Source of the DNA: Bauldia sp. | GTDB lineage: Bacteria > Pseudomonadota > Alphaproteobacteria > Rhizobiales > Kaistiaceae | DNA length: 64,000 nucleotides | Direction: 5' to 3' | NCBI GenBank assembly: GCA_028284325.1 | Contig: JANQRX010000010.1 | Location: 248,001-312,000 of the forward strand | Shown here: positions 1 to 64,000 of the stretch, in pieces | How the letters are laid out: every line of letters begins with the position of its first letter | How positions within the stretch are numbered: position 1 is the first letter of the stretch | Position numbers and translations under genes: made by a program | Notes under the pieces: model-generated | What the model was told of the DNA's origin: nothing | Databases searched by the model: none | Seen by the model: only the letters and a program-made list of their open reading frames with translations

Positions 1-531
1 GCCAAAGGCGATGCCGAACCGTTCGCGCCGCCCGACGCGCGCTCCGGGCGCGCGCCGGCCCTTGGCCAGCCAGTCCTGCATGGCCGGCATCAGGATCTCG
101 TCGATCACCGTCGGCCGCCGCTGCCGCCAGTCCTCCCAGGGAAAGTAATCGTACCAGCGACGCCAGCCGCCGCCGGTGGCGATGTCGGCTGCCGCGTCGC
201 TCATGCGGGTGAGCGCCAGATAGCCGACGGAGACCTGATGCAGGCCGGCGTCGCCGGGCCGCGCCTGACGCCCCCGGTCGCCGAAGGTGTAGAGCTGCTC
301 CACGTGCCCGACGGCGAGGCCCGTCTGCATCTCGACCCACGACCGCAAGCCGGTTTCGAAGGTGCGGTGTTCCAGCGGGTTGAACGGCCCGAAGGGCAGG
401 CCGTCCGGTTCGCCGGTGCGGCCCCGGCCACGGTCGGTGACGGCCAGCACCAGCGGTTCGTCGTCGGACACGCCGACGATCGCGGCGATCAGGCCGATTT
501 CGATTCCCGGCGAGACGGGCGCCTTGGTCAC
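1..531 (-). CDS. Nudix-domain protein, NadQ-like (COG4111-type), partial
   Basis: The reading frame starts with GTG at 531 and runs off the left edge of the window, so 177 codons are seen. The protein has a Nudix-like fold start (residues about 10-70 with LVLAVTD and the DGLPFGPF segment) and resembles the alphaproteobacterial Nudix protein family described as NAD metabolism regulator NadQ. A usable Nudix hydrolase box is not evident, which fits a regulatory role. The GTG overlaps the TGA of the upstream phosphatase by 4 nt (GTGA), so it is translationally coupled in the 1-2532 operon. The C-terminal DNA-binding part would lie outside the window, so the NadQ role is an inference from family resemblance. 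Confidence 0.7.
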   Translation of the reverse strand, partial: MTKAPVSPGIEIGLIAAIVGVSDDEPLVLAVTDRGRGRTGEPDGLPFGPFNPLEHRTFETGLRSWVEMQTGLAVGHVEQLYTFGDRGRQARPGDAGLHQVSVGYLALTRMSDAAADIATGGGWRRWYDYFPWEDWRQRRPTVIDEILMPAMQDWLAKGRRAPGARVGRRERFGIAFG

Positions 532-1043
532 GGCCTCAGAGGCAGGACGAACGGGGTGCCCTCGATGGCCGAATCGCCGCGGCCGATGGACTCCACGGCG
601 GCGACCATGCGCCCGCCGCGCCCCAGGATGGCGTCGGCCAGCGCCACCAGCCGGCTGTTGGGCGTCGCCGTCGGCGAGGCGGCGCGCAGCCGCGACGACA
701 GGTGTGCCTCCGCGGTCCCGGGATCGAGGTGGCACAGCGCAATGAACGCGGCGGCGGTGGACCGGCTGATGCCGGCGAGGCAGTGGACCACCATCGGCTG
801 TCGCCGGTCCCAGCCGTCGACGAAGTCAAGCAGGTGCCGCACGTGGCTGGCCTGCGGCGCGACGTAGCCTTCCATGATTTCGGTGATGTCGTTGAGTCGC
901 AAGTCGAGATGGTTGGTCGCGTCGATGGGTGCCGGCCGCGTCATCTCCGCGCCTTCGGCGAGCAGGCTGACGACGTGGGTCGCGCCCGTTGCCCCGACGG
1001 TTTCGTCAAGCCGCGACAGCGGGCAGACGACGATAGCGCTCAT
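528..1043 (-). CDS. Predicted protein tyrosine phosphatase (dual-specificity-like)
   Basis: A cytoplasmic protein of 171 residues from the ATG at 1043. It carries the cysteine phosphatase signature HCLAGISRS (Cys-x5-Arg) near residue 87 and an upstream Asp-rich loop (NHLDLRLNDI). This is the COG5350 type of small phosphatase found next to HD-domain genes in alphaproteobacteria. The chosen start overlaps the stop of the HD gene (ATGA at 1040-1043); a longer open frame to 1118 would run far into that gene and begins with low-complexity arginines, so it was not used. Substrate is unknown. Confidence 0.82.
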   Translation of the reverse strand: MSAIVVCPLSRLDETVGATGATHVVSLLAEGAEMTRPAPIDATNHLDLRLNDITEIMEGYVAPQASHVRHLLDFVDGWDRRQPMVVHCLAGISRSTAAAFIALCHLDPGTAEAHLSSRLRAASPTATPNSRLVALADAILGRGGRMVAAVESIGRGDSAIEGTPFVLPLRP

Positions 1044-1654
1044 GACGCGCCCCCACCGGCGGCGTCGACCGCGCGGAAGCAGTCGAGATAGCGGGCCTCG
1101 GCGGTGGTCGCCGGCCACGGCGTCAGCATGTCGGGATCGATCGAGACCCTGGGCGGCCGTCCAAAGAACTTCACCGCTTCCTCCTTGCCGAATCCCGCCA
1201 GCTTCACCGCCTCATGATACGCCGAAACCTGATCGGCCGCCTTGATCATCGCGGCGACCTTGCGCGGCAAGGGATAGGTGATTCCGAAGCGGATATGAAC
1301 TGCCGCCAGAAGCCGCTCCTCGACCGCGACGTAGGAGCCGCCGAGCAGCGTCTTGAAGGGCGAGATGAGATCGCCGATCACGTATTCGGCGGCGTCGTGG
1401 AGGAGGCCGGCGAGCCGGGTGGAGGCGGGGAGGTCGCCGTTCATCCGCACCAGCAGATCGTCGACCAGAATCGTGTGCTGGGCGACCGAGAAGACGTGGT
1501 CGCCGATCGTCTGGCCGTTCCAGCGCGCCACGCGCGCCAAGCCGTGGGCGATATCCTCCAGCTCGATATCGAGCGGCGATGGGTCGATGAGATCGAGCCG
1601 GCGACCCGACAGCATGCGCTGCCACGCACGCGCCGACGGCTTGCGGCGCGCCAT
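1040..1654 (-). CDS. HD-domain phosphohydrolase (YfbR-like)
   Basis: A 204-residue HD-superfamily protein. Metal ligands are visible as H in HVFSVAQHT (about residue 53-60) and the HD pair in GLLHDAAEY (about residue 83-90), with a distal D in KAADQVS. Members of this group (COG1896) hydrolyse deoxynucleoside 5'-monophosphates or related phosphoesters. It is coupled to both neighbours: TGATG with ygfZ upstream and ATGA with the phosphatase downstream. The specific substrate cannot be read from the sequence. Confidence 0.85.
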   Translation of the reverse strand: MARRKPSARAWQRMLSGRRLDLIDPSPLDIELEDIAHGLARVARWNGQTIGDHVFSVAQHTILVDDLLVRMNGDLPASTRLAGLLHDAAEYVIGDLISPFKTLLGGSYVAVEERLLAAVHIRFGITYPLPRKVAAMIKAADQVSAYHEAVKLAGFGKEEAVKFFGRPPRVSIDPDMLTPWPATTAEARYLDCFRAVDAAGGGAS

Positions 1655-2532
1655 CAGCCCGTCGACGCCTGCGACGGCCAGTCGTAGGTCGCCCAGGCCG
1701 GGAGCTCCACGCGCGTGACGACCTCGCCGGCGGTGATCGGCGTCCCGGCGGCGACGGCATCGCCGACGCGGTCGAGGCGGGCGATGGCGATGCCGGCCTG
1801 TCCGGCTGTCGAGCCGAGTTTGCCGACCTCGCGCTCGTCGGCCAGAAGCGGTGTCCCGGCCGCGGGCAGGGGTCCCTCGCCGGTGACGGCCACGACCCGG
1901 CGCCGCGCCGTGCCGCGGTGCTCCATGCGCGAGACCACCTCCTGGCCGACAAAGCAGCCCTTCCGGAAATCAACGCCATGCAACTGGTCGAGGGCGATGT
2001 CATGGGGAAAGACCTCGCCGCTGCCGAAATCGCCCGGCGCCTCGGGCACGGCAAGCGCGATGCGATGGGCGTGGTAGTCCGCGGGTGCGGCGTCCCGCAC
2101 ACCCGGCGGTCGCTCGTCGGCGGCGATGGGTCCGCGAAAGCCGAGCGCGACGAGGCGCGGATCGGGCGGCATCTCGGTGGCGTGCGGTGATGGACCGTCC
2201 CAGGCGACGGCGACGGCCAGATCCGGCCGTTCGGCGATCTCGACCTGGGCGCGGAGCTTGTAGAGACCGAGCCGCTGCAGAAACAGGTCGGCGTGATCAT
2301 CGGCGAGATCGGCGAGGTAGCCGCCGTCGCGCCGGTGCAGCAGGAGGTCGACCAGCACCTTGCCCTGTGGCGACAGGAGGGCGCCGTAGCCTGACCCGTT
2401 GTCGGCGGGATCGGCAACGTTGCCGGTCAGCAGGTCGCCAAGGAACTTGGGCGCGTCGGGACCGCCGATCGCGACGACCCGCCGTGCGGGCAGAAAGCAG
2501 AAGCGGGGCTCCGAAGCATCCATTCCGTTCAT
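1654..2532 (-). CDS. ygfZ: Folate-binding Fe-S cluster assembly protein YgfZ
   Basis: 292 residues with the GcvT-like folate-binding fold and the diagnostic YgfZ motif KGCFVGQE (about residue 190-197), where the Cys is the conserved one needed for repair or maturation of Fe-S enzymes such as MiaB. Length is typical for alphaproteobacterial YgfZ/IBA57-like proteins. It is the first gene of a four-gene minus-strand operon (ygfZ, HD hydrolase, phosphatase, NadQ-like). The start could also be the second Met (MDASEP) at 2523. Confidence 0.92.
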   Translation of the reverse strand: MNGMDASEPRFCFLPARRVVAIGGPDAPKFLGDLLTGNVADPADNGSGYGALLSPQGKVLVDLLLHRRDGGYLADLADDHADLFLQRLGLYKLRAQVEIAERPDLAVAVAWDGPSPHATEMPPDPRLVALGFRGPIAADERPPGVRDAAPADYHAHRIALAVPEAPGDFGSGEVFPHDIALDQLHGVDFRKGCFVGQEVVSRMEHRGTARRRVVAVTGEGPLPAAGTPLLADEREVGKLGSTAGQAGIAIARLDRVGDAVAAGTPITAGEVVTRVELPAWATYDWPSQASTG

Positions 2533-2572
2533 GTGCGACTACGTAGGCGGCCTCGCCGATGGCGGCAAGCCG

Positions 2573-3259
2573 TCAATCGCCGGCGATGAAATAGCGCCAC
2601 GTGCCGTCCGGGGCGATGCCGAGACGGTAGGAGAGGTAGTAGCCGTAGGCGAGCATGTCCTCGTAGTCGCCGGCATAGACCAGCTTGAACAGCTCTACGA
2701 TCTGCTCCGGCGTCAGCGCCTCGACCGGATAGCGGGCGAAGTACGGCCACACATAAGCTTCCTCGTCGGTGCCGGGATCGGCATGCACGAACCCGGCTTC
2801 CAGCACCTCCAGAAGGATCGCCATGATCTCCCGGCCCTCCACGTCGCCCGACAGGGACCGGAGGTAGTCGATCGGATCCTCCACATGGCCGAAGCTCAGC
2901 GCCGGCGGCGCTTCGCTGGCGTCCATGATCGGCCGCAGGTTCTCGGGATCACCGGTGCGCGCAGCGGCCATGATCGCCTCGCGCACGCGGCGCACCGGTT
3001 CAGGCAGAAGTGCGGGATCGTAGAGGACGTCGGGAACGCCGGCATCGGTGACGTCGGGACCGGTCGGCGCGCTGCTGTCCGTGGCCACCGCCTCGCCGGG
3101 TTCGGCGGTGCCGGCCGGCAGTTCGGGCATCGCTTCCCCGGCCTCGGGGAGGATGATCGTCTGGGTCGGCACCTCGCGGCTGTCCTGCGCACCCGCCGCG
3201 GTCACGGTCAGGGCGAGACCGAGAGCAAGGGGTAGGCCGAACGCCGGTCGCAAAGCCAC
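2573..3259 (-). CDS. Conserved secreted protein of unknown function
   Basis: 228 residues with a clear Sec signal peptide (hydrophobic LPLALGLALTVTAAGAQD, cleavage near residue 24) followed by an acidic, Pro/Glu-rich linker (to about residue 75) and a helical C-terminal domain rich in Ala, Glu, Tyr. No catalytic motif is recognised. The C-terminal half (YLRSLSGDVEGREIM, YVWPYFARYPVEAL) looks like a conserved alphaproteobacterial periplasmic domain. It is 40 bp upstream of ygfZ on the same strand but not overlapping, so a separate promoter is possible. Confidence 0.75.
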   Translation of the reverse strand: MALRPAFGLPLALGLALTVTAAGAQDSREVPTQTIILPEAGEAMPELPAGTAEPGEAVATDSSAPTGPDVTDAGVPDVLYDPALLPEPVRRVREAIMAAARTGDPENLRPIMDASEAPPALSFGHVEDPIDYLRSLSGDVEGREIMAILLEVLEAGFVHADPGTDEEAYVWPYFARYPVEALTPEQIVELFKLVYAGDYEDMLAYGYYLSYRLGIAPDGTWRYFIAGD

Positions 3260-3340
3260 CGCAACCCTCCGGATGACCGATTGGGCGGCCAGTCTACCCG
3301 AAAATGAGCGGTGAGGCAGGCGCGACGGCCTGGCGGCGGC

Positions 3341-3589
3341 CTATTGGAGGGTGGGCCTGAGGGTGAATTCGCGTGAGGTAATCCGGTCCGGCAGCGTGCC
3401 GGCGAGTTCGGCCACGGCGGTTTCGCCGTATGTGTCGACGAGATCGGAAAGGGCGGTAAACAGCGCCGCGTGGGCGACGATTTCCGGATCGACGCCGTCG
3501 GCCAGCGCGCCTTCCCAGGCTTCGTTCAGATAGGACAGCGCGACGCGCTTCTTCTCGGCGATGGTGTTGGTATCGTCTGTGGCGGTCAT
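3341..3589 (-). CDS. Small conserved protein (82 aa), likely CtrA-regulated
   Basis: An 82-residue acidic, probably alpha-helical protein without a signal peptide or membrane segment. The core (YLNEAWEGALADGVDPEIVAHAALF) resembles short uncharacterised alphaproteobacterial proteins. The upstream region (3590-3709) contains a perfect TTAA-N7-TTAA CtrA-type box at 3667-3681, about 80 bp before the start codon, so cell-cycle or motility-linked control is likely. Function unknown. Confidence 0.68.
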   Translation of the reverse strand: MTATDDTNTIAEKKRVALSYLNEAWEGALADGVDPEIVAHAALFTALSDLVDTYGETAVAELAGTLPDRITSREFTLRPTLQ

Positions 3590-3666
3590 GTGACGCTGTG
3601 ATCCCGTTAACGTTCCCGCAACCTATCACGCCGCCACGGGCCGTCAGCGATATCGTGAAGAAAGGG

Positions 3667-3681
3667 TTAACGGCTCCTTAA
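3667..3681. promoter_or_regulatory. CtrA-type binding box
   Basis: TTAACGGCTCCTTAA is an exact TTAA-N7-TTAA full CtrA site. A second near-site, TTAA-N7-CTAACCAT (3699-3717), and a TTAACG half site (3607-3612) lie on either side. In a genome this GC-rich a perfect site is uncommon by chance. It is placed to act on the 82-aa gene to the left. Confidence 0.6.
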
Positions 3682-3709
3682 AATGTCGGGGGGTCCCCTT
3701 AACGGTTGG

Positions 3710-4090
3710 CTAACCATCTTCGCCGTAGCGGGCGACGATCTCGCCGGCAAGCCGAGCGCCCTCGTCCATGAACCGGGCGATCGTGATGCGCGCCGCGTCG
3801 GTGCAGACCCGATGGACGGACCGATAGCTGTCGAAGCCGCGATTGAAGCCGTCCGCCAGCCCGACCCGGCGGTTGAAATCCGGCTGCTCGGCGTCGATGA
3901 GGGCCTGCATCTGGTCGCGCCACAGGCTGCCGTCGTCGGCGCCGCACAGGTCGCGCAGATAATGAATCGACCCCAGGATTTCGGCGAGGCGAAGAAGCGA
4001 ATCCTCGTAGGGCGGCCGCGCCAGTTCCTGCGCGGGCAGCGGTGCGGCGATACCCAGCGTCACGATGAGGGCGAGGGCGGTCCGCTTCAT
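3710..4090 (-). CDS. TIGR02301-family secreted protein
   Basis: 126 residues from the ATG at 4090, which overlaps the upstream Nudix stop by ATGA. A signal peptide (MKRTALALIVTLGIAAPLPA) precedes a small helical domain with the family pattern: YLRDLCG, then WRDQMQALI, RRVGLADGFNRGF and a second conserved Cys (VCTDAARITIARF). The two Cys are probably disulfide-bonded in the periplasm. The family is widespread in alphaproteobacteria and has no known function. A longer frame to 4168 lies within the Nudix gene and was rejected. Confidence 0.85.
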   Translation of the reverse strand: MKRTALALIVTLGIAAPLPAQELARPPYEDSLLRLAEILGSIHYLRDLCGADDGSLWRDQMQALIDAEQPDFNRRVGLADGFNRGFDSYRSVHRVCTDAARITIARFMDEGARLAGEIVARYGEDG

Positions 4091-4512
4091 GCCGTCATCT
4101 CGCGTTGCAGCCACGTCGCCGTGCCGTCGGTCAGCGCGAGCCCGTCGGGATTGTCCGGCGTGACCCACGCGACCGCCGCGGCGTCGTCGCCGGCGACCGC
4201 GTCGCCGGCGAGATAGCGCCCGCGATAGACGGCGAGCACGTAATGCGCCCGGACGGCACCGGCATCGTCACGGTCGATCACCTCCTCGAAGCCCACCTGC
4301 CGCCAGTCGTCCGCTTCGATCCGGGTCTCCTCGCGCAATTCACGCGCCACCGCCTCTTCCAGCCGCTCGCCCGTCTCGACCCGTCCGCCCGGCAGGCTCC
4401 ACAGGCCCTTGAGCGGCGCCCGCCCGCGGCGCACGAGCAGTACCGCACCGTCCCTGAGGACAAGCGCGCTGACGCCGAGCATGGGGTGATCGGGGCGGTC
4501 CCGGGACGACAT
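4087..4512 (-). CDS. Nudix hydrolase with a non-canonical Nudix box
   Basis: 141 residues with the Nudix fold; the box reads G-x5-E-x7-REL-REE-TR (residues about 37-59), so all acidic Mg ligands are present but the final Gly of the consensus is Arg. N-terminal strand VSALVLRDGAVLLVRRG and the WSLPGGR segment are typical of MutT/ADP-ribose pyrophosphatase-like enzymes. It precedes and overlaps the TIGR02301 gene. Divergent from the SRAP gene with an 85-bp spacer. Substrate unknown. Confidence 0.85.
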   Translation of the reverse strand: MSSRDRPDHPMLGVSALVLRDGAVLLVRRGRAPLKGLWSLPGGRVETGERLEEAVARELREETRIEADDWRQVGFEEVIDRDDAGAVRAHYVLAVYRGRYLAGDAVAGDDAAAVAWVTPDNPDGLALTDGTATWLQREMTA

Positions 4513-4597
4513 GGACGCGAACCTACAGCGTGCCCGGGCCGCGACAAAGCGCTATACCCGCGAGGGCCCAGAGGCCGGAGAAACCAAGGATGGGCCG

Positions 4598-5272
4598 ATG
4601 TGCGGGCGTTACCTGCTGATAACGTCGCCGGACGAGATCGAGACCCTGTTCGGCTATCTCGACGGCGAACCGTTTCCGCCGCGCTACAACATCGCCCCGA
4701 CCCAGCCGATCGCGATCATCCGCCACGTCCACGGCGCCCGGCGTTTCGCGCTGGTGCGTTGGGGGCTGGTGCCGCGCTGGGTCAAGGATCCTGGGGATTT
4801 CCCACTGCTCGTCAACGCCCGCGACGACACGCTGACAGAACGCCCGGCCTTTCGCGATGCCGTGCGTTACCGGCGTTGCCTGGTTCCCGCCTCCGGCTTC
4901 TACGAGTGGACATCGGAGGCAGGCGGCCGGCAGCCGTACTGGGTCCGCCCCCGCGACGGCCGCCCGGTCGCCTTTGCCGGCCTTTGGGAAACCTGGATGA
5001 ACGCGGAGGGCAGCGAGATCGACTCCGCCTGCATCATCACGACGGCGGCGAACGCCACGGTCGCGCCGATCCACGACCGGATGCCGGCGGTGATCGACCC
5101 GGCCGACTTTACCACCTGGCTGGAGGGTTCGCTGGAGGAGGCGCTGGCGCTTCTGAAGCCGGCCGCGGAGGACAAGTTTGAGGCCGTTCCGGTCAACCGT
5201 CGGGTCAATTCCGTGCGCGACGACGGTCCCTCGCTCCTGGAACCGCCCGAGCAGGGTGACCTGTTCTCATGA
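4598..5272 (+). CDS. SRAP/YedK (HMCES-like) abasic-site crosslinking protein
   Basis: 224 residues. The start is set by the invariant MCGRY: Cys2 becomes the N-terminal catalytic residue after Met removal and forms a thiazolidine crosslink with abasic sites in ssDNA. Other conserved active-site pieces are visible: RYNIAPTQ, the Asn in VNARDDTL, Glu in GFYEW, and His in PIHDRMPAVI. An in-frame upstream extension to 4511 was rejected because it would bury Cys2. Its last codons overlap the LysE exporter start (ATGA). Confidence 0.95.
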   Translation: MCGRYLLITSPDEIETLFGYLDGEPFPPRYNIAPTQPIAIIRHVHGARRFALVRWGLVPRWVKDPGDFPLLVNARDDTLTERPAFRDAVRYRRCLVPASGFYEWTSEAGGRQPYWVRPRDGRPVAFAGLWETWMNAEGSEIDSACIITTAANATVAPIHDRMPAVIDPADFTTWLEGSLEEALALLKPAAEDKFEAVPVNRRVNSVRDDGPSLLEPPEQGDLFS

Positions 5273-5901
5273 GCGGCGGCGCGGGCGTGGTGGCGCCGGC
5301 CATCGAGGGATTCCTGCTCAGCGCCGGTCTGATCATCGCCATCGGCGCGCAGAACGCCTTCGTGCTCCGTCAGGGGCTGGTCGGTCGCCATGTCGGGCTG
5401 GTCGTGGCCGTCTGCGGTCTGTCCGACGCGGCGCTGATCGCGCTGGGGGTGGCGGGCGCGGGCGCCCTGATCGCCGACAATCCGGCCGTGATCCGCTGGG
5501 TCACGGCCGGCGGGGCCGCCTTCCTCGTCGCCTACGGGCTCCTGGCGGCACGCCGGGCGTGGCGTGGCGGGGGTACTCTGGAGGCGGCCGAGGCCGCCAA
5601 CGGTGCGGCAGCGGTCCTGACGACCACGCTGGCGCTGACGTTCCTCAACCCGCACGTCTACCTGGACACCGTGGTCCTGATCGGCGCCATCTCGGTCCGG
5701 TATGAGGGGGGATCGGTCGTTGCCTTCACGCTCGGCGCCATGGCCGCGTCGGCCGCGTGGTTCGCGGCCCTAGGCTACGGCGCGCGCCTGCTCGCGCCGC
5801 TCTTTCGGCAAAGAGCGGCGTGGCGCGTTCTCGACGGCGTGGTCGCGATCACCATGCTGGCGATCGCGGCCCGGCTCGTCGCCTCAGCGTTTCTTGTCTG
5901 A
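5269..5901 (+). CDS. LysE/ArgO-family amino-acid exporter
   Basis: 210 residues, six hydrophobic segments. The N-terminal signature of the family is present (LIIAIGAQNAFVLRQGL), as is the FLNPHVYLDTVVLIG segment in the middle, which matches the ArgO/LysE subgroup better than RhtB. It exports basic amino acids in studied members. Translationally coupled to the SRAP gene (ATGA), although a functional link between the two is not obvious. The 3' end overlaps the convergent small gene by 18 nt. Confidence 0.92.
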   Translation: MSGGAGVVAPAIEGFLLSAGLIIAIGAQNAFVLRQGLVGRHVGLVVAVCGLSDAALIALGVAGAGALIADNPAVIRWVTAGGAAFLVAYGLLAARRAWRGGGTLEAAEAANGAAAVLTTTLALTFLNPHVYLDTVVLIGAISVRYEGGSVVAFTLGAMAASAAWFAALGYGARLLAPLFRQRAAWRVLDGVVAITMLAIAARLVASAFLV

Positions 5902-6099
5902 GTTGGTGTTCGCCGGCTTGGACGCGACGGCCCCTTTCTTGCCTGTCGGCGCGACGGCGGCGACGACGCAGCGAATACCCAGATCGCGGTAGTGGCGATC
6001 GAGGGTTGCGTCGCGCTCCAGGTCGGCGCGGCATTGGAAGGGGCGGGCATCGGCGGGACTTTGGTGCACTTTCACCGGACTGACTCGGCTTCTGATCAT
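5884..6099 (-). CDS. Small conserved hypothetical protein
   Basis: Up to 71 residues from the ATG at 6099; a GTG at 6075 is an alternative start. The central segment (CRADLERDATLDRHYRDLG, then IRCVVAAVAP) has the look of a conserved short alphaproteobacterial protein with a Lys-rich tail (TGKKGAV). No membrane segment. Function unknown. It overlaps the 3' end of lysE on the opposite strand by 18 nt. Confidence 0.6.
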   Translation of the reverse strand: MIRSRVSPVKVHQSPADARPFQCRADLERDATLDRHYRDLGIRCVVAAVAPTGKKGAVASKPANTNSDKKR

Positions 6100-6189
6100 C
6101 CAAACGGCGACATTGTCGACCGCAACGGTCGGCGCATGTGCTCTCCGATTGCGGCCGAAAAATGTTGAACGAGGATGATTACCAATCCT

Positions 6190-6657
6190 TTACCACGAGT
6201 AGGTGGTCGGATCGGGAATCGCCTCGTAGCGGCTTGCCGCAATCAGCCCCTTGATCGAGCGTATCAGCCACCAGATCGCGGTCAAGATCAGCCCGATCAC
6301 GCCGATCAGGATGAACACCAGCACGAACGAAATGGCCATCGCGACCAGGCCGATCACGGCCTGCCGCACCATGTAGTCGTAGTGGCTGTTCCAGACCTCG
6401 GTGCCGTTGCCCCGGTTGAGGACCGCGATGACAAAGCCGGCGATGATCGGTACGACACCGAAAGCCGGGATCATCCCGCCGACGTAGAGAATGTAGATCA
6501 GCATCACATTCTCGCGCCCCGGGCGCAGATAGTCGCTGATCACGTCGAAGGTGGCCTGCGTCTGCTCGGACGACCTGACGTCTTCGGCCGCCGGTTCGGC
6601 CTCTCGTGGCGCCTCCTCGGGCTTGTCCCCGCCGGCCTTGCTGTCGGTTTCTGCCAT
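6190..6657 (-). CDS. DUF4870-like (COG3671) integral membrane protein
   Basis: 155 residues from the ATG at 6657. An acidic, disordered N-terminus (about 35 residues, Glu/Ala rich) is followed by three hydrophobic helices (VMLIYILYVGGMIPAFGVVP, YMVRQAVIGLVAMAISFVLV, ILIGVIGLILTAIWWLIRS) in the arrangement of the small Tic20-like/DUF4870 membrane proteins. No function known. It is divergent from the DUF1499 gene with a 79-bp spacer. A longer frame to 7149 lies antisense within that gene and was rejected. Confidence 0.8.
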   Translation of the reverse strand: MAETDSKAGGDKPEEAPREAEPAAEDVRSSEQTQATFDVISDYLRPGRENVMLIYILYVGGMIPAFGVVPIIAGFVIAVLNRGNGTEVWNSHYDYMVRQAVIGLVAMAISFVLVFILIGVIGLILTAIWWLIRSIKGLIAASRYEAIPDPTTYSW

Positions 6658-6736
6658 GGCCAAACTCCTTGCCAATCGAAATGAACCTGTTGAACGACGC
6701 ACCGCGAAAGCGCATGTCTGCGACACGGTGCCCCGT

Positions 6737-7567
6737 ATGCCACCTGTCAGGTGGTGGCGGGGCCTTGGCGAAGCAAGGCGACGGTCGTTGATTACGAGAC
6801 TGGAAGAGACCCGTTCGCGGCTGGCCGCCGTCAGCGCCGATCTCGCGGCCCTGGCGCCGCCGGTGCTGATCATCGTCGCCATCGGCCATCGGGCGCGCCT
6901 GCTCGACACCACGACGACCTTCGCCGTCCTGGCGCTCGGCTTCGGCCTGGCGGGGCTCGCCGTGATCACCGCGCTCGCCGCCTTCGGCAACATCTGGCGC
7001 GACGGCCGCCGGGGCGCCGGCCTGGCCATGCGCGGCCTCCTGATCGGCGGTCTCGTGCTGGTCCTGCCCGCGATCGCCGCCTGGCGTCTCGTCACCGAAC
7101 CGCAACTGGTGGACATCACCACCTCGCTCGACGACCCGCCGCGGTTCACCCGCGTCCTTCAGGATCGCGAAGCCGCCGACCTCGTCCCGCGGCGGCCGGA
7201 ACCGGTCGAGGCGGCGCTGCAGCAGCGCATCCATCCCGACCTCGTGTCGCGTTACTACCCGGTCGGCACCCAGCGGGTCTACGAGGAGGCGCGGGCCATC
7301 GCGGCGCGACGCGGGTGGGAGCTGTTCGTCGACCTTGCGCCCGACGAGAGCGTCGACACCGGTCGGATCGAGGCCACGGCCGTCACGGCGGTCTTCGGCT
7401 TCCGCCACGATGTGGCGCTGCGGATCGCGCCGGAGGGGGAGGGGACGCTGGTCGACATGCGCTCCGCGGCGCGGCGCGCCTCCCACGATCTCGGCGTCAA
7501 CGCACGGCGCATTCGCTCGTTCCTGTCGGAACTCGACGTGGCGCTGCAGGGCGTGACCGGCGGTTAG
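6737..7567 (+). CDS. DUF1499-domain membrane-anchored protein
   Basis: 276 residues from the ATG at 6737; a TTG at 6788 is an alternative. Two or three hydrophobic segments in the first 110 residues are followed by a soluble DUF1499 domain (TEPQLVDITTSLDDPPRF to the C-terminus) with the family features of the RVYEEARAIAARRGWEL helix and the VDMRSAARRASHDLG-N-R-I motif. The soluble part should face the periplasm. DUF1499 proteins are widespread and uncharacterised. It converges on the uspA-like gene. Confidence 0.85.
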   Translation: MPPVRWWRGLGEARRRSLITRLEETRSRLAAVSADLAALAPPVLIIVAIGHRARLLDTTTTFAVLALGFGLAGLAVITALAAFGNIWRDGRRGAGLAMRGLLIGGLVLVLPAIAAWRLVTEPQLVDITTSLDDPPRFTRVLQDREAADLVPRRPEPVEAALQQRIHPDLVSRYYPVGTQRVYEEARAIAARRGWELFVDLAPDESVDTGRIEATAVTAVFGFRHDVALRIAPEGEGTLVDMRSAARRASHDLGVNARRIRSFLSELDVALQGVTGG

Positions 7568-8007
7568 CCGAGGGAGTCCTGGTCACGCACGATCAGGACC
7601 GACCGCTGCGAGTGGGTGACGACCTCGACGGCGTTGGGCCCGATCAGATGGTCGCGAGCTTTGGGGCTGTGCGAGGCCATGACGATCAGCTCGGAGCCCG
7701 TCTCCCGCGCCTCGCGGATGATCTCGCGGTAGATCGAGCCATGCGAGACCACGACGTTCAGGTCCACGCCGTCGTCGATAACGTCATCGACGAACGCGGC
7801 GAGCTCGCGTTCGGCCGCGGCCTTTGACTGTTCCTCGAAATCGGCTGGAAAGAACAGTCCGACGATGGGCATGCCGACGTCGGGCACCACGGTCATCACG
7901 TGCAGGCGCGCGCCATACCTGTCGGCCAGATCCGCCGCCGCCCTGGCCGCCTTCCGCTGGCCGTCGGGGTCGGCAAGATCGATCGGGAGCAGGATGTTGC
8001 GGTACAT
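7564..8007 (-). CDS. Universal stress protein, TRAP-associated (TeaD-like)
   Basis: 147-residue UspA-fold protein with the ATP-binding pattern G-x2-G-x9-G(S/T) altered at the end (MASHSPKARDHLIGPNAVEVVTHSQRSVLIV), so nucleotide binding is likely. The start codon directly follows the TRAP permease stop (no gap), so the two are co-transcribed. In Halomonas, TeaD of the TeaABCD TRAP system is a Usp that tunes transporter activity; a similar role here is an inference from context. Confidence 0.9.
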   Translation of the reverse strand: MYRNILLPIDLADPDGQRKAARAAADLADRYGARLHVMTVVPDVGMPIVGLFFPADFEEQSKAAAERELAAFVDDVIDDGVDLNVVVSHGSIYREIIREARETGSELIVMASHSPKARDHLIGPNAVEVVTHSQRSVLIVRDQDSLG

Positions 8008-10419
8008 CTACGCCTGCGCCTCCTGGGTACCCGGATCGCCCGGCGACAGGCGCCGCAAACGCCGCCGCTGGGCCAGAATGACGACGCCGAGGAGCGCCAG
8101 ACCGAGCGGATAGATCAGTTCGGGCGGCGGCAGGCCTTCGATCTCCGTGTCGATCGCCGTCACCACGTCGTTGAAGTCGACACCGGCGGTCTCGGCCGGC
8201 CCGCCGAAGGCGAAACTGTCGACGACCCAGCGACCGGCGTCGTCCTGTGCCAGCGTCATGCCGAAGGGGCCCTGGAACTGGCCGGGCGCCGGCTCCGGCG
8301 TCGTCATGGCGAACAGCTTGAACCGATCGCCATAGGCCGTTTCGCGCGTCATGTGGAAGCGGACCACCTGACCCGGCTCGGCCACGAAGCCGCCATCGGC
8401 GAACGCCTCGATGGCGACCGGCTCATGGGGCGGCACGATCTGATCCATGATGAAGCCGGGACGGAACAGCGCGACGATGGCGACGATCAGCGCCAGGCTC
8501 TCCCACAGTCGGTTGCGGACCAGCAGCCAGTTCTGGGTCAGCGACGCAAAGGCCAGGATCGCCAGCAGTGACACGACGAACACCATCACCGCCTGCCAGA
8601 TGCTCTCGACGCCGATCAGCAGGATCGTCGGGTTGAAGATAAACACCAGCGGCAGGATGGCGGTGCGGATGTCGTACATGAACGACTGCACGCCCGTCGC
8701 CAGCGGCGAGGCGCGCGAGATCGCCGAGGCGGCGAAGGCCGCCAGGCACACCGGTGGCGTGGAATCCGCCAGCAGTCCGAAGAACAGAACATAGAGGTGG
8801 ACCGCGATCAGCGGCAGGACGAGCCCGGAAGCACTGCCGAGTTCCACCAGCACCCCGGCCATCAGCGAGGCGACCACCAGATAGTTGGCCGTCGTCGGCA
8901 GCCCCATGCCCAGCAGGATGCACAGCACCGCCGTTAGCCCGAGCAGGAGGTAGACATTGCCGCCGGCCAGCGTCTCCATGACGCCGATCAGCGCGTTGGA
9001 GAGGCCGGTCGAGGACACCGCCCCGACGATGATCCCTGCCGCCGCCACCGCGACGGCGATGCCGACCATGTTGCGGGCGCCTGCGATCATCCCGGCGATA
9101 CAGTCGGTGAAGCCGCGCGCCAGCGCCGCGAGGTAGCCGGTCCCGCCAGCCCGGACCTCCTGCACCAGCGGGCGCACGAAGATGATCACGAGCAGCGTGG
9201 CGATCGAATAGAACACCGCGCTCGCCGGGCTCCATCGCCGGAAGATCAGGAGATAGACCAGCACCACCAGCGGGATCAGGTAGTGGATGCCGCTGCGGAA
9301 GGTCTTCCCGAGCAGCGGGATGTCGGGCCGCGGCAGGCCTTTGAGGCCGAGCTTCAGCGCCTCCAGGTGCGAGATGTAGAGGAGCGCGATGTAGCTGATG
9401 ACGGCGGGGATGAACGCCGCCTTGATGACCTCGAAATAGGTGATGCCGATGAACTCGGCAATGATGAAGGCGGCCGCGCCCATAATCGGCGGCATGAGCT
9501 GGCCGTTGGTCGATGCCGCGACCTCGATCGCACCGGCCTTGACCGCCGGCATGCCGGTCTTGCGCATCACCGGGATGGTAAAAGTGCCGGTGGTGACCAC
9601 GTTGGCGATCGACGAGCCGGAGATCATCCCGGTCATGCCGGAGGCGAGGATGGCCGCCTTGGCGGGGCCGCCGCGATAGCGGCCGACCATCGCGAACGCC
9701 AGGTCGAGGAAGTACTTGCCGGCGCCGGCCCGCTCCAGAAGCGCGCCGAAGAACACGAACAGGAACACGAACGACACCGACACGTTGATCGGGATGCCGA
9801 AGATCGCTTCGCCGCCGAGCCACTGGTAGCCGATCAGGCGTTCCAGCGAGAGGCCCTTGTGGGAGATCACCTCCGGCATCTGCTGGCCGAAGATCGAGTA
9901 GGCGAGGAACACCACGCACACGATCACCAGTGGTATGCCGATGGCGCGCCGCGTGGCTTCGAGCAGCAGGACGATGCCGATGGCGCCGACGATGGCCTCG
10001 ATCGGGACCGTCAGGCCGGCGATCTCGATCTCAAGCAGGATGCCCTGGCGCGCGACCAGACCGTCCCAGAAGAAGAACAGGTAGGTGGTGCAGCCGGCGG
10101 CGAGAACGGCGAGGACGACATCGTACCACGGCAGGCCCCGCTCGCGGTCGCGGGCCCGCGCGGGGAAGATCAGAAGGGCCAGGGTAAGACCGAAGGTAAG
10201 ATGGACCGCCCGGGCCGGCACGCCGGAGATCAGCGCAAAGCCCGTCATGAAGGGGAAGGGCGAGGCGATCCAGATCTGGAATACGGTCCAGAGGATGCAG
10301 ATGGCGCCGACGACGATGCCGAGCGCCGGCCCGGTCGTACGACCGCTCTCGAACTGCTGCAGAAGTTCCGCAGCGCGCTCTTCGCTGGGCGGTGGTTCGT
10401 CGACGCTAGGGCGGTTCAT
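8008..10419 (-). CDS. TAXI-type TRAP transporter permease, fused 4TM/12TM
   Basis: 803 residues with the DctQ-like small membrane subunit fused in front of the DctM-like large subunit (TIGR02123 type). Motifs: GSSIANVVTTGTFTIPVMRKTG, NGQLMPPIMGAAAFIIAEF, LLGMGLPTTANYLV and LADSTPPVCLAAFAAS, all characteristic of TAXI permeases. A soluble C-terminal DUF3394-like domain (about residues 640-780) ends in one more TM. It imports organic acids or amino-acid-like compounds by Na+ symport. It follows the TAXI binding protein gene. Confidence 0.95.
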   Translation of the reverse strand: MNRPSVDEPPPSEERAAELLQQFESGRTTGPALGIVVGAICILWTVFQIWIASPFPFMTGFALISGVPARAVHLTFGLTLALLIFPARARDRERGLPWYDVVLAVLAAGCTTYLFFFWDGLVARQGILLEIEIAGLTVPIEAIVGAIGIVLLLEATRRAIGIPLVIVCVVFLAYSIFGQQMPEVISHKGLSLERLIGYQWLGGEAIFGIPINVSVSFVFLFVFFGALLERAGAGKYFLDLAFAMVGRYRGGPAKAAILASGMTGMISGSSIANVVTTGTFTIPVMRKTGMPAVKAGAIEVAASTNGQLMPPIMGAAAFIIAEFIGITYFEVIKAAFIPAVISYIALLYISHLEALKLGLKGLPRPDIPLLGKTFRSGIHYLIPLVVLVYLLIFRRWSPASAVFYSIATLLVIIFVRPLVQEVRAGGTGYLAALARGFTDCIAGMIAGARNMVGIAVAVAAAGIIVGAVSSTGLSNALIGVMETLAGGNVYLLLGLTAVLCILLGMGLPTTANYLVVASLMAGVLVELGSASGLVLPLIAVHLYVLFFGLLADSTPPVCLAAFAASAISRASPLATGVQSFMYDIRTAILPLVFIFNPTILLIGVESIWQAVMVFVVSLLAILAFASLTQNWLLVRNRLWESLALIVAIVALFRPGFIMDQIVPPHEPVAIEAFADGGFVAEPGQVVRFHMTRETAYGDRFKLFAMTTPEPAPGQFQGPFGMTLAQDDAGRWVVDSFAFGGPAETAGVDFNDVVTAIDTEIEGLPPPELIYPLGLALLGVVILAQRRRLRRLSPGDPGTQEAQA

Positions 10420-10500
10420 TCAACGCCGGATCGCTGCGCCGATCGGAAAGCAGAACCGTTTCCACCATGGATGAGCCGCTTTGGTCATGATGGGTAGGGA

Positions 10501-10529
10501 CTGCCGACGCCGGCACGCGGCGTCGGCAG
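10501..10529 (-). promoter_or_regulatory. Intra-operon GC hairpin after the TAXI binding-protein gene
   Basis: A perfect 12-bp stem (CTGCCGACGCCG at 10501-10512 with its complement at 10518-10529) and a 5-nt loop, 11 nt after the stop of the binding-protein gene and before the permease. There is no T-run, so it looks like an RNA-stabilising or partial-termination element rather than a full terminator. Confidence 0.6.
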
Positions 10530-10539
10530 CAAGGGCGGA

Positions 10540-11529
10540 TTACATCCAGCCCTGTTCCTTGTAGTACCGCTCCGCACCCGGATGCAGCGGCGCCGACAGG
10601 GCGTCGATGATCATGGTCGCCGGGTCGAGATTGCGGAAGGCCGGATGGAGGGCCTTGAAGTCGTCGAGGTTCTCGAAGACGGCACGGGTAACCTCGTAGA
10701 CGACATCGTCCGACACGCTGGCGTGGGAGACGAACGTCGCCATCACGCCGAACGTGGTCACGTCTTCGTCGGTCGTGAAGTAGGTACCGGCCGGGATGGT
10801 CGTGAACGCGTAGTAGTCGTTCTCTTCGACCAGCTTCGTGGCCGCCGGATCGTCACCAAGGTCGACGATGTAGGCGTTGCAGCCATCGGTCGCGACCGAC
10901 ACACCGGCGTTCGGCACACCCACGGTGTAGCCGTAGGCGTCGATGTTGCCGTCGCACAGCGCGGTCGACTGCTCGGTCGAGGTCAACTCGGTGGCGAGCG
11001 CGAACTTGTCGGTCGTCCAGCCATGGCCCTCCATCAGCTCCTCGGTCGTGCCGCGCTGGCCCGATCCGGGGTTGCCGATGTTGAACCGCTTGCCTTCAAG
11101 ATCGTTCCACGACTGGATGCCGGAGCCTTCCGCCGCGATGATCTGATACGGCTCGGGATGGACCGAGAACACCGCCCGGAGATCGGGGCAGGCGCCGACA
11201 CGGTCGGGCTTGGAGCCGTTGACCGCGTGGAACTGCCAGTCCGACTGGGCGACGCCGAAGTCGAGTTCACCGCCGCAGATCTGGCCGATGTTGTAGGTCG
11301 ACCCCGCGGTCGATGGTGCAGCGCAGCGGATGCCGTGCTGACGACCCGAGGAGCGCCCTTCGGCGGCTTCCTTGTGCACCATGCGGCAGACGGAGTTGCC
11401 GACGACGAAGTAGACGCCCGTCGGACCACCGGTACCGATCGAGATGAACTGCTGAGCCGAGGCCGGCAACGTTGAGGCGGCCAACCCGAGCGCAGCAGCC
11501 ACGCCAAGGGCTCTGATAGCAAGGGACAT
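10540..11529 (-). CDS. TAXI-family TRAP solute-binding protein
   Basis: 329 residues from the ATG at 11529, chosen because AGGAGG lies 7-12 nt upstream and because the frame then begins with a signal peptide (MSLAIRALGVAAALGLAAST, cleavage after ASA). Family signature ISIGTGGPTGVYFVVG right after the cleavage site, then the LDFGVAQSDWQFHAVNG and LRAVFSVHPEPYQIIA segments typical of TAXI binding proteins. It delivers the substrate to the permease encoded downstream. The context (aminotransferase, BKACE) suggests an amino-acid-like substrate. Confidence 0.95.
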   Translation of the reverse strand: MSLAIRALGVAAALGLAASTLPASAQQFISIGTGGPTGVYFVVGNSVCRMVHKEAAEGRSSGRQHGIRCAAPSTAGSTYNIGQICGGELDFGVAQSDWQFHAVNGSKPDRVGACPDLRAVFSVHPEPYQIIAAEGSGIQSWNDLEGKRFNIGNPGSGQRGTTEELMEGHGWTTDKFALATELTSTEQSTALCDGNIDAYGYTVGVPNAGVSVATDGCNAYIVDLGDDPAATKLVEENDYYAFTTIPAGTYFTTDEDVTTFGVMATFVSHASVSDDVVYEVTRAVFENLDDFKALHPAFRNLDPATMIIDALSAPLHPGAERYYKEQGWM

Positions 11530-11570
11530 ATGCAACTTCCTCCTTTGTGACACGGCATGTTGCCGTGGCA

Positions 11571-12938
11571 TCATGTGCCTAAATGTAGCGCCCCTTTGTC
11601 CGGCGAGTCACCCGGTTGCATCGGTTTTGTGTTAAAGGCGGCCTCCACGGCGTCACCGAGGCGGTCGACAATGGCGTCGATATCGCCGGATTCGACGTTA
11701 AACGGCGGTGCGATCAGGACGTGGTCGCCATTTTGGCCGTCCGCCGTGCCCTGCGCCGGATAGATGCACAGACCGCGTGCGAACGCCTGGCGCTTGATCC
11801 GCCCGGCCACGCCGTCGGACCTGGCGAAGGGCTGCTTGGTGGCCCGATCCGCCACCAGCTCGATCGCCCGGAAAAGGCCGCGGCCACGGATATCGCCCAC
11901 ATGCGGATGATCGCCGAGGCGCGCGGTGAGCGCGTCATGGAGGCGCTCACCCTGCGCCTGCACGTTGGCGAGCAGGCTGTCGCGCCGGATGACGCGCTGG
12001 ACGGCGAGGGCCGCCGCACTGGCGATCGGATGGCCGTTATAGGTGTGACCGTGGAGGAAGTCGGCATCGAAGGCGTCGGCCACGCGCCCGGCCATCAGCA
12101 CCGCACCGATGGGCTGGTAGCCGGCGCCGAGGCCCTTGGCCGCCGTCATGATGTCGGGCCGGATTTCCTGCTCGCAGGCGTGCAGCGTGCCGGTCCTGCC
12201 CATGCCGCACATCACCTCGTCGAGGATGAGGAGGACGCCGTAGCGGTCGCAGATGCGGCGGATCGCCGCGAAATAGCCGGGCGCCGGCGGTATGGCGCCG
12301 GCGGTTGCGCCGACGACCGGCTCGGCCACGAAAGCCGCCACGGTTTCCGGCCCCAGTTCCTGGATTCTGGCCTCCAGCAGCGCCGCCGCCCTTTCCCCGT
12401 AGGCCGCCTCGTCCTCGCCCGCGCGCCGGTGGCGGTAGGCGTAGCAGGGCCCGATGCGGTCGACCGGAAACAGCATCGACTGGAACGGCGCGCGGCGCAC
12501 CATATGGCCGCCGACGGCCAGCGCGCCGAGCGTGTTGCCGTGAAACGACAGCTCGCGGGCGATGAAACGGGTGCGCCCGGGTTCGCCGCGCTCGACATGG
12601 AACTGCCGCGCGAGCTTGAGGGCGGCCTCCACGGCCTCCGACCCGCCGCTGACCAGGTAGGCATGGTCGATTCCGGGCGGCGCGTGCTCGACGAGATCGT
12701 CGGCAAGCGCCTCAGCGGCCTCGGTGGTGAAGAACGACGAGTGGACGTATTCCAGCGCGTCCATCTGGGCGCGCATGGCGTCCAGCACGTCCGGGTGGCC
12801 GTGGCCGAGGCACGACACGGCGGCGCCGCCCGAGGCGTCGAGGTATTCGCGCCCGTCCGCGTCGACGACCAGCAGGCCGCGACCGCTTGCCGCAAGAGGT
12901 GGTAGTATGCCAAGGGAACGGTGGAAAAGACGGCTCAT
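11571..12938 (-). CDS. Class III PLP-dependent aminotransferase
   Basis: 455 residues, full length for class III omega-aminotransferases. Cofactor-binding pieces: SGGSEAVEAALKLARQ, the Asp of LLILDEVMCGMGRTG, the Schiff-base Lys in TAAKGLGAGY, and HGHTYNGHPIASAAALA. Such enzymes transfer the amino group from beta- or omega-amino acids to pyruvate or a keto acid. It is the first gene of the operon with the TAXI transporter and Usp, and is divergent from BKACE. The product of transaminating a beta-amino acid would be a beta-keto acid, the BKACE substrate class. Confidence 0.92.
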   Translation of the reverse strand: MSRLFHRSLGILPPLAASGRGLLVVDADGREYLDASGGAAVSCLGHGHPDVLDAMRAQMDALEYVHSSFFTTEAAEALADDLVEHAPPGIDHAYLVSGGSEAVEAALKLARQFHVERGEPGRTRFIARELSFHGNTLGALAVGGHMVRRAPFQSMLFPVDRIGPCYAYRHRRAGEDEAAYGERAAALLEARIQELGPETVAAFVAEPVVGATAGAIPPAPGYFAAIRRICDRYGVLLILDEVMCGMGRTGTLHACEQEIRPDIMTAAKGLGAGYQPIGAVLMAGRVADAFDADFLHGHTYNGHPIASAAALAVQRVIRRDSLLANVQAQGERLHDALTARLGDHPHVGDIRGRGLFRAIELVADRATKQPFARSDGVAGRIKRQAFARGLCIYPAQGTADGQNGDHVLIAPPFNVESGDIDAIVDRLGDAVEAAFNTKPMQPGDSPDKGALHLGT

Positions 12939-12973
12939 CGGCGCGCCTTATCGGTGGCCGGCACGGCGTCCGT

Positions 12974-13064
12974 GACCGACACGGAGACCGACACAGAGTC
13001 AGGACCCGACACGGGCTGGTATCGGCCCCGCATTCTGTCGCTCCCGACCTTCTGGGTGTCGGGT
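12974..13064. repeat. Cluster of GACCGACAC-type direct and inverted repeats in a leader/promoter
   Basis: GACCGACACGGA (12974-12985) and GACCGACACAGA (12986-12997) are adjacent 12-bp near-repeats; ACCCGACAC (13004-13012) follows and its exact inverse GTGTCGGGT is at 13056-13064. They lie in the 249-bp region between the divergent aminotransferase and BKACE genes, so a regulator-binding array or a leader RNA fold is possible. The rest of the region has an AT-rich stretch near 13140-13175 suitable for the BKACE promoter. Confidence 0.4.
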
Positions 13065-13187
13065 TCCAACGACTGCATGCCCCCTGACTCCGATCGCAGG
13101 GATGAGACGTATCGATTGGACGCTAGACCGGACCTTCGCGAAATGCAAATTAGATGAACTATCTGTGATACATAGCCTTCGATTCGA

Positions 13188-14036
13188 ATGACCATGCCCA
13201 CTGAAAGCAAAGCGCGCGCCTACACCCTGGGCGTCGCGCCCAACGGCGCACGACGCACCCGCGACGACCACCCCGCGGTTCCCATGACGCCGGTCCAGTT
13301 GGCCAAGGCCGCCGCCGAGGTCGCCGAGGCCGGCGCGTCGATGTTCCACGTGCACGTGCGCGACGGCGAGGGGCGCCACGTCCTGGACGCCGATGTCTAT
13401 CGCGATGCGCTGGAGGCGATCCGCCGGGAAATCGGTGATCAGCTGGTCCTGCAGATCACCACCGAATCGGTCGGCCGCTACGGGCCCGAGGCGCAGATGT
13501 CGGTGGTGCGCGAGGTGCGTCCCGAGGCGGTGTCGCTGGCGCTGCGCGAACTGTGCCCCGACGCGGCGCACGAAAGTCAGTTCGCCACCTTCATGGGCGA
13601 GTTGCGGGCGCTGCACGTGGCGACCCAGGTCATCCTCCACGACCAGGCCGATGTGTCGCGGCTGGCCGCCCTGGTGGAACGCGGCGTCGTGCCCCAGGCC
13701 GATCCGGACGTCCTGTTCGTCCTCGGCAGCTATGCCGATGAGATCCCCTCCGAGCCGACGGAGCTCGGTCCGTTCCTGCGCGCCGCCGACGGGCGGTTTC
13801 CCTCGTTCATGGTTTGCGCCTTCGGCTACGGCGAGGCCGCCTGCGGCACCGCCGCGGTGGTGCTCGGCGGCAGCGCGCGGATCGGCTTCGAGAACAACGT
13901 CCACCTGCCGGACGGCACCGTCGCCCCAAGCAACGCGGCGCTGGCGCTGGCGGTCACGGAGCCGCTCGGTCGCCTGGGCTACCAGCCGCGTACCGGCGAC
14001 GATCTTCGCGAAATCCACGCCCGCCGCATGGCCTGA
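13188..14036 (+). CDS. Beta-keto acid cleavage enzyme (BKACE, DUF849)
   Basis: 282 residues (start may be the second Met at 13194). BKACE enzymes condense a beta-keto acid with acetyl-CoA to give acetoacetate and a new acyl-CoA. The metal-binding HVHVR motif is at residues 54-58, the opening APNGARRTRDDHP and the late GFENNVHLPDG (Glu ligand, about residue 234) match the family. Lengths fit. It is divergent from the aminotransferase-TRAP operon, giving a full route from uptake through transamination to carbon-chain cleavage. The exact substrate cannot be read. Confidence 0.93.
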   Translation: MTMPTESKARAYTLGVAPNGARRTRDDHPAVPMTPVQLAKAAAEVAEAGASMFHVHVRDGEGRHVLDADVYRDALEAIRREIGDQLVLQITTESVGRYGPEAQMSVVREVRPEAVSLALRELCPDAAHESQFATFMGELRALHVATQVILHDQADVSRLAALVERGVVPQADPDVLFVLGSYADEIPSEPTELGPFLRAADGRFPSFMVCAFGYGEAACGTAAVVLGGSARIGFENNVHLPDGTVAPSNAALALAVTEPLGRLGYQPRTGDDLREIHARRMA

Positions 14037-14039
14037 CGG

Positions 14040-15083
14040 TCACGAGCCGCGGCGCTCGCGTCGTGCCCGCGACACTGCGTTGAGCATCCGGCCGAAGGCG
14101 CGGTCTCGGGCGCGCCGCTCGGCGATCGTCGCGGTGTTGCGCCGTTCCTCGGCCACCAGCTTGCGGTAGCGTTCGAGCCGATCGGCGGCGAGCGTCCCGG
14201 CTGCCACCGCGGCCTGCACCGCGCAGCCGGGCTCGTTCTCGTGACGGCAATCGCCGAAGCGACACTGAACAGCCAACTCGGCCACGTCGTCGAAGACCGT
14301 CTCGATCCCGCTGGCGGCGTCGACGAGGCCAAGCTCGCGCATGCCGGGCGTATCGAGCAGCCAGCCTCCGGCGGCAAGCCGATGCATGGCGCGCCCGGTG
14401 GTCGTGTGGCGGCCGCGGGCGTCGTCCTCGCGCACCGGCTGTGTGGCGATGTCGTTGCCGGCGAGCGTGTTGACGAGCGTTGACTTGCCGACGCCGGACG
14501 AGCCGACCAGCGCCACCGTCTGTCCGCGTTTGCACCACAGGGCCAGTGGCGCCACGGCGGCCGGATCGCGCGCGTCCACCGTCTCGACCATCAGACCCGG
14601 AACCAGCGCGGCGGCGCGGTCGCGATACGTGGTCGGCGTGTCGCAGGTGTCGGCCTTGGTGAGCACCACCACGGGCGTCACGCCAGCCTCGGCGGCCAGC
14701 GCCAGATAGCGCTCAAGGCGGGCGATGTTGAAGTCGCGGTTGCACGAGGTGACCACGAACAGGGTGTCGACGTTGGCGGCGATGAGTTGGGTGCGGCCTT
14801 CCGAGCCGGCGGCCCGGCGCTTGAACACGCTCTTGCGCTCCAGGACCCGGACCGGTCGTTCGGTGGCGGGATCGACGAGGAGCCAGTCGCCGACCGTCGC
14901 CTCGTCTGCAGGCAGCAGTTCGCTGCGGCGTGGTCCGTTACCGTCGTCGACGTTGAAGGCGCCGCGATGGACCGCCATGATTCGCGCGGAGCGAAACGAT
15001 TGCAGGTCGTCGAGGCTGAGTTGCGATTGGAAGAAGGCGCTCCAGCCGAGATCGGCGAGCGCGTCCGGGGAAGTGATGGGCAT
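14040..15083 (-). CDS. rsgA: Ribosome small-subunit-dependent GTPase A
   Basis: 347 residues from the ATG at 15083. RsgA (YjeQ) is a late 30S assembly GTPase. The circularly permuted order of G motifs is plain: LTKAD (G4), then GSSGVGKST (G1), then DTPGMRE (G3), after an OB-fold N-terminus. A C-terminal zinc knuckle follows (CRFGDCRHENEPGC). The frame extends upstream to 15143 but the extension is unlike the family N-terminus. Convergent with BKACE, 3 bp apart. Confidence 0.95.
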   Translation of the reverse strand: MPITSPDALADLGWSAFFQSQLSLDDLQSFRSARIMAVHRGAFNVDDGNGPRRSELLPADEATVGDWLLVDPATERPVRVLERKSVFKRRAAGSEGRTQLIAANVDTLFVVTSCNRDFNIARLERYLALAAEAGVTPVVVLTKADTCDTPTTYRDRAAALVPGLMVETVDARDPAAVAPLALWCKRGQTVALVGSSGVGKSTLVNTLAGNDIATQPVREDDARGRHTTTGRAMHRLAAGGWLLDTPGMRELGLVDAASGIETVFDDVAELAVQCRFGDCRHENEPGCAVQAAVAAGTLAADRLERYRKLVAEERRNTATIAERRARDRAFGRMLNAVSRARRERRGS

Positions 15084-15300
15084 CAGGTGGTCCGTCCTTG
15101 GGCAAACGCATCGGGTCGCGCCCGCGGCGGCGAGCGCGTTCAAGGTTCAGGACTGGACGAGACAGGCACCCGCGATCGTGTCGCGGTGGTCTACGTGGAC
15201 GCGGCGACCTTCCGTCCAGCCCGCGATGCCACAAGAACCGACATGAAACCTCCTTCTGCCAAGGCCGGGACTATGCGACCGGTGGCCGGATTCCGCAAGG

Positions 15301-15918
15301 TCAGAGCGGTTTCTTCATGCAGTAGAACGTGAAGCCCGGCACGGCGACGAGCTTGGGCCACCGCCACGCGATCGTCAGTCCGTGGCGCTCGTAGAGTCTC
15401 CGGGCGGTGGCGTTCGAGCCCGAGACGTGGAGGGCGAAGTGGGTCGATCCGGTCGCACGCGCCGTCTCTTCGGCCGATGTCAGGAGCGTGGTGCCGATGC
15501 CCTCGCCGCGTCGGTCGGCATCGACGGCGATGGCCAGGAGATAGTAATCGCCGTCATCGAGGGCATCGATGATCCGCGTGAGTGGTCTCATTGCGACGCT
15601 CGCCACGGCCGCGCGCGGACTGCGCCCGATGGCGCGCTTCATCGGCGCCAGCGATGATTGTCGGTGCTGTTCGGCCGTGTATCCGCAGGTCGCGCCGACG
15701 ATGACGCCGTCGCGCTCGGCGAACGTCACGTGCTGGTGCGACATGTCGTGGCCGGGCTCGAGATAGGCGTTGGCGATGATCTCCGCCGATCGCCGACCGA
15801 GCATCAGGCGAAAGAAGCCCTCGGCGGCCTGGTCGAGGTAGCGGGCAAAGGCCTTTCCTTCCTCGATGGTCGGAAGGGCCGGCCTCAGGACGATCGATGC
15901 CTTGTCCATACCAGTCAC
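15301..15918 (-). CDS. GNAT-family N-acetyltransferase
   Basis: 205 residues (start may be MDKASI at 15909). Acetyl-CoA-binding motif A is DADRRGEGIGTTLL (about residue 133-146), and the C-terminal NATARRLYERHGLTIAWRW matches motif B. The substrate is not indicated. It stands alone between rsgA and the iron transport region. Confidence 0.85.
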   Translation of the reverse strand: MTGMDKASIVLRPALPTIEEGKAFARYLDQAAEGFFRLMLGRRSAEIIANAYLEPGHDMSHQHVTFAERDGVIVGATCGYTAEQHRQSSLAPMKRAIGRSPRAAVASVAMRPLTRIIDALDDGDYYLLAIAVDADRRGEGIGTTLLTSAEETARATGSTHFALHVSGSNATARRLYERHGLTIAWRWPKLVAVPGFTFYCMKKPL

Positions 15919-16064
15919 TTAGGCGGAAATCCTCGACCTTGCCAGAGGCCGGCGTCCGGCCTGGATCGGTGCAGGCACGGCGCGTCGGCAACGCGGAGCG
16001 CGGCGATTGCTGTAAAAGCAACCTCGTTACCAAATATAACTGCCCGGCATAGCCAGGATGTACA

Positions 16065-16081
16065 CTTAGAATTGTTCCAGG
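16065..16081. promoter_or_regulatory. ICE-like (Irr) box 1 upstream of fbpA
   Basis: CTTAGAATTGTTCCAGG resembles the Irr iron-control element TTTAGAA-N3-TTCTAAA known from Hyphomicrobiales and Rhodobacterales, with the left half nearly intact and the right half degenerate. Its centre is 24 bp from box 2. Confidence 0.45.
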
Positions 16082-16088
16082 AAAGTAG

Positions 16089-16105
16089 TTTAGAACGATT
16101 ATAAA
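16089..16105. promoter_or_regulatory. ICE-like (Irr) box 2 upstream of fbpA
   Basis: TTTAGAACGATTATAAA matches the ICE pattern TTTAGAA-N3-TTCTAAA at 13 of 14 defined bases. It lies about 230 bp before the fbpA start in the AT-rich part of the intergenic region. Confidence 0.65.
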
Positions 16106-16333
16106 CTGAATATGGGTCGTTTTTTCTTGTCGCTCCCTAGTCGATATGCTAGCGACCTCGGCGGTCGCGGGATACCTTCGTTCCCCTGGTGCTGCATCGT
16201 TCGCGACCGGTGGTTTCCACGAACCGTCGGTCGGGAAGGGGTGGACATCGGGACAATGCGGGGTTCCGCGGCACATCCGAGACGCGAAGCGTCGCTTACA
16301 GCAGGGCCTTGAACCCTGTGGGAAGAGAGAGAC

Positions 16334-17368
16334 ATGTTGAACCAAAAGTTCCTGCTTGCGGCATCGTTGCTGATGGCCGCACCGTTGATGGCGACCGGGG
16401 CCCAGGCCTCCGGCGAACTCAACCTCTATTCGTCGCGCCACTACGATACGGACGAGCGTCTGTATTCGGAGTTCGAGGAGCAGACGGGCATCACGATCAA
16501 CCGGATCGAGGACAGTGCCGACGTTCTCATCGAGCGGATCAAGGCGGAGGGCGTCAACAGCCCGGCTGACATTTTGCTCACGGTCGATGCCGGGCGTCTG
16601 CACCGCGCCGTCGAGGCCGGCATCCTCCAGCCGATCCAGTCGGATGTTCTCGACGGGGCGATCGCCGCCAATCTTCGCGATCCGGACGGCCGCTGGCACG
16701 GATTCTCGCAGCGCGCGCGCGTCATCTTCTACGACAAGAACGAGGTGTCCGATCCGCCGCAGACTTACGCCGACCTGGCCGATCCGAAGTACCGCGGGCT
16801 CATCTGCGCGCGGTCGAGCTCCAACATCTACATGATCTCGCTGCTCGCCTCGATCATCGAGCGCAAGGGCGAAGAAGCGGCCGAAGCGTGGGCGCAAGGT
16901 CTGAGGGACAACCTCGCCCGCGATCCGGAAGGTGGCGACACCGACCAGCTTCGCGCGGTCGCGTCCGGCCAGTGCGACATCGCGGTCTCCAACACCTACT
17001 ACTTCGCGCGGGCGCTGGGTGGTGACGTGGACGGCCTGACGGGCTCGACCGACATGTTCGGCGTAGTGTTCCCGAACCAGGGTTCGACCGGCACGCACGT
17101 GAACATCTCCGGCGGTGGCGTTGCGGTCAACGCGCCGAACCGCGAGAACGCGATCCGCTTCCTGGAGTATCTCGCCAGCGAAAGCGCGCAGCAGTACTTC
17201 GCCGAGGGCAACAACGAGTATCCGGTTGTCGAAGGCGTTCCGCTCGCCGCGGCGCTGACCGAGCTGACCCCGGACGAGGGGTTCACGGCCGACGATCTCG
17301 ATCTGTCGGTGCTCGGCAAGAACCAGGCGCTCGCCGTGCAGATCTACGACCGCGTCGGCTACGAGTAA
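16334..17368 (+). CDS. fbpA: Fe(III) ABC transporter periplasmic binding protein (FbpA/FutA type)
   Basis: 344 residues with a signal peptide (cleavage after AQA near residue 26). The mature start ELNLYSSRHYDTDERLY and the adjacent tyrosines in SNTYYFARALGG are the ferric-ion-ligand signature of the FbpA/FutA1 family. It would deliver Fe(III) to the permease encoded by the convergent gene. Two ICE-like boxes precede it, consistent with iron control through Irr. No ATPase gene is in the neighbourhood. Confidence 0.93.
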   Translation: MLNQKFLLAASLLMAAPLMATGAQASGELNLYSSRHYDTDERLYSEFEEQTGITINRIEDSADVLIERIKAEGVNSPADILLTVDAGRLHRAVEAGILQPIQSDVLDGAIAANLRDPDGRWHGFSQRARVIFYDKNEVSDPPQTYADLADPKYRGLICARSSSNIYMISLLASIIERKGEEAAEAWAQGLRDNLARDPEGGDTDQLRAVASGQCDIAVSNTYYFARALGGDVDGLTGSTDMFGVVFPNQGSTGTHVNISGGGVAVNAPNRENAIRFLEYLASESAQQYFAEGNNEYPVVEGVPLAAALTELTPDEGFTADDLDLSVLGKNQALAVQIYDRVGYE

Positions 17369-17403
17369 GACCGGTTTGACGAACGCGAACTAGGCAGTCG
17401 GCC

Positions 17404-19071
17404 TCAGGACCGGGACCTTGTGATGGCCCGGCCGAGCAGGATCACGGGAACGAGGCCGACTGCCACCAGAACCAGCGACGGGACGGCCGCCTCGGCGAGG
17501 CGCTCGTCCGAGGCCAGCCTGAAGGCCTGAACCGCGATGGTGTCGAAGTTGAACGGCCGCAGGATCAGCGTCGCCGGAAGCTCCTTCATGATGTCCACGA
17601 ACAGGAGCAGCGACGCGGTCAGGAGACCGCCGCGGATGATGGGGATGTGAACTCGCAAAAGTGTTCCGATCACACCCGCCCCCAGCGTGCGCGCGGTATG
17701 ATCCATCGACGCCGTGACGGTGGCCAGCGCGGCCTCCACCGAATTCAGCGCGACGGCTGAGAACCGGACCGCATAGGCGTAGATCAGGGCGGCGATCGAA
17801 CCGGTCAGCAGTAGGCCGGTCGAGATGTTGAACGCCGATCGGGCGAAGGCATCGACCTGGTTGTCGAGGGCCGCGAGCGGCACCAGAATCCCCACCGCGA
17901 TGATCGATCCGGGCAGGGCGTAGCCGAGGGTCACCAGCCTGTTGTTGAAGCTCGAGATCCGACCCGGATGAAGACGCGCCGCGTAGGCCAGCAGCAATGC
18001 CAGGCCCACCGCCACGGCCGCCCCCGACGCGGCCAGGACGGCGGAGTTGGCCACCAGGCTGCGGTAACGGGACGACAGCAGGACGTCGACGTGTGGGATG
18101 GCCAGTTCGATCAGGATGGCCACGGGGATCAGGAAGCCGAACAGCAACGGTACGGCCACCGCCGCGAAGGCCAGCGCCGCCGCCGTGCCGCGGAGCCGGA
18201 TGGGCGCAAAGGGCCGACCCGGCGCCGCCGCGCGGTTGGGGACGGTCTGCCGCTGCCAGCGTTCCAGCACCAGCACCAGGAAGACGAAGCCGACCAGCCC
18301 GGCGGCGAGATGGGTCGCGGCCAGGCGGTCGCCGAGCGCGAACCAGGCGCGGTAGATGCCGGTGGTGAAGGTCTGCACGCCGAAATGCGTGACCGCCCCG
18401 AAATCGGCGAGCGTTTCCATGAGCGCCAGCGCCACGCCCCCGGCCAGCGCCGGCCGCGCCATCGGCAGCGAGACCGAGAAGAACGCGCTCCACGGACCGC
18501 GGCCGAGCGTGCGCGCGGCGTCGAACGCGGTGCTTGATTGGCGCAGGAACGCGGCGCGGGCGAGCATGTAGACATACGGATAGAGGACGAGCACGAAGAC
18601 CAGCGCGGCGCCCGGCGTCGAGCGGATGTTGGGGAACCAGTAGTCCCGCGGCCCCCAGCCGGTGAGATCACGCAGGAGGGTTTGCACCGGGCCCGAGTGC
18701 TGCAGGAAATCGGTGTAGGCGTACGCCACGACGTAGGCGGGGACGGCGAGCGGCAGGACGAGCGTCCATTCGAAGAAGCGATCGCCGGGAAACCGGCAGG
18801 AGGTGACCAGCCACGCCGTCCCTGTGCCAACGACGAACGTGCCCACACCGACCATCACCACCAGCGCGGCGGTGTTGGTGATGTACCGGGGCAGGACCGT
18901 GGCCGCCAGGTGCGCCCAGGTCTCGCCGCCGGGCTGAAACACGCTCGCCAGCACCGTCAGCAGCGGCGCGATCAGGATGAGCGCCGCAACAAGGGAGAGC
19001 ACGGGGAGGAGAGGGACGCGCCGCCCGGCCGACGCCGTTGAATGGCCTGGTTTTGCCGGTTCGAGATACAT
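17404..19071 (-). CDS. fbpB: Fe(III) ABC transporter permease, two fused TM domains
   Basis: 555 residues from the ATG at 19071. Two permease domains in tandem, each with the EAA loop (FDAARTLGRGPWSAFFSVSLPMARP and DHTARTLGAGVIGTLLRVHIPIIRG), as in FbpB/CysT-type ferric permeases. About 12 membrane segments. It points toward fbpA, tail to tail with a 35-bp gap, and its own upstream region carries a perfect ICE palindrome (19179-19195). The partner ATPase must be encoded elsewhere. Confidence 0.93.
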   Translation of the reverse strand: MYLEPAKPGHSTASAGRRVPLLPVLSLVAALILIAPLLTVLASVFQPGGETWAHLAATVLPRYITNTAALVVMVGVGTFVVGTGTAWLVTSCRFPGDRFFEWTLVLPLAVPAYVVAYAYTDFLQHSGPVQTLLRDLTGWGPRDYWFPNIRSTPGAALVFVLVLYPYVYMLARAAFLRQSSTAFDAARTLGRGPWSAFFSVSLPMARPALAGGVALALMETLADFGAVTHFGVQTFTTGIYRAWFALGDRLAATHLAAGLVGFVFLVLVLERWQRQTVPNRAAAPGRPFAPIRLRGTAAALAFAAVAVPLLFGFLIPVAILIELAIPHVDVLLSSRYRSLVANSAVLAASGAAVAVGLALLLAYAARLHPGRISSFNNRLVTLGYALPGSIIAVGILVPLAALDNQVDAFARSAFNISTGLLLTGSIAALIYAYAVRFSAVALNSVEAALATVTASMDHTARTLGAGVIGTLLRVHIPIIRGGLLTASLLLFVDIMKELPATLILRPFNFDTIAVQAFRLASDERLAEAAVPSLVLVAVGLVPVILLGRAITRSRS

Positions 19072-19178
19072 GAGAGCAGTGCCGTCCCTTGCCACCGGAA
19101 TCTGCGCCGCGATCGAGACGGGCGGTTCAGTTTTGCAACGACAGGAGACCCCTCGCACCCGGACACTGCTGCGTCAAG

Positions 19179-19195
19179 CTTAGAATGGTTCTAAG
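19179..19195. promoter_or_regulatory. Perfect ICE-like palindrome upstream of fbpB
   Basis: CTTAGAATGGTTCTAAG is a perfect 7-3-7 inverted repeat matching the Irr element core (TTAGAA-N3-TTCTAA). It is 108 bp upstream of the fbpB start codon in an AT-rich patch (19176-19220) with possible promoter sequences. Confidence 0.7.
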
Positions 19196-19307
19196 TTGTT
19201 GTTATTGTACGGGTTTTGTTGGCAGAGGACGCTCGCGCGCCGCAACGCGGGCGCGCGGCGCGCGCGGGCGACGGCCGCGCCGCGCCGGCTCGTGATTGGG
19301 TTCGGCG

Positions 19308-19676
19308 TCAGCGGTCGAAACCGGCGGCGTGGGTGGCGAACTCGCCGCCGAGCTGCATCTGCTCGGTCGCCTGCTTCATCTCGTCGGGCACGTCGCCGAG
19401 GAAGAAGAACGGGCCTGGCGTGGCGATGGCGAGCAGTTGCGGAAAATGCGCCGCGGCGGTCGTCGTCAGGTGGAAACCCATCGCCGCCGCGTCGGTGAAC
19501 TCGTCGCGCACGTAGAGGGCGTTGTCGTTCTCCGAAGCGTAGACGTGGACGGTCTCCGCGCCCGGCTCGTTCTGTTCCATCGCTTTGGTCACGTCCCTGT
19601 AGATGTCGGTGAGTTCGCCGAGCTTTCCGGGCTGCGCGGTCCACTTGTAGACGACGGTGATGTGTTGGCTGTCCAT
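19308..19676 (-). CDS. Antibiotic biosynthesis monooxygenase (ABM) domain protein
   Basis: 122 residues, single ABM dimeric alpha-beta barrel domain: VVYKWTAQPGKLGELTDIYRDV, a central ETVHVYASENDNALYVRDEF and FPQLLAIATPGPFFFLGDVP. Such small proteins act as cofactor-free oxygenases on quinols or as detoxifiers of reactive electrophiles. It is divergent from a TetR gene across a 119-bp region holding a doubled operator, so it is most likely the TetR target. Confidence 0.85.
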   Translation of the reverse strand: MDSQHITVVYKWTAQPGKLGELTDIYRDVTKAMEQNEPGAETVHVYASENDNALYVRDEFTDAAAMGFHLTTTAAAHFPQLLAIATPGPFFFLGDVPDEMKQATEQMQLGGEFATHAAGFDR

Positions 19677-19724
19677 GGGATGTCTCCTGTTGGTTTCGCG
19701 CCTTGGATGCGGCGCCGGATGAAA

Positions 19725-19766
19725 GTAACTGATCGATTACATTGACAGGCGTAACTGATCGATTAC
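19725..19766. promoter_or_regulatory. Doubled TetR-type operator between ABM gene and tetR
   Basis: GTAACTGATCGATTAC occurs twice exactly, at 19725-19740 and 19751-19766, offset by 26 bp. Each copy is an imperfect palindrome (GTAA..GATC..TTAC). It is centred in the divergent ABM/tetR promoter region, as expected for a TetR-family autoregulated operator. Confidence 0.75.
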
Positions 19767-19795
19767 CTTGTGTCAAGCAGGAAATCGGAGCCGCC

Positions 19796-20416
19796 ATGAG
19801 CCGCGCCAAACAGTACGACCGGACCGAGCTTCTCGATCGCGCGATCGAGTTGTTCCGACGTCAGGGCTACGCAGGCACGAGCACCGCCGAACTGGTCGCG
19901 GAGCTCGGCGTCAACCGCAAGACCATGTACGCCGAGTTCGGGTCGAAGCAGGAGCTCTTCGAGGCGGCGCTGGAACGCTACAGCCGCAGGCACCTGACGG
20001 CGGTGCTGGCCCCCATCGAGGCGCCCGACGCCGGCGTCGATGCCATCCGCAAGGCCTTCGCGAACTACGCGTCCGCGAGCGAGAGCCGCTTCCAGGGGCT
20101 CGGTTGCCTGATGTGCAACACCGCCGTCGAGCGCGCCGCCCTCGACGCCGCCAGCGGACGCTACGTCGCCGCCTATCTGGAGCGCCTGACCAACGCGTTT
20201 CGCCGGGCGCTGATCAATGGACAGCGAACCGGCGACGTCGATGCCGACGCCGACCTCGACGATCTGTCGGCGTTCTTCACCATGGCGCTGGTCGGCGTGT
20301 CCGCCTGCATCCGCGCCGCGGCGCCGCCCGAGCAGGTCCATGCCGCGTGCAAGGTGGCGACCGACATGCTCGACACCCACCGGCCGAAAGTGACGCCCGC
20401 CGCAGCCGTCGCCTGA
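19796..20416 (+). CDS. TetR-family transcriptional regulator
   Basis: 206 residues. The N-terminal HTH is standard (ELLDRAIELFRRQGYAGTST, ELVAELGVNRKTMYAEFGSK). The C-terminal ligand domain has a GCLMCNTAVERAALD segment similar to the AcrR/YezE group that controls detoxification oxidoreductases. The start at 19796 follows a GGAG sequence. It probably represses the divergent ABM gene and itself through the doubled 16-bp operator, and may control the GMC gene 65 bp downstream. Confidence 0.92.
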   Translation: MSRAKQYDRTELLDRAIELFRRQGYAGTSTAELVAELGVNRKTMYAEFGSKQELFEAALERYSRRHLTAVLAPIEAPDAGVDAIRKAFANYASASESRFQGLGCLMCNTAVERAALDAASGRYVAAYLERLTNAFRRALINGQRTGDVDADADLDDLSAFFTMALVGVSACIRAAAPPEQVHAACKVATDMLDTHRPKVTPAAAVA

Positions 20417-20480
20417 CCGGACTTGACGGCCAGCCGGCCGGATGCCCCTGTCTGTCGCGCGCGAGACGGAGCGGTGGGGC

Positions 20481-22073
20481 ATGGCGACGGACTACGATGT
20501 CATCATTGTCGGGGCAGGCTCGGCGGGCTGCGTGCTCGCCAACCGGTTGACGGCCGATCCGAAGCGCCGGGTCTTGTTGCTGGAAGCCGGCGGCTGGGAC
20601 GGCAAGTTCTGGAGCCGCATGCCGATCGGCTACTACCGCATGATCAACGACCGGCGCTACGCGCGCAGTTTCGCGACCGAACCGTCGGAAGGCACCGCCG
20701 GGCGCGCCATCGACTGGCCGCGCGGGCGCGTCATCGGCGGTTCGAGCTCGATCAACGGGCTGATCTTCATCCGCGGCCAGCACGCCGACTTCGACGATTG
20801 GGAAGCACAGGGCGCGGCGGGATGGTCATACCGCGATGTCCTGCCCTACTTCCGCAAGCTCGAGACCTATCGCGGCGGCGACAGCCAGTATCGCGGGCGC
20901 CTGGGTCCGATCCAGGTCGACGATCTGCGTAACGAGAACGCGGCCAACGACGCCTGGATGGCCGCCGCCGAAGCGTGGGGGCTCGCACCCAACGCTGACT
21001 TCAACGGCGCCACCACCGAAGGGGTCGGCCGTTACCAGCTCACGCTCGACGGCCGCTGGCGGTCGAGCGCCGCCACTGCCTACCTGCACCCGGTCAGGTC
21101 ACGGCCCAACCTGACCATCGTGACCGGGGTGCTGGTGGAGAAGGTGGTGTTCCAGGGCAACCGCGCCGTCGGCGTCGCCTGGCGTGGGCCCGATGGGGCC
21201 GAAACCGGCCGCGCCGCCAAGATCGTGCTTGCCGCCGGCTCCCTGCAGACGCCGCAGATCCTCCAGCTTTCCGGCATCGGGCCGGGCGACCTGCTGCGTC
21301 GCCACGGGATTCCGGTGATCCATGAGGCGAACGGCGTCGGCGAGAACCTGCAGGACCACTACCAGATGCGGACCATCGTCCGCATGAACCGCAAGTTGTC
21401 GCTCAACGATCAGGTGCGCAGCCCCGTCGGCCTGGCGAGGATGGGCCTGCAATGGCTGGTGAACGGCCGCGGTCCGCTCACCGTCGGCGGCGGCCAGATC
21501 GGCGGCGCCGCGACGACGAAGTACGCTGAGGACGGGCGGCCCGATATCCAGCTCTTCGCCATGCCGCTTGCCGTCGACAAGCCGGGCGCGCCGCTGCACG
21601 ATTACTCCGGCTTCACGACCGCGGTCTGGCAATGCCATCCGCGCTCTCGCGGCCGTGTTCAAATCCGTTCGGCGGACCCGGGCGAGCCGCCACGGATCGA
21701 CGTCAACTACCTCGCCGATCCGCACGACCAAAAAGTGATGGTCGAGGGCGTGAAGACCGTCCGCGAGATCCACGCCACGGCGCCGTTCAGGGAGCTGTGG
21801 GACGAGGAGGTGGTGGCCGGTCCGGAAGCGCGGACCGACGCGGAGATTCTCGATGCGGTCCGCCGCCACGCCGCCACCGTCTACCACGCCACCGGCACCT
21901 GCCGGATGGGCGTCGACGACATGTCGGTGGTCAGCCCGTCGCTCAAGGTCCACGGCGTCGACAACCTGTTCGTCGTCGATGCATCGGTGATGCCGAACAT
22001 CACCTCCGCCAACACCAACGCCGCGGCCCTCATGATCGGCGAAAAGGGCGCGGACCTGATCCTCGGTCCGTAG
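20481..22073 (+). CDS. GMC-family FAD oxidoreductase (choline dehydrogenase-like)
   Basis: 530 residues from the ATG at 20481, preceded by GGAGCGGTGGGG. FAD Rossmann motif VGAGSAGCVLANRL at residues 9-22, GMC signature 1 (GRVIGGSSSINGLIFIRGQ) and signature 2 (AAGSLQTPQILQLSGIG), catalytic His in VYHATGTCRMG, and the closing ANTNAAALMIGEKGADLI. GMC enzymes oxidise alcohols such as choline, polyethylene glycol or long-chain alcohols; substrate is not indicated. Same direction as tetR, convergent with MFS with 3 bp between. Confidence 0.93.
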   Translation: MATDYDVIIVGAGSAGCVLANRLTADPKRRVLLLEAGGWDGKFWSRMPIGYYRMINDRRYARSFATEPSEGTAGRAIDWPRGRVIGGSSSINGLIFIRGQHADFDDWEAQGAAGWSYRDVLPYFRKLETYRGGDSQYRGRLGPIQVDDLRNENAANDAWMAAAEAWGLAPNADFNGATTEGVGRYQLTLDGRWRSSAATAYLHPVRSRPNLTIVTGVLVEKVVFQGNRAVGVAWRGPDGAETGRAAKIVLAAGSLQTPQILQLSGIGPGDLLRRHGIPVIHEANGVGENLQDHYQMRTIVRMNRKLSLNDQVRSPVGLARMGLQWLVNGRGPLTVGGGQIGGAATTKYAEDGRPDIQLFAMPLAVDKPGAPLHDYSGFTTAVWQCHPRSRGRVQIRSADPGEPPRIDVNYLADPHDQKVMVEGVKTVREIHATAPFRELWDEEVVAGPEARTDAEILDAVRRHAATVYHATGTCRMGVDDMSVVSPSLKVHGVDNLFVVDASVMPNITSANTNAAALMIGEKGADLILGP

Positions 22074-22076
22074 CCG

Positions 22077-23285
22077 CTACGGTGCTTTGGTGACTGCCGC
22101 CAGGCGCCGATGCAGGACGAGCGCGCAGGCCACCGAGACCAGCGAGGCGACGATCGCAAGGACGAACGCCGGCGCGAAATCACCGAAGACGTCGAACAGC
22201 CGCCCCGCGACCCACGGCGCCAGTAACCCGGCGCAGCCCCAGGCGATGAAGACCACGGAAAAGACCCGGGCGAAGCGCTCTGCGCCGGTGAAGGCGCGCG
22301 TGAGCGTCGGCAGGCCGGAGGCCATGAGACCGTAGCCGGCCGCGATGATCGTGAGCGCGATGGCGCCGGACATCGGCGAGGGCGCGAGGAGGGCGAGGAG
22401 GGCCCCGGACCCGGCCACCAGCGGTGAAGCGACGACGATCGCGCCGGGGGACATCACGCGGGTCAGGAAGCCGACGCTGAGCCGCCCGCCGGTATTGCCG
22501 ACGGCGACGCCGAACAGGGCAAGACCCGACAGCCAGACGGCCGCGCCGCGGCTTTCCAGGATCGATGTGGCGAGCCCGAGCACCATCAGGCCGGCGAACG
22601 AACCGGCGGCAAAGGCACAGAACAGGAGGGTCACGGTGAGCGGCGACGCGCGCTGCGTTGCGGCTGATGTCGGCTGACCCTGCGTGCCGTCGTCGACTCT
22701 GGTCTCGCCGGATCGCCCGCCGGCGAACAGGACGGCGATCGAGGTCGCCGCCAGTGCCGCGGCCAGCAGGTAGAGCGCACCGAGCCCCCATCCGTCGGCG
22801 ACGAGAAAGCGCATGGCCGGCCCGAAGGTCGCGCCACCGAGACCGAATGCGGCGATGGCGATCGGCGTGGCGACGTCGGGCCGGTGATGGCGCGCCGCCG
22901 CGGTGATGCACAGGACGTAGATGGCGCCGCTGACGGCGCCGAAGCCGATCGCGAACGCGACCAGAAACGTCATGAAACTGCCCGCGGAGGCGGCGACCGC
23001 CAGCGCGACGACACCGACGAGCCCAAACAGCGCCGCCGCCCGGCTGTTGCGAAAGCCGCCGGGCAGGCGCGGCACCAGATAAACCGCCACGGTGAAGACC
23101 ACGATCGCGATGGAGAAGACCAGCCCGGCCTGCTCGGTGGTGATGTCGAAGGCCGCGTTCAGCGCCGGAATGACGGCGCTCCAGCCGTAGAGCCCGCCGG
23201 CGGCAAAGCACAACGCCACGAGCAACGGGAATCCGGTCTGGCGAACGCCGTCTGGCCGGGAACTGGGCGTCGCGGTCAATCCCAT
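22077..23285 (-). CDS. MFS transporter
   Basis: 402 residues from the ATG at 23285, 12 predicted membrane helices, with a short hydrophilic central loop (GGRSGETRVDDGTQGQ) as usual for MFS. Oxalate/formate antiporter-like or sugar-phosphate-like features are not strong enough to name a substrate. It is divergent from the thiolase operon, and the shared 123-bp region carries a GntR/HutC-type operator, so it may be the uptake step for that operon's substrate. Confidence 0.88.
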   Translation of the reverse strand: MGLTATPSSRPDGVRQTGFPLLVALCFAAGGLYGWSAVIPALNAAFDITTEQAGLVFSIAIVVFTVAVYLVPRLPGGFRNSRAAALFGLVGVVALAVAASAGSFMTFLVAFAIGFGAVSGAIYVLCITAAARHHRPDVATPIAIAAFGLGGATFGPAMRFLVADGWGLGALYLLAAALAATSIAVLFAGGRSGETRVDDGTQGQPTSAATQRASPLTVTLLFCAFAAGSFAGLMVLGLATSILESRGAAVWLSGLALFGVAVGNTGGRLSVGFLTRVMSPGAIVVASPLVAGSGALLALLAPSPMSGAIALTIIAAGYGLMASGLPTLTRAFTGAERFARVFSVVFIAWGCAGLLAPWVAGRLFDVFGDFAPAFVLAIVASLVSVACALVLHRRLAAVTKAP

Positions 23286-23336
23286 GAGTGATCGTCCGTG
23301 GCGTGCCCGGATGTCCTGAGAAGGAAGGCCTGTAAC

Positions 23337-23348
23337 TTGTAGATACAA
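23337..23348. promoter_or_regulatory. GntR/HutC-type operator
   Basis: TTGTAGATACAA is a near-perfect dyad (TTGTA-GA-TACAA) close to the HutC-subfamily consensus GT-N-TA-N-AC. It sits in the AT-rich middle of the MFS/thiolase divergent region, and a HutC-type GntR gene is third in the thiolase operon. Confidence 0.55.
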
Positions 23349-23408
23349 ATATGTTATGTCAATGAGCGTCGCCACGATCGCGCCGGCGCGGGTCGAACCG
23401 CAAAGACA

Positions 23409-24584
23409 ATGGACAAGATGGTTGCAGTACTGGGCGCGGCGCTAACGACCTTCAATCGACGCAAGGACGGCTCGTCGTTCCGGGACTGGGCGGCCGAGGC
23501 CACCGATGCGGCCATCGCCATGGCCGGGCTCGAACGCGCCGAGATCGAGATGCTGGTCGTGGCGTCCGAGAGCGATTTCTTCACCCTGCAACTCAATCCG
23601 GCATCGGTGCTGGCGAACGATCTTGGCTTGTCAGGTGCGGCGGCGTTCAGGGTCGAGGGCGGCGGCGCCTCGGGGCAGTTGGCCGTTCATGCCGGCGTGC
23701 AGGCGATCCTGTCCGGCACGGCCGCGCGCGTCCTGGTCGTCGGCGTGGACCCGTCGGCCTCGCAGCTCCCCGCGGCGGCGATGAAGGAGCTCTACAGCTA
23801 TTCGTTCGACTTCTGGCACGAAGGTGCGACCGGCGTCAGCGCCACCGCCCTCTACGCGCTCTCCGTGCAGGGGGCCATGGAGCGGCTTGGCCTGACCGAC
23901 GACGATCTTGCCGCGGTCACCATCGGTAATCGCGACAACGCCCGACTCAATCCCAACGCCCACCTGCCCCGGCAGCACACCGCCGAGGAGATCGCCGCAT
24001 CGCCGATGATCGCCTCGCCCTACCGAAGGCTCCATTGTTCTCCGCTCAGCGACGGAGCGGCGGCGCTGGTGCTCGCGGCCGAAGCGTCGGTGCCGGCCGC
24101 GCGCCGATCCGCCGCCAGGATCAGGGGCATTGGCGCCGCCACCGATCGGGTCCATCTCGGCGCCCGTACCGCGCCCGACCACTTCGCCGCCAAGACGACG
24201 GCGATGGGCCGCGCCTGCACCATGGCCGATGTGACGCCCGAGCAACTCGAGGCGGCCGAGGTCTACGACGCCTATGCCGGGGCGCAGATCCAGGCGCTGG
24301 AGGCACTGGGCCTGTCGTCCGACATCGTCGTCGACCTGCGCGGTGATGCCTTCGGCCGTGGCGGCCGTTGCCCGGTCAATCTCTCCGGCGGATTGATGGG
24401 GCAGGGGGCGCCGGTCGGTGCGATCGGTGTCGCGCAGACGGCAACCTGCGCCCTCCTCGTCGAGGGTCGCTATCACGACGGCTTGCAGCCCGCGACACCG
24501 CCGGCGCTGGCACTGGCCGATACCCACGGCGGCGTCTGCACCACCGCGGCCGTGACCATCGTCGGTCAGGGAGCGGCGGCGTGA
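23409..24584 (+). CDS. Thiolase-like protein lacking the nucleophilic Cys (SCP2/Ltp2-like)
   Basis: 391 residues with a complete thiolase fold. The canonical acylated Cys (CASG) is replaced: residues 83-89 read EGGGASG, so Gly86 occupies the Cys position. The His of the usual GHPxGA motif is also changed (GQGAPVGAIG), though HCSPLSDGAAA and a C-terminal Cys (GGVCTTAAV) remain. This pattern, with a DUF35 protein encoded next to it (TGATG overlap), resembles Ltp2-ChsH2 retro-aldolases of steroid side-chain breakdown more than biosynthetic thiolases. Catalysed reaction is inferred, not shown. Confidence 0.85.
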   Translation: MDKMVAVLGAALTTFNRRKDGSSFRDWAAEATDAAIAMAGLERAEIEMLVVASESDFFTLQLNPASVLANDLGLSGAAAFRVEGGGASGQLAVHAGVQAILSGTAARVLVVGVDPSASQLPAAAMKELYSYSFDFWHEGATGVSATALYALSVQGAMERLGLTDDDLAAVTIGNRDNARLNPNAHLPRQHTAEEIAASPMIASPYRRLHCSPLSDGAAALVLAAEASVPAARRSAARIRGIGAATDRVHLGARTAPDHFAAKTTAMGRACTMADVTPEQLEAAEVYDAYAGAQIQALEALGLSSDIVVDLRGDAFGRGGRCPVNLSGGLMGQGAPVGAIGVAQTATCALLVEGRYHDGLQPATPPALALADTHGGVCTTAAVTIVGQGAAA

Positions 24585-24955
24585 TGAAGCACACGCTGAC
24601 CCTCGACTACGATCTCGCCGCCGGTTGGTTGCGTCCGTTCGTGGAGGGCCTCGCCGAAGGTGTCGCGAGGGCACGGCGGTGTGACGGGTGCGGCCGCGTC
24701 AGCTTCGTGCCCCTGCGCGTCTGCGATTGCGGCAAGGCGCACGGAAGCTGGATCGACCTGCCAGGAACGGCGACCGTCAGCCGGCGGACCACGGGCGCCG
24801 ACGGCGATTTCGGCCTTGTGACCTTCGCCGGCGCCGACACGAAGACGGTCGCCCGGCTCGATGGTTTCGGGCCCGGTGACCGGCAAGGCGCCATCGTCCG
24901 CCCGCCGTCGGCGCTGCCGGCCATTATCCTGCGGCCTGAACCGAAGGTGGCATAA
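24584..24955 (+). CDS. DUF35 OB-fold protein with zinc ribbon (thiolase partner)
   Basis: 123 residues: an N-terminal helix (RPFVEGLAEGVARARRCDGC), a rubredoxin-like zinc ribbon (CDGC and CDCG, near residues 33-52), and an OB-fold segment (GTATVSRRTTGADGDFGLVTFAG) that would bind acyl-CoA. In characterised systems DUF35 proteins are obligate partners of thiolase-superfamily enzymes. Start ATG overlaps the thiolase stop (TGATG), indicating stoichiometric co-translation. Confidence 0.88.
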   Translation: MKHTLTLDYDLAAGWLRPFVEGLAEGVARARRCDGCGRVSFVPLRVCDCGKAHGSWIDLPGTATVSRRTTGADGDFGLVTFAGADTKTVARLDGFGPGDRQGAIVRPPSALPAIILRPEPKVA

Positions 24956-24956
24956 A

Positions 24957-25721
24957 ATGAGCCAGGAAACTTTGGTGGCTAAGCGTGCCACGCCGAAATA
25001 CGAAAACGCCTATCGGGTCATTCTTTCGCGGCTCAAGTCGGGCCGCTATCCCGTCGGCGGTCGCATGCCCACGGAAGGCGAACTGGCGCGGCAGTTCGAC
25101 ATCAGCCGCGTCACCATACGCCGCGCGCTCGATATGCTCGTGCAGGACGGCTACATCGAGAGCCGGCAGGGAAGCGGCTACACCGTCCTGACGCTGTCGC
25201 CGGCCTCCGACACCTGCCTCACCTCGTTCACCGACGCGATGCTGCGCGCCGGCCGCGAGCCGATGTCGCGCCTGATCGCCATCGACGAGCTGGAGCCGGG
25301 GTCGGCGGCCACGGCGACGCTGCCGGAGGACATGCGCAAGGTGCCGATCACTCGCGTCCGCCGCCTGCGCCTGGTCGACGGCGAGCCGGCCATGCTGGTG
25401 ATGACCTATGCGCCGACCCGGCTCATGAGTGGCGCCTTGCCGGAAGACTTTCCCGAGTCCGGCCCCGGCCAGTCGATCCTGAGAATCCTCGTCGAGCGGT
25501 TCAATCTGTCGTGGCTGTCGGCCTGCGAGGATATCAGCCCCGTGGCTGCCGACGATCACCTGGCCGACATCCTGACCACCGATATCGGACAGCCGCTCCT
25601 GAAGCAGGCCTGCTCCGCCTTTGACGCCAACGGGCGGACGGTCTTCCACGAGGACGTCTTTCGCGCCGGCCCCGTCAGCTTCAATCTTTCCCAAGCGTCG
25701 CGAACGCCGCGGCACACCTGA
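24957..25721 (+). CDS. GntR/HutC-family transcriptional regulator
   Basis: 254 residues. N-terminal winged HTH (MPTEGELARQFDISRVTIRR, ALDMLVQDGYIESRQGSG) and a C-terminal UTRA effector domain, which defines the HutC subfamily. It begins one base after the DUF35 stop and precedes the nucleoside hydrolase gene by 14 bp. It is the natural candidate to bind TTGTAGATACAA (23337-23348) and control the operon and the divergent MFS gene. Confidence 0.92.
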   Translation: MSQETLVAKRATPKYENAYRVILSRLKSGRYPVGGRMPTEGELARQFDISRVTIRRALDMLVQDGYIESRQGSGYTVLTLSPASDTCLTSFTDAMLRAGREPMSRLIAIDELEPGSAATATLPEDMRKVPITRVRRLRLVDGEPAMLVMTYAPTRLMSGALPEDFPESGPGQSILRILVERFNLSWLSACEDISPVAADDHLADILTTDIGQPLLKQACSAFDANGRTVFHEDVFRAGPVSFNLSQASRTPRHT

Positions 25722-25735
25722 ACAGGACGCTCACG

Positions 25736-26815
25736 ATGGCCGACCCGAGGTTTCCCGCGCTCGACCGCGATCTGATGGAGGCGCGCCTGGCGCCGCCCGA
25801 CGGACCGGTGCGCCTGCTCATCGACACCGACACTGCCAACGAGATCGACGACCAGTACGCGCTGGCGCTGGCGCTCCTGTCGCCCGACGCCATGACGGTC
25901 GAGGCGGTGACGGCCGAGCCGTTCTCCTTCGCCCACCATCAGAAGGATCTTCTGGCGGCCGAACGGGCGCTCGACGCCGGGACGGCGCTCGACGAGCATC
26001 TCGTCGGGTCGCTGCGCGGCTGGATCGGGCGACTCCACGCCGCCGGCCGTCGCGCCGCCGACCTGCGCTTCGTCGGTCCGGCCGAGGGCATGGAGATGAG
26101 CTATGCCGAGATCAGGACGGTCTACGACAAGCTCGGCATCGCGGCCGACGGCGAGGTCTTCCGGGGCGCCGACCGTTACATGCCCGATGCCGCGACGCCG
26201 ATCCGGTCGGAAGCCGTCGATTGCATCATCGATCTCGCCAAGAGCGGCGCCGCGCCCCTCTACATCGGTGCCATGGGCTGCGTCACCAACATCGCCTCGG
26301 CGATGCTCGTCGCGCCCGAGATCATCGAGAACATCGTCGTCATCTGGACCTCGGCCTATCCCTCGCACGCGCCTCACAGCAACCGCCCGTCTCTGAACCT
26401 GGTGCAGGACCTGCCGGCGTCGCGGCTGATGTTCGACAGCGGCGTGCCGCTGGTCTACCTGCCCGGCTACCATGTCGGCGCCCAGCTGACGATCTCGCTG
26501 CCGGACATGGAACGGTTCGTGAAGGGCAGGGGGGCGATCGGCGACTATCTCTTCCATCTCTACACCCACAATCCGCTGCACGAGATGTTCGCCATCGATG
26601 ATGCCGCCCGGCGCACCTGGGTGATCTGGGATCTGATCGTCATCGCCTGGCTGATCAACCCGGACTGGGTGTCGACCTACGTTACGGCGACGCCGATCCT
26701 CGACGACGACCTGCATTGGAAGCACGACCCGACCCGGCCGCCGATGCGGGAAGGCTTCGGCGTGCAGCGCGACGAAATCTTCCGCGACCTGTTCGACAAG
26801 ATCGGGCGACTGTAG
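25736..26815 (+). CDS. Inosine/uridine-preferring nucleoside hydrolase family protein
   Basis: 359 residues, slightly longer than typical family members (about 310-330). The calcium-binding Asp cluster is modified: DTDTANEIDDQYAL instead of DTDxxxDDxxA, with the extra residue keeping both Asp pairs. The LYIGAMGCVTNIA segment corresponds to the active-site strand, and the tail has a WVIWDLIVIAWL helix. It should cleave an N- or related glycosidic bond. Being in an operon with a thiolase-like enzyme is unusual, so its substrate may not be a normal nucleoside. Confidence 0.82.
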   Translation: MADPRFPALDRDLMEARLAPPDGPVRLLIDTDTANEIDDQYALALALLSPDAMTVEAVTAEPFSFAHHQKDLLAAERALDAGTALDEHLVGSLRGWIGRLHAAGRRAADLRFVGPAEGMEMSYAEIRTVYDKLGIAADGEVFRGADRYMPDAATPIRSEAVDCIIDLAKSGAAPLYIGAMGCVTNIASAMLVAPEIIENIVVIWTSAYPSHAPHSNRPSLNLVQDLPASRLMFDSGVPLVYLPGYHVGAQLTISLPDMERFVKGRGAIGDYLFHLYTHNPLHEMFAIDDAARRTWVIWDLIVIAWLINPDWVSTYVTATPILDDDLHWKHDPTRPPMREGFGVQRDEIFRDLFDKIGRL

Positions 26816-26821
26816 GAGTTG

Positions 26822-27763
26822 TCAGGCCGACCGGGCGTCGGGCGTCCTGTCGCTGATCGCCGCGATGAGCTCGCGCAGGCGCGCGGCGCCGACCGTGGCG
26901 AGCCACTCGCGCAGGCCGGCCTCGCCGTCACGGCCGAAGACGGCGATCCCGTCGGACCAGATGGCCCGGCCGCACATGAAGCCCGCGAAGTCGATCCCGG
27001 CCTCCCGCGCCAGATGGAGCGAATCCCGGAACCGGTCGAACGGGACACCGGCGCTCAGATAGACCAGTGGGATGTCGCCGGCGGCGGCCGCGGCGGCGCG
27101 AAACGCCTCGACGGCCTCGGCACGCGACATCACCGCGTCGCCGTAACCTTCCACGAAGGTCAGATCGACGGGGACCTCGACCTTGAGCACGCTGGCCCCG
27201 AACCGGGGATCGGCGAACGTCGCCGTGGCGCGCCGCACCAGCTCCGGCTTGCGCAAGGCGAACTCGATCGATCCGGGCTGGAGATGGCGGTCGTAGACCA
27301 GCGGCTCCATGAGGAACCGCAGCCCGTGCGCCGCGCACGCGGCCCCGATGTCCGCCACCCGCTGCTCCTTGCGCGCGTTCAGCTCCGGTGGGTCATCGGG
27401 CGCATAGAACATGAAGAACTTCAGCAAGTTAACGCCCATGCCCGGATAGTCGCCGATCTCGATGTGGGTCGGCAGGACGGTCATCCGGTCGGCATCGGTG
27501 ATGTGATAGACGTCGGCCTCGTAGGCCATCATCGCCGCGCATCCGTCGGGATAGTCCGCCAGCAGGTCGGGGCCGAACTCGGCATCGATCAGCACCGTGC
27601 TCGCGAGCGGCCCCAGCGTGGTCAGCACGCAGCGCTTGAAGGTCTTCAGGTCGTCGTCCCGGGCGTTGGCGCCGCGCGCCTCGCGAATGGTTGCCGCGAG
27701 GCCGCTGCCGGCGTCGACCGCGACGCCATGGATGGGACGTTCGATCGGGACCGGTTCGCTCAC
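26822..27763 (-). CDS. Class I aldolase, tagatose-1,6-bisphosphate aldolase-like (LacD)
   Basis: 313 residues from the GTG at 27763, which overlaps the DhaK stop (GTGA). The Schiff-base Lys is in VLKVEVPVD (Lys194), and LLKFFMFYAPDDPPELNARK matches the LacD/COG3684 family. LacD splits tagatose-1,6-bisphosphate into DHAP and glyceraldehyde-3-phosphate. Here it is the last gene of an operon with a DhaKL-type kinase and a sugar isomerase-like protein and no visible bisphosphate-forming kinase, so a ketose 1-phosphate may be its real substrate. Confidence 0.85.
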   Translation of the reverse strand: MSEPVPIERPIHGVAVDAGSGLAATIREARGANARDDDLKTFKRCVLTTLGPLASTVLIDAEFGPDLLADYPDGCAAMMAYEADVYHITDADRMTVLPTHIEIGDYPGMGVNLLKFFMFYAPDDPPELNARKEQRVADIGAACAAHGLRFLMEPLVYDRHLQPGSIEFALRKPELVRRATATFADPRFGASVLKVEVPVDLTFVEGYGDAVMSRAEAVEAFRAAAAAAGDIPLVYLSAGVPFDRFRDSLHLAREAGIDFAGFMCGRAIWSDGIAVFGRDGEAGLREWLATVGAARLRELIAAISDRTPDARSA

Positions 27764-28782
27764 CGCCCCGCGCCCGCCCCGTAAATCCGCGGGAAGTCTG
27801 GGCTCGCCTGCGGCGCTTCCCACAGGGCCAGCATGGACGGCGTCGCCGTCAGGAGCGAAATCGAGAAGCCCGCGGTCTCCTGGGTCGTCGACAGCGAACC
27901 GATCACCGGCGATGTCGTCGGCACGCCGCGCGCGTCCAGGATCGCGGCCACTTCGCGATAGACGGTCAAGAGTTCCATACGCGTCGTCCCGCCCGAACCG
28001 TTGATCAGCGCCACGGTCGGCGTACCGGCCTCGATCGGTCGGTCGGCCAGGAGTTCGTCCATCATGAAGCCGACGAGATCGCCGACCGGACCGATCTTCC
28101 GCCGGGCGACACCGGGCTCGCCGTGCACGCCCATGCCGATGAAGATCTCGTCGTCCGGCAGCGCGAACATGGGCTGGCCGGTGAGCGGCGACACACCGGG
28201 CGCGATGGCCGCACCCAGCGTTCGGGTGCGCGCGCGCACGTCCTCGCCGAGCGCGACCAGGTCGTCGAGGGCCATGCCGGTTTCGGCCGCAGCACCCAGG
28301 ATCTTGTAGATGAAGATCGTGCCGGCGGCGCCGCGCCGCTCCTCTTCCTCGCCCTTCGGCGCCGACGAGATGTCGTCGTACATGAGCAGCGGACGGACCT
28401 TCAGGCCCTCGTCCAGCGCATCCATGACCGCCGCCTGGCCGTTGATGACGTCGCCCTCGTGCCGCGAGATCAGGAGGACGGCGCCGGCCTCGCCGGTGAC
28501 CTCCCTGATCCCTTCGAGGATGAGATCGGCCGACGGCGCGGCAAACACGTCGCCGACCACATTGGCGTCGAGCAGCCCCTCGCCGACAAAGCCCATGGCG
28601 ATCGGCTCATGGCCCGACCCGTTGCCGATCACGAGAGCGACCTTCTCGTCACGCGGCTTCGGATGGCGCCGCCTGACGACGCGCGGGTGAGCGCCACGCA
28701 CCACGACCGGCGCATATGCCGCAACAAAGCCGTCGATCATGTCGTCGGCCATGCGATCGGCGGCGTTGAACAGCTTCTTCAT
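27760..28782 (-). CDS. DhaK-like dihydroxyacetone/ketose kinase subunit
   Basis: 340 residues from the ATG at 28782, ATGA overlap with dhaL. DhaK binds the ketose covalently as a hemiaminal to an active-site His: GMGVHGEPG (His220) matches E. coli His218, and GNGSGHEP (His58) matches the second conserved His. The protein is a little shorter than some homologues. No PTS-type DhaM gene is present, so ATP rather than PEP-derived phosphate is likely. Related pairs phosphorylate erythrulose or other ketoses, fitting the sugar context. Confidence 0.88.
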   Translation of the reverse strand: MKKLFNAADRMADDMIDGFVAAYAPVVVRGAHPRVVRRRHPKPRDEKVALVIGNGSGHEPIAMGFVGEGLLDANVVGDVFAAPSADLILEGIREVTGEAGAVLLISRHEGDVINGQAAVMDALDEGLKVRPLLMYDDISSAPKGEEEERRGAAGTIFIYKILGAAAETGMALDDLVALGEDVRARTRTLGAAIAPGVSPLTGQPMFALPDDEIFIGMGVHGEPGVARRKIGPVGDLVGFMMDELLADRPIEAGTPTVALINGSGGTTRMELLTVYREVAAILDARGVPTTSPVIGSLSTTQETAGFSISLLTATPSMLALWEAPQASPDFPRIYGAGAGR

Positions 28783-29321
28783 GCCGAGGTCCGCCACGTC
28801 GCGTATTCGTCCAGCATCTCCGCGACGGAGACGGCGCCGGCGTCGAGATGCCCCACGCCCTTGCCCTCCACGTAGCGCGCGCGTCCCCGCCTGGCGCTGA
28901 GCGCCTTCGTGCCGTCGGCGCCCTTGCGTGCCGCTGCTGCCGCGGCCGTGGCGGCGTTGGCCGGATCGGTGTTCGCGGCTTCGGCCGCCGGCACCAGGGC
29001 ATCGAGCATGGTCTTGTCGCCGACCTTCGCCTGACCGAGCTGCGTGATCTGGTCGGCCGCCTGGCCGAGTGCGGCGCCCAGTGGCATGGCGTCGGCCTCC
29101 ACCGTTTCCAAGGCGGCGATCAGCCGGCTGAACAGGGAACCCGACGCGCCGCCGGCCACCGTGCGGAAGAACCTGGCGCGTCCGGTTTCGGCGTCGGCCG
29201 CGGCCTTCAGGCCCTTCAGGATCGTCGAGCCGTGGTCACCGTCGCCGGTGGCGGCATCGAGCTCGTTGAGCGCCGATTCCAGCCCGCTGAAACGCGTCAC
29301 GAGGCGATCGAACAGACTCAT
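28779..29321 (-). CDS. DhaL-like kinase subunit (nucleotide-binding)
   Basis: 180 residues. The Asp triad that binds Mg-nucleotide is in ATGDGDHGST (residues 24-33), followed by GGASGSLF and GDKTMLDAL, both family marks. It is the ADP/ATP domain that transfers phosphate to the DhaK-bound ketose. Precedes dhaK with ATGA overlap, 25 bp after the ABC ATPase gene. Confidence 0.9.
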   Translation of the reverse strand: MSLFDRLVTRFSGLESALNELDAATGDGDHGSTILKGLKAAADAETGRARFFRTVAGGASGSLFSRLIAALETVEADAMPLGAALGQAADQITQLGQAKVGDKTMLDALVPAAEAANTDPANAATAAAAAARKGADGTKALSARRGRARYVEGKGVGHLDAGAVSVAEMLDEYATWRTSA

Positions 29322-29346
29322 GGGATTTTGCCGCTCATGCCGGCGC

Positions 29347-30390
29347 CTACTCCGCCGGCAGGATCCATAGTTTGTTCTCGGGGAACTGGAGGGTGATCCT
29401 GTCGCCCTGGCCGTAGCGCTTCATCACGTCGGCGTCCGCCACGACGTTCACCGTGTGGTCGTCCACGGTCACGCGCAGGCGGGCATGGGTGCCGACATAG
29501 ACCTGGGAGTCGATGGTGCCGGAGACGGTGTTGGTCTCGCCGTCCTCGGACAGGCGCACGTCCTCCGGGCGAATGGTCAGGATCCCGCCATCTGCCGGAC
29601 CATCGCGGGTCACGCTGAAGCGGCCGATGGTCGAGGTGAAGCCGTCGCCGTCCTGTGTTCCGGTGAAGAAGTTCACGCCGCCGAAGAAGGCGGCGATGCG
29701 ACGCGAGCTCGGCTGCTCGTAGAACGCCAGCGGCTTGTCGTATTGCTGGAGCCGGCCGTCGAAGATCAGCGCGATCTTGTCGGCCAGCACCACGGCCTCC
29801 TCCTGGTCGTGGGTCACGAACACGGTGGTGATCCCCATTTGCTGCTGGATGTCGCGGATCAGGTCGCGCATCTCGAAGCGCAGGTGGGCGTCGAGATTGC
29901 TGAGCGGCTCGTCGAGCAGCAGGATCTTGGGGCGCACGACCAGGGCGCGGGCGAGCGCGACGCGCTGCTGCTGGCCGCCGGAGAGTTCCTTCGGCCGCCT
30001 GTCCTCCATGCCGGGCAAGCGGACCAGCTCCAGCATCTCTGCCACCTGCCGATCGATCTCAGCCCGCTCCATGCGGCGCATCTTGAGGCCGTAACCGACG
30101 TTCTGCGCGATGCTCATATAGGGGAACAGGAGGTGGTTCTGGAACACCATCACCGCGCCCCGCCGTTCCGGCGGGATGGACAGGATGGAGCGCTCGTCGA
30201 ACAGGATGTCGCCGGTCGTCGGCTTCAACAGGCCGGCGATCATCTTCATCGTCGTCGTCTTGCCGCAGCCGGACGGTCCGAGCAGCGCGGTCAGGCTGCC
30301 GGACTCGATATCGAGGTCGAGGTCGTCGACCGCGGGCGCGGCCTGCGCGGCGTAGACCTTGCTGAGGCCGCGGATCGCAAGATGTGTCAT
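29347..30390 (-). CDS. ABC transporter ATP-binding protein (MalK/PotA type)
   Basis: 347 residues. Walker A GPSGCGKTT, signature LSGGQQQRVALARAL, Walker [14 protein letters not shown]-loop VFVTHDQEE, then a C-terminal TOBE/regulatory domain of about 110 residues. It energises the two permeases upstream in this operon. It follows the GH51 gene and precedes dhaL. Confidence 0.95.
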   Translation of the reverse strand: MTHLAIRGLSKVYAAQAAPAVDDLDLDIESGSLTALLGPSGCGKTTTMKMIAGLLKPTTGDILFDERSILSIPPERRGAVMVFQNHLLFPYMSIAQNVGYGLKMRRMERAEIDRQVAEMLELVRLPGMEDRRPKELSGGQQQRVALARALVVRPKILLLDEPLSNLDAHLRFEMRDLIRDIQQQMGITTVFVTHDQEEAVVLADKIALIFDGRLQQYDKPLAFYEQPSSRRIAAFFGGVNFFTGTQDGDGFTSTIGRFSVTRDGPADGGILTIRPEDVRLSEDGETNTVSGTIDSQVYVGTHARLRVTVDDHTVNVVADADVMKRYGQGDRITLQFPENKLWILPAE

Positions 30391-30420
30391 GGGCGGCCTC
30401 GCTGCGCCGGATGGTGGTGG

Positions 30421-32373
30421 TTACGCATCGTTCGTCTCAATCGGTAGGACGGCCATGGCCACGGTGTGGGGCGGAATCCGCAGCGGCCCGTCCGCCGGCA
30501 ACGGGTCCTCCTCGATGACGACGGCCTCGGGCGCGTCCTCGGTGTTGAGATCCTGCGGCCCGCCGCCGGTGACGCGGAGGAGCCTGCCACCGTCACCGCG
30601 GGTCACGCCGGTCACGTCGATGGTGCCGGCGCGGTCGGGGTCGCGATTAACCACCGACAGGTACAGCACGCCCTTGTCCGGGTCACAGGTCGCGGCGGCG
30701 TCGACCAGCGGTACGGCGTCATAGGCGGGCAGGGTGCCGGCCGCCGGTGTCGCGACCGTCGGGCCGTCGGCGGAGCAGGCGACCGCAACCGGTCCGCGGA
30801 ACCGCGTGAACAGTTCCAGCACCAGCGTCGTCGGCGTCTTCCACACCTGCGTGGGCGTAACCCGGTAGTTGCCCATCACGTTGATGAGATTGAAGCACGC
30901 CGACATGGTCACCCACGCCGCGCGCTGCAGGCAGCCGTTCATCAGCGCGCCGGTGTAGAGGGCGTCGGCGATGCCGTAGTCCTCGAAGAAATCCGGCGGC
31001 TTGCCGCCGACATAGGTGTTCCACTCGTCGAAGGCGATGGTCGGCGCGGGATCGGCATGGGCGCGCACGATCTCCCACGTGCGGTCGAGCATCGCGCAGA
31101 CCTCGTGGGCCGAGGCGACCTTGGGCCAGTACAGTTCGGACGCCGGTGGCGGCGTCGACCACTTTTCCGTCCGGATGGAATAGTAGTGGACGCTCAGTTC
31201 GCGGATGCGGTCGCCGGCTTGCCTGAGGACCAGCTCGTTCCAGCGGCCGTAGAGATCGTTGGGCACCCCGACGGCAATGAGGTCGAGCGTGTCGTCGACG
31301 GCGAGCATGGCGTCGGCGAAGGCGAGATAGCGATGGGCGTAGGTCTCGGCATCGCAGTGGCCGACCTGCCAGTTGCCGAACTGCTCGTTGCCGACGAACC
31401 ATGTCGTCACCGCGTGGGGTTCGGGGAAGCCGTTGGCCGCGCGCAGGCGCCCCATCTCGGTCTCCGGCCCGCTGTTGCAGTAGGCGATCCAGCGGGCGGC
31501 CTCGTCGGGTGTGCCCGTGCCCATGTTGTTGGTCAGGATCGGCTCGGTGCCGACATGGCGGCAGAGGGCGATGAACTCGTCCGTGCCGACATCGTTGGAC
31601 TCCCACAGCGACCACGCCGGGTCGAGGTAGCCGGGCCGCGTGTCGCGGTCGCCGATGCCGTGTTCCCAGTGATAGGCCGAGGCGAAGTTGCCGCCCGGCC
31701 AGCGCAGGAAGGTCGGTCCCCATTCGCGGAGCGCCTCGATGACGTCGGGGCGGAAGCCGTCGACGTTGTCGGCCGGCATGACCGAGACGCAGCCGACCCA
31801 GAGGTCGCCCTCGGCGCTGTGCGCGATCGAGAAGACAGCGTCATCGTCGGCCTGGCCGATCGTCAACTCGGTCCGGTAGGTCTGCCAGTCGGAAGAGACA
31901 TCCGCGATCCGCCAGACCTGATCGCCGAGCCGGACCTCGACCTCCTGGCCGATGCCCTTCAGCACCACCCGCACCTGATAGCTGCGGCCCGCATCGACGG
32001 TGAGGCCACCTTGTCGAATACCGTGGGGCTGTCCGTCGGCGCGCCGGATGGTGATCCGCTGCGACTGCGCGCCGGTATAGAAGGTCGTGTTGTCGTGGAC
32101 GAAGAGCACATGATCGTCGTCCGGCGCCAGCGCCTCCCACGGTGCGACCACGCCGAAGGAGGGGTGCTGGTGCGCCAGCCCTTCGCTCAGGCCCACATAG
32201 GCGTGATCGTGGCCGAGGAACTTGCGGTTGCGCAGCAGTTCCGCCCAGACGCCCTCGTAGATCGAGCGGCCGATATGCTCGAGATTGGCGCCATAGAGAT
32301 GGTCATGCACAGCCCCCAACTGGATGCCGGGATCGACGGCGATGCTCGCGGAGAAGACGCCTACCTCGCTCAT
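30421..32373 (-). CDS. Alpha-L-arabinofuranosidase-like GH51 protein, cytoplasmic
   Basis: 650 residues from the ATG at 32373 (ATGA overlap with the permease). No signal peptide, so it acts inside the cell on imported glycosides. The N-terminal and C-terminal beta-sandwich parts flank a TIM barrel with WPGGNFASAYHWEHGIG, the acid/base Glu in WFVGNEQFG (Glu330) and the nucleophile Glu in IAFDEWN (Glu450). GH51 enzymes remove terminal arabinofuranose; a few act on xylan or glucan. A frame reaching to 33219 overlaps the permease gene and is not real. Confidence 0.93.
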   Translation of the reverse strand: MSEVGVFSASIAVDPGIQLGAVHDHLYGANLEHIGRSIYEGVWAELLRNRKFLGHDHAYVGLSEGLAHQHPSFGVVAPWEALAPDDDHVLFVHDNTTFYTGAQSQRITIRRADGQPHGIRQGGLTVDAGRSYQVRVVLKGIGQEVEVRLGDQVWRIADVSSDWQTYRTELTIGQADDDAVFSIAHSAEGDLWVGCVSVMPADNVDGFRPDVIEALREWGPTFLRWPGGNFASAYHWEHGIGDRDTRPGYLDPAWSLWESNDVGTDEFIALCRHVGTEPILTNNMGTGTPDEAARWIAYCNSGPETEMGRLRAANGFPEPHAVTTWFVGNEQFGNWQVGHCDAETYAHRYLAFADAMLAVDDTLDLIAVGVPNDLYGRWNELVLRQAGDRIRELSVHYYSIRTEKWSTPPPASELYWPKVASAHEVCAMLDRTWEIVRAHADPAPTIAFDEWNTYVGGKPPDFFEDYGIADALYTGALMNGCLQRAAWVTMSACFNLINVMGNYRVTPTQVWKTPTTLVLELFTRFRGPVAVACSADGPTVATPAAGTLPAYDAVPLVDAAATCDPDKGVLYLSVVNRDPDRAGTIDVTGVTRGDGGRLLRVTGGGPQDLNTEDAPEAVVIEEDPLPADGPLRIPPHTVAMAVLPIETNDA

Positions 32374-33323
32374 ACCCGGCCGAAGCCTCCGACGGCGCTG
32401 GAGTCGCCCGACAGGTAGCGCGAGGCGACCAGCAGGATGAGGACCGCGGGCGCGATGAAGATCAGCGACAGCACCGCGATGACCGCGTTGTTGCCGCTGC
32501 CGGCGGCCGAGAACAGGAGCATCGGCAGCGTGATCACGCGCCCCTGGCCGATCAGGAACGTCAGGAGATACTGGCTCCACGACACCAGGAACGCGAACAG
32601 TCCGGCGACGAACAGGCCGGGCAGGATGGCCGGGAACGTGACATCGAAGAAGATGCGGATCGGCCCCGCACCGAGGCTGCGCGCCTGGGCCTCGAAGTCG
32701 GCGTTGTAGTTGGCGAACACGCCGCTCAGCGTGAGCACGACGTAGGGCATCACCGGGACGAGATGGACGATGGCGACGCCGACGACGCTGCCGGCGAGAT
32801 CGAGCGGAATGCCGGCATCCGCGAGCGCCAGGTCCCAGCGGATGAAGTTGATGTTGAGGCCGAGGCTGAACGCGATCGGCGGCACGATCGTCGGGGTGAT
32901 GATCATGAACTCGACGATGCGCTTGCCCCTGAACCGGTAGAGACCGAGCGCGCGTGCCGCCGGCAGGCCGATGAGGATCGAGATGCCCGTGACCACCGCG
33001 CCGATCGACAGGCTGAGCCACAGCGCGCTCACGGCGTCGGGAACCTCGAGCCACAGCGCAATGAAGTTGGCCAGCGTCCGTTCGCCCTCGGGCGGGATCA
33101 GATCCAGCCGCTCCCAGGCCTGCAGGCTCCACTCCTTGGGAATGAACTGCGGATAGAACCAGCGGAAGGCGAAGGCGTTGAAGAAGAAGGCGATCACCGG
33201 CAGCACGAGCATGAGGCACATGAAGGCGATCGTCAGATAGAAGATCACCTTGCGCACGGCGGCGCCGACATTGCCGTCGCGGGCGGACACGTTCGTTGAA
33301 GCAGTGGGGGCGGCGTCGGACAT
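32370..33323 (-). CDS. ABC transporter permease (second TM subunit)
   Basis: 317 residues, six membrane helices, with the EAA loop EAQARSLGAGPIRIFFDVTFPAILPG before the fifth helix. It is the PotC/MalG-like partner of the permease encoded 4 bp upstream. Long soluble N-terminus of about 25 residues. Overlaps the GH51 start by 4 nt. Confidence 0.93.
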   Translation of the reverse strand: MSDAAPTASTNVSARDGNVGAAVRKVIFYLTIAFMCLMLVLPVIAFFFNAFAFRWFYPQFIPKEWSLQAWERLDLIPPEGERTLANFIALWLEVPDAVSALWLSLSIGAVVTGISILIGLPAARALGLYRFRGKRIVEFMIITPTIVPPIAFSLGLNINFIRWDLALADAGIPLDLAGSVVGVAIVHLVPVMPYVVLTLSGVFANYNADFEAQARSLGAGPIRIFFDVTFPAILPGLFVAGLFAFLVSWSQYLLTFLIGQGRVITLPMLLFSAAGSGNNAVIAVLSLIFIAPAVLILLVASRYLSGDSSAVGGFGRV

Positions 33324-33327
33324 CGGA

Positions 33328-34203
33328 CTAGTCGCGCCGTATCGTGCGCGCGCTGACGTACATGTAGAGGAACACCAGCGCGAGCACGATCAGGGCAATG
33401 ATGATGCTCGACGCCATGCCTTCGGCTCGGGCGTTGAGATCGGGGTTGAGGAAGAAGTCCAGCGTCAGCACCGGCAGCATCTGCGGGTGCTGCACGCCAA
33501 GGATGCGCGGCACCTCGAACGAGCCGAAGGTGAAGGCGAAGACGATGATCGACGCCGACATGAGGCCGGGCATGATCAGCGGCAGCGTCACCGTGCGGAA
33601 CCGCTGCCAGCGGTTGGCGCCGAGGCTCTGCGCGACCGCCTCGTAGTCGTCGCCGAGCGACTGCAGGATCGCCATCACGATGATGCCGAAGAAGGCGGTC
33701 TCCTTCCACACATAGGCGAGAATGATGCCGATGCCGTAGCGGTCGCGGGTCAGGATCGGGAAGTCCCGCGGCCCGCTGATGAGACCGAGTTCGCCGGCGA
33801 ACCGCGCCAGCAGACCGCTTTGCGAGAACAGGAGCAGCATGCCGATGGCGATCACCAGATGGGGGATCGGCAGGTTGAGCTGGAAGAGGAAGACAGAGAG
33901 TTTTTTACCAAAGAAAGTGCGGCGGAGCAGCAGCGCCAGCCCGACGGCCAGCGCAGCCGACAGGAACGTGCTGGCGCCGGCGACCCACAGGGTCAGCAGC
34001 AGGCCGGACCAGAACTGGCCGGCCTCGCGCCCGGTGAACATCACCGAGATGTAGGCGTCGAGGGTGAGGGTGGTGTTGCCGATCTGTGGCTGGAAGCCGA
34101 GGCTCTGGACAAGGCCGAAGGCCAGGCTGCCGAAGAACAGGACCGTGATGACGAGCAGGGTCGGACCGAGCATCAACGGTATGCGCAGCCGTTCCCAGTC
34201 CAT
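33328..34203 (-). CDS. ABC transporter permease (first TM subunit)
   Basis: 291 residues, six membrane helices, EAA loop EAVAQSLGANRWQRFRTVTLPLIMPG (about residue 184-209). It resembles the PotB/YnjC-type permeases. Located after the binding-protein gene, separated from it by the GC hairpin at 34231-34258. Confidence 0.93.
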   Translation of the reverse strand: MDWERLRIPLMLGPTLLVITVLFFGSLAFGLVQSLGFQPQIGNTTLTLDAYISVMFTGREAGQFWSGLLLTLWVAGASTFLSAALAVGLALLLRRTFFGKKLSVFLFQLNLPIPHLVIAIGMLLLFSQSGLLARFAGELGLISGPRDFPILTRDRYGIGIILAYVWKETAFFGIIVMAILQSLGDDYEAVAQSLGANRWQRFRTVTLPLIMPGLMSASIIVFAFTFGSFEVPRILGVQHPQMLPVLTLDFFLNPDLNARAEGMASSIIIALIVLALVFLYMYVSARTIRRD

Positions 34204-34230
34204 GTCTTGTTTCCCCGTCGGCTAGGTTGA

Positions 34231-34258
34231 CCCGGCCGCGCGCGTCGGCGCGGCCGGG
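34231..34258 (-). promoter_or_regulatory. Intra-operon GC hairpin after the YnjB-like binding-protein gene
   Basis: An 11-bp perfect stem (CCCGGCCGCGC at 34231-34241 with its complement at 34248-34258) and a 6-nt loop, 20 nt past the binding-protein stop. No T-run follows on the coding strand, so it looks like an mRNA 3' stabiliser or partial terminator that keeps binding-protein mRNA above permease mRNA. Confidence 0.65.
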
Positions 34259-34278
34259 CCGTTTGTCGTGTGGCCGGG

Positions 34279-35550
34279 TCAGTTCGGCAGCGGCTCGCCA
34301 CGTAGGACGTGGGCCTGCCAGTCCGCTTCGATCCGGGACTGGTACTCGGCCGCGATGTCGGCCACCAGCGCGGCGGCGAGACGGGCCGGGTCGGCCGCGG
34401 CATCGCCGAGGTTCTGCATGGCCTCGGCAACCGCCGCCTGCTGGCCGGCGTCGCTGACGCGGGCGACGTCGATCGCCCAGCCGCAGCAGAAACCGTTGGC
34501 CGGCTGGACCTGGGCCGCCTGGCGGTCGGGCCGCAGGATCAGGTTCGCCGTCACCAGCGCGGCCGCCTTGTTCGGCGCGTTGAACGGGATCGCGACGTAG
34601 TTGAAGTCGCCGATCAGGTTGGCGTCGAACGCGAACGCCCGCGACGTCGGCGGGACCAGGCCGGACTCGATGTTGCTGGCCGGGCCCGAGGGCGACTGGG
34701 TGAAGTCGAACTCGACCTCGCCGTTGGCGAACAGGTCACGCAGCTCGGCGTTCGAGGCCGGATAGGTTTCGCCCTCGCGCCACAGGTTCGGCTTCCAGGC
34801 GATCAGCATCTTCCAGACTTCCGGCGCCCACTTGTTGTAGAGCTCCTCGTTGAACGGGCCGACCCACTGGGCGTGGCCGCCGCTCACCTCGAAGAACAAC
34901 TGCTTGACGAAGCGCGTGCCGACAAAGGCACCGGGCCCCGGCGCGATGTAGCTGAAGCGTCCGGGATTGGCCGCGATCCAGTCGCCGAGTTCGGCGTAGG
35001 ACCGCGGAAGGTCACCCTCATTGAGGCGTGCCGAATCGTAGACGAAGTGGAACTGCGCGCTCGACCACGGGCTCTCATAGCCCTCGACCGGGCGGCCGAA
35101 GTCCAGGTTGATCGCCGGGTTGGCCCAGTCGACCAGGGCGGAGTTCGGAACGCCTTCAGCCCACGGACCGTAGAGCAGGTCAGCCTGGCGCAGCGTGAAG
35201 AAGTTCTCGCCGTTGATCCAGATGAGATCGATCGTGCCCTTGTCGCCGGTCGCCCCGGCTTCCTGCTCACTGATCACCTGGTTGACGGCGTCAACGGTGT
35301 CGGCGAGCGGCACCCGCTCCAGCGTGATGCCGTACTCCTCCATCAGCGGCTTGCCGTAGAAGTTGTCGACAAAACCGTTGATGTTGTCCGAGCCGCCCCA
35401 CATGTACCAGAACACCGTCTGGCCGTGGGCCTGCTCGACCACCTCGTCCCAGCTACCGAAGCCCGGCAGATCGTCCGCCACGGCATGGGTGCCGAATGCC
35501 GTTGCCGCGGCGACCGCCAGCACACCGGCCATTCGTTTCATCGTTTGCAT
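34279..35550 (-). CDS. YnjB-like ABC transporter substrate-binding protein
   Basis: 423 residues from the ATG at 35550, preceded by GGGAGG with good spacing; the signal peptide (MKRMAGVLAVAAATAFGTHAVA) supports it. The mature protein opens with QTVFWYMWGGSDNINGFVD and continues with IDLIWINGENFFTL, features of the YnjB/COG4134 family, whose ligand is not established. Context (GH51, isomerase, kinase, aldolase) suggests a pentose- or arabinoside-like ligand here. Confidence 0.9.
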   Translation of the reverse strand: MQTMKRMAGVLAVAAATAFGTHAVADDLPGFGSWDEVVEQAHGQTVFWYMWGGSDNINGFVDNFYGKPLMEEYGITLERVPLADTVDAVNQVISEQEAGATGDKGTIDLIWINGENFFTLRQADLLYGPWAEGVPNSALVDWANPAINLDFGRPVEGYESPWSSAQFHFVYDSARLNEGDLPRSYAELGDWIAANPGRFSYIAPGPGAFVGTRFVKQLFFEVSGGHAQWVGPFNEELYNKWAPEVWKMLIAWKPNLWREGETYPASNAELRDLFANGEVEFDFTQSPSGPASNIESGLVPPTSRAFAFDANLIGDFNYVAIPFNAPNKAAALVTANLILRPDRQAAQVQPANGFCCGWAIDVARVSDAGQQAAVAEAMQNLGDAAADPARLAAALVADIAAEYQSRIEADWQAHVLRGEPLPN

Positions 35551-35573
35551 AGTCATCCTCCCTTGGTTTCTCG

Positions 35574-37022
35574 TCATGCGTTGATGCCGTCCCGCTGCAA
35601 ATGATCAGCATAGGGCACCGGTTCGACAAGCCGCATCTTTTTCCATGCGGCGAGTTCCATGAGTTCGTCCGTTACGTCGCCTTGCCCCATCGCGAAATGG
35701 TGCTGATGGCCGCGAACGGTCAGCGTGTTGATCAGGTCCCAGAGTTCGATGGGCTCACCATTGAGATACGTCTTCGACAACCACCCGCGTGTTCCATCGT
35801 AGCCGGTCGAGGGGTGATCGACGACCTCCGACTTCACGACCAGAAGCTGGTCGGCGAACTCGTTGATGTAGGCGATCGACACCGGCTGGAGGGCGAAGAC
35901 CTGGTCGCCGGCGACCCCGTAGGGTCCGTCCGAGGCATTCCGCCCCAGCGTCACATGGTCGACCCAGCGGATGCCGTCGGCGTTGGCGAAGTGGCGAGGC
36001 GTCACCCCGCAATGCCACATCAGGAACGCCTGCCGGTCCGGATCGAGCGCTGCGAGGTCGAGGAGCGTTGACGAGCCTCTGGTCTCCGACAGGAGGTTCA
36101 ACACGTGCATGCTGACCGCGCCCAGAACGTCGCCTTCGCAGGACACCGGCATGTCGTGCTCGCTGCCGAGCCAACTGTAGGCCATGCACGGCGCGATCCC
36201 GTACAGTTGCTGGATGGTCGACCAGCACTGCACCGCCATCGTGTCGAACTCCATGTCCTGCGACAGGTCGTGAAGCGCGAGATAGAACCGGGTCACGCGA
36301 TCGAACGCGCTGTCCTCGCTCACCGTGACGCTGCTTGCCGCGGCGCGTATCTCCCGCGTCGCGTCGGCGACCCGGTCGGGCGCGATCGCTTTGGCCCGAT
36401 CCACCACCTCTTCGAGGTCGAGCGGCACCAGCGCGACGCCGAGGCGCGCCTGAAACGCCTGTTCGTCGGGCAGCATGCCGACAAAACCCGGGGAGATTCC
36501 GCCGATCCAGCCCACGCGCGTCCGGGCAAGGTTGGTCGCGGCCCTGAGCGCCCGCGCGGTGACCTCGAACCTGCGGCGAAACCCCGCCGAGTCCGGTGCG
36601 CCGTAGAACCATTTGAACGGGATATCGCGGTCCCGGAACCGGGTCTTGATGACGCTGGCGAAATGGTTCATCGATACCAGCGAATGCAACTGCACCTCAC
36701 CGTCCTGCCTGGGATCGGGGACGGACCAGAGCCCGATCCGCGGCGCCGCGTCCACCAGCGGATAGAGCTGTTCACCGGCGCTGCACGCCGCGTTCTGGAT
36801 CATGAGGAAGTCGAGGTCGGCGGCCCGCAACTCGGCGGCCGCCGCAGTGGCATCCGCTTCCGTCAGGATGGGCCGCTCGATGGCCGTCAGGTCGAAGCCG
36901 AGGTCCCCGGCGTAGCGCTGCAACGCCGCGACCGCGGTTTCGCGGACCTGGTACCTCTCGCCGAAATAGGACGAGATCGACACGCCGACGTAGCCGATTC
37001 GAGGCCGATGCCTGATCTTCAT
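35574..37022 (-). CDS. L-fucose/L-arabinose isomerase-superfamily protein
   Basis: 482 residues. The FucI/AraA C-terminal-like fold is shown by the metal-site motif CEGDVLGAVS (Glu about residue 292), the MAVQCWSTIQ segment and a His-rich GHQHHFAMGQGD (near residue 450). Such enzymes isomerise an aldose to its ketose with Mn2+; some family members act on sulfo- or phosphorylated sugars. It is the first gene of the nine-gene operon ending at 26822, 23 nt before the binding protein. Confidence 0.85.
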   Translation of the reverse strand: MKIRHRPRIGYVGVSISSYFGERYQVRETAVAALQRYAGDLGFDLTAIERPILTEADATAAAAELRAADLDFLMIQNAACSAGEQLYPLVDAAPRIGLWSVPDPRQDGEVQLHSLVSMNHFASVIKTRFRDRDIPFKWFYGAPDSAGFRRRFEVTARALRAATNLARTRVGWIGGISPGFVGMLPDEQAFQARLGVALVPLDLEEVVDRAKAIAPDRVADATREIRAAASSVTVSEDSAFDRVTRFYLALHDLSQDMEFDTMAVQCWSTIQQLYGIAPCMAYSWLGSEHDMPVSCEGDVLGAVSMHVLNLLSETRGSSTLLDLAALDPDRQAFLMWHCGVTPRHFANADGIRWVDHVTLGRNASDGPYGVAGDQVFALQPVSIAYINEFADQLLVVKSEVVDHPSTGYDGTRGWLSKTYLNGEPIELWDLINTLTVRGHQHHFAMGQGDVTDELMELAAWKKMRLVEPVPYADHLQRDGINA

Positions 37023-37104
37023 GAGGCAGGGCCGCCGGCGTGCGCGGTGTCGCGGGGGAGGGCCGTCACTGCGAAATCCATGTCTTCGGCCAACACCGCG
37101 CTCG

Positions 37105-37150
37105 TTGATTGTTTAACACCAATTTGAGAGTGCAAATTTGTTCTAATCAA
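37105..37150. promoter_or_regulatory. Nested inverted repeats in the isomerase/enolase divergent promoter
   Basis: AATTTG (37121-37126) and CAAATT (37133-37138) form a 6-bp dyad with a 6-bp spacer; TTGATT (37105-37110) and AATCAA (37145-37150) form an outer dyad almost on the same centre. The stretch is AT-rich and lies in the 168-bp region between divergent genes. It is a good operator candidate; no regulator gene is adjacent. Confidence 0.45.
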
Positions 37151-37190
37151 TTCCTGACTGTCAAGCTGAAACGGGGGGCCAACGGCGTTT

Positions 37191-38288
37191 ATGGCGGGGA
37201 AACTGGTGAAAGCGGACGTCGTCATCGTTCCGGTGACGGAGCGAACGGCGTGGCGGCACGTTGTCGTCACGTGCGACGACGGCCGGGTCGGGGTCGGCGA
37301 ATACACGCTGTACGAGCCGGCCATCGATGACCTGGTGCGTCGCCGGTTCGACCCGCTGATCGGTGCCACCGCGACGGACGGCCTGGCCCGGCTCGAGGCC
37401 ATGCCGATGGCCGATCTGGCCGAAGCCACGGCCGACTCGGCGCTTGACCAGGCGCTGCGCGACCTCGTGGCGCAGGAAGAGGGCCTGCCGATTACGCACC
37501 ACCTGAAGGTCGGGGCGACGTCGTCGTCCGTCCGCCTCTACGCCAACATCAACCGCAGGACCCGCGACCGCTCACCGGATTCGGTGGCGGCGAGCGCCCG
37601 GTCGGCGATAGCTGCCGGCTACGACGCGATCAAGATCGCGCCGTTCGACGATGTCAGCCCGGACAATTGCGACAGCGAGGAGGGCAGGGCCCTGATCGAA
37701 GCCGGGCTGGAGCGGCTTCGCGCCGCTGCCGGCGTCACCGCCGGCGATGCCGACCTCATGGTCGATTGCCACTGGCGCTTCACCACCGGCGCGGCCCGCA
37801 GCCTGATCCCCGAGCTCGCCGGCCTGGGAATCACCTGGTTCGAGTGTCCCATTCCCGAAACGCCTGACGCCGTCGCCGACCTACGTGACCTGCGCGCGAT
37901 GTGCGCCGACCGGGGCATGCGGTTTGCCGGTTGCGAGACCATGTTCGGGCGCGCCGGCTTCGCCCCGTTCGTGTCCGGCGGGGCCTACGACGTGATCATG
38001 CCCGATGTGAAGCACGCCGGAGGTCTGGCGGAGCTCATGCGGGTCGCCGAGGACGCCGAGAGGCAGGGCGTCGCCGTCTCGATCCACAATCCGAGCGGCC
38101 CGATCGCCCACACCCACAGCGTTCACGCCACCTGCGCGCTCGGCGGCGACGAGCGGCTGGAGGTCCAGTTCGACGAATCCCCGCTTTTCATGACGATCAC
38201 CGACCCGCCGCCGGTCATCGTCGCGGGCATGGCAACCCGCCCCGACGGCCCGGGGCTCGGCATGCGGCTGGAGGTGGACGGGGTGTGA
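37191..38288 (+). CDS. Enolase-superfamily (mandelate racemase/muconate lactonizing-like) protein
   Basis: 365 residues with the N-terminal capping domain and (beta/alpha)7-beta barrel. Metal ligands appear as Asp192 (MVDCHWRF), Glu218 (WFECPIPE) and the Glu in AGCETMFG; the acid-base region has only one Lys (DAIKIAPF, Lys148) rather than the common KxK, and a late His in SIHNPSGPIAHTHS. It probably dehydrates a sugar acid or related compound. It is divergent from the arabinoside/isomerase operon and may belong to the same regulon. Confidence 0.85.
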   Translation: MAGKLVKADVVIVPVTERTAWRHVVVTCDDGRVGVGEYTLYEPAIDDLVRRRFDPLIGATATDGLARLEAMPMADLAEATADSALDQALRDLVAQEEGLPITHHLKVGATSSSVRLYANINRRTRDRSPDSVAASARSAIAAGYDAIKIAPFDDVSPDNCDSEEGRALIEAGLERLRAAAGVTAGDADLMVDCHWRFTTGAARSLIPELAGLGITWFECPIPETPDAVADLRDLRAMCADRGMRFAGCETMFGRAGFAPFVSGGAYDVIMPDVKHAGGLAELMRVAEDAERQGVAVSIHNPSGPIAHTHSVHATCALGGDERLEVQFDESPLFMTITDPPPVIVAGMATRPDGPGLGMRLEVDGV

Positions 38289-38686
38289 GCGGGCGGCGGC
38301 GATGTAGCCGCGTCCAAGCGCCGACCGTGTCGTTCATGAGGCGCTGATCGTTCGGTGCTCCGGCGGCCGCTATGTACTGCGGCGTGAACGTCCGGCAGAG
38401 ACACATGTTGCGCCTCTAGGGGCATGATCCGTGGACGCTGAAGGACAGCGCCGCGGCGACCAGAACGGGTGCCAAGCATACGGCGAGCCAGCCGACCTCG
38501 CCCCATGTCCATTCATATGCACTCACGACGGGATGAACATAGCACCCGTCTCCCGATCGTCCATTCTTTGGCGGCGCCCACGGACGAGACGACGATCGTA
38601 TCCCGGACGTGCACGTAACGGCCGATCGCGGTCCAAACGGCGTCCGCGTGTTCGGTGGCCGGCGCGCCTGATTGGATCAGCCGTCC
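38289..38686. other. 398-bp region with one doubtful small ORF
   Basis: Apart from the 36-codon candidate described next, no gene is supported here. Codon use and composition fit non-coding or decayed sequence. It is the left border of the accessory island. Confidence 0.5.
38416..38526 (-). CDS. Possible 36-aa single-span membrane peptide
   Basis: A GTG-initiated frame coding 36 residues: a short polar start (SAYEWTWGEV) then one hydrophobic stretch (GWLAVCLAPVLVAAALSFSV) and a short tail. Small membrane peptides of this shape occur in accessory regions. There is no strong ribosome-binding sequence and no homolog is recognised, so it is only a candidate. Confidence 0.28.
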   Translation of the reverse strand: MSAYEWTWGEVGWLAVCLAPVLVAAALSFSVHGSCP

Positions 38687-39199
38687 CTAGTCGCTGCAGG
38701 TAAGCGGCGACGCCCACCACTCGTTTGCATGGCCAGTCCGCCGAAAATCGGCGGCGAGGAATTTCTTATAGCCTCGCTGTTCGCACAGCTTCGTCGCTTC
38801 CTTGATTTGGCACGGTCCGGTCCTCGTATCCGTCGCCGGGCACTGAATCCGCAGATTATTTCCGGTGGAATAGAACGTCGCTAGGTGCCGGCGAACCGTG
38901 GCGGCGGTGGTTGCTGCCAGAATCTGATTGATGCGGTCGCTTATGCCATCGGCCTGAAACACCTCAGCATGAAAGTCGCTGACGGCCTGCTCGTTTTCGC
39001 CGATCGCGGTTTCGATGTCGTCCAGTCGCTGATTCAACGCGAGGACTTCTTTCCATATCTCGCAGATGACGGTGAGGTTGCGGCCCTTGGAGGCTGATCC
39101 GCAGACCGTTGCCGGGTTGTAGGCCGTTTGCGCGACGGCGGGTGCCGCCAGACAGGCAACCATGAGCGCGACGGCGCCAGTGAGAAGTCGTTTGTTCAT
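38687..39199 (-). CDS. Secreted hypothetical protein with Cys-rich C-terminus
   Basis: 170 residues from the ATG at 39199 with a clear signal peptide (LLTGAVALMVACLAAPAVAQ). The mature part has a coiled-coil-like helix (WKEVLALNQRLDDIETAIGE) and six Cys in all, including CPATDTRTGPC and LCEQRGYKKF near the end, likely disulfides. No family is recognised. It lies at the left side of the accessory island, divergent from the endolysin gene. Confidence 0.65.
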   Translation of the reverse strand: MNKRLLTGAVALMVACLAAPAVAQTAYNPATVCGSASKGRNLTVICEIWKEVLALNQRLDDIETAIGENEQAVSDFHAEVFQADGISDRINQILAATTAATVRRHLATFYSTGNNLRIQCPATDTRTGPCQIKEATKLCEQRGYKKFLAADFRRTGHANEWWASPLTCSD

Positions 39200-39318
39200 G
39201 CCCAGTTTCCCTCGTTCGAACCGACCATCGGAGCGAGTAGAGCACAATTACCGCGTGTACGCGATGGCGCCCGCTGAGCGCTGAGCTTTCCAGAAGCAAG
39301 AGGACATCGCTGGACCCC

Positions 39319-40221
39319 ATGAAGCACCGCTTCGACGAGGCGCTGCCGCTCGTGCTCGCGCATGAGGGCGGCTACGTGAACCATCCGCGCGATCCGGGCG
39401 GGCCGACCAATCTCGGCGTCACGCTCGCCACCGCCCGCCGCTTCGGCATCGATGTCGACGGCGACGGCGACACCGACGTCGCCGACGTCAAAAAGCTGGC
39501 CCGCGCCCACGCGGCCGTGGTCTACCGCCGCGGCTATTGGGACGCGGTGCGTGGCGACGAGCTGCCCGCCGGCGTCGACTACGCGGTGTTCGACTATGCG
39601 GTGAACTCCGGCCCGGCGCGCGCCGCGAAGGACCTGCAGCGCGTGCTGGGGGTCGAAGTCGACGGCATGATCGGCCCGGTTACGCTCGACGCCGCGCACG
39701 ACGCAGACCCGGCGACGCTGGTCAACGATCTCTGCGATCGCCGGCTGGCCTTCGTCCAGGGCCTGTCGACCTGGTCGACGTTCGGCAGGGGCTGGGGCCG
39801 CCGCATCGAGGGCGTGCGCGAGCATGCCGTGGCGGTGGCCGCGCGCGCCGTGACGCCGCCGATCCCCAACGATCCGGGGCTGGCTCCATCGACGCCGGAC
39901 GCACCGCCGGCGCCCTTTTCACCAACCTTGGAGGCTGACTTTGCCATGAACATCATCACCGGGATCATCGCCCACATCGTTGGCGGCCAGGCGTCAAAGG
40001 CGATCGCCTCTGCGATCCCCGGCGTGCTCGCCGGCATCTTTCTCGGGCCGCAGGTGCTTGGCGAATTCCAGCAGGGGTTCGTCGAGGGCGGCGCCGGCCC
40101 GGCGGCCCACATGCTCGGCATGGCGCTGGGCGGGCTTTTCCTCGGCGGCGTGAACGCGATCGTCACGTGGTTCGCACCGAAGAACCGCGAGCCGAAGCCG
40201 GCCGACACTGAGGGCGCCTGA
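39319..40221 (+). CDS. GH108 N-acetylmuramidase (endolysin) with holin-like C-terminal membrane tail
   Basis: 300 residues. The first about 170 residues are a GH108 muramidase: catalytic Glu in LAHEGGYVNHPRDPGGPTNLG (Glu16) and the peptidoglycan-binding-like tail FDYAVNSGPARAAKDLQ, GVEVDGMIGPVTL. A Pro-rich linker (PPIPNDPGLAPSTPDAPPAP) leads to a hydrophobic end (residues 210-285, two or three helices) similar to a phage holin. An in-frame ATG at 39946 has a GGAGG at 39930-39934, so the membrane tail may also be made alone. Phage or gene-transfer-agent relic. Confidence 0.85.
   Translation: MKHRFDEALPLVLAHEGGYVNHPRDPGGPTNLGVTLATARRFGIDVDGDGDTDVADVKKLARAHAAVVYRRGYWDAVRGDELPAGVDYAVFDYAVNSGPARAAKDLQRVLGVEVDGMIGPVTLDAAHDADPATLVNDLCDRRLAFVQGLSTWSTFGRGWGRRIEGVREHAVAVAARAVTPPIPNDPGLAPSTPDAPPAPFSPTLEADFAMNIITGIIAHIVGGQASKAIASAIPGVLAGIFLGPQVLGEFQQGFVEGGAGPAAHMLGMALGGLFLGGVNAIVTWFAPKNREPKPADTEGA
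39946..40221 (+). CDS. Possible internally started holin-like protein nested in the endolysin gene
   Basis: In-frame ATG at 39946 with GGAGG 11 nt upstream would give a 91-residue membrane protein (MNIITGIIAHIVGGQASKAI and further hydrophobic segments). It matches the exact start of the membrane tail, just after the linker. Either the endolysin and holin were fused by loss of a stop codon, or both products are made. Evidence is the ribosome-binding sequence and domain border only. Confidence 0.45.
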   Translation: MNIITGIIAHIVGGQASKAIASAIPGVLAGIFLGPQVLGEFQQGFVEGGAGPAAHMLGMALGGLFLGGVNAIVTWFAPKNREPKPADTEGA

Positions 40222-40222
40222 C

Positions 40223-40525
40223 GTGGAGACTCTGGTCACCGAGCAGACCGGCGTCTCGGTCGGGCTCGTCGTGGCGGTGTTCGGCGTGATGCTCGTGCTC
40301 ATGCGCGGCGAACGCGCTGAGCGCCGGGCGATCGAGGACAAACTCGACGAGCTGCGCCTCCACGTGGAACGCGAGTTCGTGCCGCACCGGACCCTCGAAC
40401 TAACCGAGACCCGGCTGATCGCGGCAATGGACAAGCTGGGGACGCGCCTAGAGACGATGATCGCGCGCCTCGACACCCTGGCCACTGACGTTGCCGCCGC
40501 GCTTGGCAGGGGCGACAGGGACTGA
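40223..40525 (+). CDS. Small membrane-anchored coiled-coil protein (lysis cassette)
   Basis: 100 residues from a GTG one base after the endolysin stop. One N-terminal membrane span (VSVGLVVAVFGVMLVLM) and a long charged helix (RAERRAIEDKLDELRLHVER; MDKLGTRLETMIARLDTLATDV). This layout is common in small phage or transfer-agent proteins encoded beside endolysins. Exact role unknown. Confidence 0.7.
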   Translation: METLVTEQTGVSVGLVVAVFGVMLVLMRGERAERRAIEDKLDELRLHVEREFVPHRTLELTETRLIAAMDKLGTRLETMIARLDTLATDVAAALGRGDRD

Positions 40526-40557
40526 CCGGACCATGACGTACGAGCATGCCTTTTCGG

Positions 40558-41844
40558 TTAAGTCTGCCCGCCAACCGTTTCGGTCTCGAGGTTGGCCACG
40601 GGGAACCTGAGCGCACTCGCTTCGAGATTGACCATCAACGAGAACAAGAAGGCGAGGACCCCGACCGCATCGAGCTCGCTGACTTGGTAGTCGTAGGCGC
40701 CGGCGGCGTACAAACCGATTCCAGTCGTCAGCGCGGCCGAAAACAAGGTCGCCTTTGCTACACGCCATACCCGCTCACGCGAGTCCTTTCCCCAAGCAAT
40801 AATCTTCGCCAACGACGGTATTGCAGCGGAGGTTGCCACAGCAAACGCGACTATCAGGATCAACTCCCGTCTCAAGAGGCTATGGTATCCACTCAAGGAA
40901 TCGACATCCGAAAGCAGACCGGGACTAAGGTGATCCCTGAGTTGTTTTGGGAGAGGGACGTTGTCGGCAATCAGCTGGATTGTCGCTTCACTCGGGTTCG
41001 CTGCAAAAGTCAAAGACCAAATCTCTGCGTAGTGCAAATTATTCAACAGGAACGTAGTGAACAGCGTGGTTGCCGTATCAGAGACAATGAGGAGCACCGG
41101 AATAGCGACAGATCCGATGAACCCTATAGTAATGAAAGCATCGATTGCTCCCTTTATGTTTCTTCTCATAGCAAATCTTGAGAACAAATACTCATCAATG
41201 CCGTGAATACGTGCGGGTCGCAGCCGTCTTCGGGAAGAACGAACATTAAGGAGGAAAGACCAAACGGTGCCAAACGCGACCAAAGCCGCCGCCGAACCCG
41301 TTATGATGAACCACCTGATTATCGTTTCTACGGACGCGTTCACAACGTTCTGTGAAATGATAATGTAACAGAATACAGCAAGGAAAGCGAATTGCACGGT
41401 AGTGAGTGTAGGTCGTATTTTCTTCTTGAAGAACAGTGAGTATCGGCGACGACGTCGTTCTCGTTGTGGATCATAGTTGAAGATCAGTAGATAGATCAAG
41501 TCGGTCGCGACCGAGAAAATGACGTACAGGTAATACATACCGATACCCCAAACCACATTCCAAAAGATGACTGCCGTCATAATAACATAGTAACCTACAT
41601 CAGCTATGAATACTAAATATACGAAACTCCGCCCAACAGATGGAGTAAAATCATCATGAGAAACAGTGTTTGAGATGTGAAGCAACAGATTCAATAGGGT
41701 GAGAGTAAATATACAAATCAAGAATACGATGATGACGGTCATGATCGGAAGGATATTCCGACGTATCGCCCGGGCCGGAGACGCAATCGTGTTCAGATGC
41801 CCTGGCCAGTAGTGATGGAGGCTGCGCAGCCGATTCAAGAGCAT
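40558..41844 (-). CDS. AT-rich polytopic membrane protein, unknown function
   Basis: 428 residues with about 8-10 hydrophobic segments (for example MTVIIVFLICIFTLTLLNLL, VQFAFLAVFCYIIISQ, LILIVAFAVATSAAIP) and basic loops (RERRRRRYSLFFKKK). Base composition is visibly lower in GC than all neighbours, and Ile/Phe/Tyr/Asn use is higher, so it was acquired from another source. No ribosome-binding sequence is obvious and no family is recognised. It could be a defence or abortive-infection membrane effector, but nothing in the sequence proves this. Confidence 0.75.
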   Translation of the reverse strand: MLLNRLRSLHHYWPGHLNTIASPARAIRRNILPIMTVIIVFLICIFTLTLLNLLLHISNTVSHDDFTPSVGRSFVYLVFIADVGYYVIMTAVIFWNVVWGIGMYYLYVIFSVATDLIYLLIFNYDPQRERRRRRYSLFFKKKIRPTLTTVQFAFLAVFCYIIISQNVVNASVETIIRWFIITGSAAALVAFGTVWSFLLNVRSSRRRLRPARIHGIDEYLFSRFAMRRNIKGAIDAFITIGFIGSVAIPVLLIVSDTATTLFTTFLLNNLHYAEIWSLTFAANPSEATIQLIADNVPLPKQLRDHLSPGLLSDVDSLSGYHSLLRRELILIVAFAVATSAAIPSLAKIIAWGKDSRERVWRVAKATLFSAALTTGIGLYAAGAYDYQVSELDAVGVLAFLFSLMVNLEASALRFPVANLETETVGGQT

Positions 41845-42167
41845 AGACGACTATCGCGCTGGGCGAGGATGTGTGTGAAGAAAACGCGGCGGCCGAGCAT
41901 CGACCGCTAAACTCGGCCTCTGGCGAGATAGGCCATCGAGTCCGTCCTCTTGTTCCCGCAGGACCAAGTGCCGGCCATTGTCGCACTTCAACCCAGGATG
42001 GTCAAAGTTCCACCAAGGAACGCGCCCGGCCGGAACAGCCCCCGGTGACGGGAAGCCCGGTCGAAGCCGGGCCTCGGGGCCACGCCGGCAAGCATCGACC
42101 CCGGGCGACGTGCAGCATCGCTTCACCGCCGTTCCCGCCGGGGCGGATCTTCGGGAGGCGAGTCCTA
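41845..42167. other. 323-bp intergenic region upstream of the broken D12 methylase
   Basis: No gene is supported. A small GCCCGG-N6-CCGGGC hairpin occurs near 42055-42072, and the ribosome-binding sequence GGGAGG (42153-42158) of the methylase remnant is at its right end. Confidence 0.45.
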
Positions 42168-42697
42168 ATGGACGATGAATCGGGGCCGGTGCGACAGGTC
42201 ACGCCCGTCGCGCCGCCCGCTTCCTCTATCTCCAGCGCCTCGGCTTTGGCGGCCGCGTCCGCAGTCGGACCTTCGGCGTCAACAAGGACGTCGGCTCGCG
42301 CTTCGACGTGCGCCGGCTGGACGGCCTGATCGATGCGATCCACCATCGCCTCGCCGACGTCGTGATCGAGCAGCTTCCCTATGGCGAGTTCATCGAGCGC
42401 TACGACCACGCCCGCGCACTGTTCTACCTGGACCCGCCCTATTTCCAGTCCGAGGACGACTACGGCAAGGGCGCCTTCACCCGCGCTGATTTCGGCCGCC
42501 TGGCGCGCCAACTCGGCGGGCTCAAGGGCGGGTTCATCCTCTCGATCAACGATGCGCCGGAGATCCGGCGGATCTTCGACGGGCTCGCGATCGAGGAGGT
42601 ACGGCTGACCTACACGATCAGCCGCGGGGAGGGCTCGGCCGCGGCCGAACTGCTGATCTCGGATGGTGCGGTGGAGGGGGAGGGGCGGCTATTCTGA
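42168..42697 (+). pseudogene. D12-class adenine-N6 DNA methyltransferase, internal deletion
   Basis: The gene start is intact: ribosome-binding GGGAGG, ATG at 42168, then MDDESGPVRQVTPVAPPA, which resembles the usual N-terminus just before the AdoMet-binding GGK. From about 42212 the homologous sequence is in another frame: AARFLYLQRLGFGGRVRSRT, FGVNKDVGSRFDV, then the catalytic LFYLDPPYF (DPPY) and the rest to the stop at 42697. So the middle, with the AdoMet-binding motif, is deleted with a frameshift at a CGCCGCCCGC repeat. A GTG at 42308 could start a 129-aa remnant. Not a working methylase. Confidence 0.8.
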
Positions 42698-43528
42698 TTC
42701 TGTGGGTGGCGGCAGTTTCGGCTTATCGCGTTGTTCTATAGCCTGTCGCTTCGTTTCGGGCAGCCGGTCATAGAGTGCCTTCACTCGCTGCGGCTTGGAG
42801 ATCATTTCATCGACGATCTCGTTCACAAGAAAGAACAACTGCAGTGCTGTCTCGCGATCGTCCTTCATGTCGATTTCGCCGGGGTGGACAGAGTCGTTGC
42901 CGATTACCCGGACGGCATCAAGCATCATCTGAATCTGCTGGTCCAAGCCGCGGGCAACCAGCGCCGCGATGTCCCTGTTCAGGTTCTTTCCCGGCAGCCC
43001 GAGTTGAATGCAGAGCTTCTGGATCGCCAGCCGGAGGAGCGCGGCGGCACCTCGCGTCGAGCGATCAACGATACCGGCGGCTTCGTTGAAGTCTGCCTTG
43101 ACGTCGCCGGGCATGTCGGGGTTCGGTCGCACTATGATCTGCGATTCTGGGAAGATTACGCGCTCGCACAGCCAGAGCGATACCTCGCCGCAGGAGCGGC
43201 ATCGTGAGAGGTCTACGTTATCGACCCTGAACCTCACGTTGTCGGATTCCCCCAATTTGATCAGCACGGGGTCTCCCTCAAACCGACGGCGATATCGCTC
43301 GACGAGCCGTCGGCGCATCGGTTCGTCCGGGTGCTCGTCTGCATCCTTCTCGAGGAACTGAAGGATCGCAACGTCGAGGGGTTTGGGTGGCGACTTTTCG
43401 TCGTACCAGTGTGCGAAGACCCTGAACCACGATTGATCGGCGAACGCACCACACCGGGGGCAGCTGAACGACGCCGCGCCGAGAGAGGGCGGTACTGGCG
43501 AAGGGGCGTCGGCAGCCACCTCGCTCAC
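42689..43528 (-). CDS. DUF4145-domain protein
   Basis: 279 residues from the GTG at 43528, which overlaps the antitoxin gene stop (GTGA). Two Cys pairs (SCPRCG and CRSCG) suggest a zinc site in the N-terminal half; the DUF4145 helical domain is at about residues 150-240 (STRGAAALLRLAIQKLCIQL, NRDIAALVARGLD, IQMMLDAVRVIGNDSVHPGEI). DUF4145 occurs in restriction and other defence loci and as stand-alone proteins of unknown role. Coupled to higA here. Confidence 0.82.
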   Translation of the reverse strand: MSEVAADAPSPVPPSLGAASFSCPRCGAFADQSWFRVFAHWYDEKSPPKPLDVAILQFLEKDADEHPDEPMRRRLVERYRRRFEGDPVLIKLGESDNVRFRVDNVDLSRCRSCGEVSLWLCERVIFPESQIIVRPNPDMPGDVKADFNEAAGIVDRSTRGAAALLRLAIQKLCIQLGLPGKNLNRDIAALVARGLDQQIQMMLDAVRVIGNDSVHPGEIDMKDDRETALQLFFLVNEIVDEMISKPQRVKALYDRLPETKRQAIEQRDKPKLPPPTESE

Positions 43529-44112
43529 GCCGCCTCGGCGCGTTTGATCGACTTCAGTTCGCGGCCGAGTTTCTGTTCGGCGTCCCACAGATCCACGGCC
43601 TGCTGCATGCGCAGCCAGATGCCGGGGCCGTTCCCCATGAACTTGCCGAGGCGCAGCGCCATCGCCGGCGTCACCGGTCCCTTGCCGGTCGCAATCCGGT
43701 TGAGGTACTGGCGGGTCACGCCCATGGCCGCGGCCGCCTTGGCGATCGACATGTCGGGGATATCGGCGATCGCATCGGCGAACACGATGCCGGGATGCGT
43801 CGGCCGGCGCTGACGCTTGGTGCGCTTGCCGGTCTCGGCCGCTGACGCCAGCGCCTCCTGTATGCCGGCGATCGCCTCGGCGATTGCGCGGTTGATTTCC
43901 TTATCCGCCGCCTTCGCGTCCACCGTCTCCCGTGCCTCCGCGCCGACCATCTTGACCAAGGCCTTGACCAGGTCCCGGCGGTGTTTCTCTCCGGCCGTGC
44001 GGACCGTGTTCTTGATCGCTACCCTTCCACTGCCGCCGAACCTGCCCGTGGTCGCCTGACGGCGCAACGCCTTGCCACGGCCGGCTCTAGTGGTATTGCT
44101 CGAAGTCGACAT
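43525..44112 (-). CDS. higA: HigA-family antitoxin (XRE/HTH) with N-terminal extension
   Basis: 195 residues. The C-terminal about 95 residues form the HigA domain: HPGIVFADAIADIPDMSIAK, the HTH AAAAMGVTRQYLNRIATGKG, and PAMALRLGKFMGNGPGIWLR. The first about 100 residues are a basic/helical extension absent from typical HigA (about 100 aa). It overlaps the 3' end of the higB remnant by 26 nt, as in normal higBA operons. With higB broken, the antitoxin is an orphan that may still act as repressor. Confidence 0.85.
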   Translation of the reverse strand: MSTSSNTTRAGRGKALRRQATTGRFGGSGRVAIKNTVRTAGEKHRRDLVKALVKMVGAEARETVDAKAADKEINRAIAEAIAGIQEALASAAETGKRTKRQRRPTHPGIVFADAIADIPDMSIAKAAAAMGVTRQYLNRIATGKGPVTPAMALRLGKFMGNGPGIWLRMQQAVDLWDAEQKLGRELKSIKRAEAA

Positions 44113-44281
44113 CGTAGGCGTCGCCTTTCTCGAATTTGAACGTCAGCCGCCAAGCGCCGGAAACGCTGATGGCCCATGTGCCCGCCCGCGCGCCACTCAG
44201 CTGGTGCAGATAATAGCCGGCGAAATCCATATCGGCGATGTCCTCGGCAGCCTGATTCGCTCGGTCGATCCGTCGTCGCGC
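44087..44281 (-). pseudogene. higB: higB toxin, 5'-truncated remnant
   Basis: Reading on the minus strand from 44281 to the TAG at 44087-44089, the frame gives ANQAAEDIADMDFAGYYLH, QLSGARAGTWAISVSGAWRL, TFKFEKGDAYDVDFEQYH, the clear C-terminal two-thirds of a HigB (RelE-fold) mRNA endonuclease. The N-terminus is missing: a stop lies at 44282-44284 in this frame and the upstream sequence belongs to a different gene fragment. The only in-frame ATG would leave about 45 residues. Confidence 0.75.
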
Positions 44282-44397
44282 TCAAGCCGGAGCGTGTTGC
44301 CATCTGTGACGAACAACTCGTCAGCCAGGGCGGGCAGGGCGCTCAGAATCGCTGTGGCGACCACGATCATGCCGGCTGATTTCGCGATGCATTTCAC
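44197..44397 (-). pseudogene. N-terminal fragment of a secreted SNase-like nuclease, joined to higB
   Basis: A signal peptide (SAGMIVVATAILSALPALAD) is followed by ELFVTDGNTLRLERDDGSTE and RIRLP, the start of the thermonuclease pattern DGDTL...RIRLxGIDAPE. The pattern stops at RLP and the reading continues out of frame into higB sequence, ending at 44197. So a deletion has fused the first part of a nuclease gene to the last part of higB. Either part alone would be inactive. Confidence 0.6.
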
Positions 44398-44437
44398 GAT
44401 GCACGCTCGGTTCAGATCAGCTAAGTCATTGATTTAT

Positions 44438-44514
44438 TGGTCGGAGTGGCAGGATTTGAACCTGCGACCCCCTCGTCCCGAACGAGGTGCGCTACCAGGC
44501 TGCGCTACACTCCG
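44438..44514 (-). tRNA. tRNA-Pro(CGG)
   Basis: Cloverleaf on the minus strand: acceptor CGGAGTG/CACTCCG (44508-44514 with 44442-44448), anticodon CGG at 44478-44480 in the loop TTCGGGA, T-loop TTCAAAT, discriminator A at 44441 and an encoded CCA at 44438-44440. Its 3' end faces the accessory island, the usual integration side for mobile elements. Confidence 0.96.
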
Positions 44515-44669
44515 GCCTCTGGCGCGCCGACTTATAGCGACCGCCCCGACCGGCGGCAAGCGCGGGTGCGGGCGGCGGTATCCCGGCCGCCGGGTGCGCG
44601 TTGCGGCGCTTCCGGCCAGCCTATATAGGATGCGCAAAAGCGCCGCTTCCGTGGCGACCATCACATCAT

Positions 44670-44744
44670 TGGGGCGTGGCCAAGCGGTTAAGGCATCGGG
44701 TTTTGATCCCGTGATCCCAGGTTCGAATCCTGGCGCCCCAGCCA
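44670..44744 (+). tRNA. tRNA-Gln(TTG)
   Basis: Cloverleaf on the plus strand: acceptor TGGGGCG/CGCCCCA, anticodon TTG at 44703-44705 in the loop TTTTGAT, T-loop TTCGAAT, encoded CCA at 44742-44744. It is followed at 43 bp by the SGNH hydrolase gene. Confidence 0.96.
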
Positions 44745-44787
44745 CGATGGCGCAGCTTCCTTCCAACGGCGAGACCCTCCGAGACCC

Positions 44788-45423
44788 ATGAAGACCCTCC
44801 TCTGCTTCGGCGACTCCAACACCCACGGCTCCGCCCCGATGGACCACATCGACGACATCCGGCGGTTTGACGGACAGACCCGCTGGCCGGGTGTGGCCGC
44901 CCGCGCTCTGGGCGAAACGTGGCGCGTGATCGAGGAGGGCCATCCCGGCCGGACCACCGTGCACCCCGACCCGATCGAGGGGCTGGAGAAGTGCGGCCGG
45001 CCGGCGCTCACGGTCGCGCTCGCCTCGCACCGGCCGATCGACCATGTCGTCATCATGCTCGGCACCAACGACCTCAAGACCCGGTTCAGCGTCACCGCCT
45101 TCGACATTGCCCTGTCGGTGGAGCATCTGGTCGCCGACGTGCTGGCGAGCGACAGCGGGCCGGAACGCGGGGCGCCCAAGGTGCTCCTGGTGGCGCCGCC
45201 GCCGATCTCCGAAGACAGTTGGCTGGGTGAAATCTTTCGCGGCGGCGCCGATGTCTCGAGAGGTTTCGCGACCCGCTATCGCGAAGCGGCCGAGCGGCAG
45301 GGGTGCGGCTTCCTCGACGCCGGAGCGATCATCGAATCGACGCCCGTGGACGGGATTCACTTCGAGGCGGAGGCCCACGCAACGCTGGGCCGCGCTATTG
45401 CCGAAGCAGTCGCGAGCGCCTGA
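44788..45423 (+). CDS. SGNH/GDSL-family hydrolase (cytoplasmic esterase-like)
   Basis: 211 residues. Block I FGDSNTHG gives the nucleophile Ser9; block III is GTNDLK; block V is DGIHFE with the catalytic Asp and His near the end. No signal peptide. Family members in sugar regions remove acetyl or other acyl groups. It is convergent with the rbsK gene (4 bp gap). Confidence 0.9.
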   Translation: MKTLLCFGDSNTHGSAPMDHIDDIRRFDGQTRWPGVAARALGETWRVIEEGHPGRTTVHPDPIEGLEKCGRPALTVALASHRPIDHVVIMLGTNDLKTRFSVTAFDIALSVEHLVADVLASDSGPERGAPKVLLVAPPPISEDSWLGEIFRGGADVSRGFATRYREAAERQGCGFLDAGAIIESTPVDGIHFEAEAHATLGRAIAEAVASA

Positions 45424-45427
45424 CCCC

Positions 45428-46351
45428 TCAGGCGTCTTCGAGCAGGCGCTCCACCTCCGGCCGGCTCGGCATCGACGGCGCGGTTCCCGGCCGGGTCACG
45501 GAGATCGCCGCCGTGGCACAACCGAAGCGAACGGCATCGAGCGGGTCCGTACCGTCCGCCAGGGCGGCGGCGAAACCGCCGTTGAAGGCGTCGCCCGCGC
45601 CGGTCGTCTCGACCACTGCGCCGGCGTCGAAGGCGGGGACGTGGACGCTGCGATCGGGTGTGTGGAACAGCGCGCCGCGCTCCCCCAGGGTCACGATGGC
45701 GGCGCCCGCACCCGACGCCACCAGCGCGTCCGCCGCCTTGCGCGCCTCGTCGAGCGAGGCGACCGGCAGGCCGGTGATCCCCTCGGCTTCCGTCTCGTTG
45801 GGGGTCACGTAGTCGCAGAGATCGAGCATGCCGTCGGCGAGATCGGCGGCAGGGGCGGGATTGAGGATCGTGGCGCCGCCGCCTTCGCGGGCGATCGCAA
45901 GCGCGCGATGCGCCGCGTCCATAGGCTGCTCGAGCTGGGTCATGAAGACCGAGGCGTTGCCGATCTCCTGGGCCCGCGCCTCGACATCGGACGGTGCGAT
46001 GGACGCGGCGGCACCGGGGCAGACGATGATCGCGTTGTCGCCGCTCGTCTCCTCGACGAAGATGTAGGCCGCGCCGGTGTAGCTCTCCGGGTCCTGGGTG
46101 ACGAGCGGTTTGACCCCGGCGTCGCTCCAGGTCTTGAGCGCCATGTCGGCGAACGGGTCGTCGCCCAGCCTAGTCAGGAAGGCGACATCGGCGCCGAGCC
46201 GGGCGGCGGCGACCGCCTGGTTGGAGCCCTTGCCACCGGGGCCGAGCTTGAAGCTGCTCCCCATGATCGTCTCGCCCATACGCGGGGCGCGCTCGGCCCG
46301 ATAGGCGGTGTCGGCAACGAACACGCCGAGGATGACGATCGCCCCGCTCAT
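45428..46351 (-). CDS. rbsK: Ribokinase (PfkB family)
   Basis: 307 residues. N-terminal substrate motif GGKGSNQAVAAARLG (about residue 37-51) and the C-terminal PfkB signature ETTGAGDAFNGGFA with the catalytic Asp. Phosphorylates a pentose or related sugar at the primary hydroxyl. It follows rbsD/fucU and the ABC ATPase in a minus-strand operon, as in ribose operons. Confidence 0.92.
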   Translation of the reverse strand: MSGAIVILGVFVADTAYRAERAPRMGETIMGSSFKLGPGGKGSNQAVAAARLGADVAFLTRLGDDPFADMALKTWSDAGVKPLVTQDPESYTGAAYIFVEETSGDNAIIVCPGAAASIAPSDVEARAQEIGNASVFMTQLEQPMDAAHRALAIAREGGGATILNPAPAADLADGMLDLCDYVTPNETEAEGITGLPVASLDEARKAADALVASGAGAAIVTLGERGALFHTPDRSVHVPAFDAGAVVETTGAGDAFNGGFAAALADGTDPLDAVRFGCATAAISVTRPGTAPSMPSRPEVERLLEDA

Positions 46352-46363
46352 GGTCTGACACCC

Positions 46364-46816
46364 TCAGGCATCGGGCGGGATCACGCCCTTGCGGAAGGCG
46401 AAGCAGCCGTAGAACCGGCGATCCCCGGTCTGCACCACGCAATAGGCGTTCTTGGCGCGCTCGTAGAAGGCGAAGCGCTCGATCGACATCATCGGCCAGT
46501 CCTTGCCCTCGGCGGCGTTGATGGCGGCCTGCACCTCCTGTTGCACCGGCGGCACCTCGTCGGGCGATCCGACAATCTCCATCCGCGCGGCGGAATCGTC
46601 GACGAAGGTGTCGAGCGGCATGACCGACAGGATCGCCTCCGCGGCCTCCGCGGCCGTGCAGTTGTCGATGCGCAGGAGCGTGCCGAGCGTCGTCTGTCGG
46701 GCGATCGAATCGGACGGGAAGTTCGTATCGGCGACGATCAGGTCGTCGCCGTGCCCCATCGCGCGCAGCGCATGGAGCACCTCGGCGTTGAGGCGCGGAT
46801 CGATGTTCTTGAGCAT
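46364..46816 (-). CDS. RbsD/FucU-family sugar mutarotase
   Basis: 150 residues from the ATG at 46816. The DPRLNAEVLHALRAMGHGDDL start and YGCFAFRKGVIPP end are hallmarks of RbsD/FucU, which interconvert pyranose forms of ribose or anomers of fucose. The FucU-like length and the MGHGDDLIVADTNFP motif lean to the FucU subgroup. 12 bp before rbsK. Confidence 0.9.
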   Translation of the reverse strand: MLKNIDPRLNAEVLHALRAMGHGDDLIVADTNFPSDSIARQTTLGTLLRIDNCTAAEAAEAILSVMPLDTFVDDSAARMEIVGSPDEVPPVQQEVQAAINAAEGKDWPMMSIERFAFYERAKNAYCVVQTGDRRFYGCFAFRKGVIPPDA

Positions 46817-46843
46817 GGTTGTGGTCCTCCCGGCGCCGAGCAA

Positions 46844-47899
<1,056 letters not shown>

Positions 47900-48134
47900 G
47901 ATCGCAAGGTCCAGACATGGGGGCACGGCTCCGGCGAGCCTAGGGGCTTCCTGCCTCCAGCACTAGCCGAGCGACACACCACCGCGCAACCGCCGGCTTT
48001 CGTGATGGCCAAGGCGCAGGGTCTGATTGACACCAACCATCGTTACTCCATACTCCGCACCGTGCGGCGAAGGCGGTTTCGGACCGGATGCCGCGTGAAT
48101 CAACAACAAAGTGTCTCCGAGGGAGGACAAGTCC
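47900..48134. promoter_or_regulatory. Divergent promoter region of the sugar ABC system
   Basis: 235 bp between the ATPase and binding-protein genes. A candidate sigma-70 promoter for the plus strand is TTGACA (48027-48032) with CATACT (48049-48054) 16 bp later. No clear operator dyad was found. A GGAGG precedes the binding-protein start. Confidence 0.4.
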
Positions 48135-49775
48135 ATGAGAGTTGACATCTACAATCGCCTGATGGCGGCCCAGGCAAGCCGTCGGCAGGTGTTGAAGGGC
48201 GCGGCGAGCGCCGGCGCGATCGCGGCCGGCACGGCGGCCGGTCTCGGTTCGCTCATCACGCCGGCGTCCGCCCAGAGCGGGCTTCGGGCCGAGCTTCTGA
48301 AGATCCCGGGCGTCGGCGCGGGCTCGCCGACGGATGCCGACTGGCAGAAGGTTGGCGAATTGACCCTTGGGCCGACGAAGGACCGGGTTCAGCCGGGCGA
48401 GTTCGCCGGTGTCGAACTGACCTTCATGGGGCTCAACAACCAGAACCTCCACAACTTCCTGTTCCGCGGCTTCCTGAAGCCGTGGGAGGAGTACACCGGC
48501 GCCACGATCAACTGGATCGATCTGGCGCAGGCGGACTACAACCCGCGTCTGCAGCAGTCCATCGCCACCGGGACCGTCGATTTCGACATCATCGAGATGG
48601 GCGCGCCCTTCGAGGGCGACACGGCCGGCAAGGGTCTTCTCGACGAAATGCCGGACTGGGTGAGCGAGCAGATCGAGTCGGACGACCTGGTGGGCTACCT
48701 TCAGCCGCCGGTCGGCACCTGGGACGGCAAGACCTACCGCATCAACATCGACGGCGACTGCCACACCTTCGCCTATCGCACCGACTATTTCGGCGACGGT
48801 TCGGTGACCGGAAGCGGCGTCCCCAGGACCTGGCAGGAGATCAACGCGATCTCCAAGGAGCTTGCCGGCAAATCCGATCCGCTGACCGGGCTTCCGGCCC
48901 ACGGCTATCTCGATCCGCTCAAGGGCTGGGGCGGGTTCGGTTTCTACTTCCTGGAAAACCGTGCCGCGGCCTACGTCAAGCATCCGGACGATCCGGCCTG
49001 GCTGTTCGATCCCGACACCATGAAGCCGCGGGTCAACAATCCGGGCTGGGTCCAGGCGATCCAGGACGTGTTGGATCTCATCGAAGCCGGCGCCTATCCG
49101 GCCGATCAGATCAACGCCGACCCGGGCACCACCGGCTTCCAGCAGTTCCTGGCCGGCACCGGTTCGATGCTCATGTGGTGGGGCGACATCGGCTCCAACG
49201 CGCGCACGTCGGACACCTCGGTTGTCGGCGATGTGGTGGCCTTCGGCATCAACCCCGGTTCGGATCGCCGCTACAATTCGGCGACCGGCGCGTGGGAAGA
49301 CACCTACAACGAAGCGCCGAACATGGCCTATATCGGCTGGGGTCTCTACGTCACCAACCGGGTCTCGGGCGACTCGAAGAAGCGCAAGGCCGCCTGGTCG
49401 GCGGCTGCCCATCTCGGCGGCAAGGACCTGTCGCTGTGGACGGCGGCCTATCCGTCGGGCTTCCAGCCGTACCGCAACTCGCACTTCCTGTTCGACGAGT
49501 GGGAAGCGGCCGGCTACGACCGGGCCTATGTCGAGGACTATCTCGGTTCGAACGCGGATTCGTACAACCATCCGAACGCCGCCATCGAGCCGCGCATCCC
49601 CGGCATCTTCCAGTACTATTCGGTCGCCGAGGACGAACTCGCGAAGATCTATGCGGGTCAGTACGGCTCGGCCCAGGAAGGCGCCGACGCCATCGCCGCG
49701 GCGTGGGACAAGATCACCGACCAGATCGGCCGCGACAGCCAGATTGCGCTGTACAAGGCCAGCCTCGGTCTCTGA
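48135..49775 (+). CDS. Sugar ABC transporter substrate-binding protein, Tat-type signal
   Basis: 546 residues. The N-terminus has a Tat-like motif (ASRRQVLKGAASAGAIAAGT, twin Arg at residues 15-16), then ASA cleavage. Mature protein is a family 1 extracellular solute-binding protein (VELTFMGLNNQNLHNFLFRG; GTMSM-type core SMLMWWGDIGSN). The start follows GAGGGAGG. Tat export suggests it folds before transport. Its stop is followed by a GC hairpin and then the permeases. Confidence 0.92.
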   Translation: MRVDIYNRLMAAQASRRQVLKGAASAGAIAAGTAAGLGSLITPASAQSGLRAELLKIPGVGAGSPTDADWQKVGELTLGPTKDRVQPGEFAGVELTFMGLNNQNLHNFLFRGFLKPWEEYTGATINWIDLAQADYNPRLQQSIATGTVDFDIIEMGAPFEGDTAGKGLLDEMPDWVSEQIESDDLVGYLQPPVGTWDGKTYRINIDGDCHTFAYRTDYFGDGSVTGSGVPRTWQEINAISKELAGKSDPLTGLPAHGYLDPLKGWGGFGFYFLENRAAAYVKHPDDPAWLFDPDTMKPRVNNPGWVQAIQDVLDLIEAGAYPADQINADPGTTGFQQFLAGTGSMLMWWGDIGSNARTSDTSVVGDVVAFGINPGSDRRYNSATGAWEDTYNEAPNMAYIGWGLYVTNRVSGDSKKRKAAWSAAAHLGGKDLSLWTAAYPSGFQPYRNSHFLFDEWEAAGYDRAYVEDYLGSNADSYNHPNAAIEPRIPGIFQYYSVAEDELAKIYAGQYGSAQEGADAIAAAWDKITDQIGRDSQIALYKASLGL

Positions 49776-49789
49776 TCTGACGACATCAC

Positions 49790-49814
49790 GGCCGGCGGGA
49801 GCGACCCGCCGGCC
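49790..49814 (+). promoter_or_regulatory. Intra-operon GC hairpin after the Tat-type binding-protein gene
   Basis: A perfect 10-bp stem (GGCCGGCGGG at 49790-49799 with its complement at 49805-49814) and a 5-nt loop, 15 nt after the stop and 22 nt before the permease start. No T-run. It is the third binding-protein gene in the window followed by such a hairpin. Confidence 0.65.
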
Positions 49815-49836
49815 GATCCACTGCTGACTCCCGGCC

Positions 49837-50955
49837 ATGTCGGACACCACGCAAGCCCAGGGCGACCTCCTGAACGTCGTCACCGCCGAGCACGTCTCGC
49901 CGGGGAGGATTCTCACCGGGCGCGTGCTGGTGTGGGGCGTTGCCGCCGTCATGGCGCTCCTGGCGCTGGTGCAGCTTCTCTACGAGGCCGAGCGGATTTC
50001 CTTCGGTTTCGCCAACTGGCGGCCGGTGCTGATTGCCTTCGTCGCCTGGGGTGTCGCCCTTGGCATCGACCAGGTGCTGCGACGCGGCGAGAAGGGCAAG
50101 CGGGCGCTGTTCATCCTGCCCGCGGTGATCTTCGTCGTGTCGATGGTGATCTTCCCGATGCTCTTCGGGCTGTCCATCGCCTTCACCGACTGGAACCTTT
50201 CGTCCCTGACCGGCCGGCGCTTCAACGGCTTCGACAATTTCCGCCAGATGATGGCCGACCCGTTCTACTGGAACGCGTTGCGCAACATGGTGCTCTACGT
50301 CGCCGCCGTGTCGGTCGAGTACGCCATCGCCTTCGGCCTCGCCCTGCTGCTCAACGCCCAGATCAGGGCGCGCAAGTTCTTCCGCGTCGTCTTCCTGCTG
50401 CCTCTGATGCTCTCGCCCGTGGCGGTGAGCTGGATGATCGGCAAGTCGATGATGGAAGCGCGTTTCGGTCCGCTCGCGAGCCTCGCGCGCGCTCTCGGCT
50501 GGGACAACCCGTCGTTCTTCTCCTCGCCCGAGATCGCACGGCTGACCATCATGATGATGGACGCGTGGACCTTTATCCCGTTCATGATGATCATGCTGCT
50601 CGCCGGCCTGCAGGCGCTGGACAAGGAGGTGCAGGAGGCGGCCCGGGTCGACGGCGCCAATCCGTGGCAGGCGTTCTGGCAGGTGACCTTCCCGCTGATG
50701 CTGCCGGTGTCGATCACGGCGATCGTCATCCGCATCATCTTCAAGCTCAAGCTCGCCGACATCATCATCAACGTCACCGCCGGCGGACCCGGCGGAGCGA
50801 CGGATTCAGTCACCAGCTTCATCTTCCGGGAGTACCGCGACCGCTCCAATGTCGGTTACGGCACGCTGCTGGCGATGGTCTATCTCATCCTGATCATCAT
50901 CTTCATCACCGGCCTCCTCAGCGTGGTGAACCGCTTCGTGCGGCGGACGAACTGA
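49837..50955 (+). CDS. Sugar ABC transporter permease (MalF/UgpA type)
   Basis: 372 residues, with two extra N-terminal spans before the core of six helices, as in MalF-like proteins. EAA loop: QEAARVDGANPWQAFWQVTFPLMLP (about residue 265-290). Followed 12 bp later by its partner permease. Confidence 0.94.
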   Translation: MSDTTQAQGDLLNVVTAEHVSPGRILTGRVLVWGVAAVMALLALVQLLYEAERISFGFANWRPVLIAFVAWGVALGIDQVLRRGEKGKRALFILPAVIFVVSMVIFPMLFGLSIAFTDWNLSSLTGRRFNGFDNFRQMMADPFYWNALRNMVLYVAAVSVEYAIAFGLALLLNAQIRARKFFRVVFLLPLMLSPVAVSWMIGKSMMEARFGPLASLARALGWDNPSFFSSPEIARLTIMMMDAWTFIPFMMIMLLAGLQALDKEVQEAARVDGANPWQAFWQVTFPLMLPVSITAIVIRIIFKLKLADIIINVTAGGPGGATDSVTSFIFREYRDRSNVGYGTLLAMVYLILIIIFITGLLSVVNRFVRRTN

Positions 50956-50967
50956 GGTGGACGGGCG

Positions 50968-51894
50968 ATGACCGCACAAGCCGAACAGATCTTCGTCGAC
51001 AGCGAGATTGACCTCGCCTACCGCGCCAAGTGGTTCACCAAGCGGTTCCTCATCTACGGCGCGCTGATCTTCTGGGCGATCGTCTGCCTGTTCCCGATCT
51101 ACTGGACGATCACCACGTCGTTCAAGATCGCCCCCGACGTGATGCAGGGCCGGCTCATTCCGTGGGTCGACTACCAGCCGCAGTGGCGCGGCTGGCGCTC
51201 GCTCGGCCTGTCGCCGGAAACGATCTTCGGTGTCTCGACGGTGCGCGAGGAGTTTCTCAAGCGCTTCATGAACAGCGTCATCACGTCGTTCTCGGCCTCG
51301 ACGCTGGCGGTCGCCCTCGGCTCGCTCGCCGCCTACGGCCTGTCGCGATTCTCCTACCGCTTCGGTTTCATGAAGAACGCCGACATCTCGTTCTTCTTCC
51401 TCAGCCAGTTGATCCTGCCGCCGGTGGTGCTCGCGCTGCCGTTCCTGGTTCTCTACAAGCAGCTCGACCTGCTCGACAGCCGCATCGGCCTGATCCTGCT
51501 CTACACGCTGACGGTCCTGCCGATCGTCATCTGGATCATGCGCGACCAGTTCAGCGCGATTCCCGTCGAGCTCGAGGAGGCGGCGCTGGTCGACGGGCTG
51601 TCGATCTGGGGCGCGTTCGTGCAGATCGTCCTGCCGATCGCACTGCCCGGCATGGTCGCCGCCTTCATCCTGTCGCTGGTGCTGACATGGAACGAGTATT
51701 TCTTCGCCGCGCTCCTGACGAGCACTGACGCCAAGACCATACCGGTCATGGTCGCCAGCCAGACCGGCTCGCAGGGAATCAACTGGTGGTCGATGGCGGC
51801 GCTGTCATGGGCGGCGATCCTGCCGCTCCTGATCATCGCGATCTTCCTCGAACGCTACATCATCAAGGGCATGGCGGCCGGCGCGGTCAAGTAG
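50968..51894 (+). CDS. Sugar ABC transporter permease (MalG/UgpE type)
   Basis: 308 residues, six helices, EAA loop ELEEAALVDGLSIWGAFVQIVLPIALPG. It forms the transmembrane dimer with the preceding permease. Convergent with the SIS gene (4 bp gap). Confidence 0.94.
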   Translation: MTAQAEQIFVDSEIDLAYRAKWFTKRFLIYGALIFWAIVCLFPIYWTITTSFKIAPDVMQGRLIPWVDYQPQWRGWRSLGLSPETIFGVSTVREEFLKRFMNSVITSFSASTLAVALGSLAAYGLSRFSYRFGFMKNADISFFFLSQLILPPVVLALPFLVLYKQLDLLDSRIGLILLYTLTVLPIVIWIMRDQFSAIPVELEEAALVDGLSIWGAFVQIVLPIALPGMVAAFILSLVLTWNEYFFAALLTSTDAKTIPVMVASQTGSQGINWWSMAALSWAAILPLLIIAIFLERYIIKGMAAGAVK

Positions 51895-51898
51895 CGCG

Positions 51899-52483
51899 CT
51901 ACTCCAGGTTCGTGTGCCGCGCCCGCATGGCCTCGGCCGTGACGCCGAGCCGCTCGCGCAGGGTGAGCACCATCACCTCGAACAGCACGAACAGCGCACC
52001 TTCGTAGAGCGAGCCCATGGGCAGGACGGAGGTCGCGCTGGCGCCCTGGTCGTCGGCCATGGTCTGGGCCGGGACGATGACGACGTTGTCCGCACCGCTC
52101 GCCTCCGCCACCGATGCCTGCGCCGTGAGGAGCAGGATCGAGGCGCCGGCCGCCCGGGCGGTCTCCATCAGCGCCGCGACCGTCTTCAGACCGCCGGGCC
52201 CGTTGGAGCAGATCAGGAGATCGCCTTGGCCGAGCGCCGGCGCATTGATGTCGCCCACCATGGCCACATCGAGCCCGAGATGGAACAGCCGCATGGCGAA
52301 ACCGCGCATCTGCAGTCCCTCGCGCCCACAGCCGTAGAGCGCGATCTTGCCGGATTCGGCGATGCGCGCGCAGGCTGCGTCCACGGCGGCGGCGTCGATG
52401 CGATCGGCTACGGAGCCAAGTTCGTCGAGCGCGCCCTTCAGCGCGGACGGGACGGTCGAACCCGCGATTGCCGTAGCGACCAT
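51899..52483 (-). CDS. SIS-domain sugar phosphate isomerase (HxlB-like)
   Basis: 194 residues from the ATG at 52483. Single SIS domain like 6-phospho-3-hexuloisomerase: ALYGCGREGLQMRGFAMRLFHLG for phosphosugar binding, GDLLICSNGPGGLKTVAALMETARA, and the terminal RERLGVTAEAMRARHTNLE (catalytic Glu/His region). No hexulose-phosphate synthase partner is seen, so the substrate is open. Divergent from the dehydrogenase at 52553. A large frame continuing to 53803 is antisense to that gene. Confidence 0.88.
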   Translation of the reverse strand: MVATAIAGSTVPSALKGALDELGSVADRIDAAAVDAACARIAESGKIALYGCGREGLQMRGFAMRLFHLGLDVAMVGDINAPALGQGDLLICSNGPGGLKTVAALMETARAAGASILLLTAQASVAEASGADNVVIVPAQTMADDQGASATSVLPMGSLYEGALFVLFEVMVLTLRERLGVTAEAMRARHTNLE

Positions 52484-52552
52484 TTTGCCTACCTCCCACC
52501 CTTGCGCCTGTGCGTCACGGCGGCATTGTTGGCGAGGGAGGTTCGCGACGCA

Positions 52553-53623
52553 ATGGCCGATCAACACACTTCGCTGCGCCAGGCATGGCCGATGCCGACA
52601 CGGCCGCGTCCGATCGTGGTGATCGGCGCCGGCGGGATCGTGCGCGACGCCCATCTGCCGGCCTATCGCAAGTGGGGCCTGCCGGTCGCCGGCATCTTCG
52701 ACGTCGATCGGGGGCGGGCGGAGGATCTCGCGGCGGCTTTCGCGATACCGACGGTGTTCGACAGCCTCGACGCGGCGCTCGCCGTCGATCCCAGCCGCGT
52801 CTTCGATGTCGCGCTGCCGCCGCAGGCGCTGGCCGACGTCCTGCCGCGCGTGCCGCAGGGCGGTGTTGCGCTGATCCAGAAGCCGCTCGGGATGTCGCAC
52901 GGCGAGGCACGGACGCTGGCCGGCAACCTGATGGCGCGCGAGGTCACCGCGGCGGTCAATTTCCAGATGCAGTTCACGCCGGCGATGATGGCGATCGGCG
53001 AAGCCTTGACCACGGGCCTGCTCGGCGATCCGGTCGATATCGAGGTCCGCGTCCAGTGCAAGACGCCGTGGGAGGACTGGCCCTTCATGACCGGCCTCGA
53101 CCATATCGAGCTGCCGCTTCATTCCATCCACTATCTCGACTGGATCCGGGCCCATGTCGGCATGCCGCGCGCGGCGTTTGCGCTGAGCCTGCCGCACCCC
53201 GACTATCCCGACCGCGCCGACGCCAGGTCGAGCATCGTGCTCGACTACGGCGACCGCCTCCGCTGTTGCCTGTCGCTCAACCACGTCCACAAGGGCGGCC
53301 CGGACCACGAATCGGCAGAGTTTCGTGTCGAGGGGAACGGCGGCACCGCCATCGCCGACATGGGCTATCTGATCGACCAGCCGGCCGGCGTGCCGGAGCG
53401 TCTGCGCATGAACCTCGGGGAGGGGTGGCGCGACATCCCGCTCGCCGGCGCGCGCGGACCGGATTCCTTTGCCTTCGTGATGGCCAACCTCCAGCGCTTC
53501 GCGGCGGGCGAGGACGACACCCTCGTCACCGGACTTGAACCCAGCGTCGCGACCATGGCGCTGGTCGATGCCTGCATGCAGTCCAGCGACCGACGCGAAG
53601 TCATCGCCATTCCCGAAATCTGA
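52553..53623 (+). CDS. Gfo/Idh/MocA-family NAD(P)-dependent dehydrogenase
   Basis: 356 residues from the ATG at 52553 after GAGGGAGG. Rossmann motif VVIGAGGIVRDAHLPAY, the conserved Lys-Pro in ALIQKPLGMSHGEA, and LDHIELPLHSIHYLDWIR with the catalytic His. It oxidises a sugar, sugar acid or inositol-like substrate. First gene of the 52.5-57.4 kb plus-strand operon. Confidence 0.93.
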   Translation: MADQHTSLRQAWPMPTRPRPIVVIGAGGIVRDAHLPAYRKWGLPVAGIFDVDRGRAEDLAAAFAIPTVFDSLDAALAVDPSRVFDVALPPQALADVLPRVPQGGVALIQKPLGMSHGEARTLAGNLMAREVTAAVNFQMQFTPAMMAIGEALTTGLLGDPVDIEVRVQCKTPWEDWPFMTGLDHIELPLHSIHYLDWIRAHVGMPRAAFALSLPHPDYPDRADARSSIVLDYGDRLRCCLSLNHVHKGGPDHESAEFRVEGNGGTAIADMGYLIDQPAGVPERLRMNLGEGWRDIPLAGARGPDSFAFVMANLQRFAAGEDDTLVTGLEPSVATMALVDACMQSSDRREVIAIPEI

Positions 53624-53653
53624 ACAAAAACAACAAGGAGGCACCGTTTCCTC

Positions 53654-55318
53654 ATGCCGGAGAATACAGCGTTCGACGTCCGGGGCCCCGTGAACCTGAT
53701 GGGCGCGACGGCCCACCCCCACGCCGCACGGCGGCTGCGGCAAACCTTCCCGGGCGCGACGTTTGTCGACGACGGCGCCAACGCCGACAGCCCCACCATC
53801 CACCTGAAGCAGGATGACGGCCTAGCGGAGGGGGGCTTTCGGATCACCGCCGACAATGGCGACGGACCGCCCGTCCTGACGGTGGCCGGCGGCCCGTTCT
53901 CCGGCGTGATCTACGGGGTCGGCGAGCTGATCGCCCGCGCCGATGGCGACACGGTGGCGTTGCCCGATAGCCCGATCGAGGTGCGTCCCGGTCTCGCCTA
54001 CCGCACCTTCTGGACGTGGGATCACTCCACCAACTGGGAGCTCTCCCAGGTCGGCGTCCAGGAGATCGGCGTCTTCAATCCCTACGGCAAGCCGCCCTCC
54101 GGCTTTCTCGCCGACTACCGGCGGCTGGTCGACTGGTGCAGCGACAACCGCATCGCCGCCGTGGTCATCTACGGTTTCCTGCGCGACAGCCATGGCGGCA
54201 TCGCGGCGGCGCAGGAGCTTTGCCGCTACGCCAACGAGCGCGGCGTGCGCATCCTGCCGGGCATCGCCATCGGTGCCTATGGCGGTGTCTACTGGGAAGG
54301 CGATCACGACTACAATCTCGCCACCTGGCTGAAGAAGAACCCGCAATTCGCCGCCACCATGGAGAAGGGCGTCGGCTTCCAGCTCGAGGACCTGGCCTTT
54401 CCGCTCAACTTCCCGCGCTCCGACTACACCGTCTCGGCCTGTCCGTCGGCGCCGGAGACCATGGACTGGATGACCGACGCGGTGTCGTGGATAGCCGAGA
54501 CCTTCGAGGTCGGCGGCATCAACATCGAGGCCGGCGACTACGGCGTGTGCGGTTGCGACCGCTGCGTAGCGCGCCGTGCCGCGCGCGAATCGGCCGAGCG
54601 GCGCAAGGCCGACACCGGCGAATCGTGGTCGCATGTGGACATGGCCGACAACTTCCCGCGCCTGTTCGAGGCCGCCAACGCCAAACGGGACGATCTTTGG
54701 CTCTACAGCGAGCTGCAGTGGGACAATCTGCTCGACCGCGAAGCCCACGCCACCACGACCACGCTACCGCGCGGCGGCATCTACCAGCACACCGCCAACA
54801 AGACCTATTGGGGCAAGCTGCAACAGGAACTGCGACGGGACTATGTGGAGCAGCTACCCACCCAGCCGAACGTCCTGCGCTGCCAGTTCGCCTGCCAGTG
54901 GAACGGCGACGAGCGCACCGAGCGTTACGCGTTGAACGCCCGCACCTTTGCCGACATGGCGATCAAGTCGGCCGCGGTCGGCATGGACGGCCTCACGGTC
55001 TGGGGCGAGCCGTCGCCGTACCACGCCACCGTCGAGGTCAGCTATCTGGCCTTTGCGCGCTTCACCTGGGAGCCGGACCTGACCTGGGATCGGTTTGTCG
55101 ACGAGGACGTGGCGCCGCTGTTCGGCGGGCGCGACGGCGCCGACCGGTTCATCGCCCTTGCCGAGGAGCTTGACGCCAACCAGACGCTCGACGCCGATCG
55201 CCTCGCCGCCATGCAGGACGAGGTGCGCGCCCATGGAGCGGCGGCGCACGGCGAGGCCGCGCGGCGATGGCTGACCTTCGAGGACCAGATCGCCCGGCGC
55301 CGCTTCATGGGGCGTTAG
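53654..55318 (+). CDS. Glycosidase-like protein of unclassified type (DUF4838/GH20-GH67-like layout)
   Basis: 554 residues, no signal peptide. An N-terminal alpha/beta domain like the non-catalytic domain of GH20/GH67 enzymes (RITADNGDGPPVLTVAGGPFSGVIYGVGEL) is followed by a TIM barrel. Key region: FEVGGINIEAGDYGVCGCDR with a CGCDRC cysteine pair, a likely catalytic Glu or Asp, and CPSAPETMDWM. This resembles DUF4838-type proteins rather than a named GH family. Internal location and neighbours (dehydrogenase, deacylase) suggest breakdown of an imported glycoside. Confidence 0.75.
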   Translation: MPENTAFDVRGPVNLMGATAHPHAARRLRQTFPGATFVDDGANADSPTIHLKQDDGLAEGGFRITADNGDGPPVLTVAGGPFSGVIYGVGELIARADGDTVALPDSPIEVRPGLAYRTFWTWDHSTNWELSQVGVQEIGVFNPYGKPPSGFLADYRRLVDWCSDNRIAAVVIYGFLRDSHGGIAAAQELCRYANERGVRILPGIAIGAYGGVYWEGDHDYNLATWLKKNPQFAATMEKGVGFQLEDLAFPLNFPRSDYTVSACPSAPETMDWMTDAVSWIAETFEVGGINIEAGDYGVCGCDRCVARRAARESAERRKADTGESWSHVDMADNFPRLFEAANAKRDDLWLYSELQWDNLLDREAHATTTTLPRGGIYQHTANKTYWGKLQQELRRDYVEQLPTQPNVLRCQFACQWNGDERTERYALNARTFADMAIKSAAVGMDGLTVWGEPSPYHATVEVSYLAFARFTWEPDLTWDRFVDEDVAPLFGGRDGADRFIALAEELDANQTLDADRLAAMQDEVRAHGAAAHGEAARRWLTFEDQIARRRFMGR

Positions 55319-55386
55319 CCGCACCTAAGCTGCTTGCATGAACGCCGCGCGTTCGCTTTGTTGCGCCGGCATCAGGAGCCAGTCTC

Positions 55387-56421
55387 ATGGGCAAACGCCT
55401 CACATCCCGGCCCGCCGGCCCGGCCTTCGTCGACGTCGATCTCGATGGGGCGGGCCGTCAGCTCGGCCATATCTCGATCCCGCATTCGCCCGACGACGAC
55501 GCCTGGGGCACCGTTCGCGTGCCCATCGCCATCATCGGCAACGGCGAGGGGCCGACGGTGGTGGTCGAGGGCGGCAATCACGGCGACGAATACGAGGGCC
55601 AGATCGTCGTCGCCGAGCTGATCCGCGACCAGGACCCGGCGGCGGTCAACGGACGGCTCATCCTGCTGCCCGCCGTCAACGCGCCGGCGGCGGCGGCCGG
55701 ACGGCGCACCTCGCCGGTCGACGGCCTGAACTATAACCGGGTCTTTCCCGGCGACCCGCTGGGCACGATGACCCAACAGATCGCCGCCTTCGTGACCGAC
55801 GAGATCTTTCCCCGCGCCGACGCCTTCGTAAGCCTGCATTCGGGCGGCTCGTCGCTGTTGATCCTGCCGAGTGCGGCGATCGAACCGTGCGAGGATCGCG
55901 ACCTCTACAAGCGCAATGTGGCCGCGGCGCTCGCCTTCGGTGCGCCCAAGACGGTGGTGATCGCCAACCTCGGCGATCAGCGAACGGCCACGGCCACGGC
56001 CTGCCGCGCCGGTCTCACGACGGTGGCGACCGAGCTTGGCGGCGGTGGCGGCGTCATACCCGAGGCGCTGTCGATCGCGCAGCGCGGCACGCGCAACGTG
56101 CTGCACCATCTCGGCGTGATCGAGTGTGCGCCCGACACGCCCGCCGCCATATCGCCAGACCTTCTCGAGCTCCCCGGTGTGGCCGCCTACGTCTTTGCCG
56201 ACGACGACGGCGTGTTCGAGCCCTTCCATACGTTGGGCGCCGAGGTGCGTGCCGGCGAACCAGCCGGGCGTCTCCATTTTCTCCTGACGCCGGAACGTCC
56301 GCCGATGACGCTGCACTACGGGGCCGACGGCCTTCTTTATGGCCTCCGTCGCTCCGGCGCGGTGCGGCCCGGCGCATGTTGCGCGGTGGTCGCGGCGCCG
56401 TTTACCGGAGACCTGCCGTGA
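55387..56421 (+). CDS. M14-family zinc deacylase (AstE/AspA, DoeB-like)
   Basis: 344 residues. Zinc ligands His65 and Glu68 in EGGNHGDEYEG and the third His in SLHSGGSS; catalytic Glu expected in TELGGGGG. Members remove acyl groups from N-acyl amino acids or N-acetyl-diaminobutyrate (DoeB in ectoine degradation). It overlaps the next gene (GTGA), a dehydratase for hydroxy amino acids, so an N-acyl amino-acid product is likely. Confidence 0.9.
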   Translation: MGKRLTSRPAGPAFVDVDLDGAGRQLGHISIPHSPDDDAWGTVRVPIAIIGNGEGPTVVVEGGNHGDEYEGQIVVAELIRDQDPAAVNGRLILLPAVNAPAAAAGRRTSPVDGLNYNRVFPGDPLGTMTQQIAAFVTDEIFPRADAFVSLHSGGSSLLILPSAAIEPCEDRDLYKRNVAAALAFGAPKTVVIANLGDQRTATATACRAGLTTVATELGGGGGVIPEALSIAQRGTRNVLHHLGVIECAPDTPAAISPDLLELPGVAAYVFADDDGVFEPFHTLGAEVRAGEPAGRLHFLLTPERPPMTLHYGADGLLYGLRRSGAVRPGACCAVVAAPFTGDLP

Positions 56422-57362
56422 TCGACCTCTCCGACATCGAAGCCGCGCGCGAGCGCATCGCCGGCCGCGTGCGCCGCACCCCGATCCTGCCGGTCGGGCA
56501 GGTGAAGACGAACCTGCCCGTGGGCGGCGAGGTCACGCTCAAGCTCGAATGCCTGCAGGTCACCGGGTCGTTCAAGACCCGCGGCGCCATGAACCGGTTT
56601 CTGGGGACGCCCGAGGCCGACCGGCCGCAGCACCTGATCACCGCGTCGGGCGGCAACCACGGCCTCGCCGTCGCCCGCACCGCCGCCGTCGCCGGTGTCC
56701 CCGCCACGGTGTTCGTCCCCGAGATCGTCTCGCCGGCCAAGGTCGTCAAGATGGAAGCGTGGGGGGCGACCGTCACGGTCGCAGGATCGGAGTGGAGCCA
56801 GTCGGCAGAGGCGGCTCTGGCTTTTGCCGAGCGTGACGGCGGCACCTACATCCATCCCTTCGCCGATCCCCTCGTTGTCGCCGGCCAGGGGACGCTCGGG
56901 CTGGAACTCCTCGACCAGCTTGAGGCGGTCGACGCCGTCGCGATCGCCATCGGCGGCGGCGGGCTGGTGTCGGGGGTCGGGACGGCGATCCGGGCGCTCC
57001 GCCCGGAGGTCAGGATCATCGGCGTCGAACCGGTGGGCTCGCCGACGCTGAAGGCCTGTCTCGACGCCGGTCGCGTGATCACCCTGCCGGAGGTGACCAC
57101 CGGGGTCGCCACACTGGCCTGCGCCCGCACCGAGGAAGCGGTGTTCGAGACCGTTCGCGACGTGGTCGACGATATCGTTCTGGTCGACGACGAGGATCTG
57201 ATCGAAGCGAGCCGCTGGTTGTGGTTCGAGTTCGGGGTCGCCGCCGACTTGTCCGGCGCCGCGGCGATCGCCGGCCTGCGGCGCCACCCGGACGCGTTCG
57301 GCCAGGCTGCTTCGATCTGCGCCCTGGTGTGCGGCGCCGGCGCGGAAGGGACGGGCGGCTAA
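56418..57362 (+). CDS. Threonine/serine dehydratase-like PLP enzyme (DoeX/IlvA family)
   Basis: 314 residues from the GTG at 56418, coupled to the deacylase. Fold type II PLP enzyme: Lys in TGSFKTRGA, SGGNHGLAVA for substrate carboxylate, and GGGGLVSGVG for the phosphate of PLP. No C-terminal ACT domain, so it is the catabolic short form. It deaminates a hydroxy amino acid such as threonine, serine or hydroxyaspartate. Convergent with the FGGY gene. Confidence 0.9.
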   Translation: MIDLSDIEAARERIAGRVRRTPILPVGQVKTNLPVGGEVTLKLECLQVTGSFKTRGAMNRFLGTPEADRPQHLITASGGNHGLAVARTAAVAGVPATVFVPEIVSPAKVVKMEAWGATVTVAGSEWSQSAEAALAFAERDGGTYIHPFADPLVVAGQGTLGLELLDQLEAVDAVAIAIGGGGLVSGVGTAIRALRPEVRIIGVEPVGSPTLKACLDAGRVITLPEVTTGVATLACARTEEAVFETVRDVVDDIVLVDDEDLIEASRWLWFEFGVAADLSGAAAIAGLRRHPDAFGQAASICALVCGAGAEGTGG

Positions 57363-57368
57363 GCGAGC

Positions 57369-58634
57369 TTAATCGAGCGTCGTTAGCGCGGCGGCGCCTT
57401 CGCTGATCCCGCCGTGGCGCAGTTCGGCGCGCACGTCGCCGACACGGCGGCGCAGCTCGTGCAGGAAGACCGCGTTGCGCGCGAACGGCCCCATGACGAT
57501 CGTCTCGCCGGCGCCGCCGATCCAGCCGATTCCCCGCGCCGTATGGTTGGCGAGCGCCATGACCGCGAGCGCCCCGCGTTCGGGCGCGTCGAAGTTCGAC
57601 AGCGAGCGCGCGCCCTCCGGTCCGGCGACCCTCACGCCGCCACCGTCCAGCGTGGCGCTGAGCCCGGCCGCGCGGAGCCGCTCGGCAAGCGCGGGGTCGT
57701 CGCCGACTCCGGGCGAGGTGAGGGTTTCGTAAATGCGGCCGCCGGGAAAGCGGAGATTGGGCATCGGGCGACCGAGAACGTCGACGCTGACCATCACCCC
57801 GTCCTCGCGGGGCAGGTGCGCGGGCACGGCGGTGCCGATGGCGAACACCGCGATCCACGTGCCCGTGGACACGATCGTGCGCGGTCCGTCGCCGGTCGTC
57901 AGGAACGGCACCAGTGCGGCGTTGGAATCGTGGACGCCGCACAGTACCGGCACGTCGTGGGCGACGCCGATCGTGACGGCGATGTCGGGGCGCAAGGCCC
58001 CGAGGATATCGGGGGCACGCCGCAAAGGCGGCAGCAGCGACCGGATGCCGAGCGTATCGACGAGATCGGTGTAGTCGCCGGCGCCGATGTCCCAGAGATC
58101 GGTGTGACTGGCGAGCGACGTGACCTCGCCCGCCACGACACCGCTCAGGCGCCACGACCAGAACTGCGGCCACATGAGAATGGCGATCGCGGCGGCGAAG
58201 CGATCCGGAAAACGAAGTCGCTGCCAATGGAGTTGCGCGCCGACGTTGAGACCGCGGTTGAGGCGTGGCGAACCGCTGATGGCAAAGTCCGGCCGCAGCC
58301 GGTCGTAGGCGACCGCGACCTCGTCGGGACCTTCGTCGTCGTAGTCGAGCGGCGGCAGGACCGGACCGTGCTCGTCGACGACGGCGGCGCTGGAGCCGTG
58401 GGCGGCCACCACGACCGCGTCGAGCCGCACTTGCGCCGCCGCCCGCCCGAGACCGTCGAGAAGAAACCGCTCCAGCCGCGCTGTGTCGAAATGGGTGTAG
58501 GGCGGGCCGGGCAGGCTTTCATTAGTTGCCTGGACGGTCATCACCTCCCGGCGCTCGCGCCGGTCGAACAGGATGACCCGTGCATGGGTCTTGCCGAGGT
58601 CGAAGACCCCAACGAAGCGAACATCCCTGGTCAT
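57369..58634 (-). CDS. FGGY-family carbohydrate kinase
   Basis: 421 residues from the ATG at 58634. Two actin-like ATPase domains: FDLGKTHARVILFDRR (phosphate 1), CGVHDSNAALVP with the catalytic Asp, and STGTWIAVFAIG (phosphate 2). Most like COG1070 kinases related to rhamnulokinase/fuculokinase, shorter than xylulokinase. Substrate unknown. Stands alone on the minus strand between two plus-strand units. Confidence 0.9.
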   Translation of the reverse strand: MTRDVRFVGVFDLGKTHARVILFDRRERREVMTVQATNESLPGPPYTHFDTARLERFLLDGLGRAAAQVRLDAVVVAAHGSSAAVVDEHGPVLPPLDYDDEGPDEVAVAYDRLRPDFAISGSPRLNRGLNVGAQLHWQRLRFPDRFAAAIAILMWPQFWSWRLSGVVAGEVTSLASHTDLWDIGAGDYTDLVDTLGIRSLLPPLRRAPDILGALRPDIAVTIGVAHDVPVLCGVHDSNAALVPFLTTGDGPRTIVSTGTWIAVFAIGTAVPAHLPREDGVMVSVDVLGRPMPNLRFPGGRIYETLTSPGVGDDPALAERLRAAGLSATLDGGGVRVAGPEGARSLSNFDAPERGALAVMALANHTARGIGWIGGAGETIVMGPFARNAVFLHELRRRVGDVRAELRHGGISEGAAALTTLD

Positions 58635-58772
58635 GTCGCGCCCGTCCCGTTTGTCCCGGCCGTCAACGGTAGAAGGCGACGGGGCGCTGTCAATCGGCCG
58701 GCGGGCGCTTGACACCGCGTCGGCCGGGCACCTTCAATCGACGCGACAAGAGGATACGGCGGGAGAAGCGCG

Positions 58773-59534
58773 ATGGGACGGATCAGGGTGCTATTGGCTG
58801 GGGAGTCGTGGGTCTCGACCGCCTATCATGTGAAGGGCTTCAACCTCTTCACGACCAGCGAGTACCAGATCGGCATCGAGGGCCTGAAGGAGGCCTTGGC
58901 CGACAGCGAGGTCGACCTGGTTCACCTGCCGGGCCACCTGGTCCCGACCGAGTTTCCCATGAGCGCTGACGCGCTTGCCACCTATGACGTGATCGTCCTC
59001 TCGGACATTGGCGCGGATTCGCTCCTGCTTCACCCGGACAATTTCGTCCGCAGCCAGCGTACCACCAATCGCTTGCGGCTGATCGCCGACGTTGTCGCCA
59101 GCGGCACGGGCTTCATGATGATCGGCGGATACTACAGCTTCCAGGGCATACAGGCCGCGGCCCGCTTTCACCGCACGCCGATCGAGGACATCCTGCCGGT
59201 GACCATGCAGGCCCACGACGATCGCTGCGAGGTGCCCGAGGGCTTCGTGCCGCAATCGGTCGGCCGCGACGACCATCCCGTCATCGCCGGGTTGGGCGCC
59301 GACTGGCCGTACCTCCTCGGCTTCAATGAGGTGTCGGCGAGACCGGACGCGGACCTACTGTTGTCGACGGGCGTCGACGACGCACCGCTTCTGGTCGCCG
59401 GCACCCACGGCAAGGGGCGGACACTCGCCTGGACGTCCGATATCGGCCCGCACTGGCTGCCGCCCGACTTCATCGCCTGGCCCGGCTACGCCCGCCTGTG
59501 GCGTCAGGCGTTCACCTGGCTCGCGGGTCGCTGA
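58773..59534 (+). CDS. ThuA/COG5426-type glutamine-amidotransferase-fold protein
   Basis: 253 residues. Class I amidotransferase-like fold (VLLAGESWVSTAYHVKGFN; YDVIVLSDIGADSLLL). The nucleophile-elbow position reads MIGGYYSFQG, so the catalytic Cys of real amidotransferases is absent, as in ThuA-like proteins linked to trehalose and sugar use. DWPYLLGFNEV and TSDIGPHWLPP are family marks. Its 3' end overlaps the convergent PfkB gene by 31 nt. Confidence 0.85.
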   Translation: MGRIRVLLAGESWVSTAYHVKGFNLFTTSEYQIGIEGLKEALADSEVDLVHLPGHLVPTEFPMSADALATYDVIVLSDIGADSLLLHPDNFVRSQRTTNRLRLIADVVASGTGFMMIGGYYSFQGIQAAARFHRTPIEDILPVTMQAHDDRCEVPEGFVPQSVGRDDHPVIAGLGADWPYLLGFNEVSARPDADLLLSTGVDDAPLLVAGTHGKGRTLAWTSDIGPHWLPPDFIAWPGYARLWRQAFTWLAGR

Positions 59535-60454
59535 CCGTCGCGTTCGGCGAGGAAGGCTTGGACGGTGGCCGCGTCGATGTGACGGCGGTCGGCGACCGGT
59601 CTGGAAACATGAAGCGCCGCGGCACCCTGCGCATAGTCGATCGCCTCCGGCAGGGGCGTGCCGCCCGCAAGTCGCGCCGCCAGCGCGCCCATGAAGGCGT
59701 CGCCGGCGCCGTGGGTCGAAACCACCTCGACGGTATGGGCCGGCCGGTGAAGGACACCGCCATCAGTCGAGCCGACGACGCCGTCGGCGCCGAGCGTCAC
59801 CAGAACGTCCGGCCCGCGGGCTGCAAGGTCGGATGCCGCGCTGGCAGCATCATCGGGCGTTATCACCGCCCGTCCCGCAAGGCCTGCCGCCTCGACGCGG
59901 TTGACCACCAGGAGGTCGACCGACGTCCACAGGGCGTCGGCCATCGGCCGGGCAGGCGCGGCGTTCAGCATCACCCGCAGCCCCGCCTCGCGCGCCCGCG
60001 CCGCCAGCGCGAGGCTCACGGCTTCGGGGATTTCGTTCTGGAGGACCACGACGGCCGTGTTCTGCGGCAGGGTGATCGCGGCCGCGTCGATCTCGCGATT
60101 GGCGCCGGTGACGACGACGGCGCCATAGTCACCCCGTTCGTCGACGATGGCGACGCTCATGCCCGATGCGCCGGGGCCAGCTCGAACTTGCGTGCGGTCG
60201 ACACCGGCGCGGTCCAGTTCGTGGGTCAGGCGGGCCGCAAACGCGTCGTTGCCCACGCGGCCGGCCATCGCCGTCGGCGCACCGTGCTGGGCCGCGGCCA
60301 CGGCCTGGTTGCCGCCCTTGCCGCCGAAGGCGTAATCGACCGCCTCGCCGGGCAGGGTCTCATCGCGTCCCGGCATGCGTGCGGCATGGACGATGACGTC
60401 GAGGTGCAGGGAGCCGACGACGAAGACGCCGGCACCCCCATCGCGCTCATCCAT
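59504..60454 (-). CDS. PfkB-family sugar kinase (second ribokinase-like)
   Basis: 316 residues from the ATG at 60454. FGGKGGNQAVAAA (substrate) and VSTHGAGDAFMGALAA (catalytic Asp, anion hole). It differs from rbsK at 45428 in the linker and C-terminus. Its start overlaps the stop of the epimerase gene by 8 nt, so both are one operon. Likely phosphorylates the epimerase product. Confidence 0.9.
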   Translation of the reverse strand: MDERDGGAGVFVVGSLHLDVIVHAARMPGRDETLPGEAVDYAFGGKGGNQAVAAAQHGAPTAMAGRVGNDAFAARLTHELDRAGVDRTQVRAGPGASGMSVAIVDERGDYGAVVVTGANREIDAAAITLPQNTAVVVLQNEIPEAVSLALAARAREAGLRVMLNAAPARPMADALWTSVDLLVVNRVEAAGLAGRAVITPDDAASAASDLAARGPDVLVTLGADGVVGSTDGGVLHRPAHTVEVVSTHGAGDAFMGALAARLAGGTPLPEAIDYAQGAAALHVSRPVADRRHIDAATVQAFLAERDGQRPASQVNA

Positions 60455-61436
60455 AGAGCGCGTCCGCGACGATCCGCGCGCTGCGCGGGGCGTCCTGGGT
60501 GGCGATCGCGGCCGCGAGGTCGGCATCGTCCGTCAGCCGCGCCGCGACCGCCCGCAACCGCTCGGTCTGCGCAATGTTGACGGCGGCCTCGGCCACCGGA
60601 TCGAGCCCGGCATGATCGGGGAAGGTGTCGAAGTAGATGACGCCGTCGTAGCCGCAGCGGGTGAGCTCCACCAGGAGTTCCACCGTCTGGACCGGATGGA
60701 CGGCGCCGACCATCAGCCCGTCGTCGCGCTTGGCGTAGCCGTCATTGAGGTGGACACCGCAGATCTTAGCGTGTCGGTGGGCAAGGTGCGCCGCGTGCGC
60801 GGGCATCTCGTCGGCGTAGAGCACATGGGCGAAGTCGAGCGTGACGCCGAGGTTGTCCCGACCCGTTTCGCGGATCGCGAGCAGGGTGGTGCCGATGTCG
60901 GGCATCAGCGCGAAGGCGCGGGGCTCGTTGGGCTTGTACTCCAGCGCGATCGTGACATCGACGTTGTGGTCGGCGACCTCGGACAGGGCGCCGATGGTGT
61001 CGTCCCACATGCGGGCATAGTCGCCCTGGAAGGCATAATCGAAGCCGTCCTGACCGAGCCACAGCGTCATCAGGTCGCCGCCCATGGCCGCCAGCGCGTC
61101 GAGGCCGGCGCGCGTGAGGTCGATGGCCTTCCGCCGCACGGCCGGATCGGGATTGGTGAATGCGCCGAGCTTGAAGCCGGGATCGGTGTAGTAGCGCATC
61201 GCCAGGCCGTTCAGCGCCATACCGCTGTCGGCGAGGACGGCGGCGAGCTCGCTCGGCGTGTGATCGGCGAAATGGTCCGGGTAGTTGAGATCGGCGGCGT
61301 TCAGACCGTCGACCGTGGCGGCGCGCGCGACGAGGTCGGCGGCCGTCACCTTGTTCTTGCCGGGCCAGTAGGACTCCGCGCCGACGGCGAACGCGTTCAG
61401 CCGGGCGGCATAGCGGGGTGGGGCAAGTGGGGGCAT
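60447..61436 (-). CDS. TIM-barrel sugar (phosphate) isomerase/epimerase
   Basis: 329 residues from the ATG at 61436. Xylose-isomerase-like AP endonuclease-2 fold; metal ligands at Glu in TIALEYKPNEP, Asp and His in VTLDFAHV, His/Asn in CGVHLNDG, and Glu/Asp near IYFDTFPDHAG. Related proteins include L-rhamnose, tagatose and inosose epimerases. Coupled with the PfkB gene, and divergent from the aldo/keto reductase with a 147-bp spacer. Confidence 0.88.
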   Translation of the reverse strand: MPPLAPPRYAARLNAFAVGAESYWPGKNKVTAADLVARAATVDGLNAADLNYPDHFADHTPSELAAVLADSGMALNGLAMRYYTDPGFKLGAFTNPDPAVRRKAIDLTRAGLDALAAMGGDLMTLWLGQDGFDYAFQGDYARMWDDTIGALSEVADHNVDVTIALEYKPNEPRAFALMPDIGTTLLAIRETGRDNLGVTLDFAHVLYADEMPAHAAHLAHRHAKICGVHLNDGYAKRDDGLMVGAVHPVQTVELLVELTRCGYDGVIYFDTFPDHAGLDPVAEAAVNIAQTERLRAVAARLTDDADLAAAIATQDAPRSARIVADALYG

Positions 61437-61583
61437 CGAAAGGGTCTCGGGAATCCGGGCCGAAGCGGGCGGCGGCGATGTTACGTCACCGGCCGGCGGG
61501 TTCATACCCGGACCCGTTGCCACTGGACAGGGCGATCTCCGCCGGGTCCAATCGCAGGCTCTGGAGTGCGGGGAGGGAACGGC

Positions 61584-62618
61584 ATGGCAGGGTCGCTGTC
61601 GACGCGGCTGCGGATCGGGACGACGGACCTCGCGGTCCCGCCCCTGGGGCTCGGCACCGTGCCCCTCGGCGGACTGTTCCGCGGTCTGGACGACGCCGAC
61701 GCGACGGCCGTGCTCCAGACGGCGTGGGACGAGGGCATTCGCTACTTCGACACCGCGCCCTGGTACGGACGTGGGCTCGCCGAACACCGCACGGGGGCGT
61801 TTCTCCATGCCCGGCCCCGCGACGCCTTCGTGCTCACCACCAAGGTCGGTCGCATCCTGAAGCGGCCGCGGGACCTGTCCGCGCTCGAGACCGCGCCGTG
61901 GCCCGAGGGGCTGCCGTTCGAGGTCCATTTCGACTACGGCTACGACGGCATCATGCGTGCCTACGAGCAGTCGCAACAGCGCCTGGCGCTGCCGGCCATC
62001 GACGCCCTGATCATCCACGATCTCGATGCCCTCTATCACGACGCCGAGGCGATCGCCCGGCATACAGCCGATCTGGAGAGCAGCGGCCTGCAAGCGCTCG
62101 ACGAGCTGAAGCGCAGTGGCGATATCGCGGCCTACGGGATCGGGATCAACACCCACGAAGCACTGGAGATGTTCGCCGGTCGCCTGTCGCTGGACTTCAT
62201 GCTGGTGGCGATGCCCTACACGCTGCTTGACCAGACCTCCCTGCACGCGGGCATGGCGACGTGCGTCGAGCGCGGCGTCAGCGTCATTGTCGGCGCGCCG
62301 TTCGCGAGCGGCATTCTCGCCACCGGATCGCGGGGCAAGGGCACCTACGACTACCGGTCGCCGGCGCCGGAGGTCGAGGCGCGGGTGACCGGGATGGAGG
62401 AAGTCTGTGCCGCGCACGGCGTCAGCCTGCCGGCGGCGGCACTGCAGTTTCCGCTGGCCCACCCAGCGGTGGTCTCGGTCATCCCCGGCACCCGGACCGC
62501 CGACGAGGTGCAGAAGGCCGTCCATGGGTTCGAGGCGCCGATCCCGCCGGCTTTCTGGGCCGAGCTGGAGGCACGCGAGCTGATCCATCCCGACGCGCCG
62601 GTGCCGGAGGAGAGTTAG
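61584..62618 (+). CDS. Aldo/keto reductase (D-threo-aldose 1-dehydrogenase-like)
   Basis: 344 residues from the ATG at 61584 after GGGAGGG. Catalytic Asp and Tyr in RYFDTAPWYGRGLAE, Lys in LTTKVGRIL, His-equivalent in LIIHDLDALY; C-terminal NADP region PLAHPAVVSVIPGTRTADEV. Sequence type fits L-fucose/D-threo-aldose dehydrogenases that oxidise the sugar at C1. Convergent with the VOC gene (9-bp gap). Confidence 0.9.
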   Translation: MAGSLSTRLRIGTTDLAVPPLGLGTVPLGGLFRGLDDADATAVLQTAWDEGIRYFDTAPWYGRGLAEHRTGAFLHARPRDAFVLTTKVGRILKRPRDLSALETAPWPEGLPFEVHFDYGYDGIMRAYEQSQQRLALPAIDALIIHDLDALYHDAEAIARHTADLESSGLQALDELKRSGDIAAYGIGINTHEALEMFAGRLSLDFMLVAMPYTLLDQTSLHAGMATCVERGVSVIVGAPFASGILATGSRGKGTYDYRSPAPEVEARVTGMEEVCAAHGVSLPAAALQFPLAHPAVVSVIPGTRTADEVQKAVHGFEAPIPPAFWAELEARELIHPDAPVPEES

Positions 62619-62627
62619 CGGGGCGCG

Positions 62628-63125
62628 TCAGCCGCGGTTGGCGAGCGCCGACTCGTAGCGGTGCGAGATGATCTCGATCACGTTGCCGAACGGGTCCTCG
62701 CAGTAGCACACCTGCATGTCCTCGCCGGGGAACAGCGTCCAGATGTCGGAGCGCTGCAGCCCGCCCTCGGCGACGATCTCGGCCACCTTGGCCGGAACAT
62801 CCGGGTGGGTGATGGCGATGTGGAAGAAACCGTTCTTCCAGTACTCCATCGTGTCCTCGCGCCGCTCCGGCTTCGGCCCGAGGAACTCGAACAGCTCGAA
62901 CCCGTTGCCGTCGCCGGTCACCATGTGGGCGATCTTCATGCCGCCGAACCGCTCGCCGCAGATGTTGCCGGCGAGGTTGGCGAAGTGCGACCCGTCGACC
63001 TTCACCTCCGCCGGTTCCGCGATCACGGTGAAGCCGAACACCTTCGTGTACCAGGCGACGGCGGCGTCGATGTCCGGCACCGAGACGCCAACGTGATTGA
63101 GAGAACTCGCGACCTGCTTGCTCAT
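62628..63125 (-). CDS. VOC-superfamily (glyoxalase/dioxygenase-like) protein
   Basis: 165 residues from the ATG at 63125. Two beta-alpha-beta-beta-beta modules: LNHVGVSVPDIDAAVAWYTK (His ligand), FELFEFLGPKPERRED, GFFHIAITHPDV (His) and YCEDPFGNVIEII (Glu). A mononuclear metal site is therefore complete. Could be an isomerase or lactoylglutathione lyase-like enzyme for a sugar-derived compound. 11 bp after the dehydrogenase gene. Confidence 0.88.
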   Translation of the reverse strand: MSKQVASSLNHVGVSVPDIDAAVAWYTKVFGFTVIAEPAEVKVDGSHFANLAGNICGERFGGMKIAHMVTGDGNGFELFEFLGPKPERREDTMEYWKNGFFHIAITHPDVPAKVAEIVAEGGLQRSDIWTLFPGEDMQVCYCEDPFGNVIEIISHRYESALANRG

Positions 63126-63136
63126 CGTAGCGTTCC

Positions 63137-64000
63137 CTAGAGATGCACGACCTGGCCGGTCGCCGCCGATTCCTCGGCCGCGAGCACCGCCTCGACCGCG
63201 GCCATGGATTCGCGCGGGGTGATGATCTCCGGCGCCTCGCCGCTGAGGCAGCAACGGGCGAAATAGGCGAACTCGTCGCGGAGCGCGCCGCCGAGGCGTC
63301 CGTGGATCTCGGGCCAGTAGGTGGTGTCGGGGCTCGAAAATCCCTCGCTCGAGACGATGCCGAGATTCGGGAAGGTGTCCTGGATCTGCACGAAACCGTC
63401 CGAGCCGACGATGTTCATGCGTTCGTCGATCGCGTACGGCGTCTTCTCCGGCATGCACCACACCGTCTCCAGCGTCGCGGTGGCGCCGTTGTCGAAGCGG
63501 TACATGGTCTGCCCGATATCGGGGTATGTCTTGCCGCGGAGATCCACGGTCTGCGCATAGGCGCTCACGATTTTCGCGCCGGTGAACCACAGCATCAGGT
63601 CGGTGTCGTGGATGGCGTCGCCGGCGATGGGGCCGATCTTGTTCAGGATCTCCGGCGTCCAGGCGGCGGGGATGTTGCGCCGCGAGCTCAGCGACAGGAT
63701 ACGGCCGATCGAACCGCCGGCGATGCTGGCCTTGGCCGCGGCATAGCGCGGATTGAAGCGGCAGATGTGCCCGACCATCAGGTGACCGGCCGCCTTGTCC
63801 GCCGCCTCGACGATCTTGCGGCAGTCCTCCACGGTGCTCGCCATCGGCTTCTCCAGGAAGACGTGCTTGCCGGCGGCCAGTGCGGCGAGCGTCGGCTCGG
63901 TGTGCTGGTCCCACATGGTGACGACGCTGACGGCGTCGATGTCGTCGTCGGCCAGCATGTCGTTGTAGTCGGTGAACAGCTTGTCGACGTCGTATTTCCG
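63137..64000 (-). CDS. Gfo/Idh/MocA-family dehydrogenase, partial at window edge
   Basis: The frame continues past the right edge; 287 codons plus stop are seen. Conserved EKPMASTVEDC (catalytic Lys-Pro) and HVFLEKP, with IAGDAIHDTDLMLWFTG carrying the conserved Asp/His. The N-terminal Rossmann GxGxxG is outside the window. It is the upstream gene of the VOC operon and probably oxidises a sugar or inositol-type substrate. Confidence 0.9.
   Translation of the reverse strand, partial: RKYDVDKLFTDYNDMLADDDIDAVSVVTMWDQHTEPTLAALAAGKHVFLEKPMASTVEDCRKIVEAADKAAGHLMVGHICRFNPRYAAAKASIAGGSIGRILSLSSRRNIPAAWTPEILNKIGPIAGDAIHDTDLMLWFTGAKIVSAYAQTVDLRGKTYPDIGQTMYRFDNGATATLETVWCMPEKTPYAIDERMNIVGSDGFVQIQDTFPNLGIVSSEGFSSPDTTYWPEIHGRLGGALRDEFAYFARCCLSGEAPEIITPRESMAAVEAVLAAEESAATGQVVHL

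Follow-up and report, generated by a model that had tools for sequence, protein, structure and literature searches.

A thiolase-fold protein without a catalytic cysteine, THL, and its DUF35 partner, encoded side by side in a 64,000-nucleotide stretch of DNA from Bauldia sp. (the whole of which we call the window), probably form a CoA-thioester lyase catalysing the last step in the breakdown of a C5-blocked pentose. More tentatively, the pair may act as a CoA-dependent C–As lyase, converting dimethylarsinoylacetyl-CoA to dimethylarsinate and acetyl-CoA. A search of the literature found no paper describing the cluster to which these genes belong.

The thl gene (23409..24584, + strand) encodes 391 amino acids. 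Alignment places Gly86 (RVEGGGASG) at the position of the nucleophilic cysteine of the thiolases 7YVY and 6ESQ (VEAACASG), and the late GHP motif of thiolases reads GAP (Ala334, within GQGAP): both substitutions had been claimed in the original prediction. A further change was overlooked there: the histidine of the HDxF motif aligns with Tyr286 of THL (V-Y286-D-A-Y). The nucleophilic cysteine, the HDxF histidine and the GHP histidine of SCP2-type thiolases are all three absent from the protein, which carries in addition a D-T-H373-G-G motif. The fold itself is kept, as predicted: the structural model (pLDDT 91.5) is that of a thiolase, with a TM score of up to 0.91 to 6ESQ at 27% identity.

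The DUF35 gene (24584..24955, + strand; 123 amino acids) begins with an ATG at 24584 that overlaps the TGA of thl at 24582-24584. The two had been described as fused by overlap; the overlap (TGATG) is real, and it joins two genes rather than the parts of a single fused protein. The description of the partner as a zinc ribbon plus OB fold holds: four cysteines (C33, C36, C47 and C49) form a C-x2-C-x10-C-x-C ribbon of the rubredoxin-like type, and the predicted structure (pLDDT 93) has the DUF35 chain of ChsH2, 6ok1_D, as its best match in the PDB, which supports the OB fold. The Pfam model zf-ChsH2 scores 21.6 bits, slightly below its cut-off of 23.2. C33, C36 and C47 are invariant among 36 aligned DUF35 rows; C49 is also present in the window protein.

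The altered active site is a property of a family. Relatives of THL at 42–67% identity were recovered in the main scan, which covered plasmids and genomes; on viral contigs none was found. Gly86 is present in 68 of 68 homologues. The original prediction had proposed as a test that homologues in the same gene context might keep the cysteine; this was run, none of the 68 does, and the reading is not refuted. Because Gly86 is universal and DUF35 directly follows thl in 65/65 loci, the loss of the cysteine is neither chance nor sequencing error. In the alignment Tyr286 is found in 64 of 67 homologues and Q295, Q332 and H373 in 67 of 67 each, while residue 288 is mostly Ala or Ser and residue 334 Ala or Gly. 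What is strictly kept across 42–67% identity is a new active-site set – Y286, D287, Q295, Q332 and H373 – with GQG and DxH[GA]G as new conserved elements.

The hosts are mostly marine Alphaproteobacteria (roseobacters, Devosia, Hoeflea, Nitratireductor, SAR116), together with Granulosicoccaceae. The family is rare: it occurs in 3 of 385 genomes in a sample of the class and in 1 of 398 in a sample of the phylum; both samples count the Bauldia genome, and the phylum find has the profile of a sister clade. In a maximum-likelihood tree (midpoint rooted, with some long reference branches) THL forms one clade with support of 100/100 amid cysteine-bearing thiolases; Ltp2 and Sal form a separate group (100/99) with the thiolase 4u4e inside it. 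Since the THL clade is placed amid cysteine-bearing thiolases, we infer that the cysteine was lost independently. On sequence grounds THL is outside both the Ltp2 and the Sal families, though it has lost the nucleophile and kept the base as in these cysteine-less aldolases.

The surroundings of thl in the window look like a sugar-catabolic locus. Divergent from it lies an MFS transporter gene of the SfMCT/OFA-like type (22077..23285, − strand), a family found near THL in both of the gene contexts described below. Downstream, on the + strand, follow a GntR/UTRA regulator (24957..25721; conserved in the cluster, 64–72% identical to its best orthologues) and an IU nucleoside-hydrolase family protein, NH (25736..26815; 16 matches in related loci at about 67–74%), in place of which some other THL loci have a PNP-family protein. 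On the − strand are a LacD-type (tagatose-1,6-bisphosphate) class I aldolase (26822..27823), DhaK-type (27760..28797, with the carbonyl-binding HGEPG motif) and DhaL-type (28779..29321) kinase subunits, an ABC importer comprising a TOBE_2 ATPase (29347..30390), two permeases (32370..33323 and 33328..34203) and an SBP_bac_8 substrate-binding protein (34279..35577), and a FucI-like isomerase (35574..37022) whose best curated model is the sulfoquinovose isomerase SftI, at 134 bits against a cut-off of 700. The window's GntR, NH, DhaK and LacD proteins are roughly 60–77% identical to their best orthologues. Within the ABC operon sits a GH51-like protein with an alpha-L-AF C-terminal domain (30421..32373, − strand); none of the related THL loci has one, and it was found only in the ABC operon of the window genome. 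A GMC (BetA-like) oxidoreductase (20442..22073, + strand) has orthologues of 55–60% identity near THL in three other loci (L028, L061, L070) and is possibly an accessory member of the cluster. Beside it, outside the conserved cluster, are an ABM-domain protein (19308-19676, − strand) and a TetR-like regulator frame (19742-20416, + strand). The neighbours had been read as a nucleoside hydrolase, an MFS transporter and a GntR regulator rather than steroid genes: their non-steroid character is borne out, and steroid degradation was rejected for want of steroid genes nearby, but LacD, DhaKL, the isomerase, the ABC importer and the CoA ligase had gone unread.

A gene-neighbour matrix divides the THL loci into two settings: type A (most loci) and type B (about 14 loci, a sister clade). 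Type A combines THL–DUF35–CoA ligase with GntR, NH (16–17 loci) or a PNP-family phosphorylase, an aldehyde dehydrogenase, ALDH (28 loci), a psicose-3-epimerase-like isomerase, DhaL, DhaK, LacD, the FucI/SftI-like isomerase and the ABC importer. DhaK is counted in 43 loci, LacD in 41, the isomerase in 47, GntR in 47 and an acyl-CoA synthetase frame in 67. Nucleosidase or phosphorylase (NH or PNP), SftI-like isomerase, C1 kinase (DhaKL) and DHAP aldolase (LacD) are thus encoded together, a gene set of the DHAP-shunt type. Type B has the order LysR, CoA ligase, TRAP transporter, THL–DUF35, CoA ligase. The fourth zinc-ribbon cysteine, present in type-A DUF35 proteins, is missing from many of type B (e.g., CLHDG, CPEDG, CSYDR).

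The window is a type-A locus without a local CoA ligase, and neither the 3-epimerase nor the ALDH is near THL in it. A ligase 70–71% identical to those of type A is encoded on another contig of the same genome (C1:456522-458147). Next to it are GntR genes and an SDR; a THL-adjacent SDR of SAR116 is 67% identical to the latter. This ligase lies between two UTRA GntR regulators in a wider region (C1:447000-466000) that also encodes an ALDH, the SDR, two sulfatases and an ABC importer; relatives of the importer's binding protein are found beside THL in two other loci (L021, L068). Between the MFS gene and thl in the window lies a palindrome, TTGTAGATACAA (23337..23348). The palindrome TTGTANNTACAA, 61 bases upstream of thl and expected 0.02 times per window, recurs at the same position, exactly or with one mismatch, in most of the type-A loci examined, and is probably the GntR operator.

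A C1 ketose kinase plus a DHAP aldolase is the bacterial route for pentoses whose C5 position cannot take a phosphate; in the DHAP shunt, 5-deoxypentoses are degraded via phosphorylation, isomerisation and aldol cleavage (PMC6079011, PMC12632272). For the C5-blocked pentose we infer every reaction, the order of the steps and the substrate. The ABC system would import a furanoside or nucleoside, the presence of N-glycosidases in the cluster arguing for a nucleoside-like or ribofuranosyl precursor. A nucleoside hydrolase or phosphorylase (here perhaps the GH51-like protein too) would release a 5-X-5-deoxypentose, which the SftI-like isomerase, with the psicose-3-epimerase-like enzyme in most loci, would convert to a ketose; DhaKL would phosphorylate this at C1, and LacD would cleave it to DHAP and X-CH2-CHO. 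The aldehyde dehydrogenase would then yield X-CH2-COOH and the acyl-CoA synthetase X-CH2-CO-SCoA, from which THL–DUF35 would expel the enolate of acetyl-CoA, with Tyr286 as base and no cysteine adduct: retro-aldol chemistry rather than thiolysis. The acid that protonates the enolate might, with the acid residues of Sal and Ltp2 absent, be His373 or Gln332, both of which are guesses. Only an electrophilic X, either a carbinol carbon or an arsinoyl group with pentavalent arsenic, can leave as X-OH. The likeliest candidate we see for X is (CH3)2As(O), in which case the products would be dimethylarsinate and acetyl-CoA, and the MFS protein would export the arsenical.

In the sister clade, arsenite-oxidase-like AioA and AioB are encoded beside THL in two type-B loci, L072 and L076 (TIGR02693, 969.6 bits against a cut-off of 359; TIGR02694, 149 against 95.65), and in genome G065 the genes that follow the THL operon's LysR gene are those for an aquaglyceroporin-family protein, a pentapeptide-repeat protein, AioA and AioB. 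Four of the 15 type-B genomes have aioA, compared with 12 of 299 background genomes of the phylum sample that have any aioA; in three of the four it lies no more than about 12 kb from THL (3/15 loci). The chance of three such linkages in 15 is near 5e-9 (0.04 × 24 kb / 4.3 Mb per locus), a figure that ignores shared ancestry; gene orders do differ. The THL-linked AioA proteins form a subclade, 68–71% identical among themselves and at most 46% to every other AioA found, and no member of it occurs among the 299 phylum-sample genomes. The subclade blocks (L072 16693-19687; L076 14792-17849; L108 4329-7358; L109 2-2008) carry AioB (except in L109, a cut contig on which none was seen) and the aquaglyceroporin-family and pentapeptide-repeat proteins, and were found here only in genomes with a type-B thiolase. 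In one type-A branch an MFS gene is coupled to thl, and for these proteins the best NCBIfam model is ArsK, an arsenite efflux MFS, in 8 of 8 tested, albeit at 72–108 bits, far below the cut-off of 400; of ten control MFS proteins from the Bauldia genome none has ArsK as its best model. The MFS protein of the window resembles SfMCT rather than ArsK. The linkage in the sister clade and the ArsK-like MFS suggest, and do not prove, an arsenic substrate.

Some type-B loci carry MetF-like, URO-D-fold and BHMT genes, as demethylation would need. The URO-D-fold proteins near the aioAB block (L108 9990-11159; L109 7283-8449) are 80% identical to each other and may be corrinoid-type methyltransferases for demethylation; MetF-like proteins are found in L076, L019 and L109.

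Arsenosugars are made by algae and, in dissolved form, are scarce as a carbon source; to our knowledge, no enzyme for cleaving dimethylarsinoylacetate has been described. In arsenosugar biosynthesis arsenic is adenosylated by ArsS (PMC12159101), and dimethylarsinoylacetate is a bacterial intermediate according to the passage of PMC12608789 that cites Jenkins 2003. We hypothesise that this chemistry is linked to the THL genes: type A, the sugar cluster, would serve algal arsenosugars, and type B, with its TRAP transporter and aioAB, imported dimethylarsinoylacetate or products of arsenobetaine.

An ordinary carbon retro-aldolase, cleaving a 3-hydroxyacyl-CoA derived from a sugar or from an imported 3-hydroxy acid into an aldehyde or ketone and an acyl-CoA, is conceivable, if on balance rather doubtful; the arsenic genes of the sister clade would then be incidental. 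Sal and Ltp2, which share the subunit architecture and the conserved tyrosine, cleave steroids in this way, and the TRAP and LysR context of type B fits the import of a hydroxy acid. No arsenic genes were seen in the window or noticed near type-A loci among the flanking proteins listed, which were read by eye, and in the aioA search; the Bauldia genome has no aioA in our search, and its frequency in type-A genomes (1/33) is the background rate. Against this, LacD would deliver a 3-hydroxy acid only from sugars of at least six carbons (then losing formaldehyde, or longer), with no other obvious source; the acid residues of Sal and Ltp2 are absent from THL; and the private linkage of aioAB and the ArsK-like MFS would be left unexplained.

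That THL–DUF35 performs some other CoA-enolate chemistry without cleavage (decarboxylation, an addition of the aldol or Claisen type, or a PhlABC-like acyl transfer) we consider unlikely: its nearest folds and sequences are indeed those of thiolases, including the acetoacetyl-CoA thiolases that belong to DUF35 complexes (6esq), rather than those of Ltp2 or Sal, but with the cysteine and both thiolase histidines gone the usual acyl-enzyme chemistry is impossible, and the surrounding pathway is catabolic. The loss of canonical thiolase residues could also mean that THL is non-catalytic, or a scaffold that stabilises the CoA ligase; strict retention of the new active-site set makes this very improbable. 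Readings built on D-apiose/apionate, 2-deoxyribonate, carnitine, gonyol, galactofuranose, methylthioribose or hopanoids were set aside on pathway logic, since each fails to account for the aioAB linkage, for the CoA ligase together with the lyase, or for the combination of a C1 kinase with an aldolase.

If THL is a CoA-thioester lyase of any kind, then the conversion of a thiolase into a DUF35-paired lyase, with loss of the nucleophile, has happened at least twice and led to different catalytic residues. Should the C–As lyase reading be true, genes can be named for a chemically documented step (dimethylarsinoylacetate in bacterial arsenic turnover), seaweed-associated and SAR116 bacteria would be tied to arsenosugar breakdown, and THL–DUF35 would supply the last step of a complete bacterial route for degrading algal arsenosugars.

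Among known systems, the Ltp2–ChsH2(DUF35) steroid aldolase (TcLtp2, PDB 6OK1) resembles THL in its thiolase fold, missing nucleophilic cysteine, DUF35 pairing and YD-motif tyrosine. The Sal–Shy bile-acid aldolase (CtSal, PDB 9MYR) likewise has glycine at the nucleophile site, an equivalent tyrosine and a DUF35 partner. Catalysis depends on Tyr302 and Cys304 (YDCY) in CtSal and on Tyr294 (YDHF) and Tyr344 in TcLtp2 (PMC12329534). Alignment to 9MYR and 6OK1 matches Tyr286 of THL with the catalytic bases Tyr302 and Tyr294, whereas the acid residues Cys304 and Tyr344 become Ala/Ser and Ala/Gly, the latter at the Tyr344/Gln352 position of the known aldolases. Ltp2 differs in having YDHF and a second tyrosine where THL has YD[AS][YF] and Ala/Gly, and no steroid genes accompany THL; Sal differs in needing Cys304, in its GGQ/FGQ motifs (GGL/GQG in THL) and in a MaoC hydratase partner that THL lacks. 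Both belong to a separate clade. The original prediction of an Ltp2–ChsH2-type pair thus holds for the architecture, which is also that of Sal–Shy, and for the aldolase-type tyrosine; close kinship is contradicted by the tree and by the missing acid residues. Its partly supported core, which appears correct, is a cysteine-less lyase with DUF35 and a new substrate.

The Bauldia genome also encodes a second cysteine-less thiolase, of the Sal type (L087, G000:C5:95703-96836, − strand; motifs DLGGASG, YDCY and FGQP; best PDB match CtSal 9MYR, 293 bits), flanked by a CoA-ligase gene, a DUF35-like frame and an MFS gene; the region is probably a Sal-like aldolase cluster.

Nearest to THL in structure and in sequence are the archaeal acetoacetyl-CoA thiolase/HMGS/DUF35 complex (6ESQ) and the P. 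furiosus thiolase (7YVY), with TM scores of 0.85–0.91 at 27–30% identity; these keep the cysteine, the HDxF histidine and the GHP histidine, all of which THL has lost. The THL cluster as a whole resembles the DHAP shunt for 5-deoxyribose and methylthioribose, in which a nucleosidase, an isomerase, a kinase and a DHAP aldolase yield DHAP and an aldehyde, but it draws on other enzyme families (SftI-like, DhaKL, LacD) and adds oxidation, CoA activation and a putative CoA-dependent lyase.

Follow-up and report, generated by a model that had tools for sequence, protein, structure and literature searches.

A conserved, apparently undescribed gene cassette with a possible role in the catabolism of C5-substituted ribosides

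Introduction

Which compound is broken down by a nine-gene operon of Bauldia sp. that combines a sugar isomerase and an ABC importer with a DhaKL-type kinase and a LacD-like class I aldolase? The original prediction named L-arabinofuranosides as the substrate. Here, we address this question in the window, i.e., the whole stretch of 64,000 nucleotides that was analysed, and in related loci of other genomes and plasmids.

Gene Content of the Locus

As predicted, the nine genes of the operon were all located on the minus strand (26822-37022) and the divergent enolase-superfamily gene on the plus strand (37191-38288). The near-zero spacing was likewise borne out, as the operon genes overlap or lie at most 30 bp apart, with a gap of 75 bp after the binding-protein gene as the sole exception. 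This gap folds into a hairpin of -36.3 kcal/mol (z -2.33), with equally good folding in 6 of 200 shuffled sequences. The extent of the unit was underestimated, however, since four co-conserved genes were missed, which lie to the left of the operon on the plus strand (23409-26815) and encode a thiolase-fold protein with its DUF35 partner, a regulator of the GntR type and a nucleoside hydrolase. The features are as follows (percentages refer to comparison with L020-L022):

20442-22073, plus strand: GMC oxidoreductase, choline-dehydrogenase-like (NF002550, 547.9 bits, cut-off 605)
22077-23375, minus strand: MFS transporter, divergent from the thiolase-fold gene (MFS_1)
23409-24584, plus strand: thiolase-fold protein without catalytic Cys/His (52-55%)
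24584-24955, plus strand: DUF35/ChsH2 zinc-ribbon partner (zf-ChsH2, E 1.9e-4; 35-44%)
24957-25721, plus strand: GntR/UTRA regulator (domain match; 49-50%), its start taken as the second Met of the 24861 ORF
25736-26815, plus strand: nucleoside hydrolase with altered 5' site (IU_nuc_hydro, 54.4 bits, cut-off 34.2; 56-58%)
26822-27763, minus strand: LacD-like class I aldolase, GTG start (DeoC/LacD; NF009498, 242.4 bits, cut-off 184)
27760-28782, minus strand: DhaK-type kinase subunit, loop SRHEGDVING (Dak1, 312.4 bits)
28779-29321, minus strand: DhaL-type nucleotide-binding subunit (Dak2, 99.8 bits)
29347-30390, minus strand: ABC ATPase of the importer (ABC_tran and TOBE_2)
30421-32373, minus strand: GH51-type furanosidase, accessory (Alpha-L-AF_C, 58.8 bits, cut-off 27)
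32370-33323, minus strand: ABC permease 2 (BPD_transp_1; 36-38%)
33328-34203, minus strand: ABC permease 1 (BPD_transp_1; 39-40%)
34204-34278, minus strand: hairpin between binding-protein and permease genes (folding against shuffled sequences)
34279-35577, minus strand: YnjB-type solute-binding protein (NF008633, 399.8 bits, cut-off 203; 33-35%)
35574-37022, minus strand: divergent sugar isomerase with the L-arabinose/L-fucose isomerase fold (AlphaFold model)
37191-38288, plus strand: enolase-superfamily protein, sugar-acid dehydratase-like (profile matches)

The enolase-superfamily gene has its sole matches among the relatives' loci in L059 and L060 (27-28% identical) and, judged by sequence comparison, is outside the conserved cassette. 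It is uncertain whether the GMC oxidoreductase is part of it; genes 57-60% identical flank three other cassettes (L036, L059 and L060), L059 and L060 being very similar genomes.

Conservation in Relatives

The gene-order search suggested along with the original prediction found the same set of genes, in largely the same order, in 28 relatives (25 genome loci and three plasmids), many of them marine bacteria, and in four more loci, hence the grouping of the operon is not due to chance. The recurrent unit is a conserved cassette of about 15 genes that is apparently undescribed. Presence was counted over the 26 sufficiently long relatives, leaving out the short contigs L029 and L048. The nucleoside hydrolase, isomerase, epimerase-like gene, DhaK, DhaL, binding protein and ATPase were found in 26/26, and LacD, the thiolase-fold protein, DUF35 and the CoA ligase in 24/26, while all of these genes are present in the four further loci. 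In most relatives, the cassette also includes genes for an acyl-CoA ligase, a 3-epimerase-like protein and an aldehyde dehydrogenase. The dehydrogenase gene directly follows LacD in 17 of the 28 loci, and six cassettes additionally have a nucleoside-phosphorylase-family gene. The window cassette is without epimerase, ligase and aldehyde dehydrogenase genes; elsewhere in the same genome, a different contig carries a CoA-ligase orthologue (67% identical to the L032 ligase), and the best match to the 3-epimerase, at 35%, is not a clear orthologue.

Sugar Release and Isomerization

The hydrolases of the cassettes are distant from solved enzymes (best PDB match, E 3.7e-11) and have the DxDxxxxxDD motif, which we take to be the calcium motif of nucleoside hydrolases, in 27/27 sequences. 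The Glu of the E-x-N motif, presumably the ligand of the 5'-hydroxyl in solved nucleoside hydrolases, is replaced by Ser in all 27 and retained in 4/4 non-cassette homologues. The GH51 protein matches GH51 enzymes in the PDB (E 1e-69) with intact GNE and DEW segments, which we assume to be catalytic, and stays below the NCBIfam ArfA cut-off (242.5 of 625 bits). Among the loci compared, it is confined to the window and L032, the two proteins being 65% identical.

The isomerase has no Pfam match, and its sole NCBIfam match is the sulfoquinovose isomerase SftI (134.4 bits, cut-off 700). An AlphaFold model of the protein (pLDDT 88.3) aligns over nearly its full length with both L-arabinose isomerase (Z 32.8, rmsd 3.9, 453 aligned residues, 13% identity) and L-fucose isomerase (Z about 27.6). 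The window isomerase shares 67% identity with its L032 counterpart and 27-34% with the other 11 aligned, and the isomerase of this GH51-containing sub-branch could be arabinose-like.

In the route first envisaged, an arabinofuranoside would be imported and cut by GH51, and the L-arabinose released would be isomerised and phosphorylated at C1 before its cleavage into DHAP and glycolaldehyde. This is in line with the retained GNE and DEW segments of the GH51 protein, with a model closest to L-arabinose isomerases, and with the isomerase type peculiar to the window and L032. However, GH51 occurs in 1/26 relatives and the nucleoside hydrolase in every one, hence an L-arabinofuranoside is a poor guess, and such a substrate would neither give the thiolase-fold protein, DUF35 and the CoA ligase a role nor agree with the loss of Glu from the 5'-hydroxyl site of the hydrolase. 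We consider this route very improbable, while the kinase-aldolase idea survives.

Kinase and Aldolase

The predicted succession of aldose-ketose isomerase, DhaKL-type ketose kinase and LacD-like class I aldolase stands in so far as it can be inferred from fold, motifs and co-occurrence. In DhaK, the NYxGD motif, kept in 4/4 non-cassette controls, is changed to [RQ]HxGD in 29/29 cassette sequences. H225 (HGEPG) and D116 (GD) are invariant in four aligned sequences; presumably, the His of GxHGExG is substrate-binding and the Asp of GD likewise functional. The LacD-like protein matches tagatose-bisphosphate aldolases of the PDB (E 1e-50) and keeps the LKVEVPVD segment, which we take to hold the Schiff-base Lys, yet it does not reach the lacD equivalog TIGR01232 (175.7 of 432.2 bits). 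As a separate observation, the kinase is retained in L028 and L043 although LacD is absent; the scheme proposed below offers no explanation for this.

The Thiolase-Fold/DUF35 Pair

The thiolase-fold protein has Gly at the site of the nucleophilic Cys, GAP for GHP and a YD[AS][YF] motif in 25/25 sequences, and its predicted model is close to 6esq (Z 51.0), Ltp2 (43.4) and Sal (42.4). The zf-ChsH2 match of the DUF35 protein, at 21.6 bits, is slightly below the cut-off of 23.2. A thiolase fold with a DUF35 partner is common to the steroid side-chain retro-aldolases Sal-Shy and Ltp2-ChsH2 as described in PMC12329534, where CtSal is reported to have Gly at the Cys site and a catalytic Tyr; both the Gly and the Tyr of the YD motif also occur in the cassette protein. 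The second catalytic residue of these enzymes (Cys304 of CtSal, the His of YDHF in Ltp2) is Ala or Ser in 25/25 cassette proteins, and the cassette genes adjoin sugar genes, unlike the Sal and Ltp2 systems. Based on these likenesses, we propose that the protein may be a retro-aldol-like enzyme.

The cassette could also be made up of two loosely linked modules, a sugar half that uses an ordinary ribose-type sugar and a separate CoA half that acts on a carboxylic-acid aglycone or a carbon-extended tail, R'-CH(OH)-CH2-, through a genuine retro-aldol or Claisen reaction at carbon. Sal and the other thiolase-fold/DUF35 pairs of known function covered in PMC12329534 act on C-C bonds, and the CoA and kinase blocks are on opposite strands in the window, L027, L034, L049 and L094-L097. 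Moreover, a non-cassette locus of the window genome (C5) groups a cassette-type isomerase with thiolase-fold and DUF35 genes and an acetoacetate-CoA ligase scoring above the cut-off, a combination that might reflect ordinary beta-keto acid chemistry. Against such a division, LacD and the thiolase module are jointly absent from L028 and L043, whose whole genomes gave no LacD match (control genomes, 7/7 matched) and no thiolase orthologue (best 33% in one, nothing in the other), and the CoA half therefore appears tied to the aldolase product. The position of the aldehyde dehydrogenase directly after LacD argues in the same direction, and we know of no abundant 5-deoxy C-extended riboside. Two separate modules thus seem rather unlikely to us.

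A Proposed Pathway

We see an even chance that the cassette serves to degrade ribofuranosides or ribonucleosides in which C5 bears a substituent R instead of a free hydroxyl. From gene content, gene order and residue changes, which were observed directly, we infer each reaction of the scheme and the identity of R; no cassette gene identifies R. The compound would be imported by the YnjB-type ABC system, and 5-R-ribose would be freed by the nucleoside hydrolase, together with the nucleoside-phosphorylase-family enzyme in some lineages and GH51 in the window. The AraA/FucI-fold isomerase would make the ketose, which the psicose-3-epimerase-like enzyme of relatives may epimerise, DhaKL would phosphorylate C1, and the LacD-like aldolase would cleave C3-C4 to give DHAP and R-CH2-CHO. 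The aldehyde dehydrogenase could then form R-CH2-COOH and the CoA ligase its thioester, so that retro-aldol-like cleavage of the R-CH2 bond by the Cys-less thiolase-fold/DUF35 pair would yield acetyl-CoA. The R product may leave through the MFS protein, a proposed exporter whose top NCBIfam model is an L-lactate MFS transporter (106.6 bits, cut-off 320) and whose counterparts adjoin the thiolase gene in L027, L032, L049 and L094-L097. Several points count against this pathway, namely the missing second Sal/Ltp2 catalytic residue, the genes absent from the window cassette, the kinase without LacD in L028 and L043, the distance of the hydrolase from solved enzymes, and the C5 locus.

If R were H or CH3S, the cassette would be a non-orthologous DHAP shunt for 5'-deoxyadenosine or methylthioadenosine, in which nucleosidase, isomerase, kinase and aldolase give DHAP and acetaldehyde or methylthioacetaldehyde, the aldehyde then being oxidised and activated to a CoA thioester. 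The nucleoside hydrolase, the phosphorylase-family gene of six cassettes and the altered 5' site of the hydrolase would suit this, the drd pathway as described in PMC6079011 also ends in DHAP and an aldehyde, and the L032 ligase scores best in NCBIfam against the acetate-CoA ligase model (363.9 bits, below the cut-off of 729). However, none of the MtnK/DrdK, MtnA/DrdI and class II DrdA families was seen in the cassette, nor was the combination of an MTR kinase or MTA phosphorylase with an MtnA-type isomerase, and acetyl-CoA or methylthioacetyl-CoA would presumably leave a Cys-less thiolase-fold/DUF35 pair and an exporter without obvious use. This version of the pathway is, in our judgement, improbable.

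Within the preferred reading, that of a C5-substituted riboside, the boldest assignment of R would be dimethylarsinoyl, although we find it doubtful that the substrate is an arsenosugar or a related arsenic nucleoside (5-deoxy-5-dimethylarsinoyl-ribofuranoside) and the cassette the missing bacterial breakdown pathway. Cleavage of C3-C4 would then yield dimethylarsinoyl-acetaldehyde, the CoA ligase and the Cys-less thiolase-fold enzyme would break the As-C bond in an arsenic analogue of a retro-aldol reaction, and of the products, acetyl-CoA and dimethylarsinate, the latter would be removed by the MFS exporter. Human urinary metabolites of arsenosugars are reported to include dimethylarsinate and thio forms of the acid and alcohol that match this aldehyde. 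How an arsenosugar, a type of compound known from seaweed, is degraded to dimethylarsinate during digestion is called 'not clear' in PMC6656958. The cassette MFS proteins from 14 genomes score between ArsK-like arsenite efflux (NF033733) and general MFS proteins, the 14 copies counted reaching 59-107 bits against an ArsK equivalog cut-off of 400; the window MFS, of a different, lactate-transporter-like type, gave no ArsK match in the profile search. If true, the arsenosugar reading would provide genes for the breakdown of a major class of algal organic arsenic and a new way of breaking the carbon-arsenic bond. Beyond the nature of R, the cassette is tightly conserved and apparently catabolic, would join a new enzyme set from a pentose-type ketose to DHAP with a Cys-less thiolase-fold enzyme, and has residue changes in three enzyme families that each predict a new substrate.

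Comparison with Known Systems

Two cassette proteins resemble enzymes of sulfoquinovose catabolism, as SftI is the isomerase's only NCBIfam match (134.4 of 700 bits) and the sulfoquinovose aldolase YihT matches the LacD-like protein (E 2e-7); to our knowledge, the known sulfoquinovose routes include neither nucleoside hydrolase nor thiolase-fold genes. The FucI-FucK-FucA route for L-fucose and D-arabinose has the same order of isomerization, phosphorylation at C1 and aldol cleavage to DHAP, and its isomerase fold is related. It uses an FGGY kinase and a class II aldolase, whereas the cassette has the DhaKL and LacD types. The DHAP shunt (drdK, drdI and drdA), which is encoded in clusters, some with transporters, likewise converts a 5'-modified nucleoside to DHAP and a C2-type aldehyde according to the account in PMC6079011. 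The enzymes given there belong to the MTR-kinase family, the aldose-1-phosphate isomerases and the class II aldolases, while the cassette encodes an AraA/FucI-fold isomerase, DhaKL (Dak1/Dak2) and a LacD-like aldolase of class I, with a CoA-dependent half after them.

Proposed Pathway

The cassette of which the operon forms part is proposed here to break down 5-R-ribosides, R being the substituent on C5, a reading of the gene content, gene order and residue changes described below to which we give an even chance of being right. The riboside would be imported and its sugar freed and isomerised, in relatives perhaps also epimerised, after which phosphorylation at C1 and cleavage would yield DHAP and R-CH2-CHO. 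The aldehyde would then be oxidised and activated with CoA, and a retro-aldol-like enzyme would split the thioester into acetyl-CoA and an R product, which would be exported. The original prediction had instead envisaged an L-arabinofuranoside as substrate, hydrolysed by GH51.

Extent and Distribution of the Cassette

The nine operon genes and the divergent enolase-superfamily gene lie where they had been placed, and the near-zero spacing was borne out as well, as neighbors overlap or are at most 30 bp apart except for 75 bp after the binding-protein gene, at the site of the folding hairpin. Two starts were corrected from the sequence, to GTG 27763 for the LacD-like gene and to ATG 28782 for DhaK. 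Judged by sequence similarity, the conserved unit extends beyond this operon to its left, where four genes are 35-58% identical to genes of plasmid-borne cassettes:

23409-24584, plus strand, thiolase-fold protein
24584-24955, plus strand, DUF35 protein
24957-25721, plus strand, GntR
25736-26815, plus strand, nucleoside hydrolase
26822-37022, minus strand, nine-gene operon, including the LacD-like aldolase (26822-27763) and DhaK (27760-28782)

The plasmids came from a search with the isomerase, in which 15 records matched and three were followed, all from Rhodobacterales (Parasedimentitalea marina, Marinovum algicola, and Paracoccus seriniphilus). Their gene order is MFS, thiolase, DUF35, AMP ligase, sugar-phosphate isomerase/epimerase, DhaL, DhaK, LacD, (aldehyde dehydrogenase), GntR, isomerase, ATPase, binding protein, two permeases and nucleoside hydrolase. 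A pattern scan derived from a DhaK alignment, covering 84,980 species with a single genome for each and reaching close relatives only, added 25 loci. Presence was counted in 26 of these 28 loci, leaving aside the short contigs L029 and L048; the independent number is smaller than the raw count, as L021/L039, L022/L036, L037/L044, and L041/L050 are close pairs. Nucleoside hydrolase, isomerase, epimerase-like gene, DhaK, DhaL, binding protein, ATPase and permease 2 occur in 26/26, LacD, thiolase-fold protein, DUF35, ligase and GntR in 24/26, and aldehyde dehydrogenase in 18/26. Permease 1 was counted in 25/26, yet is visible in the 26th locus (L051). The MFS gene is of the Marinovum type in 18/26 and of the window type in 3/26.

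GH51, found in 1/26 relatives, was rejected as the defining enzyme. Among cassette loci, GH51 is confined to the window and one relative, L032 (65% identical); these two also have in common a divergent isomerase (67% identical), the other 11 aligned isomerases being 27-34% identical to that of the window. The enolase-superfamily gene was likewise rejected as a member of the unit, as its sole matches in the loci of relatives are 27-28% identical.

Going by record titles, most hosts are Rhodobacterales or Rhizobiales-type bacteria, and one is a MAG named Granulosicoccus. Seawater or a marine animal is given as source in two plasmid records, and many other host names are presumably those of marine bacteria. 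Four more cassettes (L094-L097) were found in the order to which the genome of locus L033 belongs, where this DhaK type is present at E 1e-100 in 6/292 genomes, two of the six being the centre genome and the L050 genome.

Elsewhere in the window, a lysozyme-like ORF with a phage-derived look, read from its translation, lies just right of the operon (39319-40221), and a Pro(cgg) tRNA on the minus strand is close to a Gln(ttg) tRNA on the plus strand (44438-44744). A PADLOC scan gave no matches. A choline-dehydrogenase-like GMC enzyme is encoded at 20442-22073, and genes 57-60% identical to it flank three other cassettes (L036:812-2428, L059:11992-13620, and L060:12001-13629); the enzyme might produce the proposed aldehyde by oxidising an alcohol, R-CH2-CH2OH.

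Enzymes of the Sugar Half

In the alignment, the E-x-N segment of solved nucleoside hydrolases, whose Glu and Asn bind the 5'-OH in those structures, reads S-L-N in the cassette enzyme. Ser replaces the Glu in 27/27 cassette copies, while Glu is kept in 4/4 homologs from other contexts (Klebsiella, Mesorhizobium, Ensifer, and Paenibacillus); this and the residue counts below leave out L094-L097. Trp in place of the general-acid His was rejected as a mark of the cassette, as four non-cassette homologs have it too. Four plasmid records with nucleoside hydrolase homologs of 33-36% identity contained no cassette, the homologs adjoining ABC, nucleoside-transporter/PfkB or GH43/sugar-transport genes. 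A nucleoside-phosphorylase-family gene lies in or beside six cassettes (L027, L049, and L094-L097), assigned by profile matches that are all below curated cut-offs and in L095 by similarity only. A short-chain dehydrogenase gene separates LacD from the isomerase in five (L027 and L094-L097), called by profile scan in L097 and by DNA similarity of 73-94% in the others. For at least some of the cassettes, these extra genes strengthen the case for an N-glycoside.

No Pfam family matches the isomerase. The structure predicted for it from 13 cassette sequences (pLDDT 88.3) resembles, over nearly the full length, those of L-arabinose isomerases (Z 32.8, 13% identity) and, with Z about 27.6, those of L-fucose isomerases. 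A sulfoquinovose pathway was rejected, as the SftI score is far below the cut-off. DhaK keeps the His of HGEPG and the Asp of GD, and its NYxGD loop is changed to [RQ]HxGD in 29/29 cassette copies, the loop being intact in 4/4 DhaK controls.

Thiolase-Fold Protein and Its Probable Link to the Aldolase

In 25/25 cassette thiolase-fold proteins, the nucleophilic Cys is replaced by Gly, the His of the EVHD motif by Tyr, and GHP by GAP. The closest matches to the predicted structure of the window protein (pLDDT 82.8) are acetoacetyl-CoA thiolase (Z 51.0) and a Pyrococcus thiolase (Z 50.7); the steroid retro-aldolases Ltp2 (Z 43.4) and Sal (Z 42.4) match as well. The fold alone leaves the function undecided. 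Sal, which has a DUF35 partner, likewise carries Gly in place of the Cys, with the Tyr serving as base (PMC12329534). In contrast, its second catalytic residue, Cys304, corresponds to Ala or Ser in the cassette proteins.

LacD and the thiolase block are both missing from two cassettes, L028 and L043, the contig of the latter beginning at the epimerase-like gene. LacD had no match anywhere in these two genomes, the same query matching 7/7 control genomes; for the thiolase, the best match was 33% identical in one of the genomes, and the second genome had none, controls being run for the LacD query only. This co-absence supports a CoA half that acts on the aldolase product, although incomplete genomes could mimic it. 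Both cassettes keep the kinase, and the fate of its product there falls outside the proposed scheme. Near the L043 cassette lies a gene for BhcA, L-aspartate-glyoxylate aminotransferase (L043:10409-11626, 721.7 bits against a cut-off of 650). An aldehyde dehydrogenase directly follows LacD in 17/28 loci.

In the window genome, the CoA-ligase ortholog is on another contig and is 67% identical to that of L032. Its locus (L083, C1:447000-466900) is flanked by GntR paralogs (46-50% identical to the window GntR), ABC genes and a sulfatase. The best relative of the 3-epimerase in this genome is 35% identical, with no clear ortholog. Three further loci of the same genome hold related genes. Locus L023 (C5:91000-110000) groups MFS, DUF35, thiolase-fold, acetoacetate-CoA ligase and isomerase genes at 3047-10543, its isomerase being 56-61% identical to those of the three plasmid cassettes and only 35-36% to that of the window. 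In locus L024 (C10:57000-76000), adjoining genes at 6846-10193 encode a DeoR-type regulator, a LacD-like aldolase that with 340.5 bits exceeds the cut-off of NF009498, and a third isomerase paralog, with no DhaK match in that stretch. A second Dak1 gene (L026, C1:142420-143058) scores 245.3 bits and is 32-35% identical to cassette DhaK proteins.

Nature of the Substituent R

On chemical grounds, loss of an acetyl-CoA enolate would require that R accept water or hydroxide, as an acyl or hydroxyalkyl carbon or a main-group oxide would. To our knowledge, the common natural marine 5-deoxy-ribofuranosides are dimethylarsinoyl ribosides. C3-C4 aldol cleavage of a dimethylarsinoyl riboside would yield a C2 arsenic aldehyde. 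Thio forms of the corresponding C2 acid and alcohol, as well as dimethylarsinate, are listed among the human urinary metabolites of arsenosugars in one study, in which, however, human gut bacteria did nothing to an arsenosugar beyond thiolating it and made no dimethylarsinate, which counts against arsenic (PMC6656958). The titles, abstract beginnings and passages searched contained no gene set or enzymes for arsenosugar breakdown. For arsenobetaine, bacterial degradation reportedly runs via dimethylarsinoylacetate (Jenkins 2003).

In 14 of 20 searched genomes the cassette MFS is of the Marinovum type, ranking first among the ArsK matches in 11 of them and second in three; with 59-107 bits it scores above the other MFS matches of those genomes, between ArsK-like and general MFS proteins. 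In five of the six remaining genomes, a protein encoded outside the cassette matches ArsK more strongly (133-150 bits), a comparison made post hoc. Among 21 proteins scanned, 16 match ArsK and 12 a lactate transporter, the true base being 20, as L031:4084-5262 is 4-hydroxybenzoate-hydroxylase-like and not an MFS. Similarity to ArsK was rejected as proof, since 29/142 alphaproteobacterial genomes have full-length ArsK-like proteins of >100 bits and the window copy is unlike ArsK; its resemblance to lactate transporters counts against arsenic, as does the acetoacetate-CoA ligase of L023. In an all-against-all comparison of 244 flanking ORFs, the families that recurred were limited to ABC parts, repeats from near-identical strains, a FAD/GMC-type pair and a phosphorylase-like gene; none of the families named, some being left unnamed, is an arsenic family. 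As a limited test this counts further against arsenic; the profile libraries covered selected flanking ORFs, so that ars genes may lie among the others. R is unlikely to be dimethylarsinoyl.

Comparison With Known Systems

A literature search, thin on subscription journals and preprints, found nothing relevant that joins these genes. The logic of the proposed pathway is like that of the DHAP shunt, whose enzyme families fell outside the cassette in a membership test (PMC6079011), and it is likewise similar to that of fucose degradation.
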